A stretch of DNA of 36,682 bases from a virus, in the IMG/VR virus record IMGVR_UViG_3300024503_000616, positions 1 to 36,682 of that record; one strand, 5' to 3'. Of this stretch, positions 1 through 36,682 are shown piece by piece. The notes beneath the pieces were generated by a model. That model saw nothing but the letters and a program-made list of their open reading frames with translations. It made no database searches and had not been told where the DNA came from. Positions within the stretch are counted from its first letter, which is position 1; each line of letters begins with the position of its first letter. A program made the position numbers and the translations under genes.

Positions 1-77
1 GGGATCGTGTTAACAATCGGGAAATAATTCCTGATCCGGACGAAGATGAAGATGAAGATGACATGGATGAAATTTGA
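1..77 (+). CDS. C-terminal end of a truncated protein with an acidic tail
   Basis: Only the last 24 codons are present, in the frame starting at base 3 and ending at TGA 75-77. The visible end is acidic, with a run of alternating Asp and Glu encoded by a GAAGAT hexamer repeated about three times near 43-60, and the last residue is Ile. Acidic tails with a hydrophobic end occur on single-stranded-DNA-binding and other replication proteins, which would fit the DNA-metabolism genes that follow, but 24 residues cannot identify a family. The gene is cut off by the window edge. It is followed directly by a terminator-like structure, so it probably ends a transcription unit. Confidence 0.55.
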   Translation, partial: DRVNNREIIPDPDEDEDEDDMDEI

Positions 78-83
78 TGGAAC

Positions 84-169
84 AAACATGAGGGTGCATC
101 CAATGGCTCGTTGCCATAGCAGCACAATTAGCAGAGTGGGAATTGCTGCCACCCTCATGTTTTTTTTTT
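84..169 (+). terminator. Branched terminator-like RNA structure with a T10 tract
   Basis: A 13-bp perfect stem pairs 84-96 with 150-162. Its 53-nt interior holds two further arms: ATGGC 103-107 with GCCAT 113-117, and GCAGC 119-123 with GCTGC 145-149, the latter extended by AATT pairing across a small bulge. Ten consecutive T (160-169) follow the closing stem. Seen in sequence: stem plus U-tract as in an intrinsic terminator on the + strand. Unusual: the loop is itself structured, giving a three-way junction. Confidence 0.7.
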
Positions 170-170
170 C

Positions 171-190
171 AAGGAAGGATAAGGAAGGAT
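171..190 (+). repeat. Tandem 10-bp duplication of a ribosome-binding sequence
   Basis: AAGGAAGGAT occurs twice head to tail at 171-180 and 181-190. The second copy runs into the ATG at 189. The first copy gives a purine-rich Shine-Dalgarno sequence about 10 nt from the start, which is good spacing. The second copy is too close to be ideal. It supports the start of the 189-635 gene. Confidence 0.7.
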
Positions 191-635
191 GTTCAATTTT
201 CCAACAGAAAGGCTAAACCCGATGAATCAGGAAGAACTAGAGAATGGTTCAGAAGAAGTTTCAGGATTAGGATTCGTAAAGTCTGGAGAATTGTTTAAGG
301 CAAAGCTAGAGATTCCGCAATCGATTGTTCATCGTGCAGTGTGCGATGGAATGGGATGGTCACTTGGTTCGTACCCCAAAAGAGTAATTGAAATCACTGG
401 GCCGTATGACGATGTGTTCAGGGTTAAGGTTGAGTCCGAGTTTGATTCATTAACCCTAAAATCTATTCTTGTGGAAACGGTTCACGATATGCCTAAAGAA
501 CTGTTTCAGAACATCATCAAATACGGCTTGAAGACCATCATGGGTAATGTCGTGGATGTGAGTATTTACAGGGTATGGACGCATTCACAGGCAATGGAAT
601 TAACAATAACTTTTGAAGCGGAGGAGCAGGAATGA
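189..635 (+). CDS. Hypothetical protein, first gene of the DNA-metabolism module
   Basis: 148 residues, not recognised. It is a soluble, mildly acidic protein with no signal peptide or membrane segment. Residues 1-40 are polar and probably flexible; the rest alternates short strands and helices and ends in an acidic tail (FEAEEQE). The start follows a duplicated AAGGAAGG ribosome site. Its stop overlaps the next start as ATGA (632-635), so it is translationally coupled to the Sak4-like ATPase and may act in the same recombination or replication step. That role is inferred from position only. Confidence 0.75.
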   Translation: MFNFPTERLNPMNQEELENGSEEVSGLGFVKSGELFKAKLEIPQSIVHRAVCDGMGWSLGSYPKRVIEITGPYDDVFRVKVESEFDSLTLKSILVETVHDMPKELFQNIIKYGLKTIMGNVVDVSIYRVWTHSQAMELTITFEAEEQE

Positions 636-1387
636 AAATTGAGAAACCACAGGGATTCAGTTCAGTGAACAAACCAAAGGCGGTTATTTTCGGTGCGGAA
701 GGTTCTGGAAAAAGTACGTTAGCATCAAAACTGCAAAAGGTTCTGTTCATAAATGTCGAAGATGGTATTGCAGGATTGGATGTAGATAGCGTAAAGATTT
801 CTTCTTGGTCAGAGTTTGTTACTCTGATCAAGGAGATAGCAAAGGAAACGATTGGTTCGGAATCATTTCCTTACCATCATATTGCCATCGATTCTTTGAC
901 CGCCTTGGAACGATTGCTTCATCAGCATATTTGTTCACAATCTGGATCAAGTAGTATCGTATTGGCTTGTGGAGGTTATGGAAAAGGATTGGTTGAATCG
1001 GTGACACAGATGTCATTGCTCATGAACAATCTGCTGTCGAAGAAAGACCTTGGTGTTTGGTTTCTTTGCCATAGTGCGGTGAAGTCGGTGAATGATCCTA
1101 CTAGAGGAGAGTATGCTTCTTTTGTGGTTCGTGCCGATAAAGCCATGGCAGAGTGGGTAACGAGTTGGGCAGACCTCGTAGGGTTCATTGAAATTGATCT
1201 GATGGTATCAGACGATGGTAAGCCAGTAATTAAAAAGGAGGGCAATGAGGTACGGAGAACTATCACGGTTACTCCGAGGTCAGGACTGACTGCAAAGAGC
1301 AGGATTCCCGGCTTAAGTGGCGTGATGAATGTTGACAATTTTGTTTCTAAAGTTAATGAAATTTTTTCACAGAAAGCGAGTAAGTAA
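632..1387 (+). CDS. Sak4-like RecA-fold ATPase (AAA_24 type)
   Basis: 251 residues. A Walker A motif, GAEGSGKST, lies at about 21-29 and a Walker B-like strand, HHIAIDSLTALE, at about 82-93. These are followed by a GGYGKG segment and a FLCHS sensor-like strand, the order seen in phage AAA_24/Sak4 proteins. Sak4 proteins are small RecA-core ATPases that promote strand annealing or exchange in phage recombination, usually with a single-stranded-DNA-binding partner. A DUF669-type protein follows after 2 nt, which is the usual partner arrangement. The length fits the family. No DNA-binding loops of full RecA are visible. Family call is firm; the exact biochemical role is inferred. Confidence 0.87.
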   Translation: MKIEKPQGFSSVNKPKAVIFGAEGSGKSTLASKLQKVLFINVEDGIAGLDVDSVKISSWSEFVTLIKEIAKETIGSESFPYHHIAIDSLTALERLLHQHICSQSGSSSIVLACGGYGKGLVESVTQMSLLMNNLLSKKDLGVWFLCHSAVKSVNDPTRGEYASFVVRADKAMAEWVTSWADLVGFIEIDLMVSDDGKPVIKKEGNEVRRTITVTPRSGLTAKSRIPGLSGVMNVDNFVSKVNEIFSQKASK

Positions 1388-1389
1388 CC

Positions 1390-1773
1390 ATGAGTGACGA
1401 ATTTTTCACAAAGGAAGATGCTAAGGTTCTGGAACACGACAGGCTTTTCCCTGAAGGTATTTATCCGATTACCATCACTGGCTGTTCAACCAACGACAAG
1501 GATGGCAAGAAGTGGATAACCATCGAGGCCACTGTTTGTGAGGGTGAATTTGAAGGCAGAAAGAAATGGATTAACCTTTATAAGAACAATGGGCATCCAA
1601 ACGAAAAGTTGTGGAAGTGGCATCTTGGAATCATTGCCACTCTGGACAAAGCCCTTGGTCTGGAAAGGATGACCCCAGATTCGGTCAAAGGCCAGTCGTG
1701 TCGCATGGAGATCACCCATAGCACCAGAAACGATAACACCTACGACAATGTTAAAAGATTCCTTCCATTGTAG
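1390..1773 (+). CDS. DUF669-type protein, probable ssDNA-binding partner (copy 1)
   Basis: 127 residues. It resembles phage DUF669 proteins, small OB-fold-like proteins that sit next to AAA_24 ATPases and are thought to act as single-stranded-DNA-binding proteins. Visible signs are the N-terminal PEGIYPITITGC strand, the DGKKWITIEATVCEGEFEGRK hairpin, and the C-terminal region (MEITHSTRNDNTYDNVKRF) in which the target contact and final strand usually lie. It begins 2 nt after the ATPase stop. A second protein of the same style lies at 2460-2846, so this locus has two copies. Function is from family and context, not proven here. Confidence 0.75.
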   Translation: MSDEFFTKEDAKVLEHDRLFPEGIYPITITGCSTNDKDGKKWITIEATVCEGEFEGRKKWINLYKNNGHPNEKLWKWHLGIIATLDKALGLERMTPDSVKGQSCRMEITHSTRNDNTYDNVKRFLPL

Positions 1774-1819
1774 TAAAGTTGCCTACGGAAATTGTCGATG
1801 ATAATTCCGGAGGTGACCT

Positions 1820-1978
1820 ATGCGATGGATTGTGTTAAACCTTGTCTTCGCTTGTGGCTTGACCGGATGTCAGGCCACAAGAAATTCTCTAGAAACAGGA
1901 GCATCAACAACAGCGTTGAATGGCTCTCCAGTCATAGAGAAAGTTGATCTAAACATCAAATACCGAATGGAGTGGTAG
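1820..1978 (+). CDS. Small predicted lipoprotein (52 aa)
   Basis: An ATG at 1820 preceded by GGAGGTGA (1809-1816) opens a 52-residue frame. Residues 1-17 form a short signal peptide with one basic residue near the start, a hydrophobic core (IVLNLVFACGLTG) and a lipobox LTGC ending at Cys17. The mature part is small and polar. Such a product would be exported and lipid-anchored. Phage lipoproteins of this size are known as superinfection-exclusion factors or outer-membrane spanins (Rz1-like), but the mature part lacks the proline richness of Rz1. Its location inside a DNA-metabolism operon is odd. The strong ribosome site and clean lipobox argue that it is real. Confidence 0.65.
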   Translation: MRWIVLNLVFACGLTGCQATRNSLETGASTTALNGSPVIEKVDLNIKYRMEW

Positions 1979-1980
1979 TC

Positions 1981-2460
1981 ATGAAGCAGGATGCTATTTT
2001 GGATTTAGTTCAGTTCAGGAAAATTGCCAGAGAAGTATTTGGAACATTCTCTGAAAAGATCGAATCAAGGGGTTTCTGGAAAACAAGAATCTGTGCGGTT
2101 GTGGACACCGATTGGACTCAGGAAAAAGATGAATTAGTGGCAAGGCACTGGACTACTGATTCAGAACCAGTGGTGGAAAAGTTTCATTTCCCACCCACTT
2201 GGTCGAACAAAGAATCGTGGAAAAATGCCTTTGGCACTGATTACCCAGAATGTGCAGCAGACGGGCTGGATATAGCTCTGTGGACAGCTAAAACGCCATC
2301 GAGGATAATCATAGAAGAAGCAAACGGCATTCGCATACTGAGATCAGTCACCACTGATCCTGTACTGAAAGTGGATCAAAATAGGATACGCCCAGCAGTG
2401 CCACCAATCAAACGCAGGAAGCCTGTAGATAATACCAAGTCTATGTTTGGAGACGCATAA
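1981..2460 (+). CDS. Hypothetical protein in the replication operon
   Basis: 159 residues from ATG 1981, with GGAG (1969-1972) 8 nt upstream. A GTG at 1972 in the same frame would overlap the lipoprotein stop and is less likely. The protein is not recognised. It has a basic C-terminus (about residues 130-150, rich in Arg, Lys and Pro: RPAVPPIKRRKP), which suggests nucleic-acid contact. The middle is Trp-rich (DTDWTQEKDE, RHWTTDSEP, PPTWSNKESWKNAF). The stop overlaps the next ATG by one base (TAATG), so it is coupled to the second DUF669-like gene. Confidence 0.7.
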   Translation: MKQDAILDLVQFRKIAREVFGTFSEKIESRGFWKTRICAVVDTDWTQEKDELVARHWTTDSEPVVEKFHFPPTWSNKESWKNAFGTDYPECAADGLDIALWTAKTPSRIIIEEANGIRILRSVTTDPVLKVDQNRIRPAVPPIKRRKPVDNTKSMFGDA

Positions 2461-2846
2461 TGTCTAATGATGATTTGTTATATGATCCAAGTGATATACA
2501 ACCAATTCCTTCAGGAACCTACTCAGCCCATGTGTCGAGGGCTGAGTTGGTTACCTCAAAAGCTGGCAACGAATATGTATCCTGCGAGATACAGATTTTG
2601 CAGGGCAGCCAACAGGGGAAAGTGGTCAGCGTCAATTTTCACATCTATGCCAAAGATCAGAGATTCCGTCAGGACTCCAGAAGAAAACTGACAAAGCTTT
2701 TGTCCTGCTGTGGCATAGAGGATGTGACTAAGACTAGCTTGCAATTGCTTTACGAAAAACCGTTTTTAGTTGAGATCGGTGAGACTAAGGACAATTTTGG
2801 AGACACCAATAATGTCCTTGGGTTTGAAAAATTAAGGGGAAGATAG
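2460..2846 (+). CDS. DUF669-type protein, probable ssDNA-binding partner (copy 2)
   Basis: 128 residues with the same architecture as the protein at 1390-1773: an N-terminal IPSGTYSAHVSRAEL strand, a KAGNEYVSCEIQILQGSQQGK hairpin, a central helix pair, and a C-terminal FLVEIGETKDNFGDTNNVLGF segment typical of DUF669. Sequence identity between the two copies looks low, so they are old paralogs or separate acquisitions rather than a recent duplication. It overlaps the previous stop (TAATG) and the next start (TAGTG), placing it tightly between an unknown gene and the helicase, which it may serve. Confidence 0.75.
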   Translation: MSNDDLLYDPSDIQPIPSGTYSAHVSRAELVTSKAGNEYVSCEIQILQGSQQGKVVSVNFHIYAKDQRFRQDSRRKLTKLLSCCGIEDVTKTSLQLLYEKPFLVEIGETKDNFGDTNNVLGFEKLRGR

Positions 2847-4504
2847 TGAACCTACGCAAATACCAGCAGGATGCAGTCGATTCGGTTTTTAAGTTTAACA
2901 CTGATTGTCCGGGACAATCATCAGTCGTTGTCATTCCAACTGGAGGTGGCAAGACCATGGTGATGGCTGAGATAATCAGAAGGTCTTTTTTCAGTAATTC
3001 AAACTGTCGTGGAATGCTGATAAGCCATGTAAAGGAACTCTTGGAACAGTCTCATAAGACTTGTTCCAAGATTTCGGCAAGCACCAATCTTCCTGTAAAC
3101 AATATTGGTGTCTATTCGGCCAAGATGAAAAAGAAAGAGATCAAGCCATTAACCATTGCATCCATTCAGTCTGTACACAGAAAGGCAGATGATTTTGGTG
3201 CATTGGATTTCATCATGGTGGATGAGGCTCACCTGATTTCACCTAATGACGAGACGATGTACCAACGATTTATTTCGGCAGCAAAAATTCGCAACAGCAA
3301 ATTATTTGTTGTTGGACTAACGGCAACACCATACAGATTGCAAAGCGGTTTGATCTTTGGAGAACAGAAGTTCTTCAGCACCTGTTGCTACGGCATTGGT
3401 GTGAAAGAATTGATTTCACAGGGCTATCTTTCGCCATTGGTAACCAAAGGCATTGGTTCACCAGACCTGAGAAAGGTAAAGGTTCGCGGGGGAGAATTTT
3501 TGGCATCCTCACTGAATTCCGCTGTATCCAATGAATCCATTGTCAGCGACGGTGTTCAAGAGGCCATAGCAAAGTCACAGGGTAGAAACAGCATCCTTGT
3601 GTTTGCGACAAGCATTGCCCACGGGGAAATGATTCTGAACAAACTTCGTGACCTTGGTGAAAACAGCAGTCACATGATCACTGGTGAAACTGATACCTTA
3701 ATCAGGGATTTAAGGATTAACCAGTTTCGATCAAAACAACTACGATGGCTTGTGAATGTCTCTGTGCTTACCACCGGATTTGATGCCCCTAATGTGGATT
3801 GTGTAGTGGTCATGAGGCCAACCATGAGTCGTGGACTTTGGTATCAGATGGTTGGCAGAGGTTTCCGCATGGCAGAAAACAAAAAGGACTGCCTAGTTTT
3901 AGACTTTGGTGAAAACGCAATCAGGCTTGGTTGCATTGATGATATCGATGTAGATGCCAATGGGATTGAACTTCCACCAAAAAAATATAAACAATGCCCC
4001 TCCTGCAAACTTGTTCACAAGATTAGCCAAGTAACTTGCCCAAGTTGTGGATACTTCAAGCCAAAGGCAGAAGAACCAAAGGAACTGAAAGTATCTGCGA
4101 CCCAGACAGAAGGCGAAATCATTGGTCTTAGAACCGCAGTAAAGGAATATGAAATTGTTTCATCGCAGTATACCGTATATCGTAAAAATCCTATTGCAGA
4201 CCCATGCATCAGGGAATCCCATGAAACATCCATGGGCATGGTAATAACCTGCTATAGATCGCTTAAAAAGGGCTTAGAGTATCCATTGATGAAATGGTTA
4301 AAGGAAGTCAATGCACCGAATATACCACCAAATCCATGGCTTATAAACAAAGGCTTGTTGCAAAGCAGTGCCTATCTGGATATGATTGCCAAACCTAATT
4401 ACATCAAGGCACACAAGAATGAAAAGGGGTTCTGGACAATCGTCCAGTATACATTTCAAAGAACGATTGAATTAAAAGAATTTCTCACAATTGTTAAAAA
4501 CTAA
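2846..4504 (+). CDS. Superfamily 2 DEAH-type helicase with zinc ribbon
   Basis: 552 residues starting at a GTG that overlaps the previous TAG by one base. Motifs in order: Q-like N-terminus (LRKYQQDAV), Walker A PTGGGKT at 31-37, DEAH at 126-129, TAT at 159-161, a second RecA-like domain (LVFATSIAHGEMI near 250-263, TTGFDAPNVD near 309-318), and motif VI QMVGRGFR at 334-341. A CX2C-X10-CX2C zinc ribbon follows at 384-401 and then a C-terminal region of about 150 residues. This is the layout of phage UvsW/ResIII-like ATP-dependent helicases that unwind or remodel replication and recombination intermediates. The family is firm; substrate is inferred from the neighbouring Sak4, DUF669 and primase genes. 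Confidence 0.9.
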   Translation: MNLRKYQQDAVDSVFKFNTDCPGQSSVVVIPTGGGKTMVMAEIIRRSFFSNSNCRGMLISHVKELLEQSHKTCSKISASTNLPVNNIGVYSAKMKKKEIKPLTIASIQSVHRKADDFGALDFIMVDEAHLISPNDETMYQRFISAAKIRNSKLFVVGLTATPYRLQSGLIFGEQKFFSTCCYGIGVKELISQGYLSPLVTKGIGSPDLRKVKVRGGEFLASSLNSAVSNESIVSDGVQEAIAKSQGRNSILVFATSIAHGEMILNKLRDLGENSSHMITGETDTLIRDLRINQFRSKQLRWLVNVSVLTTGFDAPNVDCVVVMRPTMSRGLWYQMVGRGFRMAENKKDCLVLDFGENAIRLGCIDDIDVDANGIELPPKKYKQCPSCKLVHKISQVTCPSCGYFKPKAEEPKELKVSATQTEGEIIGLRTAVKEYEIVSSQYTVYRKNPIADPCIRESHETSMGMVITCYRSLKKGLEYPLMKWLKEVNAPNIPPNPWLINKGLLQSSAYLDMIAKPNYIKAHKNEKGFWTIVQYTFQRTIELKEFLTIVKN

Positions 4505-4510
4505 ATAAGC

Positions 4511-4540
4511 GGGTGGGGGAGAAAGGATAAGCCCCCACCC
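4511..4540 (+). promoter_or_regulatory. GC-rich hairpin between helicase and primase genes
   Basis: GGGTGGGGG (4511-4519) pairs perfectly with CCCCCACCC (4532-4540) around a 12-nt loop. No T-run follows (TTACG), so it is not a standard intrinsic terminator. It could be a pause, RNA-stability or processing element. Confidence 0.5.
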
Positions 4541-4573
4541 TTACGACAGGGAGGAAGGCTAAACCTGTCGTAA
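4541..4573 (+). promoter_or_regulatory. Perfect 10-bp hairpin carrying a GAGGAAGG loop
   Basis: TTACGACAGG (4541-4550) pairs with CCTGTCGTAA (4564-4573). The 13-nt loop exposes GAGGAAGG, a Shine-Dalgarno-like sequence, and the last base of the stem is the A of an ATG at 4573. The true primase start is more likely at 4621, so the element would lie in a short leader just before it. Confidence 0.5.
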
Positions 4574-4620
4574 TGAAAATTTTATCCGTACATCTGAAAA
4601 ATCGCAAAGGGGAAGTGGCG

Positions 4621-7107
4621 ATGGCAGAAGAAATTAAGCAGGAAGCTTTAAAGATTCGCTCTCAGGGATTGAGCGTGTTTTCCACAAAAGTTGACAAGAC
4701 TCCAGCCATAAGAAAACAGAACAGAATAGTGGAACTTAGGAGCAAACTGCAAACTACGGCAGAGATGGAGATTGATTTCAGCCATCCACAAGTTGCCGGT
4801 ATTGCAGTTAACTGTGGCCCAATACCAGATCAGAACAGGGATTTGGAATGTCTGGACATTGATTGCCCAAATCTTTCCAAAACATTCTTGGATGAACTGT
4901 GTGCATCAACACCAGAGCTTGGAGAGAAGCTTAAGGGATGCGTGGAGAAGACTCCATCCGAAGGTCTGCACATTTTTTATTACCTTCCATTGGGTAAATC
5001 AAAATGCCGTGATCTGGCAATGATGTCACCTGAAAGAAACAAAAACTGGCTTACCGAGGCAAGGGCCAGAGGTTCAACAAAGATGGTTGCACCACCTTTG
5101 ATTGAAACCAAGGGTGCGGGTGGATATGTCGTTGGATTCTGCTCCAAGGCGATAAGCAAAATCGATGGAACAATAAAGTCCTACGAAATGCTTCATGGTA
5201 ATGTGGAATCCATTCCAACATTGTCAGCACAGGAACATGATTTTCTTTTAGCGTTTGCCGGAAGTTATGACGAAAGATCATTAAAGAAATTCGTCACGGC
5301 AAATCCTGAACCTATTCAGAAATACGAATCGGATAAAAGGGCAGCACTGGAACAGTGGAGAGCAGAAACTCCATGGAATGAAATCCTTCCAGAATCGTAC
5401 AAGGTTGTTGAGGTGAAGCCAGACTATTACATTTGCTGGCATCCAGACTCATCAGACCTACAAACCCCCAATGCGGTGTGTGGTGCAAAAGCCGGAGGCT
5501 TGGATCGTTACTGGTCATTTTCCCCGAATGACTGGCGACTCCCCGCAAACACACCGCTTACTAAAGATTATGTCTTCTGTGCCAGTCGTGGATGGGTCAC
5601 AGGCAGCAAGGAATGGAAAACATTCTATGCCACGGTGTTTGCAAAATATGCACCGAAATTTGAAGTGGAACCCATCAATATGGAAAGGATTGATGAGTTC
5701 TTTGAAGAGGCAACCAAGGGCAAGCCAAAAAACAAAATCAAGGTGAAGAAGTACCTTGATGTGATTCCCGATGAATCCATTGATTTTCCGGGGTGGATCA
5801 ACACCTATGTTGACTACTGCATGAGAAATGCACTGTATCCAGAAAAAAGAATTGCTGTGGCTTCTGCCCTCGGAATGTTTTCCGCACTCATCGGAAGGGC
5901 TGTAATGGGGCCGGGGGAACTTAAGCTCAACTTATACATGGTCGTCCTAGGTCTTACGGCAAATGGAAAGGATTATCCAAGAAAGCTCAATGCCAGAATT
6001 TGCATGGAAATTGACGAGGCAGATTTATTGTTAACAAAGGTTGGTTCACGCGAAGGTCTTGAAGAAAAGGTCATGCAGGGGCCAAAATTTCTCATGGCTG
6101 ATGAAGGTGCTTTTGATCTAGAGAAAATGAAATCCGGTGACATCAGATATACAGATGTCATGGGATCATTGCTTGAACTTTTTACGAGTAATTACATTAA
6201 AAGAAGAGCAAGGGCTGGAGAGGATGATGATGGCAATTACATCAGGTATCCGTTTCTCTCCGTTATGACATCTTCAACCCCTGAAGAATACTTCAAGGCA
6301 CTGTCGCCGAAATTTATCAGGTCAGGATTTTACAATCGTTTGCTGATTCTACAAGCATCACTCAGGGGAAGAATGAATGTCAGGGCGATGACAACCACAG
6401 AGCCAATTCCGGAGTTTCTTATAGAGACGGCAGCAAAGCTTGTTGCCATGAATGGGAACCTTGTTCCGGGTGATGCCAGAAGAGAATTGAATGACATGGG
6501 AGTTGACCAAATGCAGAATGAATCCTTGAACAAGATAGAGAACGATGCAAGGATCATGCAGCTTTCCGAAGATGCTTTGCAGTATTTTCAGGAAGAGGTG
6601 TGGAAGAATGATGATGCTTATTCGGAATACCAGAAAAGAGGTGAAGAAGAAAAGGCAGCATCCTGTGCAAGACTTCCAGAAATGGCACTCAAGGTTTCCT
6701 GTCTCTGGGAACTCAGTAGAGACATCAAGGCTACGGAACTTTCACTGGAAGCTGTAATGGCTGGAATGCGTTTTGTGAAGGAAGTAAATTCAAGGCAAAC
6801 CGCAAACACCGTCATGATTTCGGACACAAAGTTTGGAGAAATCACCGATAAGCTTATCAAGCTTGTTGAAACCTCTGGAGTCGAAATTGAACCCGGAGTA
6901 AGTGGTATCAAAATGACTGAGGCGAAAAAGTTTCTTCGGAAGTCTGTACACAACGGGCAGTCTGTCGATGACGCAATTCGTTATCTACAAGACTGTGGGG
7001 AAATTAAGGTCAAGAGGGCATCTTCAGGAAACACCATGTACTTGATTATAAACGACCAACAACCTTCTCAATCCCAACCCTTGGAACAGCCAAAAGTGAC
7101 AAGTTGA
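4621..7107 (+). CDS. Primase-polymerase (AEP) fused to a DUF3987-like helicase domain
   Basis: 828 residues from ATG 4621, chosen because GGGGAAG lies about 7-8 nt upstream and because the AEP fold begins at once (EALKIRSQGLSVF). An in-frame ATG at 4573 would add 16 residues. The N-terminal prim-pol domain has the metal-binding LDIDC (Asp79, Asp81), an SEGLH motif near 113-117 and ETKGAGGYVVGF near 162-173. A central DUF3987-like ATPase follows, with a Walker A-like GLTANGKD near 444-451, where Asp replaces the usual Ser/Thr, and a Walker B-like FLMADEG near 489-495. The C-terminus looks like a winged helix. It should start DNA synthesis and unwind the template during phage replication. The end overlaps the convergent terminase gene by 62 bp. 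Confidence 0.87.
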   Translation: MAEEIKQEALKIRSQGLSVFSTKVDKTPAIRKQNRIVELRSKLQTTAEMEIDFSHPQVAGIAVNCGPIPDQNRDLECLDIDCPNLSKTFLDELCASTPELGEKLKGCVEKTPSEGLHIFYYLPLGKSKCRDLAMMSPERNKNWLTEARARGSTKMVAPPLIETKGAGGYVVGFCSKAISKIDGTIKSYEMLHGNVESIPTLSAQEHDFLLAFAGSYDERSLKKFVTANPEPIQKYESDKRAALEQWRAETPWNEILPESYKVVEVKPDYYICWHPDSSDLQTPNAVCGAKAGGLDRYWSFSPNDWRLPANTPLTKDYVFCASRGWVTGSKEWKTFYATVFAKYAPKFEVEPINMERIDEFFEEATKGKPKNKIKVKKYLDVIPDESIDFPGWINTYVDYCMRNALYPEKRIAVASALGMFSALIGRAVMGPGELKLNLYMVVLGLTANGKDYPRKLNARICMEIDEADLLLTKVGSREGLEEKVMQGPKFLMADEGAFDLEKMKSGDIRYTDVMGSLLELFTSNYIKRRARAGEDDDGNYIRYPFLSVMTSSTPEEYFKALSPKFIRSGFYNRLLILQASLRGRMNVRAMTTTEPIPEFLIETAAKLVAMNGNLVPGDARRELNDMGVDQMQNESLNKIENDARIMQLSEDALQYFQEEVWKNDDAYSEYQKRGEEEKAASCARLPEMALKVSCLWELSRDIKATELSLEAVMAGMRFVKEVNSRQTANTVMISDTKFGEITDKLIKLVETSGVEIEPGVSGIKMTEAKKFLRKSVHNGQSVDDAIRYLQDCGEIKVKRASSGNTMYLIINDQQPSQSQPLEQPKVTS

Positions 7108-8599
7108 AAGCATCTGCCAAGTCAGGTGAATGCTTGAGCCTACGCTTCATGGCATCTTTTGATTCCACTACCCGTCGACCTATGGAATCCACTATGTAAA
7201 TTGGTGTACGCAACTCTTCCATGATTTTATCACGGAGATGAAGTGGCAGACTGGCGATTGAAACTTTCCCCTCGATTGCCAGTTCTGCTGCTTCAAACCA
7301 CAATGCCGATCTCATGTTTGGGAACTCTCTCCACCGGCTTGCCTCTCCGGAAGAGTTGATTCCATAGAACAGGTAATCACCCCGATTGTCCACAACGCCA
7401 CCACCCACGCCACCCTCGTCAATCAGGACTGGTATCCTGTAGCGAGGCTGATGTGCTTGTTCATACTTGGTGCAATATTCCTTGATCTTTTCGGCAAATT
7501 CCTTGGTGGACAAACCGCGGAATTCCTTGGCATCGATTATGTTCGGGCCATGACGAACCACAATGCAACTGCGGTCATCACCGAAACGAGCAGGGTCAGC
7601 ACCAATCTGCACAAGCCATTGTGGATTCGTTGGGATCGCATCGAGTATTTGCTTAAGGGCAAGAGCCGACCAGACCGAGTTGATTGCTTTACTTGGGTAT
7701 CTTCCAAGGACTTGGACATCGAATAGCGGGTCTTCCACCATCCATCCTTTGCCTTCAAACTCAAAATACCCCGGCTCATTTTCCTCGCCTTCCATGGCTG
7801 ATCGACATTCATTTTTAATCCTTTGCACCACATAGTCATAGTTAATCGCACCGGGAATCACATCCATTTTGTTCACAACATTCGGGTGATCCAACGCAGA
7901 AAGATGAAACAATCTCCACTGTGGGTCTTGTTCCGCAAAGTAGGCTGGACTGGATGCATCATACGGATTGAAAATGCAAAACCATAAACAATTATGCTTG
8001 GAAGCCGAAAGCATGGACTCGGCTCGTTCCCAAAAGGTGGGTTCAATACCGGACGCTTCATCGAATAGGATACACAAACCGCCGGGGTTGTGTCTTCCTT
8101 GAAACGCATCCGCCTTCTGTGCCGTCAATCCTTGAATGTAGTGGTTTGAGGTCTTTTCCAGACGATTGGCTTTCGGCATCCAGTTTGGGTCTTTAGGCCG
8201 GATTCTTCTCAGTTCCTTGAAAACACCATCACGAATTTGCTGGGCTACTGGTGCGGAGATAAGCACCTCAGAAGGTGCGAAATGATCGTGAAACCAACTA
8301 GCGATAACAGCACACAGATAAGTCTTGCCTTGATTATGGGCTGATCTAACCAGAATTTTTCGATCACCGTCAGCAACCGCATTAAAAATCTCCATCTGTT
8401 GTGGACTGAGTTTTATTCCTAGGTAGTCGCAGTATGCTTTCGGCTCCCTCGGAATAACTACTGTCTTCTGGTTCGCTTTGCGAAATGCCTTGATCGCCTC
8501 CAGTTCCTGCAATTTCTCCTGCAAGGCCGGACTCGATAAGACCTTTTGCCACTTCCCTAGCAATTTGCTTATTGATGGCTGCTTCGAGTTGTTGCTCAT
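7046..8599 (-). CDS. terL: Terminase large subunit
   Basis: 517 residues. The start at 8599 is supported by AAGGAC 7 nt upstream; an in-frame upstream extension reads into the TerS gene and lacks this support. N-terminal packaging ATPase: Walker A-like SAHNQGKT with GKT at 91-93, and Walker B LCILFDEA with Asp180-Glu181. C-terminal RNase H-like nuclease: GADPARFGDD (Asp335), VLIDEGG (Asp394) and PDLADAF (Asp493/Asp496). It cuts and translocates DNA into the prohead through the portal. It lies far from the portal gene, at the opposite end of the late array, and overlaps both TerS (218 bp, same strand) and the primase-polymerase gene (62 bp, opposite strand). Confidence 0.93.
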   Translation of the reverse strand: MSNNSKQPSISKLLGKWQKVLSSPALQEKLQELEAIKAFRKANQKTVVIPREPKAYCDYLGIKLSPQQMEIFNAVADGDRKILVRSAHNQGKTYLCAVIASWFHDHFAPSEVLISAPVAQQIRDGVFKELRRIRPKDPNWMPKANRLEKTSNHYIQGLTAQKADAFQGRHNPGGLCILFDEASGIEPTFWERAESMLSASKHNCLWFCIFNPYDASSPAYFAEQDPQWRLFHLSALDHPNVVNKMDVIPGAINYDYVVQRIKNECRSAMEGEENEPGYFEFEGKGWMVEDPLFDVQVLGRYPSKAINSVWSALALKQILDAIPTNPQWLVQIGADPARFGDDRSCIVVRHGPNIIDAKEFRGLSTKEFAEKIKEYCTKYEQAHQPRYRIPVLIDEGGVGGGVVDNRGDYLFYGINSSGEASRWREFPNMRSALWFEAAELAIEGKVSIASLPLHLRDKIMEELRTPIYIVDSIGRRVVESKDAMKRRLKHSPDLADAFNLSLLAVPRVGIEKVVGRL

Positions 8600-8846
8600 T
8601 TGCCTGTCCTTTATGATTCCTTTCAATGATCCATTGCAACGCTCTCCAATCCTCAGAACCATGTTCATGAATAATTTGCTGCATGGATATCGTTGCTTGA
8701 GCTTTAGCCTTGGCCATTTCCTTTTTGTGCCAAGGCTCAAGGTCTTTCTTGGAAATACCAAAGGCTCGCATGGCAAGTTTTATGTCCACGCCTCTTTGAA
8801 TGTTTTCCAGCATTTCATAGAAATTTTCGTCCATGTTTTTGCTCAT
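8382..8846 (-). CDS. terS: Probable terminase small subunit
   Basis: 154 residues. The first 90 residues look like a TerS: a helix-turn-helix-like segment (IKLAMRAFGISKKDLEPW), a long helix (KEMAKAKAQATISMQQII) and a WRALQWIIERN segment of the type found in TerS oligomerisation regions. TerS binds the packaging site and loads TerL. The last 72 codons overlap the TerL coding region in another frame, encoding a low-complexity Gly/Ser/Glu-rich tail that may be dispensable. The start overlaps the previous stop (ATGA). Call rests on motif style and position directly upstream of TerL. Confidence 0.75.
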   Translation of the reverse strand: MSKNMDENFYEMLENIQRGVDIKLAMRAFGISKKDLEPWHKKEMAKAKAQATISMQQIIHEHGSEDWRALQWIIERNHKGQANEQQLEAAINKQIAREVAKGLIESGLAGEIAGTGGDQGISQSEPEDSSYSEGAESILRLPRNKTQSTTDGDF

Positions 8847-9031
8847 TTTGGCATATTCTCCATCACTGGATATTCTGCCTCTGGTGGCGTTTTAGGGTCG
8901 ATCATAGCTCTTATCATTTCCAGTGTTTCAGCGGTGTAAATTAAAGAAGCAGCAATGGCTTGTGGGAAATTGCCTTTCTCATAAGCAGCAATGGATTCAA
9001 CCATCCAATCTGCACCAACTTTAGTAATCAT
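8843..9031 (-). CDS. Small hypothetical protein upstream of terminase
   Basis: 62 residues, first gene of the terminase operon. The start has AAAGGAAGGA upstream and the stop overlaps the TerS start (ATGA), so coupling is strong. Predicted as a small helical, acidic protein (MVESIAAYEKGNFPQAIAASLIYTAETLEMIRAMID) with no membrane segment or signal. Not recognised. Position suggests a packaging accessory or a regulator of the operon, without further evidence. Confidence 0.65.
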   Translation of the reverse strand: MITKVGADWMVESIAAYEKGNFPQAIAASLIYTAETLEMIRAMIDPKTPPEAEYPVMENMPK

Positions 9032-9104
9032 TGATATTCCTTCCTTTCTGGGGTATCATTAACCTTGTATTTTATACACTAAGTATTAATTTTGCGAGGT
9101 TAAA
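9032..9104. promoter_or_regulatory. Divergent control region between terminase operon and KTSC-like gene
   Basis: These 73 bp separate genes transcribed in opposite directions, so promoters for both should lie here. The centre is AT-rich (TTGTATTTTATACACTAAG, 9065-9083). TATACA (9073-9078, +) and TATAAA (9076-9071, -) are possible -10 boxes, but I found no convincing -35 at standard spacing for either. Confidence 0.35.
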
Positions 9105-9644
9105 GTGGCAGACCTAGTAGGTGCTATCAACAACCTGAAAAAGATTTTGCAACAAAAGGTTAAGAAAAAACCTAGTGGAAGCATTACAGAAGCAGTTACA
9201 TCCGCAAGAGAATTGGAAGCATCTAATCAACCATGGTCTGAGGAATGGGAATACAAGCCTAGTTCTGAATGGGTAACAATGCTTAAATTTGTACCCATAA
9301 CATTTGGTATTGGAAGAGAAGGGGCAATTATTCTTTATGTGAAATCAGGACGTGGTAATCCTGCCGGGTACATATATCCGAGAGTCCCGTTCAAACTTTT
9401 TTACCAGTACATGAGTACTAACGCGAGGGGTGGTTCAGTATATTGGGGAAAAGGTGTACCAGCATTAAAAGAATATTCTGTTGCTGCCAGAAGGGTTGGA
9501 AAAAAGATTGTGGTAAAAGGAAGTATAGGTGCAAAGCAAGTTAAAATGCGAGGCATTGCGTTTCCAACTAGAGGCACAACTAAGACGAAAAGATCAGTGA
9601 CCATGTACAGGCAAATTCCAAAATCAGTAAGGATTCATCCATAG
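9105..9644 (+). CDS. KTSC-domain-like protein
   Basis: 179 residues from a GTG start with GAGG about 8 nt upstream. The middle (about residues 70-120: AIILYVKSGRG...GYIYPRVPFKLFYQYMSTNARGGSVYWGKGVP) matches the shape of the small KTSC domain, in which a YxYxxVP turn is followed by a helix and an S/A-x-G-x-Y/F segment. KTSC domains occur in phage proteins and have no settled function. The N-terminus is basic and helical (KKILQQKVKKK) and the C-terminus is strongly basic (RGTTKTKRSVTMYRQIPKSVRIHP), suggesting nucleic-acid contact. It is transcribed against both flanking late blocks. Confidence 0.65.
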   Translation: MADLVGAINNLKKILQQKVKKKPSGSITEAVTSARELEASNQPWSEEWEYKPSSEWVTMLKFVPITFGIGREGAIILYVKSGRGNPAGYIYPRVPFKLFYQYMSTNARGGSVYWGKGVPALKEYSVAARRVGKKIVVKGSIGAKQVKMRGIAFPTRGTTKTKRSVTMYRQIPKSVRIHP

Positions 9645-9650
9645 AGGTGC

Positions 9651-9959
9651 ATGATGTATCTCAATCCATACTACAGGCATATACAGGAACTAAAGCGTGA
9701 GTTTTGTCGCCTCATGACGAAAGATGATATTGCCGTTATCAAGCATATGCTTCAGAAAAAAGCTGCTAGAGGAAATATGAAGGCAGCAGAAATGTTGATG
9801 AAAGTTTGTGAATGGCAAAGAGAACTTGATGAAAACATGGACAAAAAACACGAACTGGAAGTCATTATGGGTTCACCCACGGACGGACTCATGAAACGAA
9901 TTCGTCCCGGACAGATTGCCTTGTCCAAGCCGGAGATTGAGGAAAAGAAGGCTCAATAG
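9651..9959 (+). CDS. Small helical hypothetical protein
   Basis: 102 residues. Two ATGs in tandem (9651, 9654) follow GAGGTG; the second has better spacing. Residues 20-55 (LMTKDDIAVIKHMLQKKAARGNMKAAEMLMKVCEW) match a pattern I associate with small phage and mobile-element proteins: a T.eD..ai...l...A..Gn..AA..Ll helical pair. No function is established for that pattern. It begins 6 nt after the KTSC-like gene and should be co-transcribed. Its stop overlaps the convergent giant Tyr-rich gene by 7 bp, leaving no room for a terminator between them. Confidence 0.65.
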   Translation: MMYLNPYYRHIQELKREFCRLMTKDDIAVIKHMLQKKAARGNMKAAEMLMKVCEWQRELDENMDKKHELEVIMGSPTDGLMKRIRPGQIALSKPEIEEKKAQ

Positions 9960-12900
9960 TTATAACCACCTTCGGCGTATTGATTCCCAGACAATATGTT
10001 GTTGAACCCAGATGGATTTACCGGCAACTCACCATCTTCCAGATACTCAAGAAAATACACATCGCATTTGAAGGCGTAACTTGTGTCATCAATTGTTCCG
10101 GTGAAAACACAATCTGAGACATAAAAAGAAATGGGACTCAAGCTAATTACATTGGAAAGTGACATGGTTCTCGCACCAGAATAATAATAATCGTATGAAT
10201 TATAAGTGTTTCCTGTTGCATAAAATTGTCCATAGAAATTATTGATGACTTGGAATTCGGAGGTGTACACTTGGGAGTAATAATAATTTGTATTTGAATA
10301 ATACCTTCGATATGTGGAAGCATAATTGTCCACAAAAGAAGAGCATTCAAATAAAACTTTGTCAGATATGGGCCAATAGAATTTGTAATCTCCGTCACTT
10401 AATTTTGCAGGATTGTCCGTGTATTCATTTTCATACAGATTTCCAAGTTGTTTTAAAAACTTGATTTTGTAATTTCCGGGCATGAATTCCGTGGAGATTC
10501 TTTCCACCGAATAATCCACATCAAGTTCCAGTTCCTCATCATTTGGCCCAAGGATTTTCACCGAAGGAATAATATCGTCCCACCAAGTTGATTTGACATA
10601 AACCTCTGGTTTGCCTTCCAAGTTGTCATAATAATATGTTCTAAAAGCATAGTTGTTTGAATTCTGATCTTCCGTGACCACAATGGAATGATTGGCATTC
10701 ACACACCCTTTGTAAGGCTTCGTCAAATCGACATTAGGAATGTAATAAATTGGAATCGGATAAATAGAAAAACCGCTGTTGCTCGTATCAATGTAAAAAG
10801 CACCTATAATGATTTCCGCATTTGCTCCTGATCCAGAGGTAGGATTGTTAGAAAATGAATTATTTAAGTTCCTTCCAAACCCACTGATGTTGTCAGTCAC
10901 GATGTAAACACCATCGGTACAGTAGCTGGAATTGTTGGCATATCCCTGATATTTGGTTCCAAATGGCTTGAATTGATTCTTGGGTTTATGTCCCGGAAGT
11001 ATTCCATTTTTGTAAGCCGAATAACTGTTTTCACTGGAATAAAACCAATAAACATCCACGGCTTTGTAATTTTGTCCCGGATAATAATCCATGTAATCTA
11101 AAAGATAATTTCCAAAATAATAAGGTGATATGTCCATGTCGCTAATGGGGGTGTCCGATGGATAATTGCTGTATTGGACATTCAATTGACCATAAGCCAA
11201 AAGGTTACGATTGGGATCGTATATCTTCAACGAATTGGCTCTCTTATAAGTTTCAATCCGAAACCAACCGTCTCCAAAGCCTCGTTCACCAAATTTATCC
11301 TCGGCAACATAGGCATCCAAGAATGTACATTCTGATCCACTATTGGTTTGAATTTTCATGGTAAATTGCGGTTTATCCATGTCCGGATAACGCACATTAG
11401 TTCTTGACCACAATTTTCCATTTAAAATAGTTGGAGAACCTCTGTCGCTAGTCAGTCCAATAATGATATTGGAAGTCTGATCATTCCATTCAAAGGTTGA
11501 ATTGCCAGTCCATCCAGTACCATAATAATCACTTTGAAAAGCTGGTTGGCCAAAACCGGCATAATTGAAATACGCAAGTTTTTCCGCAGAAGAATTCACT
11601 GACCTAGAGGCAACGCATGGAGTCAATCCTTCCACTGCCATGTAGGAAGGCTGATACAGAGAATCAAGGTTTGGGCTATAAATCGAAAACAAGGAAGAGG
11701 TAGGATAATTTCCAAAATAATAGCCTGTAAAAGCATATTCAAAAATAGCGTCTAGAAAATAATACTGCCACCATTGAGGAGGTGCTGGGTCTAAATTTGG
11801 ATCAAGATACTGCTCATAAGGTTGCACATAATCATGGGCAATAATTGGTGTTTCAAATTGATAGTAAGCTTTAAATACTTCATTGTATTGTGGATAACTG
11901 TATCCAACCTTAAACGACAATTCTCTGTATTCCAATGGCCGAACATTCTGTGGGTAGGCGATAAATCTTTTGACATCACTGATATTCGGTATTGAGGAAA
12001 GGTCTGGAAAATTCTTTCTTTTAAAAGTCACTTCCACATCAACCACCGTTCCACGGGAATGGAACGACAGGGTTTTCCCAACAGACTTACCGTTAGCATC
12101 GCTTGGAATTACATCGTATTTGTTTCCATAGGAAATAATGACATTCTTGTAAGTGTATTTGCAGTATCCACCCGGATAATTTTCCACTACAGGTCTGGAT
12201 TGCGTTAAATAAAATGCTGCTTTTTTATAAGGGAATGATTCCAGTCTTTGATAATATCCATACCAACCCCACCAATAATAAAATCCAAAATAAGGAGATA
12301 CTCCAATTTGGCCAGTAATTCTGTTGTAATAAGACCAATACGGAACTACGAAATCTGTTCGACCATAATCATTCATCCATGGCCAATAACTGTATGTGTA
12401 TGGAACACATACATTGTCCATTGGTGTCATGATGTAATCCATGCCAAATGGATAATAAGTGCCTGTTTCACCATAAACCGGATACCAATTAATTGAGCAA
12501 TAGGAAAAACAATATGGCCTTAAAATAATGTTGTAGCCATCAAAGGTAGCACCAGCGATTACGAATCCAGTCGTGTATTCCAAATAATCACGAAATTCAT
12601 TGTACGGCTGCTGCACAAACTGATAGGACTGAAAATCGATCTGTGTTCCTGCCGGAAAATACATCAAAATATATGGACTTAAATAAGACACATAATCTGT
12701 TTCGTAATAAGTAACCGGACTCAATCCAGAAAGGTTGGTTCGCTTTGAAAACAAATGAATTGGACTGGTTGTTCCATACCCCCAGTAACTCCCATCAATC
12801 ACATAATGCCTGAAATCGGCATTTGTCAACTGAATCAACCAAGAGGTTGGATACGCTCCGGAATATCCATAATAAAAACCATGGCTCCAGTAATTAGACC

Positions 12901-13375
12901 ACCATTCGTACCAATCATCGTAATAATCATTAGGGTTGTAGTTTAATTGGGGAATAACGGTTTGTTTTTGTCCTTCAAACGCATCAAAATGCCAGATGTT
13001 ATTAGGCTGACGAATGACCTGTTCATCAGAAGTAATAGAGTACCCGTAGGTTCCATCGTATGAAGCAACTATGGGAGATATTTCCTTGTTGCAGTATTCG
13101 TAAGAAATCATCTGTAAAGAAAATTCGCACGGTGAACCAGCGGAACCATTGACCTGATACACCGTCTTTGTGGATGGTTCTTCCCACATCCAGTTTCCAT
13201 TCGGTATCACACGCATCTGGACATCTTCTGTAGCGTCCACAATATCGACATTGTAGATGGAACCCTGAACGCTTTTTAACTGCAAACCATCAGGAACAAA
13301 GATATCAGACTGCTGCTGAATTTGCTGTTCAGAATAATGATCTGGAAACTGAGTATAAATGCTGGGTGTAAACAT
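9953..13375 (-). CDS. Giant Tyr/Asn/Ser-rich surface protein, probable fibre or spike
   Basis: 1140 residues, not recognised. Very rich in Tyr, Ser, Asn, Gly and Trp (for example DWYEWWSNYWSHGFYYGYSG and YFGFYYWWGWYGYYQRLESF), with few long helices, as in beta-rich fibres or adhesins. A YYFGNY motif occurs twice. No signal peptide or membrane segment, so it is more likely a virion part than an exported protein. The N-terminus has a regular folded look (KSVQGSIYNVDIVDATEDVQ). It starts one base after the stop of the fibre-like gene at 13377-14537 (TAAtATG), so they are coupled and may form one tail appendage. Function by context only. Confidence 0.75.
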   Translation of the reverse strand: MFTPSIYTQFPDHYSEQQIQQQSDIFVPDGLQLKSVQGSIYNVDIVDATEDVQMRVIPNGNWMWEEPSTKTVYQVNGSAGSPCEFSLQMISYEYCNKEISPIVASYDGTYGYSITSDEQVIRQPNNIWHFDAFEGQKQTVIPQLNYNPNDYYDDWYEWWSNYWSHGFYYGYSGAYPTSWLIQLTNADFRHYVIDGSYWGYGTTSPIHLFSKRTNLSGLSPVTYYETDYVSYLSPYILMYFPAGTQIDFQSYQFVQQPYNEFRDYLEYTTGFVIAGATFDGYNIILRPYCFSYCSINWYPVYGETGTYYPFGMDYIMTPMDNVCVPYTYSYWPWMNDYGRTDFVVPYWSYYNRITGQIGVSPYFGFYYWWGWYGYYQRLESFPYKKAAFYLTQSRPVVENYPGGYCKYTYKNVIISYGNKYDVIPSDANGKSVGKTLSFHSRGTVVDVEVTFKRKNFPDLSSIPNISDVKRFIAYPQNVRPLEYRELSFKVGYSYPQYNEVFKAYYQFETPIIAHDYVQPYEQYLDPNLDPAPPQWWQYYFLDAIFEYAFTGYYFGNYPTSSLFSIYSPNLDSLYQPSYMAVEGLTPCVASRSVNSSAEKLAYFNYAGFGQPAFQSDYYGTGWTGNSTFEWNDQTSNIIIGLTSDRGSPTILNGKLWSRTNVRYPDMDKPQFTMKIQTNSGSECTFLDAYVAEDKFGERGFGDGWFRIETYKRANSLKIYDPNRNLLAYGQLNVQYSNYPSDTPISDMDISPYYFGNYLLDYMDYYPGQNYKAVDVYWFYSSENSYSAYKNGILPGHKPKNQFKPFGTKYQGYANNSSYCTDGVYIVTDNISGFGRNLNNSFSNNPTSGSGANAEIIIGAFYIDTSNSGFSIYPIPIYYIPNVDLTKPYKGCVNANHSIVVTEDQNSNNYAFRTYYYDNLEGKPEVYVKSTWWDDIIPSVKILGPNDEELELDVDYSVERISTEFMPGNYKIKFLKQLGNLYENEYTDNPAKLSDGDYKFYWPISDKVLFECSSFVDNYASTYRRYYSNTNYYYSQVYTSEFQVINNFYGQFYATGNTYNSYDYYYSGARTMSLSNVISLSPISFYVSDCVFTGTIDDTSYAFKCDVYFLEYLEDGELPVNPSGFNNILSGNQYAEGGYNY

Positions 13376-13376
13376 A

Positions 13377-14537
13377 TTATGGCAGGGGATACCAACCCCT
13401 CACTCCATTGGAATCGGTTCCGTAATACATATTAGCCCCCGGATTTTCCATGTCATTCTTGAGTTTTATAGTAATGCCATTGTAATAGCTTCCCGTGATG
13501 TCTAGCGACATATTTGCATTGGATATTCCCTGTGAACCAGTAAAAACACCAGAGGAACTAATAAGGAGCAGCGATGAGCCAGTGGCAGGAGGTGTTGGCC
13601 ATTGAACACCCACATTGGAACTGTTGATGTAATAAAATGCACCAGAACCATTAGTGGCTAAAAGCTGATTTGGATTCCCGTAATTCTTTGGAGTATCCAA
13701 CAGGTCAGTCAATCTTAATGATTGGGATTGCTGGTATAGGATAGCAGTGTATTCGTCAGGGCAAAAGGTGGCATAACTAAAAACGAGTGTCCCGCCATTG
13801 TTGGTTGCATTGGTCACAACCTTGATGGCATTCGGGCCGGAACTTCCCTGTTTGATACACAACACCAGTGGTCGTTCATCGTTGTAATCCAAGGCGTTTG
13901 GATTGATTGGATTACCTGGGTTCCAATAACCAACAGCAAAACCCTGGTATACTTTTCCTGGAAGAAGCGGAGAGCCATTCTGTTCAATCGCCCAGACATT
14001 TCCGGCATTGCCACCAGAAGCCACCACTGGATTTGCATATGGATTGATGCTGCAAACAGTGGCAGAATACTTGGAATTGTACATGACAGGCCCACCACCC
14101 TGAGCCTCATCAATCCTAATGAAATAACGATTGTTCGGATTTGTTCCGCACCAGAAATAAAATATTTCTCTTCCATCCGATGGATCAACACCCATAGACA
14201 AGGCTGGCACTATGCATCCATATTCTGGAGTATGGTCATTCAGCATCTGATTTGCATCTTTGCGATCAAAGATGAATGGCATCGGAAATGCCTTTGGCCC
14301 CTTGGTCTGATTGTCCTGATTTAGTTTTACCCCGCCTTCCTTATCAATGAATATGCTGCCATTCCACTCGACTTCCTGAAAGAAGTAATAGTAAATGTTC
14401 TGGTCGTTGGTATCCACCCTTCCAAAAATCTTCAGCCATATCCATGACGGAGAATCATTGCTGACAACAAATGAATTCGTGGAGGAATCCCACGAAGCAT
14501 TCATTCCATTTCCAATTTCTGGTTGCATATTTGGCAT
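13377..14537 (-). CDS. Tail-fibre-like protein
   Basis: 386 residues. The N-terminal two thirds is beta-rich with Trp and Tyr (SWIWLKIFGRVDTND, YYYFFQEVEWNGS) and resembles no domain I can name. Near residues 275-300 it has LTDLLDTPKNYGNPNQLLATNGSGAFYY, a motif like the LxDLxDTPxxY...LxxNxxGxxxxF repeat common in phage fibres. The end is Gly/Ser-rich. AGAGG at 14544-14548 is the ribosome site and lies directly after the U-tract of a terminator, so expression should need readthrough. Together with the downstream giant gene it may build a second appendage separate from the 18-24 kb fibres. Confidence 0.72.
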   Translation of the reverse strand: MPNMQPEIGNGMNASWDSSTNSFVVSNDSPSWIWLKIFGRVDTNDQNIYYYFFQEVEWNGSIFIDKEGGVKLNQDNQTKGPKAFPMPFIFDRKDANQMLNDHTPEYGCIVPALSMGVDPSDGREIFYFWCGTNPNNRYFIRIDEAQGGGPVMYNSKYSATVCSINPYANPVVASGGNAGNVWAIEQNGSPLLPGKVYQGFAVGYWNPGNPINPNALDYNDERPLVLCIKQGSSGPNAIKVVTNATNNGGTLVFSYATFCPDEYTAILYQQSQSLRLTDLLDTPKNYGNPNQLLATNGSGAFYYINSSNVGVQWPTPPATGSSLLLISSSGVFTGSQGISNANMSLDITGSYYNGITIKLKNDMENPGANMYYGTDSNGVRGWYPLP

Positions 14538-14548
14538 GACAAACCTCT

Positions 14549-14579
14549 AAAAAAACAGGGTGACTTTTTAGCCACCCTG
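14549..14579 (-). terminator. Intrinsic terminator before the last fibre genes
   Basis: On the - strand a 10-bp stem (14570-14579 with 14556-14565, one G-T wobble) closes a 4-nt loop and is followed by seven T (14555-14549). It ends 11 nt before the ATG of the 13377-14537 gene, whose Shine-Dalgarno sequence abuts the T-run. Confidence 0.82.
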
Positions 14580-14607
14580 AATTTGATTAACATTGTAACA
14601 GCAAAGA

Positions 14608-14877
14608 TTATTCTTCCAAAAGAATTACCATTGCTGCCATCAGTTGAGGAATATTGGCAAATCCTGTCAAGGGAGCCTTGATAAGACTTTTTGCCAAATC
14701 CTTGCTTGGTTTCAACGGAGGTGGGAGAGTTTTTAACATGAAATCGTAAAACAATTTCAATGCCTCATCTCTTCCAATCTCATTGTCCGTAAATTTGATG
14801 AATTGAGCCATTATAGGCTCAATCTGTTTCATCATTTCCTGAGCAGGATTGCTAGGATTTACTGGAGCATTAGACAT
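14608..14877 (-). CDS. Small hypothetical protein
   Basis: 89 residues with AAAGGA before the start. Predicted all-helical. The C-terminal helix is hydrophobic (IPQLMAAMVILLEE) but short and acidic at its end, so a membrane segment is doubtful. The middle is proline-rich (LPPPLKPSKD). No family recognised. It is the last gene before the intrinsic terminator at 14549-14579 and follows the small secreted protein by 12 nt. Confidence 0.68.
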   Translation of the reverse strand: MSNAPVNPSNPAQEMMKQIEPIMAQFIKFTDNEIGRDEALKLFYDFMLKTLPPPLKPSKDLAKSLIKAPLTGFANIPQLMAAMVILLEE

Positions 14878-14889
14878 ATTTTTCCTTTC

Positions 14890-15114
14890 TTAACCGCAGC
14901 AGGAACCGCCACGGAGTTTGAAACGAAGCTTTCCACCACGGAAAACTTTCTCTTCCTGAACTTCTACTACTGGCTTTACTACAGGCTTTTCCTGCTTAGT
15001 TTCCACTTGCTGTGCAACTCCACACTGGCCGTTAGCACAGCTTGATCCACCTCGTTTGAGAGGCAGATCAACTACTTGGGAACTCAAAGCCACCGCTAAA
15101 ATGAAACTGGTCAT
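14890..15114 (-). CDS. Small secreted Cys/Gly-rich protein
   Basis: 74 residues from ATG 15114, with AGGAGGAAG upstream; a longer in-frame extension lacks a ribosome site. Residues 1-13 (MTSFILAVALSSQ) form a short hydrophobic export signal. Then come GGSSCANGQCG, a Gln/Lys/Val-rich linker (QQVETKQEKPVVKPVVEVQEEK) and a basic Gly-rich end with GGSCCG. The CxNGxCG motif and style are like small secreted proteins common in planctomycete genomes. Four cysteines could form disulfides outside the cytoplasm. Function unknown; it is followed by another small gene and preceded by the papain-like protease, hinting at a late role in the envelope. Confidence 0.65.
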   Translation of the reverse strand: MTSFILAVALSSQVVDLPLKRGGSSCANGQCGVAQQVETKQEKPVVKPVVEVQEEKVFRGGKLRFKLRGGSCCG

Positions 15115-15148
15115 GATGCTTCCTCCTAAAGAAATTTGACCAAAGATA

Positions 15149-16120
15149 TTATAGCGTCCAATCGATCTTTCGGGCAGGGTAACCGTCAAAATTACTGAAA
15201 GCAAATACTTCCTCGTTACAAATCTTGTCCATGTCCGAAGCTTTCATCCAGTAACTTCCCTTGGGTTCGCCATAATTGCCAGGAGGTGTTCCATGAGCAT
15301 TCCCCCAAGAATTCTGGATCAAAAATATCAGGCCAAATTCAGGATGATCGGTGTAACCCAAGCAAGATTGCTGATGACCCCATGCATCGGACTTCTTGGC
15401 CAATTGAACCGATGGTGTACCTGAAGGTTGAACTTTCAGGGAATTAAATCCCCACCATCCGGAAGCAATAGTCACAGGATACCCGTTTCGCAGGGCAGCT
15501 TTTACTTCTTTGGAATTACTCAACTGACTGGTGGAATTGACTCGGAACTTGTTGGCCACGGAAAACAAGTCTCTAGGCGGTTTGTCTCCATTCGACCATT
15601 TGTATTCGACATCAGCACCAAAAGTCCAAGAACCATCGTTCTGTTTTACTGGTTGTGGAAGATCAGACTCAATTGGAGGAACACCATCAATACGGCAAGA
15701 TTCAGCCATGGACGATCCAAAAGAACCGTCACCAGTACCATGTAAACCACCACGCTTACGAGATTGCCCATAATTAAACAAAAAGAACGGTAGTTTCCAT
15801 TGTTCATAGGTTTGGCCTTGTGTGACAATTTCCACGGCCTGTAGGGTCGCCATAACGGCTAATGCACCATGTCCTACACATGAGCCGGTCTTTTGATCCC
15901 ATGGGAAAAACTCATATCCACAGGCTTTGTTGACCACCTTGTATAGTAAAGCCTCTTTTACATCGGCATCCTCTCCAGTGATCTCAAAAGGCTTTAAGGA
16001 TGACCTGAAAGCCTGTCGTTGTACCTCTGGAAGATCACTGATTGGCTTCCAGCCAAAGTTCCAATTGTTGATGAAATTGTTGTGATGCTGCCTTCCACCC
16101 CACTTGATGTAATCAATCAT
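15149..16120 (-). CDS. Papain-like cysteine protease (C1-like)
   Basis: 323 residues. The papain signature is complete: Gln76 and Cys81 in DQKTGSCVGHG, His249 in DAWGHQQSC, and Asn270 in LIQNSWG. GHQQSCLGY...GLIFLIQNSWG is the standard His-to-Asn spacing of C1 peptidases. No signal peptide or propeptide is evident, so it would act inside the host cell or be released at lysis. It lies a few genes after the holin-like protein in a block with no recognisable endolysin. It could cut peptide bonds in cell-wall proteins, process virion proteins, or attack host targets. Start overlaps the previous stop (ATGA). Catalytic triad is seen; substrate is unknown. Confidence 0.82.
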   Translation of the reverse strand: MIDYIKWGGRQHHNNFINNWNFGWKPISDLPEVQRQAFRSSLKPFEITGEDADVKEALLYKVVNKACGYEFFPWDQKTGSCVGHGALAVMATLQAVEIVTQGQTYEQWKLPFFLFNYGQSRKRGGLHGTGDGSFGSSMAESCRIDGVPPIESDLPQPVKQNDGSWTFGADVEYKWSNGDKPPRDLFSVANKFRVNSTSQLSNSKEVKAALRNGYPVTIASGWWGFNSLKVQPSGTPSVQLAKKSDAWGHQQSCLGYTDHPEFGLIFLIQNSWGNAHGTPPGNYGEPKGSYWMKASDMDKICNEEVFAFSNFDGYPARKIDWTL

Positions 16121-16764
16121 TTCAGTTCCTTTGCTACCTGTGTGAATACAGAAGTCATCAAATCTCTAGTTGCCTTATCAAGTTCCTTGTCAGCATCCTG
16201 GGGCAACTTGGAATTAAGTCTCTTACCAATGACTGCCCTTAGATTGGAAAGTTCATCAGGACGGAATTGCTTGTTAATTGCCACCTTAGCTGCACGGAAC
16301 ACATCACCAACGGCTTTATACTCATCTTTTTGTGATTCTTTGGCAAGTTCCTCGTAGAACTGTGCAAGCCATTTTACAGCCTCCTTGTCTTCTTTTTTTG
16401 CTGCCTCAGAAATGTCCGATGCAGTAGGAGTCGGACTTGGAGGAGTATCAGGATTGTCTGGATTTGGAGGAAGAGCATTTCCAATAAGAACCGTACACAT
16501 TGCTGCGTCTGAGGGGCCAGTCTGATCCGATGTGTACGCATAGATTCTAAATCGTCCCTCCGGCCCAGTCACCACTAGCGTTTTAGTGTCCTTGAGCAGT
16601 TCCACAGGGAACATATTGAGTCCAGCATCTGGACACAACCATTTCACGGTACTGCCACTAGTAGTGGCAGGAACCGTAATAAAAGCATTTGGTTGGCCAT
16701 TGATTTGCTTTGGCAACTCAATGGTCGGTGCATGAAAAATCGCAAGCAGAATGAGTAAATTCAT
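16117..16764 (-). CDS. Secreted two-domain protein with Pro-rich linker
   Basis: 215 residues. Residues 1-12 form a short hydrophobic export signal. Residues about 18-96 look like a small beta-sandwich (STVKWLCPDAGLNMFP, TLVVTGPEGRFRIYAYTSD, AAMCTVLIG), similar in style to Ig-like domains of planctomycete secreted proteins. Residues about 99-114 are a Pro/Asp/Thr linker, and residues 116-215 are helical and charged. It is coupled to the HNH gene upstream and to the papain-like protease downstream by ATGA overlaps. A role in the cell envelope at lysis or entry is possible. No catalytic motif was seen. Confidence 0.72.
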   Translation of the reverse strand: MNLLILLAIFHAPTIELPKQINGQPNAFITVPATTSGSTVKWLCPDAGLNMFPVELLKDTKTLVVTGPEGRFRIYAYTSDQTGPSDAAMCTVLIGNALPPNPDNPDTPPSPTPTASDISEAAKKEDKEAVKWLAQFYEELAKESQKDEYKAVGDVFRAAKVAINKQFRPDELSNLRAVIGKRLNSKLPQDADKELDKATRDLMTSVFTQVAKELK

Positions 16765-17006
16765 GGTCGTCTTCGTATCCTTTCCTTTTGTCCTTGAGCA
16801 TCATACTCCACACTTGGATTCCAACTTGTCCAACTGTCCAGATGCCCCAATAGGAAGTGGCATCGTTTACATAGGGTTAGGAGATTGGTTGGTTCATACT
16901 CTAATGACCTATCCAATGAATATGGATAGATATGATGCACTTCCAATGCTTCCTTTTTATAGCATCCAGCACATTGAGGATTTTTCTCAATATGCTCTTT
17001 CCGCAC
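16761..17006 (-). CDS. HNH endonuclease
   Basis: 81 residues from GTG 17006. The HNH fold is clear: CAGC (zinc ligands), LEVHHIYPYS (catalytic His pair), NLLTLCKRCH (Asn and second zinc pair). HNH proteins of this small type often help terminase in HK97-like packaging, but those are encoded beside terminase; this one lies among lysis-type genes. The conserved-looking segment extends upstream of GTG as IGRGWKWPQ, and the frame is open to about 17105 without ATG. An ATA at 17031-17033 overlaps the previous TAG in the pattern ATAG, so the true start may be non-standard. GGAAG 9 nt upstream supports GTG 17006. Confidence 0.82.
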   Translation of the reverse strand: MRKEHIEKNPQCAGCYKKEALEVHHIYPYSLDRSLEYEPTNLLTLCKRCHFLLGHLDSWTSWNPSVEYDAQGQKERIRRRP

Positions 17007-17029
17007 TTGGGGCCACTTCCAGCCCCTGC

Positions 17030-17347
17030 CTATAAAAAAGCGGAAATCAATATCTTCAAGGCGGTTTTTAGGATCAAGGCCCAGGGCACGATACCCAGGG
17101 TGACCTCATTAGCGTGGAACTTACTTTGTTCCAAAGCCTGATCCAACAGGCTGGCAAAGTCTTCCAAACCAATCTCACGACCTTCAAAAATCGTCTTATC
17201 TTCAGGCAATGCCTGTGCAGCAGCATAGCCAACAATGTTCCAAAGTGCATTGGCAAAAGTGCGGTTGTTCACATCTTCCTTGCCACGAATCTTGTTGATG
17301 CATAACAGAATAGCATCGGTTGGCATCGAATCAGGAAAATCAATCAT
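17030..17347 (-). CDS. Hypothetical protein with hydrophobic C-terminal helix
   Basis: 105 residues, coupled to the holin-like gene (TAATG). The N-terminal 80 residues are predicted helical and soluble. The last 20 (GIVPWALILKTALKILISAF) are hydrophobic and could be a membrane-associated helix. Unknown family. Its place between a holin-like and an HNH gene, and the hydrophobic tail, would allow a role in lysis such as an antiholin, but nothing in the sequence proves it. Confidence 0.65.
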   Translation of the reverse strand: MIDFPDSMPTDAILLCINKIRGKEDVNNRTFANALWNIVGYAAAQALPEDKTIFEGREIGLEDFASLLDQALEQSKFHANEVTLGIVPWALILKTALKILISAFL

Positions 17348-17619
17348 TAATCACCCTTTCTGTGTAGTGCTTCCAGTTCCTTCGTCTGTCGCAGAATTTC
17401 TGTCAGTATTTTCATGGAATCGGTCTGAGCCTTGGTCACTTCTCCGATTCCTGATTCCAGTCTGTCGATGAACAACATATGTCTCTGGTGCAGTGGTAGG
17501 AGAATATTAACACCAACCCAACTGCCACCCCGATACACGCACCAGACAAGAAAAATAAGAAAGGTGAGAGTGACACCAAATCTTTCTATCAAGCTGACGA
17601 AATCAATATCGGCGATCAT
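17347..17619 (-). CDS. Holin-like protein with one membrane segment and coiled coil
   Basis: 90 residues. One strong transmembrane segment at about 13-33 (VTLTFLIFLVWCVYRGGSWVG), followed by an amphipathic, coiled-coil-like stretch to the end (HMLFIDRLESGIGEVTKAQTDS...ILRQTKELEALHRKGD). Small single-span proteins with a charged cytoplasmic helix at this genome position are common phage holins or holin-associated proteins. Start overlaps the fibre-chaperone stop (ATGA). The membrane topology is well supported; the holin role is inferred from size and position. Confidence 0.65.
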   Translation of the reverse strand: MIADIDFVSLIERFGVTLTFLIFLVWCVYRGGSWVGVNILLPLHQRHMLFIDRLESGIGEVTKAQTDSMKILTEILRQTKELEALHRKGD

Positions 17620-18116
17620 ATTACCACCACTTCTTCAATCGTGGAGGCATTTTGTACCGCTCGCCTCCGTGCAGCAAAAGTCTTGGAAATACTGCTCCTA
17701 AACTCGCCGTATTGTAACATGAAAACCGTCATGGATTGAATATCAGAAAACGATATTTCTTGGCTATCTACCGTGATAATTGGCGGTATCGGATAGCCTA
17801 GATTTGCTGCCTCTTTTGCCATGGAAAAGTTTGCGGAAAGCAGGGCCACATCTTCGGCAGATATGCCTAAAATACCCTGTCCTGAATCCCAACCCTGAGC
17901 AATGGTTTGATTCCATTCTTCTTGTATTTTTTCAAGTTTTTCCATTTTTTTACAAAACAATGGATATTTTTGAATCATGTCATTAACGATAGACAATTGG
18001 TCTTGGGTTGGTTCCTCAATGTAATCAATTCTAAATGTTCCATCATTATTAAGGTTTAAACCGTGAGTTTTTACAACCTTGTTTATCTCATCGTTAAATT
18101 CAACTAAATAGTACAT
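17616..18116 (-). CDS. Probable tail-fibre assembly chaperone (DUF4376-like)
   Basis: 166 residues with AAGGAGG before the start. It directly follows the giant fibre gene, the usual place of a fibre chaperone. The C-terminal half (about 90-166) has AKEAANLGYPIPPIITVDSQ, then a SFSDIQSMTVFMLQYG helix and RRRAVQNASTIEEV, like DUF4376 modules attached to fibre-assembly proteins. The N-terminal half (YYLVEFNDE..., DGTFRIDYIEEPTQDQ) has short strands. Fibre chaperones help the C-terminal receptor domain trimerise and are absent from virions. Family match is moderate, context is good. Confidence 0.6.
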   Translation of the reverse strand: MYYLVEFNDEINKVVKTHGLNLNNDGTFRIDYIEEPTQDQLSIVNDMIQKYPLFCKKMEKLEKIQEEWNQTIAQGWDSGQGILGISAEDVALLSANFSMAKEAANLGYPIPPIITVDSQEISFSDIQSMTVFMLQYGEFRSSISKTFAARRRAVQNASTIEEVVVI

Positions 18117-18125
18117 ATTGCCTCC

Positions 18126-21100
18126 TTAGCACCAAAATGAACCTTCCAATATTGCCTGAATATATGTTGTTCCAGATGTTCCATATTCCAACATTGTGCA
18201 ATAATGATAACCTAGGCAACTTCCACTTCGTATAGTGTATGCTCTTCCAGCACGGCCAGTCATATCCACGCTGTCATATCCTGGTGTACCACCATCAAAA
18301 GCAGCACCTTGACTAGCATAACCACCAGATGACGCACAACTAAAATTAACAACAGTATTCCTGTCCAAACCATTAACAAAATGGACAGACATGGCAGAGT
18401 CGTTATTCCAATTTCTCCATGAAGCAGTAGTGTAAGGATGCCCTGTATATGCGTAGGTTGGATATGTATTTTTGTACAAGAGTCTTTCAACAGGATTATT
18501 CATATTCCAAACAAAACGCTTGGCTAAAGAATCCTCGGTGGTGGTAGTCGATGTGGTTCTAAATGTTCCAAGATATCGTCTTGTGGTCGCAGAACTTTTA
18601 ACATAAACACCATTTGTTAGCGTAATAGCATCTGTCCTTGCGGTGTCACTTGTCCATGCTGCCGAAAGTTCGAGTGTCAGCGTTCCTGCATTATTATAAA
18701 TGAAAACATCATAATTTTTCCCAGAAGTTAAAGTTCCTAAAGCCAACGATCTTTCTGTAAATGTGTAAGTCGCCCAATTAGTTCCGTCATAAAGACTTAT
18801 ACGATCACCATTGTAAGGTGTATAGTAAATCGTAGTTGCACTTGTTACATCCGAAGTAGTTACAGGTGTTCCGCTAGTAAGGGTAAGTCTACCACCGGAA
18901 AACAAACCTTGGTTTACCCATGTCGGACTTGATGCACCAGCACTTGTAAGCACTTGTCCAGATGTTCCAGCAGCAGTCAAAGCTAAAGCCGAAGCTGTGC
19001 TATATGCTACCGCTCCATTTACAGCAGTTAAGTTCGCATTAGTTCCACCGTATGCCAGAGCAATTTGACCAGAAGCAATATCTGAGGCAACAACCGTATC
19101 CCATGCTGGTGCAGCACCGTTTGTTCCTGACCCAGTTTGACGGAGAAACTTTTTGGTAGTGGTGGTATTTGGACTCAAAAGAGTTGTCGTGTTGCTGTTA
19201 GACTGATATGGTATCGATCCAAGTAGCGTTGTGCTATTTCCACCAGCAAGACTGGTAATGTAATTTGTCCAACTTAGGTTTCCAGAACCGTCCGTTTTTA
19301 AGACATAGTTATTTGTGCCAGCAGTTGTTGGAAGAGTTAAAGTATAATTTGTTGATATAGTCGCCGGAGCTTGAATTGCAGCATAATTGCTTGAATCTGC
19401 ATCAGCAAAACGCACATCGGCCTGTGCATTTAAATAAAGATTTCCGGTGGCATCAAAATAACTGTATACAGTTGTGCCAAGGTAATCCCGAAGTTCCAAC
19501 AGTGGATATGTCTGTCCGTTAGCTGCAAAAATTCCAAAAACACCAACGGCACCATTTGCCGAATATAAAGCCAACGCATCATATGCGGAAGAACCATACG
19601 AAAAATTGGAAGTCGCAGTAAAATTACCTGATCCATCGTTGTACTGAATGTCTCCATTTGAACCGGCAGCACTTGCACCACCAGCGGTTGTCCATGACAG
19701 TGTTCCTGTACCATTTGTAGACAGTACCTGGCCTGAAGTGCCGTCTGTAGAAGGATAGGTCAAACTATTGATGACGGTGGTTCCAGAAACGGTCAACGCA
19801 CTAAGAGTTCCAACTGTGGTGATATTTGACGATCCAGCCCATGTGCTTAAAGCCGTGTTTTCCACGCTGGACAATCCCACATCCGTCTTAGTGACGGTAT
19901 CCCAAGCAGGAGCAGCAGATACCGTGCCTGTGCCGGTTTGACGCAAGAATTTGCGTGTAGTGGTTGTATTTCCGGAAAGTTTGGCCAATGTATTGCTGGC
20001 CGAAGAATATAGCGTATCGCCCAATGTGTAGGTGGTTTGTCCGGTTCCACCCTTGGTTGCACCTACGGTGGCAAGAGTCGTTGTAATCGCCGTACTTCCA
20101 GAACCTGTTACATCACCCGATAAAGTAATGGTTTGGTTCGCCGTCAAATAAGTGCTAGTGTCCAGCGAGAATGTTCCAGATGCGGTCATTTTTACAAAAG
20201 ATGCGGAAACATAAGTCAGGCCGGAAAGAGAGGTCAGGTTTGTGGATGATGCCTGACCACCTAAGCCTGCCAATGTATAGGTTGGAACATTTAATGTGTT
20301 GGAAACCAGTGTGGCTGATCCACTGGAACCCGTTGTGGTTAATGAAGTGATACGGTTTGTATAGGCCGTATCCCAGTTGGTCTGACTTGAAGTTGTTGGG
20401 ATGGAATATCCAGCGGTAAAGCTGAAAACACCAGTTGTGTTGGTGTATGTCAATCCAGTAGCTGTTGAAGAAAGATCAGTTAATTTGATTCCACCAAGCC
20501 CAGCCAGAGTATATGTTGGAACATTCAGTGTATTTGAAACTAATGTCGCAGAACCACTGGAACCAGTAGTGGTTAAGCTGGTTATTCGATTGGCGTATGC
20601 CGTATCCCAATTGGTCTGAGAGGCAGAGGTTGGAAGTGCATATCCTGTATCCATAGACAAAGCTATGGTTCCACTTCCTGTGATTGGAGAATTGGTCACC
20701 TTCATGCCGGTTGGTGCCGAAAGTCCCACGGAAGTGACAGTTCCTGATCCACCACCGGAAGCATTGATCGTAAAATTAGGATAGGTTCCTGTGATTGTGA
20801 TATTGGTTCCAGAGTTCAAAACTACTGTCTGATCGGGGGAAGAGTTAGTTATCACTCCAGTGGATGAACTGTAGGAAATTCCAGCTCCAGCAGACACCGA
20901 TGCTCTTGATCTTGCATCGGTATAATACAGGTTAGTTCCCTCAGAAATGCTGCTGGTGGTTCCTGCGACATTTTCCCAAAGTTTGGTGGTCGAGTTGTAA
21001 CGAAGGATATTGTTGGGTGCAACGCTGGTAATCGATACATCGTGGATTTCATCCAGTTCGTATCCGTTCTGGATTTTCACCTCAACCACACCTTGGGTTG

Positions 21101-23039
21101 GATGACTGCGAACTACGATGCCAACATACACAAGGTGGCTTGGTGCTGCCGGCTTGGTCGTTGTCCATGCTCCAGCAGTGGTTGGGGACAGATACAGTTG
21201 AGTCCCTGCGGAATAGGATTGTGTATCAATGTCGGTTAGTCTTCCAGAAACAACCACATATCCATTGGACTGATCGGATGTATTACTCTGAATAATGCCA
21301 TATGTCTGTGCCGAATTTGTATCGTTGTTGGCTTGGGCCTTGGTGACCGTTGGCAAATTTCCTTGGCCACCATTGATGTAAACAACCGTGCCTTTTGTCA
21401 GAGTTGCCCCAGTTGAATTATAAATTTCTGTGACGAGATTTAATGCCTGATCTATTGTGGTTGGGAAGGTCTTGAGACTTCCATCTCCGGTCACATACTC
21501 CGAACCTTTTCCAGAGAAATTAACACCTATATCTCCACTGGTGGTAATCGGTGTATTGGTGATCGTCAAAGCAGAAGCAGTTGTGGATATGCCAACGGAA
21601 GTTACAGTTCCGCTTCCAGAAGTACCAGTGTAATCAATCGTAAAGTTCGGATAAGTCCCTGTGACGGATATATCCGTTCCACCAGTCAATGAAACAACTT
21701 GATCTGGAGAGTCGTTGGTAATTACACCAGTTGTATTGTCATAACTAATACCAGTTCCTGCGGATAACGCTTTTCTGGCATCGGAATCTGTGTATTGGGT
21801 GATCGTGCAATCAATGGTGAAGTCAGGATAAGTCCCAGTTACGGAGATTCCATTTCCAGAAGTTAGTGAAACAATCTGGTCAGGGGCCGTATTATTGATC
21901 GTATAATCGGGTGCAGTTCCGGTCAGGGATATATCCGTTCCGGCAGTGATGGAATTTACCGGATAACTGATAGCAACATTCTGAATTCCAGTCACTATGC
22001 CTTTATCATTTACCGTCACTTCTGCCACATTGGAACCGTTACCATATGCCCCAGCAGTAATGGATTGAGTATTCAATTCCAATCCAATAAATCCAGAAGT
22101 TGTTATGGGTGAATTAGTGACCGTCAAATCTTGAGAAGAAACGCCAACACTGTAGACAGTACCTCCTGAGCCACCACCTCCAGTGGCATAGCCATCAAAC
22201 AGCAAATGCACGATATCATTGCTGTCACGCATATAACCTTTGCGATCTGCCACATTGATGGCAAACTCATTGATTTCCAAATCGGTATATGCTGGAACAG
22301 AACCGGCAATATAGGATCGTTTTGGCTTAACAGGAATTGGAGGGTTTGGGTTGCCAGCATTTGGTTGAAAAAACAACTGATTGGAATTAACCGCATTTAA
22401 GGCAAGAATAGTTGATTCAAAATGCAGATAAAATAATCCGTTACCAGTAATAATTAGATTAGTAAAAGTGGCAACGCCATTGGTTGTAGATACGGTATCA
22501 GTTCCAGTTAATGTTGCTGTTCCGGATAGTACAACCAAAGAAACTTGCACATCAGTTTCATAATTTGTTAACACATTACCAAATTGGTCTTTGATTCCAA
22601 CTGATGGTTGTGGACTCAATAGACTTCCAGAAGACACTAATCCCGGCTGATTAATGACATACAAACTGTTTGGAACAGATGGCGGAGGTGACCCACCATC
22701 GTCATAATACGCACTACCATTCATTGATGCCGGTGATTCATCATATGTGTCTATTTGGATAGATATTGTTGATCCAGCAGAAACATTTAATGCAGAATTG
22801 AAAAACCAAATGCTAGTTGAATTCTGAAATATTCCAATTCCAGCCTGAATTATTCTTGCCTCGTTTTCTTGATTTGCATATCCAGACAAATCCAAGTAAC
22901 AAACACCATCAGTTGATGCATAAAAATTTATGTCTGCTGTCAAATTACCTGTAGCAGAAAGATAAATAACGAATGGATCGTTTTGTGTCCCTGATCCTGA
23001 ATATGCAATTCCACTTGCAGAAGTTACCGTAAATGCCAT
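18126..23039 (-). CDS. Giant long tail fibre (1637 aa) with repeated shaft
   Basis: The start is ATG 23039 in a TAATG overlap with the previous gene. Residues 1-115 are a beta domain. Residues about 123-235 resemble an invasin-type Ig-like domain (QPSVGIKDQFGNVLTNYETDVQVSL). Near 262-280 there is an ELAINxxDRKGYMRDS-type fibre connector. A Gly/Ser/Thr-rich shaft follows, with repeated GTVTSVG, TYPNFTI, NLNVPTYTLAGLGG and KFLRQTGxG...AAPAWDTV units. The last 250 or so residues (GGRLTLTSGTPVTTSDVTS...YYTPYNGDRISLYDG) are a conserved phage fibre tip seen in many phages, the likely receptor-binding part. Attachment to host is the expected role. Confidence 0.85.
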   Translation of the reverse strand: MAFTVTSASGIAYSGSGTQNDPFVIYLSATGNLTADINFYASTDGVCYLDLSGYANQENEARIIQAGIGIFQNSTSIWFFNSALNVSAGSTISIQIDTYDESPASMNGSAYYDDGGSPPPSVPNSLYVINQPGLVSSGSLLSPQPSVGIKDQFGNVLTNYETDVQVSLVVLSGTATLTGTDTVSTTNGVATFTNLIITGNGLFYLHFESTILALNAVNSNQLFFQPNAGNPNPPIPVKPKRSYIAGSVPAYTDLEINEFAINVADRKGYMRDSNDIVHLLFDGYATGGGGSGGTVYSVGVSSQDLTVTNSPITTSGFIGLELNTQSITAGAYGNGSNVAEVTVNDKGIVTGIQNVAISYPVNSITAGTDISLTGTAPDYTINNTAPDQIVSLTSGNGISVTGTYPDFTIDCTITQYTDSDARKALSAGTGISYDNTTGVITNDSPDQVVSLTGGTDISVTGTYPNFTIDYTGTSGSGTVTSVGISTTASALTITNTPITTSGDIGVNFSGKGSEYVTGDGSLKTFPTTIDQALNLVTEIYNSTGATLTKGTVVYINGGQGNLPTVTKAQANNDTNSAQTYGIIQSNTSDQSNGYVVVSGRLTDIDTQSYSAGTQLYLSPTTAGAWTTTKPAAPSHLVYVGIVVRSHPTQGVVEVKIQNGYELDEIHDVSITSVAPNNILRYNSTTKLWENVAGTTSSISEGTNLYYTDARSRASVSAGAGISYSSSTGVITNSSPDQTVVLNSGTNITITGTYPNFTINASGGGSGTVTSVGLSAPTGMKVTNSPITGSGTIALSMDTGYALPTSASQTNWDTAYANRITSLTTTGSSGSATLVSNTLNVPTYTLAGLGGIKLTDLSSTATGLTYTNTTGVFSFTAGYSIPTTSSQTNWDTAYTNRITSLTTTGSSGSATLVSNTLNVPTYTLAGLGGQASSTNLTSLSGLTYVSASFVKMTASGTFSLDTSTYLTANQTITLSGDVTGSGSTAITTTLATVGATKGGTGQTTYTLGDTLYSSASNTLAKLSGNTTTTRKFLRQTGTGTVSAAPAWDTVTKTDVGLSSVENTALSTWAGSSNITTVGTLSALTVSGTTVINSLTYPSTDGTSGQVLSTNGTGTLSWTTAGGASAAGSNGDIQYNDGSGNFTATSNFSYGSSAYDALALYSANGAVGVFGIFAANGQTYPLLELRDYLGTTVYSYFDATGNLYLNAQADVRFADADSSNYAAIQAPATISTNYTLTLPTTAGTNNYVLKTDGSGNLSWTNYITSLAGGNSTTLLGSIPYQSNSNTTTLLSPNTTTTKKFLRQTGSGTNGAAPAWDTVVASDIASGQIALAYGGTNANLTAVNGAVAYSTASALALTAAGTSGQVLTSAGASSPTWVNQGLFSGGRLTLTSGTPVTTSDVTSATTIYYTPYNGDRISLYDGTNWATYTFTERSLALGTLTSGKNYDVFIYNNAGTLTLELSAAWTSDTARTDAITLTNGVYVKSSATTRRYLGTFRTTSTTTTEDSLAKRFVWNMNNPVERLLYKNTYPTYAYTGHPYTTASWRNWNNDSAMSVHFVNGLDRNTVVNFSCASSGGYASQGAAFDGGTPGYDSVDMTGRAGRAYTIRSGSCLGYHYCTMLEYGTSGTTYIQAILEGSFWC
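20262..20619 (-). repeat. Duplicated fibre-shaft unit
   Basis: Two copies of a roughly 40-codon unit (TNWDTAY.NRITSLTTTG through VSNTLNVPTYTLAGLGG), near residues 800-843 and 875-920 of the giant fibre, are nearly identical in protein but differ at many third codon positions. A second pair (KFLRQTG...AAPAWDTV) lies near 19895-19955 and 19095-19155. Confidence 0.7.
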
Positions 23040-24178
23040 TACCAAGTACCCCCGTCAGAGTACACCCAAACCAGTTGATTCGAGTTGTTGTAAGTTAAAA
23101 CTTGAGATGTCAGACCACCGGAAGGAATACTACTTCCGTTTGCTGCGGATGTTATTCTTCCATATTCATCCACCGTGATATCCGCAGATGTGTATGATCC
23201 TGCTGTAACCCCTGTTGTAGGCAATCCAATATCTATATCTCCAGCACTGGTGATCGGAGAAAACTGGATAGCAATCGTGTCATTCATCGAGATGATGCCA
23301 ACACTTGTTACAGTTCCAGTTCCAGTTCCAATACTTATGTTGGTAGCCTCAACAATTCTTCCCTTGTCATCAATCGTAATGACGGGAACTTCAGTGCTAC
23401 TTCCATACAGTCCTGCAACCACACCTGTTGATTGCATTTCAATGTCTATTTGTCCAACCGATGTGATGGGGGAACCACTAACCTGAAGCGTATTGGAAAC
23501 AACACTAACACTGGAAACACTTCCTGTTCCAGCACCACTGATGGATACCGAAGAAACATCCGTAATCACACCACGGCTGTTGATCGTGACCACAGGGATG
23601 GAATTACTGGTTCCATAAGTTCCCGGAGTCAAACTTTGTGTCTTTAGGTTTGCAGTTATTGTTCCAGCGGTTGTGATAGTCGGATTGGTGATTGTCAAAT
23701 CCGAGGATGCCAAGGTGATGCTGGACACCGTTCCTATAACGCCTGGAGCCAAAGCGAGAGGTGATGCGGATGTTCCGTCACCCGTCAGGGTATTATCATG
23801 CTGAACCTTGGAAATATAAGTCGAGGACAAGTCTGGCAAATCCGTTATTGTCAAGGCACGGAATGATGGAACCCCCTGACTTCCATCTGGAGTCGCCAGC
23901 ACTAGATTTGCATTTTGGCTTTTGAATGCGACATTAAAATCACCCTGACCATTGGCAGGACTTCCCGTGACGGTGAACACGGAAGTTGGCATGGTCAGGC
24001 CAATGGCAATGTCCATGTTCGTGTTCGTGGCGTAACGAAACACTACGGCATCACCCTGGCCATTGATGGTAACTTCTGAAACAGGGTCGGTGATCGCAGG
24101 AATGTACTGGTCAGAACTGGGAACAGCACTGACCTTGATTTGATCAACTATGACCGTATTGATGATGTCCTGAGCCAT
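23039..24178 (-). CDS. Fibre-like protein sharing the shaft motifs
   Basis: 379 residues with AAGGAG before the start. The N-terminus (MAQDIINTVIVDQIKVSAVPSSDQYIP) is soluble and could attach to the tail. The rest is beta-rich and contains GTVSSITLASSDLTITNPTITTAGTI and GTVTSVGIISMNDTIAIQFSPITSAGDI, the same repeat type as in the next gene. The end (YNNSNQLVWVYSDGGTW) is a fibre-style LxYnnsxxLvW segment. It overlaps the giant fibre start (TAATG). The two may form one fibre as proximal and distal parts, or be alternative adhesins. Confidence 0.75.
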   Translation of the reverse strand: MAQDIINTVIVDQIKVSAVPSSDQYIPAITDPVSEVTINGQGDAVVFRYATNTNMDIAIGLTMPTSVFTVTGSPANGQGDFNVAFKSQNANLVLATPDGSQGVPSFRALTITDLPDLSSTYISKVQHDNTLTGDGTSASPLALAPGVIGTVSSITLASSDLTITNPTITTAGTITANLKTQSLTPGTYGTSNSIPVVTINSRGVITDVSSVSISGAGTGSVSSVSVVSNTLQVSGSPITSVGQIDIEMQSTGVVAGLYGSSTEVPVITIDDKGRIVEATNISIGTGTGTVTSVGIISMNDTIAIQFSPITSAGDIDIGLPTTGVTAGSYTSADITVDEYGRITSAANGSSIPSGGLTSQVLTYNNSNQLVWVYSDGGTW

Positions 24179-24187
24179 CGTGTCTCC

Positions 24188-24529
24188 TTATCTGGTGACT
24201 TCAGGAGATACACGGAATGTTCCCTCGACAAGGCGAACTACAAGAGTTCCGGTGACGATTTCCAAATCGTACACATAGGATGCTGGGGTTAGCGGGGTCG
24301 TATCATCGGCATCTATGGTTAGAGTTATCTTGTTGTCAGACAACGAGATGCGTCCATTTTCTGTGGTCAGTTCGATGATAACAGTGGTGGATGCCACCGT
24401 GGGTCTTACTTGCATCCTTGCGGTGCTAGTATTGAAGTCTGGAACCGTATTATCGGCATTAATCACGGTGATTTCCCGTGAAAAGGTAGCACCCTGCTCA
24501 CAAACGATGTTGTAGGTTCCGGCCAGCAT
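24188..24529 (-). CDS. Small beta-rich structural protein
   Basis: 113 residues with GGGGTG before ATG. Pattern: EQGATFSREITV, ARMQVRPTVAST, IIELTTENGRISL, ITLTIDADDTTPLTPASYVYDLEIV, RLVEGTFRVSPEVTR. This layout is common in small phage proteins encoded between tail and fibre genes. They have an Ig-like or baseplate-upper-protein-like beta-sandwich and probably connect fibres to the tail tip. No formal family name is claimed. Position between tail tip and fibre genes fits. Confidence 0.72.
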   Translation of the reverse strand: MLAGTYNIVCEQGATFSREITVINADNTVPDFNTSTARMQVRPTVASTTVIIELTTENGRISLSDNKITLTIDADDTTPLTPASYVYDLEIVTGTLVVRLVEGTFRVSPEVTR

Positions 24530-24544
24530 TTTTCACCCCGTATT

Positions 24545-25678
24545 TCACTTCATAGTAGCCGGATCACCAAAAAACATCAACTGAAAAGGATAGGAGTCAT
24601 AGACTGGTTTCCATCGCAAATTGTCGGCAAAAGTGTTTTCTGTGTTGGTTACCATTGGGTAATATTTTTGATTTCCAAGATAAAGACCTAAATTGTGTCC
24701 ACGGTATACATAACTACCGTTGTATGAACTGCGTTCAACCGAATAATCAGTTTCATATCCAACATAAAGAAGCTTAAAGGTTATATCAGCATACAGAAAA
24801 TCGGTCAGTCCCCATCCAGATTGAAGTGGATTCAAGGTGCTGAAATTTCCACCGAAGAAGTTCCTTGTATATTCCTTAGATTCAATGCCAGTGAACAGCA
24901 ATTCACCCGGCCCAAAACCTAGAAATTCAATCTGGTTGACTCTTCCTAATCCGTTGTAAATGTTTTCACATTGAGGACTGGTAGGAAAAATGAAATTGTA
25001 GGGAACTTGATGCCAAGTCATATTCAATACGGTTTTAGGCAGCAATGTCTTGCCACTAAATCCGGGGAATGGCTTGGTGTTTACACTAGGGCTATCAGAA
25101 AGAAATTCAAAATTTCCTGCTTTAATGGTCACATATTCGGCAGCAACCGATGTCTTGTAAGAAACATAACGGTAAAACTCATTAGAAACATTTTGTATTG
25201 TGGTAAGTGTTCCATTGTCTTTTGCATAAACAAGGGGGCTGAAAGTGATTAAATCATCACCAAAGACAAAATACGGCATTGGCGTAAACACTACGGTGAT
25301 TTCATATTTATCGTAAGAACCAAAGTAGGATGGTATTTTTTGATAACTTTTGTCACCGTCAGTGCTGACATATTGCATTCTTGAATTAATGCCATTGTCG
25401 TCACGCTTAAGACCTATACCACGCACATTGGAAATACTGGAAGCATACATCCAGCGAAAGTACGGATGAGCCATTGGCATATTTCGGCCAATGAGTGCCG
25501 TGGTTTTCATATAGGAACTAGGAAACACGGTGTTCAGAAAGGCATCCACCTCTCCGGATGAACCCATTGGCCCTTCCACAATATAGGTCATGGTCGCAGA
25601 AGCATTCCCATCAATTCCAAAGGATGAATCTGCCGGTGATGTACTTCCGATTCTTTCTTTAAGATCATTTACATTCAT
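24545..25678 (-). CDS. Hypothetical tail-tip protein next to tape measure
   Basis: 377 residues, not recognised. Rich in Tyr, Phe and Asn, beta-rich, without membrane segments. It begins in a TAATG overlap with the tape-measure stop, where siphoviruses encode the distal tail protein and tail-associated proteins. Features include FRWMYASSISNVRGIG, YFVFGDDLITFSPLVYAKD and a late YSVERSSYNGSYVYRGHNLGLYLGNQKYYP. The call is by position. Confidence 0.65.
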   Translation of the reverse strand: MNVNDLKERIGSTSPADSSFGIDGNASATMTYIVEGPMGSSGEVDAFLNTVFPSSYMKTTALIGRNMPMAHPYFRWMYASSISNVRGIGLKRDDNGINSRMQYVSTDGDKSYQKIPSYFGSYDKYEITVVFTPMPYFVFGDDLITFSPLVYAKDNGTLTTIQNVSNEFYRYVSYKTSVAAEYVTIKAGNFEFLSDSPSVNTKPFPGFSGKTLLPKTVLNMTWHQVPYNFIFPTSPQCENIYNGLGRVNQIEFLGFGPGELLFTGIESKEYTRNFFGGNFSTLNPLQSGWGLTDFLYADITFKLLYVGYETDYSVERSSYNGSYVYRGHNLGLYLGNQKYYPMVTNTENTFADNLRWKPVYDSYPFQLMFFGDPATMK

Positions 25679-28290
25679 TATGCGACTCCATTAGGAGCAA
25701 AAGAACCACCACCACCGCTATAATCTGTATCCATTTCTGTCAATGAATCCCAGAACGGAGTTTCATTTCCATCAACAAGGCCACTCTCCTTGATGGCATC
25801 CAGCATGGCTTTCTTTTGCTTATCATATGCTGTGTTTTCGGACACAGTTTTCATGTATTCTTCCTGCCTGTCTTTTTGTTCTGGTGCTTGGGCCGTTATG
25901 GCAGCTTTCCTGATTGCGTCACCTAATGATTCAATAGACATGGATTGTGCTTCACGAACCGCCATTCCCACAGAAGAACCAGATTTTATTCCACCTTTTC
26001 CTTTTATTTCTCCAGCCTTGTATTCAAACTTTTTACCTTCCAATCCTGCTTTCATTTGTCTTTCAGCAGCATCCTCAAGTTTAGTCGCACCATCAATGAC
26101 ACTATTGCCCATTTTTTCAAGAGCTTTGCTTGTTTCTCCTTGTCCAACACCATCCACCCAGTCAATCAGCCAAGATGCAAATTTAAGAATAGAACCTGTA
26201 CCGGCATAAAATGCTGCTACCATCCAATTAAATGCACCAACAACAATGTTTGTTATATCACCAAGAAGCTTAAATCCATTGATCATGATGTCCGTGATGG
26301 ATATTCCGCCTGAGAATATTTCTGCCATCATGGAGGCAGTTTCAAACAATGCGGAAAACCCATTAATCAAAGGAACCAATATTTGAGTTAGTCCATATAT
26401 GAGTCCGGCAGCAAATTTGATTACAGGCATGAATGCATCGATAAGAACAGCACCTAACTCTATCAATGGAGGTACAATTTCAGCGAAACTTTCTCTTACT
26501 ATTGAAATGGATGGAGCAAGTGCTTGCATGGCAGAATGAACAAAATCTGCAAACTGTCTAACGATTGGAATGGCCATTTCAAAAACAGGAAGCAACGCTT
26601 TACCAATGACACCTTGAAGATCATTAAATACAAGGTTCATTCTTTCCGCAGCAGCAGGACTGAATTTTGCCACATAAGATGACATAGATTGAATTGCTTG
26701 TCCTGCAATTGTAACAGCACCTGTTACAGCAGAAAGAGCAACTCCAAATCCTGCAAGTCCAACTCCGAGGGCAGCCGTTGCTCCACCGCCAATGGCAGCA
26801 CTTGCTCTCCCTCCGGCAATACCAAGATTTCCGGTTTGTGCATATTGCATTCCACCTTGGGCAAGATTCATGCCTGCTTTTGCGATTGGATTTGCAAGGA
26901 AAGGAGAAACATTTTTCCCAAACTTTTGAGCTATTCCTTGGAATATCGGAGAAAGTGCATTTCCGAAAAATTTTGCCCCACCTGTTAAGTTTTGATTGAA
27001 TTGTGACATATATGAAGGAGGTTTTGGCATAGGCCCAACATCTGAGCCTGGAATCGCTTTGCTAGCCTCAATCGCATTCCTCTGGTCTTCCGTGATATTT
27101 TTTGGGCCAACAAATTTTGTTTTACTTCCTTCCAAACTATATGATTCACCACCCCTGTATTTTTGTGATGATTCAGATTCCTGTTGTGTCTGATTTTGAG
27201 CAACATCAAATACATTAGCTAAATCTTTGAATCGGATTGCAAAATTCATTAGTTCTGATTCATATGAACTTATTCCTTCTGGATATTGTCCAACTTCTGC
27301 AAAATTCAAAAGTTCTAATTCACATTGTCTTAATTCGCTTGATAAATCCTGAATCTTTTCTTCCATTAAACTAAATGTGTCAATTAAAGGATTTACTGTT
27401 TTTGTCAAATCCGCAAATCTATTATTGGCTTCATCACTAACGCCATATATTGGCTCAAGTGCTGCATATATGTCAGTAATTGGTTTTGAAATTTCAGCAG
27501 CATTGCCAGCGAGACCATATGATTCAGGAATTCCTGACTTAAGAACATTCATTGAATAAGTCAAATTTTCAATGGCATTGCCAAACTCACGAAATTTTGC
27601 AAGTTGAACCGCAAACCCACTGGATGCTTCTTCTGTTTTTAAAGCAAATGTTTCAATAGAAGAAGCTTTCGGTTCAATGACTTCTTGTTTTGGTAGATAT
27701 TCAGCACCAATAGAAGGCATTTCATATTTTTTGCCTTTTTTGTCTTTAGTGCTTTTAGACATGGCCGTCATCTGCTTTTCAGTTGCAGAGAAAACTTCGC
27801 CAAATCCACTGGCGACACTAGACATCAATTTTTCACTAACATCCGATTGAGAAGCGTATGCAGAACCAAAGTCTAATGCAGTTGATGCAGTACCTTTACC
27901 TTTCCCTTTCTTTGTGCTTTTCTTGATGGATTCTACTTGTCCAAAAGTGACAGCAAAAACATCACCTAACCCTTTGGCAAGTTTTGCCATTTTCTCTTCA
28001 TCAGTCGATGGAGTTTTTTTTGTTTTCTTTTTGGCTTCTTGGGCAAGTTTGTAATTGTTGGTGATATTTATTTTTACATCATTTAAAGCCTTGCTGAGAT
28101 CAGATTGCATCACCTTGATGGCATCAACAATCTTCAAATTACCAGTCTGGAATTCTTTAGCAAGACTATCAAATGATGCATTAAAACTGACACTTGATGA
28201 ACTTACGGCATTTGAAATTCCTTCTACGGCAGCAACAAGATTGGAAGCCATAGCGGAACTGTCGTCAATGATGATTCCATCGCTGCTCAT
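25678..28290 (-). CDS. Tail tape measure protein
   Basis: 870 residues, helical, the only long alpha-rich protein in the tail block and just after the G/GT chaperones. The N-terminal half is Lys/Ala/Ser-rich with coiled-coil stretches. Residues about 480-560 are Gly/Ala-rich and hydrophobic (GIAGGRASAAIGGGATAALG..., GFGVALSAVTGAVTIAG), and there are more hydrophobic helices near 620-690 (VLIDAFMPVIKFAAGLIYGL). This is the usual tape-measure layout. It sets tail length and is ejected during infection. Start follows AGAGG, 2 nt after the GT stop. Length indicates a moderately long, non-contractile tail. Confidence 0.88.
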   Translation of the reverse strand: MSSDGIIIDDSSAMASNLVAAVEGISNAVSSSSVSFNASFDSLAKEFQTGNLKIVDAIKVMQSDLSKALNDVKINITNNYKLAQEAKKKTKKTPSTDEEKMAKLAKGLGDVFAVTFGQVESIKKSTKKGKGKGTASTALDFGSAYASQSDVSEKLMSSVASGFGEVFSATEKQMTAMSKSTKDKKGKKYEMPSIGAEYLPKQEVIEPKASSIETFALKTEEASSGFAVQLAKFREFGNAIENLTYSMNVLKSGIPESYGLAGNAAEISKPITDIYAALEPIYGVSDEANNRFADLTKTVNPLIDTFSLMEEKIQDLSSELRQCELELLNFAEVGQYPEGISSYESELMNFAIRFKDLANVFDVAQNQTQQESESSQKYRGGESYSLEGSKTKFVGPKNITEDQRNAIEASKAIPGSDVGPMPKPPSYMSQFNQNLTGGAKFFGNALSPIFQGIAQKFGKNVSPFLANPIAKAGMNLAQGGMQYAQTGNLGIAGGRASAAIGGGATAALGVGLAGFGVALSAVTGAVTIAGQAIQSMSSYVAKFSPAAAERMNLVFNDLQGVIGKALLPVFEMAIPIVRQFADFVHSAMQALAPSISIVRESFAEIVPPLIELGAVLIDAFMPVIKFAAGLIYGLTQILVPLINGFSALFETASMMAEIFSGGISITDIMINGFKLLGDITNIVVGAFNWMVAAFYAGTGSILKFASWLIDWVDGVGQGETSKALEKMGNSVIDGATKLEDAAERQMKAGLEGKKFEYKAGEIKGKGGIKSGSSVGMAVREAQSMSIESLGDAIRKAAITAQAPEQKDRQEEYMKTVSENTAYDKQKKAMLDAIKESGLVDGNETPFWDSLTEMDTDYSGGGGSFAPNGVA

Positions 28291-28292
28291 GT

Positions 28293-29062
28293 CTAATCCT
28301 CTTGGTATGGGTCGCCATACTTGTCAATGAACTGCTTCCTAAGGTCATTGACATTAGCACCCAAAGCCGAACCCATACGGATTAATGCCTCAAGTTCCTT
28401 TCGCTTAATAACCTTCTGATCCTTCGCTGTCCTGTGCTTCCATTCGTGTTCCTGCTGCTCATAGGAAACAGGAACGCCCTTATTGTCCCTTTTTCGGTAG
28501 TAAAGTTCAATGATTTGTTTGTCGGTTAAACGCTCAATTTCCCATGGACGAAGCAGATACGGCTTGTCCATGAGATTGGCGTAAAAGTTTCGCAATTCCG
28601 GCGGGTCTATCGGGTCATTATGCCTTATGGCTGAACCTGACTCGCCTTCAGTGCGTTTGGGTAGGATTTCTCCCTGACCAAATCCATGACGATCTTGAAT
28701 TCGTCAGGCTTTGACATGACTAGTTGTTCAATTTCCGATTCCGGAACATTGAACAGGATGGAGGCAAAGGCACAGGTTCCAGAGGGAGTGGAAAGAGACT
28801 GAATGCTTCTTTCGCTTCCAAAAGAGTACACACCCGCTGCGATATCTCTGGTCACACCAGAGATCGCCTCACGAAATTCCACAGGATCAAGGTGTTCCTT
28901 GACCCTGAAGATGGCATCGAGTGCCTTCTTTTCCATTCGTTTTTCAAAGTCAGCCTTCACCTTCTGGGTAATCAATCCAGCAGTGTAGGTCTTGCCATTG
29001 AACTGAATGCTCAATGAACCTTCGCCAGGAACATTGAGCAATTCGGAAACGCCATTGGACAT
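28293..29062 (-). CDS. Tail assembly chaperone GT made by -1 frameshift
   Basis: The G frame is read from 29062 to the slippery site C CCA AAC (28655-28661), then the -1 frame to TAG 28293-28295. The joined product is 256 residues: 136 from G plus 120 from T. The -1 frame is open from the slippery site with no stop and reads into EIERLTDKQIIELYYRKRDNKG...DLRKQFIDKYGDPYQED, the T domain. There is no good ATG or ribosome site for T alone; the only start is a TTG without a Shine-Dalgarno sequence. In lambda-like phages, gpG binds tape measure and gpGT recruits tail-tube subunits. This is the standard arrangement directly upstream of a tape measure. Confidence 0.83.
28625..29062 (-). CDS. Tail assembly chaperone G
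   Basis: 145 residues with GAGGAAG before ATG. N-terminal strands (EGSLSIQFNGKTYTAGLI) are followed by a long helix (KADFEKRMEKKALDAIFRVKEHLDPVEFREAISG) and a FxxAxxLFNVPESEIEQLV segment; the end is SYPNALKASQVQP. This is the frame-0 product; most ribosomes stop here, at 28625-28627. It lies between tail-tube genes and tape measure, the expected place of gpG. It should coat the tape measure before tube assembly and be absent from virions. Confidence 0.82.
   Translation of the reverse strand: MSNGVSELLNVPGEGSLSIQFNGKTYTAGLITQKVKADFEKRMEKKALDAIFRVKEHLDPVEFREAISGVTRDIAAGVYSFGSERSIQSLSTPSGTCAFASILFNVPESEIEQLVMSKPDEFKIVMDLVREKSYPNALKASQVQP
28655..28661 (-). other. Programmed -1 ribosomal frameshift site C CCA AAC
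   Basis: On the - strand the heptamer CCCAAAC lies in the X XXY YYZ register of the G gene (codons CCA AAC), nine codons before the G stop. A CTGAA/TTCAG stem can form just downstream, but it is short and near. The register and the open -1 frame are directly seen. Confidence 0.85.
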
Positions 29063-29080
29063 TGCTTCCTCTTTTCTTTC

Positions 29081-29446
29081 TTAAACCGTAAACGAAAATG
29101 CTCCAGAGGTCTGAACGGTGATTTTCAGTTTCTGGACATCCTTTGCATCATTAGTCCATTCCAATGATGTGATCCTGCAATTGGCAAATGTCACCGAAGG
29201 GCCACCAGTATAGGCAAGGATGTTGACGGTAATGATGTCCCCTTCGTCCGGATAAGCCACTCCGGCAAACATGACATTGAAACTGATCTCACCACTCCAC
29301 ATACCAACGGCATGGGACTCGAACCCACCATCAAAAAAATTGGTGGTGTCTGGAGTATCCGAGGTAGTTGTGACGGTAAAATCGCTGGCAGGGACGGCTG
29401 TTCCGTTGATGCCAATGCTGCCTAACTTTCCTGCTAAATAAGCCAT
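29081..29446 (-). CDS. Tail-tube-like protein B
   Basis: 121 residues from ATG 29446 with AAGGAG before it. A longer in-frame start (29491) would overlap the upstream gene and lacks support. Sequence pattern: LAGKLGSIGINGTAVPASDFTVTT, FFDGGFESHAVGMWSGEISFNVMF, DIITVNIL, CRITSLEWTNDAKDVQKLKITVQTSGAFSF. It has the small beta-barrel style of siphovirus tail-tube proteins and clear similarity in layout to the preceding 150-aa protein, including the last strand (VQKLKITVQTSGAFSF against AQKVSLTIKSNGAYQF). Tube proteins stack as hexamers around the tape measure. Confidence 0.68.
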   Translation of the reverse strand: MAYLAGKLGSIGINGTAVPASDFTVTTTSDTPDTTNFFDGGFESHAVGMWSGEISFNVMFAGVAYPDEGDIITVNILAYTGGPSVTFANCRITSLEWTNDAKDVQKLKITVQTSGAFSFTV

Positions 29447-29456
29447 TGCTATCTCC

Positions 29457-29909
29457 TTAAGAAGGCGTGGACATGAATTGGTAAGCACCATTGGACTTGA
29501 TGGTCAGGGAGACCTTCTGGGCATCCTTGACGGCAACATTATAGCTCACATTGGTGATCGTTCCGTATGGGAAGATGAAGGAAAGCGATGAGGTTGGATA
29601 TTCCGATCCTGCACCAGCGGGATTGTTTCCGGTGGGTGCAATGTACACATCGACCTTTTGTCCAGCATAGAAACCGCTGAACTGGGCTGGATCATAAGAC
29701 ACATCGCAACTGATTTCAGCGGAGCGAACACCAACAACGGTTTCCACGAAACCACCTGAGTCCACATTGCTGACATCAGGTACATCGGCTTTAGCGGAAA
29801 TGGTAATGTTGGTGGCTGGAAGGGAAACGGTTGGTGCAGCACCACCCATGTCCACGATTCCGATAAAACCAACCTTGCCTGTTATGAATGGGCCGGATGA
29901 TCGAGGCAT
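29457..29909 (-). CDS. Tail-tube-like protein A (probable major tail protein)
   Basis: 150 residues. Pattern: GKVGFIGIVDMGG, VSLPATNITISAKADVPDVSNVDSGGFVETVVGVRSAEISCDVSYD, KVDVYIAP, ITNVSYNVAVKDAQKVSLTIKSNGAYQF. This follows the same strand order as the next gene, so they are tandem paralogs. The larger of the two, it precedes the smaller and the G/GT chaperones, as a major tail protein would. One may form the tube and the other a cap, or they may alternate in it. Confidence 0.7.
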   Translation of the reverse strand: MPRSSGPFITGKVGFIGIVDMGGAAPTVSLPATNITISAKADVPDVSNVDSGGFVETVVGVRSAEISCDVSYDPAQFSGFYAGQKVDVYIAPTGNNPAGAGSEYPTSSLSFIFPYGTITNVSYNVAVKDAQKVSLTIKSNGAYQFMSTPS

Positions 29910-30412
29910 TAGATATCTCCTTGTTCAAAAAAGCCATAAGTGAGTCGGAATCCAGTGACTTTCCAAGTCGAGACTGGATTGTCCACATTGAACGGAGGAA
30001 TTCCCCTCACATCCACGCTCGTAGGACTGAGCATACCAGAAACATTAGCCAGTTTATAGATCGCTTTTCGAATATCATAACGAGTCAATTGGGACTCATA
30101 AGTCAGGTCACGGTTGTACTTTTGGATGTAGTAGACCTTCACCATGTACTTGAATTCCGTCCATCCATCAAGGGCCATTTGACCCGTGATTTCTCCTTCT
30201 TCCGATGGAGAAACAATGACGGATGGAAACACATCGGATTCCGTGATCATCGCCGTCTTTCGCTTGTAGACGGTGAATCCGGCAGCAGTAAGGGAACTGG
30301 CAACCCCATCGATGATTACTGTCCATCGGTCATCATTCGGTGACGAACCATACGGTGACTGTTCTGCCACCGTTGGCCTGTTTCTCTGGATTAGTTTTGG
30401 CTTGTTTGCCAT
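29909..30412 (-). CDS. Probable tail terminator or neck protein
   Basis: 167 residues, in overlaps with both neighbours (ATGA/TAATG style). A central alpha/beta part (DRWTVIIDGVASSLTAAGFTVYKRKTAMITESDVFPSVIVSPSEEGE...FKYMVKVYYIQKYNRDL) and a C-terminal strand (STWKVTGFRLTYGFFE) fit the fold of minor tail/tail-terminator proteins that close the tube at its head end. Gene order, after two connectors and before the tail tube, supports this. No specific family motif identified. Confidence 0.68.
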   Translation of the reverse strand: MANKPKLIQRNRPTVAEQSPYGSSPNDDRWTVIIDGVASSLTAAGFTVYKRKTAMITESDVFPSVIVSPSEEGEITGQMALDGWTEFKYMVKVYYIQKYNRDLTYESQLTRYDIRKAIYKLANVSGMLSPTSVDVRGIPPFNVDNPVSTWKVTGFRLTYGFFEQGDI

Positions 30413-30729
30413 TACATCACCTTCGAGGACTGAAGGACATAATAACTATCCATCGCCACCGCATCGATGGAGTTCACATAGAACTCTTCACCACCGGATG
30501 TAATCTTGCAGTTAATCTCTGGAACCCATGGATGCACATTCGTCTTGAATATCAGCCACCTGGTAATCGTTTCCAGTTTGGCGACTCCATTCTGATCCAT
30601 GTAAGCCAGTGTTCCCTGCCTTCGGAAGGCATAGTTTGTGGACACCTGTGAACCACCCGGATTGACCAGAACGGCGGTTTCTGGGTTATCCATGATCTGG
30701 TAGTTCTGTGATAGATCAATAGTTGGCAT
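30412..30729 (-). CDS. Head-tail connector (stopper-like) protein
   Basis: 105 residues from ATG 30729, overlapping the previous stop by one base (TAATG); an in-frame extension to 30819 overlaps the previous gene and is rejected. The sequence is beta-rich: TAVLVNPGGSQVSTNYAFRRQGT, LETITRWLIFKTNVHPWVPEINCKITSGGEEFYVNSIDAVAMDSYYVL. The end (small barrel closing with YVLQSSKV) is like head-closure proteins that plug the connector. Order in the array fits a stopper between adaptor and tail terminator. Confidence 0.6.
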   Translation of the reverse strand: MPTIDLSQNYQIMDNPETAVLVNPGGSQVSTNYAFRRQGTLAYMDQNGVAKLETITRWLIFKTNVHPWVPEINCKITSGGEEFYVNSIDAVAMDSYYVLQSSKVM

Positions 30730-30941
30730 TACATGAACTGGGTTCTGAATTCCTGTGGGGCAACATAGGTCAACAGCTTGTTCACCTGTGTGATATGTTG
30801 CAGTGTCTGCTGTCTCCATTCCGTTCTCGAAACGGCAACGCCCTCCCAGCTATAGGAAGGTTGAGGGTTTGCGGAGTCGGCAACTAATGCGTTGATGTAG
30901 TTGTCCCGAATCGTGATCAGGTTTTCTGCTGGTGTTGGCAT
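30729..30941 (-). CDS. Small head-tail adaptor-like protein
   Basis: 70 residues from ATG 30941, with AAGGTG 5 nt upstream; GTG 30947 is an alternative. A two-helix protein with a central turn: LITIRDNYINALVAD, PQPSYSWEGVAVSRTEWRQQTLQHITQVNKLL. The PxPSYSxxGxxVSxxEW hinge is common in small head-tail joining proteins. It directly follows the capsid terminator and starts the connector block. Confidence 0.62.
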   Translation of the reverse strand: MPTPAENLITIRDNYINALVADSANPQPSYSWEGVAVSRTEWRQQTLQHITQVNKLLTYVAPQEFRTQFM

Positions 30942-30955
30942 AGTCACCTTGGGTT

Positions 30956-30988
30956 AAAAATGCCGAGGTGGGAAAATCCCACCCCGGC
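30956..30988 (-). terminator. Intrinsic terminator after the capsid gene
   Basis: On the - strand a 12-bp GC-rich stem (30977-30988 with 30962-30973, one G-T wobble) around a 3-nt loop is followed by ATTTTTAA. It lies between the capsid stop (31000) and the next ribosome site, so it should reduce expression of the connector and tail genes relative to capsid. Confidence 0.78.
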
Positions 30989-30999
30989 GTTTGTGGTTA

Positions 31000-32223
31000 T
31001 TAAGCAGGAACGCCACGAACAACGAATCGTGGATCCATAACACCGGCAGCACCCCACCAAGAAGCCTTGATCGCAACAGCGATGTCTTGGTTGAATTCTG
31101 CCCAGTTGTTGGCTGGAGCCTGAACAACTTCCAGAGGCTTGGCTTCACGCCATACGAAAGCCTTCTTGAAGTTGCCGAGCCATACATACTTGTCAGCGGT
31201 GGAAGCTGTTACACCACTGGAGATCAACAATGCACGGGCATGAGCAGAAGTCATGAGTCCGTAATTGTTGTCCAGAGGATTTGGACTTTCCAACTGTTCA
31301 ACATCACCAGAGGTGGCGTAGGGGCCATTCTTGGTGGTGGTTGCGGGATTGAGAATTCTAGAAGCAGCGTACTTCTGGAATGGCATTACCAGCATCTGCA
31401 TTCCACCCGGCTCAAATATCTGGATTGGTTTGCCAGTATTTGGGTCTTTCATGTTATAGAACAATTGTTCTAGGGTGTTGATGGATGCCCAGTTGGACAG
31501 TGCATAGCTGTCAACCTGGTTGATGAAACCATAGTCGAGGCCAGACTGACCGCCCGATGCACTGTAGGTGGACAGGGAAACTTCGCCACCCGAAGCCTTG
31601 CCATAGACATAGCTACCGCTGATGCCCATGACGGTCTTCAGGATGCGTTCTTCCTTGGCCAGACCGCAGTAGGTGCCAACCGATTCAGCGGACGCAAGAG
31701 CCTGTGAGGTCTTGTCAGCGTAAATCATTTCGGCGGTTACTGCACAGATACGACCCACCTTCTCAATCGCTGGCAACTTGATGTAGTTACCAACAAATCG
31801 AGTTTCAGGATAAGGCATACCCTGTTCAACGGTTTCAGAACCGCTGGTGGTGTCGGACAACCAAGGAATCAGTTCCTGACTCAGGTTCTGACCGGCAGGA
31901 ATCGTGTTTACAAGGCTGTCGCCAATGAAGTTGGCGAGCTTGAACTTTTCCTTGACGGTGGTGATCAGAATCTGGCCGGTGATTGCTGCGAAGTTGGACG
32001 CATCAACCGCTTCGGTGGATTCCATGAACATTCGTTCTGGGCCATTGAAGCGATGCATGGTTTCGGCCCATTGTTCGCCAATGATGCCTTCGGCCAGACC
32101 ACGAATGGAAAGCCTGTTGGGTTGAATATCGCCCTTGGCGATTGCCTCGGAAAGATATTCACGAGTTTTGGCAACACCGTTCTGCTTGCCAAACTCCTTC
32201 AGTTTAAGACCTAAACTCTTCAT
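31000..32223 (-). CDS. Major capsid protein (HK97-fold type)
   Basis: 407 residues from ATG 32223; AAGGAG is 7 nt upstream, while the in-frame ATG 32229 is too close. Residues 1-55 are charged and helical, and may be a short delta-like arm. From about 65 the sequence has capsid-type elements: AVDASNFAAITGQILITTVKEKF (N-arm and E-loop entry), IPWLSDTTSGSETVEQGMPYPE, a spine-helix region (EMIYADKTSQALASAESVG...ERILKTVMG), a P-domain strand pair and a long A-domain. It ends in WWGAAGVMDPRFVVRGVPA. It follows decoration and protease genes in the right order and is followed by a terminator. Confidence 0.85.
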   Translation of the reverse strand: MKSLGLKLKEFGKQNGVAKTREYLSEAIAKGDIQPNRLSIRGLAEGIIGEQWAETMHRFNGPERMFMESTEAVDASNFAAITGQILITTVKEKFKLANFIGDSLVNTIPAGQNLSQELIPWLSDTTSGSETVEQGMPYPETRFVGNYIKLPAIEKVGRICAVTAEMIYADKTSQALASAESVGTYCGLAKEERILKTVMGISGSYVYGKASGGEVSLSTYSASGGQSGLDYGFINQVDSYALSNWASINTLEQLFYNMKDPNTGKPIQIFEPGGMQMLVMPFQKYAASRILNPATTTKNGPYATSGDVEQLESPNPLDNNYGLMTSAHARALLISSGVTASTADKYVWLGNFKKAFVWREAKPLEVVQAPANNWAEFNQDIAVAIKASWWGAAGVMDPRFVVRGVPA

Positions 32224-32247
32224 GTTCATTCTCCTTAATGAAAGAGG

Positions 32248-32718
32248 TTAGCGAGCCACAGCGTTCAAGGTGGACAACAACTGGAACTTGACTGTGCCGG
32301 TTCCAGAGAGAGCTTCGACTACGCTGCCGATAGCTAAATCTTTGGTCGCAACCTTCACCAGAGACTGGGGAAGAAGTGCGTTTCCAGAATTCGAGGGGCC
32401 AACAAAGTCGCCCACAACGAGTGCGGTTCCGGTGTATGCACCTTGGTAGATACCGGAGCAATCGATGCGGATTTCATTGTCGTTGCTATTTCCATAGACC
32501 TTGGCGATGTCTGCCCTTTTCAACTGGCCGGACACTCCGAGGAATGCAGCAGCAAAGTTTTCTTGGGTAGTCGCCAGATTGGTGTCCCAAGTGAAGTCCG
32601 CTGCGGAAACAGCGTTTCCACTTACGATAGCCACTAGGTCACCAACCTGAATCGCTTTTGCAGTGGCAACAGGAGCCACCACAGGATTGGTCGTGCCGTA
32701 GTTGTAAGTAATTGCCAT
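32248..32718 (-). CDS. Probable capsid decoration protein
   Basis: 156 residues, beta-rich with Ala/Val/Gly strands: VVAPVATAKAIQVGDLVAIVSGNAVSAADF, ENFAAAFLGVSGQLKRADI, IRIDCSGIYQGAY, LVVGDFVGPSNSG, VATKDLAIGSVVEALSGTGTVKFQLL. This layout is like small phage proteins (DUF2190-like) next to capsid genes that stabilise the shell. Start has GGAG (32730 region) upstream. Its location, between protease/scaffold and capsid, fits. Function inferred from position and fold style. Confidence 0.7.
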   Translation of the reverse strand: MAITYNYGTTNPVVAPVATAKAIQVGDLVAIVSGNAVSAADFTWDTNLATTQENFAAAFLGVSGQLKRADIAKVYGNSNDNEIRIDCSGIYQGAYTGTALVVGDFVGPSNSGNALLPQSLVKVATKDLAIGSVVEALSGTGTVKFQLLSTLNAVAR

Positions 32719-32742
32719 GGTTCTTATCTCCTTATGATGGCT

Positions 32743-33363
32743 TTACTTTCCGAGGACAGATTCAACAAACTGCTTGTAATTCGGTTCGCCTCGAATTTCA
32801 ACCGAACTAACAGGTTTCACGCTGTTTCGTGCAAGGGCCACTTTCTTGCGATCTTCAATCGCCTCGGCCCAAAGTTCTTCGCCGATAGCACAAAGCTGGC
32901 GAATAAAAACCGGAGTCGCCTCCAGCTTGTGTTCCGTCAACAAAGAGTTGATCTTTTCTTCATTTTCCTTGTGGTGCTTGTAAGCACGAAGTTCAGCCAG
33001 TTCCTTCTGGATATCGTTGACCGATTCCATCTTTTCTTCTGGCTCATCCGCTGGATCAGCATCATCAGCCTTCTTGGCTTGTGCAGGAACGCCGGAGTCC
33101 TTGCCGGAGTTTGCCACATCGGTGGTTTCGCTCATGCCGTTTTTGAGGCCGAGCATTTCCAGAACCTTACCGCATTTTTCTTCATTTGTTTGTTCGCCGT
33201 TGACAACAGACATGAGTTTATGGAACAGTTCCATATCCGGTTCGGCAGCAGACGATGAATCCTGACTAGCTGGGGGTGTCGCATCGGCAAGGGCAAGGTC
33301 GTCTCCTTCCTTGTACATTTCCTTGACTGGATTTTCTTCCTGCATCATTTTGGTAGCGTCCAT
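32743..33363 (-). CDS. Nested scaffold protein from an internal start
   Basis: An in-frame ATG at 33363 (Met195 of the fusion) has GGAG 6 nt upstream (CCGGAGAAGAAC then ATG). Initiation here would give a 206-residue protein starting MDATKMMQEENP and holding only the scaffold. In lambda the scaffold Nu3 is made in this way within gene C. Sequence signals are seen; use of the start is inferred. Confidence 0.6.
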   Translation of the reverse strand: MDATKMMQEENPVKEMYKEGDDLALADATPPASQDSSSAAEPDMELFHKLMSVVNGEQTNEEKCGKVLEMLGLKNGMSETTDVANSGKDSGVPAQAKKADDADPADEPEEKMESVNDIQKELAELRAYKHHKENEEKINSLLTEHKLEATPVFIRQLCAIGEELWAEAIEDRKKVALARNSVKPVSSVEIRGEPNYKQFVESVLGK

Positions 33364-33945
33364 GTTCTTCTCCGGTTGTTCGCCAATGTCGCCTCTTCTG
33401 GCCATATCCAGAGCGATGGCAACCGCTTGGTCTTGAGGGTAACCTTCATCACGAAGTCTTGATATTTTGTCCGGTACTTCGGACTCAAAGATGTTCTTAG
33501 TGGTCGCTGGGTTCGCAACTAGGTCAACGCTTTTCACACGGTCAATCCTGACCACTCGCTCAGTTCCATCCGGATCGAGAGTCCATTTTCCCTGAACCAT
33601 GTGTGAAAAGCCGATGTCGCCGAGTCCATTGTTCTCAGCGAACCACAGGAAGGAATCCACTCCCTCTGCGTGTGGATTGTAATGAAAATCGGCGTACAGC
33701 CCATCCGCTTCCAATCTGGGATTGGATAGCCAGCCGATTCGGTCTGAGAACGAAGGAGCATCCGTGATGTGATCCTTGTTAACCGGACACTGGTTGTACA
33801 TATGCATGGCTTCTTGAATGGCTTGTCGTTCATAGACTCTGCCATTCTGGGAATTGAATCCGAGGACTTTCACACCGTAGACAATGCTCTTGGCTCTGTC
33901 TACGCCTCGAAGTCCCCTAGGTGTGGATGTCAGTGTTGCATTCAT
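32743..33945 (-). CDS. Prohead protease fused to scaffold
   Basis: 400 residues. The N-terminal 160 are a prohead serine protease: His59 in PVNKDHI, Ser114 in DIGFSHM and Asp141 in VDLVANPATT. A short linker (RDEGYPQDQAVAIALDMARRG) leads to about 200 acidic, coiled-coil-like residues (NDIQKELAELRAYKHHKENEEKI) that act as scaffold. The protease is expected to remove scaffold and capsid arms during maturation. No ribosome site precedes ATG 33945; instead a promoter sits just upstream. An internal start at 33363 has its own ribosome site. Confidence 0.88.
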   Translation of the reverse strand: MNATLTSTPRGLRGVDRAKSIVYGVKVLGFNSQNGRVYERQAIQEAMHMYNQCPVNKDHITDAPSFSDRIGWLSNPRLEADGLYADFHYNPHAEGVDSFLWFAENNGLGDIGFSHMVQGKWTLDPDGTERVVRIDRVKSVDLVANPATTKNIFESEVPDKISRLRDEGYPQDQAVAIALDMARRGDIGEQPEKNMDATKMMQEENPVKEMYKEGDDLALADATPPASQDSSSAAEPDMELFHKLMSVVNGEQTNEEKCGKVLEMLGLKNGMSETTDVANSGKDSGVPAQAKKADDADPADEPEEKMESVNDIQKELAELRAYKHHKENEEKINSLLTEHKLEATPVFIRQLCAIGEELWAEAIEDRKKVALARNSVKPVSSVEIRGEPNYKQFVESVLGK

Positions 33946-33951
33946 TTAGAT

Positions 33952-33981
33952 AAAATACCCATGAAGGTTTAAAAATGTCAA
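33952..33981 (-). promoter_or_regulatory. TTGACA/TATTTT promoter before the protease gene
   Basis: On the - strand TTGACA (33981-33976), an 18-nt spacer and TATTTT (33957-33952) lie just upstream of ATG 33945. The gap from -10 to ATG is 6 nt, so the start of transcription would fall at or near the start codon. No Shine-Dalgarno sequence precedes this ATG, so the mRNA could be leaderless. Confidence 0.55.
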
Positions 33982-33983
33982 AA

Positions 33984-35885
33984 TTATTTTGGATTGTTGC
34001 CAACCTCTGGAGCGTTGTCCGGAGTTTCCTTGGCCAACGCCTTGGGTGGCTTGTTCTCCGTGGTCGATGGACTTTCGATTTTTTTCGGCAACCCACCCGT
34101 GGGAATGGAAGGAGAATCAACGCTTGCTTGGGATGTCTCTTCGGGCTTTTTCACGACTACATCTCGGAAGATCAGATCGATGATTTCCGGAGTCAGCAGT
34201 GGGAACGAGGCTCTTGCAATCGCCTTGCCGGACTCAAGAGGCACATCACCAATGGAGCAACGATGCACGATGTCTACAAGGTTGGCGATTTGTGCCCCAT
34301 TGAGAGCCGAATCCTGTACCTGATCCTGTCCACCGAATCCGGCCTGATGGGTTCCGGACATATCGACCCGTGCAGCAGGATTCATCGGATCGGTTGCAGT
34401 CGCCGTCTTCTTCTCTTCCACCGTAGGCTTGATAAAGTTCGATGCTTCTGTGTCATTGTCGAGACCGAGTTCAGCACGGATGGTCTGGATCGATTTCACA
34501 CCCATGTTGAAATAGATGCTGTTCATCTCCGCTTCCTTCTGATGCTCACGGCTCTGGAGCGAGAAGGCTTCGGAGGTCACCCGAATGTTCTTGAGGATTT
34601 CCGCAGGGAATATGCCATGGTCGGCAGCTAGATAGAGTTGTTCCCAAGCGAGGGATCGATTGGGCTGGAATCGAGATTCGGCCAAGGATCGTCCAATGAT
34701 ACCCTGCCATCGCTCAAAAGTTCTTCGTGCCGGAGCTTCTGCAATGAGTGCTGAAGAGTAGTTATTATTGCTTGCGTCACCGGACATGAGTGTTTCACTG
34801 ATTCCAAACCTTGTAGCAAGTGATCTAAGGTTGGCTTGCAACACCTGGATGAGTCCTGCTGCATCGACATTCGCTCCGGGGAATTCGTAATCGATATTGG
34901 CCGGGGCCGTGATGATCGACCCGTATCCAAACCTCTCCAGCTTGATCGCCTCGGTGTCCCCATTGATGGACGGGCCATTGTTGATCGTGGCGTTGATATG
35001 GTCGTCCACAAGCTTCGACATCGAGTCGGGGGCCACATTGTTCACTTTTCGCACCATGGCAATCTTCGCCCGTGCCTTCGCCATGGTCACCGTGGACGCT
35101 AGGATGTCCTCGCAATTCGTCAAATTCTGGAACACCGGATAGAAGGTCGTCAACCCACGCTTCGCATTAGAGTTCGTCCCAACCTTGATGTGGACAATCT
35201 CCTCCGCAGGGATAAAGGTCGGTTCCAAGGATTCCCAAGGCCGAAGGATTACCTGATAACCAAGGATCGTGTTGATGTCATCCGGTTCCGTGATTATGCC
35301 AAAGGAATCCTTCGGGGAACCCATGTCCGATGAAAAGCCACGCACCAACTCCGGCTCAATAAACCGGATTACCAGCATACCATTGGCTTGGGGGAACTTC
35401 CTGAGAAAGACCTCCCCATCCACATGAAGCCTGTACACAATCTCATTCTCGACCTCAACCAGGTTGTTGTATTCTCGGAACAAATCCAGCGTATGCTGAA
35501 TCCTCGTCAGGTATTGCTCCGGAACCGGATTCTTCAAATCTACCGATGCTGCTCGCCATTTAAATCCAGTAGCACCCACCACAAAAGACTGGAAACAAGA
35601 TACCAGACCATGAGCAAACTCATTGGTGGAGTACACATACCTTGCCCTGTCCCTGATGGACTTAAGCTGCCACCAAGTGAGATAGATCGGTAGCTGTTCT
35701 CCAGAAAGGTAATTGTTCCGAACAGCCAGTTGAGCAGGATTAATCCATCCACCAAAGCCACCACTAGGGAACTGAAATGGCCCATATTCTGCCGGATCAT
35801 TCCAATACGGCCCCCAACCAGTATTGTAATCACCAGTGTCGTAACTGATCGACTCAGACCTAGTTGATGACTTATTCTCGAACAT
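33984..35885 (-). CDS. Portal protein
   Basis: 633 residues with AAAGG about 7 nt before ATG. The sequence has portal features: SYDTGDYNTGWGP entry, a helical ring segment (IRDRARYVYSTNEFAHGLVSCFQSFVVGATG), LHVDGEVFLRKFP...MLVIRFIEPELVRG, a GYQVILRPWE strand and long helices toward the C-terminus, with LRSLATRFGISETLMSGDASNNNYSSALIAEAPARRTFERWQ. The C-terminal 130 residues are flexible and Pro/Ser/Thr/Lys-rich. The pattern is nearest the lambda-type family (phage_portal_2). The dodecamer forms the DNA channel and docks terminase. It opens the head block. Confidence 0.85.
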   Translation of the reverse strand: MFENKSSTRSESISYDTGDYNTGWGPYWNDPAEYGPFQFPSGGFGGWINPAQLAVRNNYLSGEQLPIYLTWWQLKSIRDRARYVYSTNEFAHGLVSCFQSFVVGATGFKWRAASVDLKNPVPEQYLTRIQHTLDLFREYNNLVEVENEIVYRLHVDGEVFLRKFPQANGMLVIRFIEPELVRGFSSDMGSPKDSFGIITEPDDINTILGYQVILRPWESLEPTFIPAEEIVHIKVGTNSNAKRGLTTFYPVFQNLTNCEDILASTVTMAKARAKIAMVRKVNNVAPDSMSKLVDDHINATINNGPSINGDTEAIKLERFGYGSIITAPANIDYEFPGANVDAAGLIQVLQANLRSLATRFGISETLMSGDASNNNYSSALIAEAPARRTFERWQGIIGRSLAESRFQPNRSLAWEQLYLAADHGIFPAEILKNIRVTSEAFSLQSREHQKEAEMNSIYFNMGVKSIQTIRAELGLDNDTEASNFIKPTVEEKKTATATDPMNPAARVDMSGTHQAGFGGQDQVQDSALNGAQIANLVDIVHRCSIGDVPLESGKAIARASFPLLTPEIIDLIFRDVVVKKPEETSQASVDSPSIPTGGLPKKIESPSTTENKPPKALAKETPDNAPEVGNNPK

Positions 35886-35915
35886 TTAAGACCTTTAGTG
35901 TGCTAAATGTATTTC

Positions 35916-36206
35916 TTAGCCGTGCTGGATGGCGTAACCGTTGATGCGACCCGTGGGGCAACCCGTGATTACTAACTTGATGCCACCCGTGGAGGAGATC
36001 AAACCGTCATTCTGCAATGAGGTGGTATAATATTCATACTTCGGAAGATGCATCGGGCCTGACAACGCCGTGCCGTCTGTCTTTTGAAACTGGAAGGTCA
36101 TGTCACAATCAGCCTGAATGCTGATCGCATTCAACTTAGCTGTACCCGTAAACAATGATATAGATGCTGGGATGTCGGATGAAATCGATACGGATGACAA
36201 TGCCAT
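35916..36206 (-). CDS. Small beta-rich protein, first gene of the late array
   Basis: 96 residues from ATG 36206 (AGGG 9 nt upstream); a longer in-frame extension to 36251 would cover the promoter. Short beta strands (SSVSISSDIPASISLFTGTAKLNAISIQADCDMTFQFQK, GGIKLVITGCPTGRINGYAIQHG) suggest a small sandwich fold. Not recognised; perhaps a head-associated or decoration protein. It would be the first gene from the late promoter. Confidence 0.65.
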   Translation of the reverse strand: MALSSVSISSDIPASISLFTGTAKLNAISIQADCDMTFQFQKTDGTALSGPMHLPKYEYYTTSLQNDGLISSTGGIKLVITGCPTGRINGYAIQHG

Positions 36207-36236
36207 GGTAAATGCCCTACGGGTGAAGATACACAA

Positions 36237-36265
36237 ATTGTATTGATTCAATTAATTAATGGCAA
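36237..36265 (-). promoter_or_regulatory. Sigma70-type promoter for the late array
   Basis: On the - strand TTGCCA (36265-36260), a 17-nt spacer (TTAATTAATTGAATCAA) and TACAAT (36242-36237): five of six bases match in each box. Transcription would start near 36230 and give a leader of about 25 nt before ATG 36206. The spacer contains one copy of the TTAATTAA repeat. Confidence 0.7.
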
Positions 36266-36276
36266 GAAAAATTACC

Positions 36277-36354
36277 ACTTGACGGTTCCAAAAAATTTAT
36301 GGGAGTCGTTACCCTGGGGATGGGGGGTACACCAAAATGCAACTTGACGGTTCC
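36277..36354. repeat. Paired 13-bp direct repeat ACTTGACGGTTCC
   Basis: ACTTGACGGTTCC occurs at 36277-36289 and 36342-36354, each followed by an A-rich run (AAAAAA, GAAAAA), 65 bp apart. A G-rich stretch lies between and after. It may be a protein-binding site for packaging, replication or late control. Confidence 0.65.
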
Positions 36355-36481
36355 GAAAAATAGTGTCGTAGTTTCGAGAGGGGGGCGGGGGCCTCCTCGC
36401 CTTCGGCAAAATTAATAGGGGTTCACATTTGGGGAGTACAATTAATTAAGTGCAATCGTTTGCAATCAATTCATTCTTAGT

Positions 36482-36574
36482 TAATCGTATACAATCGGCT
36501 TAGTTGCACTATGTGATGATTAAACTTAATTAATTAAATACAACAAAAATGAATTGCAAGTAATCGTATACAAT
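36482..36574. repeat. Paired 14-bp repeat TAATCGTATACAAT
   Basis: Exact copies at 36482-36495 and 36561-36574, 79 bp apart. The match extends imperfectly into about 27 bp (TAGTT...TTAGTTG type flanks). Each has a GTATAC centre and is a near-palindrome (ATCGTATACAAT), as expected of a dimer-binding operator or iteron. Confidence 0.68.
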
Positions 36575-36682
36575 TGATTAGGTTGGATTGAATGTTAATT
36601 AATTAAATGAGTTAAATGCATGAATTAATTATTTAACTTAAGTTGATAGAAAGTTGAATAAGTAGTATTACTAAAAAAAAAA

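Follow-up and report, generated by a model that had tools for sequence, protein, structure and literature searches.

A conserved 52-residue lipoprotein gene in the DNA-metabolism operon of a phage lineage, with a possible role in superinfection exclusion

Genes and features of the locus

The window, i.e., the whole stretch of DNA that was analysed, is an IMG/VR virus record of 36,682 bases. Its plus strand carries a short open reading frame that begins at ATG 1820 and ends at the stop codon TAG (1976–1978), with a product of 52 residues, MRWIVLNLVFACGLTGCQATRNSLETGASTTALNGSPVIEKVDLNIKYRMEW. The features of this region, in order along the plus strand, are:

632–1387 (+), Sak4-like ATPase, identified by family searches
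1390–1773 (+), first DUF669/SSB-like gene, the upstream neighbour (phrog_378, E 9.6e-10; PF05037)
1809–1816 (+), Shine-Dalgarno sequence GGAGGTGA, 3 nt upstream of the ATG, with its GGAGG 6 nt from it; kept in relatives
1820–1978 (+), 52-aa lipoprotein gene; frame conserved in 40 further contigs, under purifying selection
1820–1867 (+), signal peptide of 16 aa with the lipobox LTG-C, from an alignment of 20 sequences
1868–1975 (+), mature lipoprotein of 36 aa from the lipid cysteine Cys17; same length in 20 of 20 distinct complete variants
1940–1975 (+), amphipathic beta-strand pattern in the final 12 residues, consensus K-[VM]-[DN]-[LV]-[NDS]-[ILF]-K-[FYL]-[RK]-x-E-W
1981–2460 (+), partner gene of 159 aa, its ATG (1981) 2 nt past the lipoprotein stop; no family match
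2460–2846 (+), second DUF669/SSB-like gene, the downstream flank of the cassette formed by lipoprotein and partner (PF05037, E 5.5e-11)
2846–4504 (+), helicase, identified by family searches
4573–7107 (+), primase, identified by family searches

An earlier note on this DNA had described the surroundings as a DNA-metabolism operon, and this description holds, given the Sak4-like ATPase, the two DUF669/SSB-like proteins, the helicase and the primase that lie around the lipoprotein gene; the opposite strand carries those for terminase, portal and tail. Judging from the operon context alone, the lipoprotein would be expressed early. A scan of the operon for sigma-70 promoters gave no excess above shuffled sequences. 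Another frame that overlaps the gene (1792–1947) was dropped as a candidate, since it is not conserved in more distant relatives.

Conservation of the gene and selection on its product

When ATG or GTG open reading frames of 40–150 aa with both a Shine-Dalgarno sequence and a lipobox signal peptide were searched for, the frame at 1820–1978 was the only match in the window. Three other carrier genomes gave a single match each, which was its ortholog; no match was obtained in two sister genomes, nor in 100 dinucleotide-preserving shuffles. The earlier note had pointed to a strong Shine-Dalgarno site, and indeed the 8-nt match upstream of this gene is the longest among the 43 predicted genes of the window, and that of the ortholog is likewise the longest of all predicted genes in the three other genomes (4/4 tested). 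For G008 the crude gene caller had assigned the site to an overlapping frame; the site precedes the lipoprotein ATG.

The compact signal peptide and the LTGC lipobox that had been read from the window are also well founded. In an alignment of 20 sequences, the signal peptides have Arg or Lys as the basic residue of the n-region and a hydrophobic core throughout, and Leu-3, Gly-1 and Cys are invariant (20/20). The signal-peptide sequence differs between groups, with hydrophobicity and the L-x-G-C motif retained; thus, the charged n-region, the hydrophobic h-region and the lipobox [LVI][ASTVI][GAS]C of bacterial-type lipoproteins are all present. Searching IMG/VR with the protein, and then with profiles, recovered 8, 23 and finally 40 further contigs encoding the lipoprotein, so that the frame, whose conservation in relatives had been suggested as a check, is in fact conserved. 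A lack of selection on the protein would, according to the note, also have refuted the gene; instead, the mature part, with 16 invariant positions among the 20 distinct complete variants, gave a pooled pN/pS of 0.235 (0.14–0.43 per pair; Fisher p as low as 1.9e-15, in one pair), i.e., purifying selection. In most comparisons of distant relatives, the protein identity of the lipoprotein is at least as high as that of the helicase and the partner. These comparisons of identity and selection use the rows for lipoprotein, Sak4 and helicase and, for the partner, those of the correct size; mispaired rows for the two SSB-like proteins and the partner (ORF lengths of 690–830 aa) were left out.

A chance reading frame, or an element acting at the DNA level, could be considered given the shortness of the gene and the high DNA identity, even at silent sites, between the window and the relative L029. 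Nevertheless, silent sites are saturated in many of the compared pairs while the protein is under selection, the mature length is constant and the shuffles gave nothing; we therefore hold this explanation, already refuted by the conservation, to be extremely improbable. The frame, the ribosome-binding site, the lipobox, the conserved cysteine and the selection on the protein make it nearly certain that 1820–1978 is a real lipoprotein gene. A gene of 52 residues would probably be skipped by annotation; this conserved family of phage lipoproteins is too short for the length limits usually set for genes, and its ribosome site is the strongest in its genomes.

Distribution, linkage to the partner and recombination

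The carrier lineage consists of freshwater-type phages, whose early region has no counterpart, at the DNA level, among phage GenBank records. The lipoprotein gene is consistently placed between the two DUF669/SSB-like genes, and in all the loci that have an intact copy and enough downstream sequence (37/37) the partner starts 1–3 nt after the lipoprotein stop. In a sister clade (e.g., L017–L019 and L021–L025) the first DUF669 gene directly abuts the second, which means that the lipoprotein and its partner are jointly absent; profile searches of sister records of 42–45 kb detected no copy of the lipoprotein elsewhere. These sister records have the late region in common with the carriers. The earlier note had overlooked the coupled partner and its joint absence from this clade. 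The Sak4 tree separates carriers from non-carriers, with the sole exception of L026, a contig that stops short of the site. One locus, L059, has an internally deleted and frameshifted copy of the lipoprotein gene, or an assembly error.

The invariable pairing with so short a gap, together with the joint absence from the sister clade, could be explained by a joint function of the two proteins, as in a two-gene module (toxin/antidote or defence/counter-defence) with the lipoprotein as its membrane-acting part. However, the partner has neither a signal peptide nor a transmembrane segment, which puts the two proteins in different compartments; PADLOC finds nothing, and the pairing may merely reflect a shared unit of transcription and translation. 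For these reasons, we consider such a module improbable. The C-terminus of the partner shows a conserved [LM]FG after Q/S/T-x-x, like the bacterial sliding-clamp binding motif, and the partner is possibly a clamp-interacting replication protein. No relative of it was detected among phage GenBank records, nor in 294 genomes of the phylum of a Gemmataceae MAG (described below), in a search made without a positive control.

A comparison of the window with L029, a 46.5-kb contig, suggests that local recombination has occurred at the lipoprotein gene, which is 88% identical between them (98% in the first 60 nt), against 61% and 57% DNA identity in the flanks. Among 124 diverged locus pairs, the median excess of gene identity over the flanks was just 0.02. 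Since the genomes are mosaic elsewhere too, the peak of identity is better seen as gene exchange than as a special mobility of this gene. For instance, positions 20818–22540 (part of a large tail protein) and 30710–36388 (portal and capsid) of the window are 82–86% identical to G008, and the early region is 67% identical. In L018, L021, L022, L023 and L025 other accessory genes separate the second DUF669 gene from the helicase, including in L023 and L025 one for a radical-SAM QueE-like protein; gene turnover seems to occur in this early region.

The C-terminal strand and placement in the envelope

The lipobox indicates a function in the envelope. The glutamine at +2, the lipobox and the chain of 36 residues suggest an outer-membrane lipoprotein that faces the periplasm, if the host follows the sorting rules of enterobacteria, from which its own may differ. 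In every complete variant the final 12 residues alternate between hydrophobic and polar and end in Trp, and their hydrophobic moment reaches 0.91 at 180 degrees (column-shuffle p 0.0045), against 0.18 at 100 degrees. The C-terminus is thus amphipathic and lacks a transmembrane segment. The lipid cysteine is the only cysteine of the mature chain in 20/20 variants, and the chain accordingly has no internal disulphide. AlphaFold2 modelled the C-terminus as a helix and not as a strand, with a pLDDT of 61 (49 for the partner), and at this low confidence both models are too poor for a fold search. Sequence searches of Pfam, PHROG, PADLOC and PDB with the lipoprotein gave nothing beyond a generic resemblance of the signal peptide.

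The amphipathic terminal strand with its Trp resembles the C-terminal strand of outer-membrane barrels and, together with the strong ribosome-binding site, would also fit another kind of envelope factor, one that blocks or remodels an outer-membrane machine of the host (e.g., barrel assembly or LPS transport) or that protects the envelope during infection. Against this, the third-last residue is Lys, Arg or Met, mostly Lys or Arg, and not consistently hydrophobic; hence the usual barrel signal is present in its Trp and its alternation and departs from the expected pattern at this position. We regard this alternative as rather unlikely.

Comparison with known phage lipoproteins

Small lipoproteins are known from other phages. 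Llp of T5 and Cor of T1/phi80 are superinfection-exclusion lipoproteins that block FhuA and for which a periplasmic placement at the outer membrane is likewise expected; Llp acts from the periplasm, where it binds to FhuA, alters its outer loops and blocks it (PMC9586334), and among the references of that paper is a work on a T5 lipoprotein "expressed early during infection". Rtp45 of phage Rtp, a tiny exclusion lipoprotein of about 6 kDa that acts on LptDE, joins LptD in a beta-sheet and pushes a loop aside, which keeps the receptor-binding protein from binding (PMC12685063); the terminal strand described here could pair in a similar way. In contrast with Llp, Cor and Rtp45, which have an intramolecular disulphide (Cys30–Cys38 in Rtp45), the present protein has none; its mature chain has 36 residues versus 61 in Llp, and no similarity to Llp or Cor was detected with PHROG profiles or in the phage collection, nor any sequence similarity to Rtp45. 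Moreover, the exclusion lipoproteins of coliphages are usually encoded beside the receptor-binding or tail-tip gene, whereas this gene lies between the DUF669/SSB-like genes, and the predicted tail genes are more than 10 kb away. Given the differences in similarity, disulphide and gene position, we do not place it in the Llp/Cor family, although it may work like the members of that family. In Gram-positive bacteria, Ltp of the temperate Streptococcus thermophilus phage TP-J34 is a surface lipoprotein that confers superinfection exclusion (PMC3952083); no sequence relation to it was found.

Short outer-membrane lipoproteins also occur among the o-spanins (lambda Rz1, T4 PseT.2), and the gene could encode an o-spanin or a small lysis lipoprotein moved into the replication operon, with its inner-membrane partner elsewhere, e.g., at 17347–17619. 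In favour of this are its size, its lipobox and the absence of any other predicted lipoprotein from the genome, as well as the fact that spanins may sit apart from holin and endolysin, outside the lysis cassette, as in T4 (PMC6139136). In addition, 14 of 20 family members match phrog_812 ("Rz-like spanin") weakly and colinearly (E 0.0059 to 0.14). This match was set aside, however, for the same profile matches 10 of 14 unrelated control genomes, Gram-positives and archaea included, and the match looks generic. No i-spanin is adjacent and the genomic block is the wrong one: the neighbouring genes, the partner among them, encode no transmembrane segment, and the sole candidate with a transmembrane segment and a coiled coil is 17347–17619. 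The sister phages retain the late region and the transmembrane protein without any predicted lipoprotein. The protein shows no proline-rich or Cys-linked features and, lacking a C-terminal transmembrane segment, it is not a u-spanin. A search of plasmids for small lysis lipoproteins gave chance-level matches only. An o-spanin or lysis lipoprotein is, in our view, an unlikely if serious alternative.

A possible role in superinfection exclusion

The earlier note had proposed superinfection exclusion or another early envelope function, and the present results support this in part. The reading that we favour, with a rough probability of 0.4, is superinfection exclusion in which a strand would be added to the barrel of a receptor, in analogy to Llp or Rtp45. 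We infer a sequence of events in which the lipoprotein would be made early in infection and would sit in the outer membrane on its periplasmic side; the amphipathic strand at its C-terminus, with the final Trp, would line up with a strand in an outer-membrane protein of the host, and the receptor or entry site would be altered in such a way that further phages could not adsorb or inject. The fact that this gene has the longest Shine-Dalgarno match and encodes the only lipoprotein of each carrier genome fits a stoichiometric blocker. Its presence in one Sak4 clade and its absence from a sister clade with the same late genes fit a dispensable gene, the broken copy in L059 fits non-essentiality and, together with the strong ribosome site and the exchange between phages, these features fit a gene for competition. 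On the other hand, the lack of a PHROG family match above the level of generic signal peptides, the absence of a second cysteine from the mature chain, the location away from tail and receptor-binding genes, the very short mature chain and the helical, low-confidence AlphaFold2 model count against exclusion.

If exclusion is the function, the protein would be among the smallest of its kind, lipoprotein-based exclusion would extend past the coliphage and lactic-phage models, and the short strand might give a clue to the receptor that an uncultured group of phages uses. A more specific and speculative proposal, which we consider doubtful, is that of a previously undescribed putative family of phage lipoproteins of 36 residues, which would be expressed early, with translation coupled to that of a replication-associated protein specific to the lineage, and whose terminal beta-strand would be inserted into a host outer-membrane barrel or assembly machine; such a protein would be a minimal blocker of a receptor or of assembly in uncultured aquatic phages, with hosts possibly in the Planctomycetota.

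The late block and the host

A pattern scan of cellular genomes did not detect the lipoprotein, and a search of 392 genomes from the phylum to which the Gemmataceae MAG belongs gave no convincing lipoprotein and six weak matches, of which the four that were readable are signal-peptide matches in larger proteins; the other two are L119 and L124. A conserved late block on the minus strand of the window (14890–17619) encodes a 90-aa protein with a transmembrane segment and a coiled coil, a 105-aa protein with a C-terminal transmembrane segment, an HNH protein, a 215-aa protein with a hydrophobic N-terminus, a 74-aa protein with GGSSC/SCCG motifs, and a possible papain-like peptidase of 323 aa. 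The lysis genes are likely to be in this block, although neither an endolysin nor a holin could be recognised.

The late-region protein encoded at 16117–16764 has relatives on three MAG contigs. Those on a small Flavipsychrobacter-binned contig (52%) and on a Rhodobacteraceae-binned contig (32%) look as if they belong to phage contigs that were binned with the MAG, and the third (31%) is on a Gemmataceae contig that also bears apparently ordinary chromosomal genes, which hints at a host in the Planctomycetota. When the 392 genomes of that phylum were searched with this protein, a single genome matched, namely the Gemmataceae MAG itself. Close relatives of the late proteins of the window phage are present on L112 (CAMDNC010000148.1), an 8.5-kb contig of a Flavipsychrobacter MAG that probably comes from a phage and was binned together with the Flavipsychrobacter genome.
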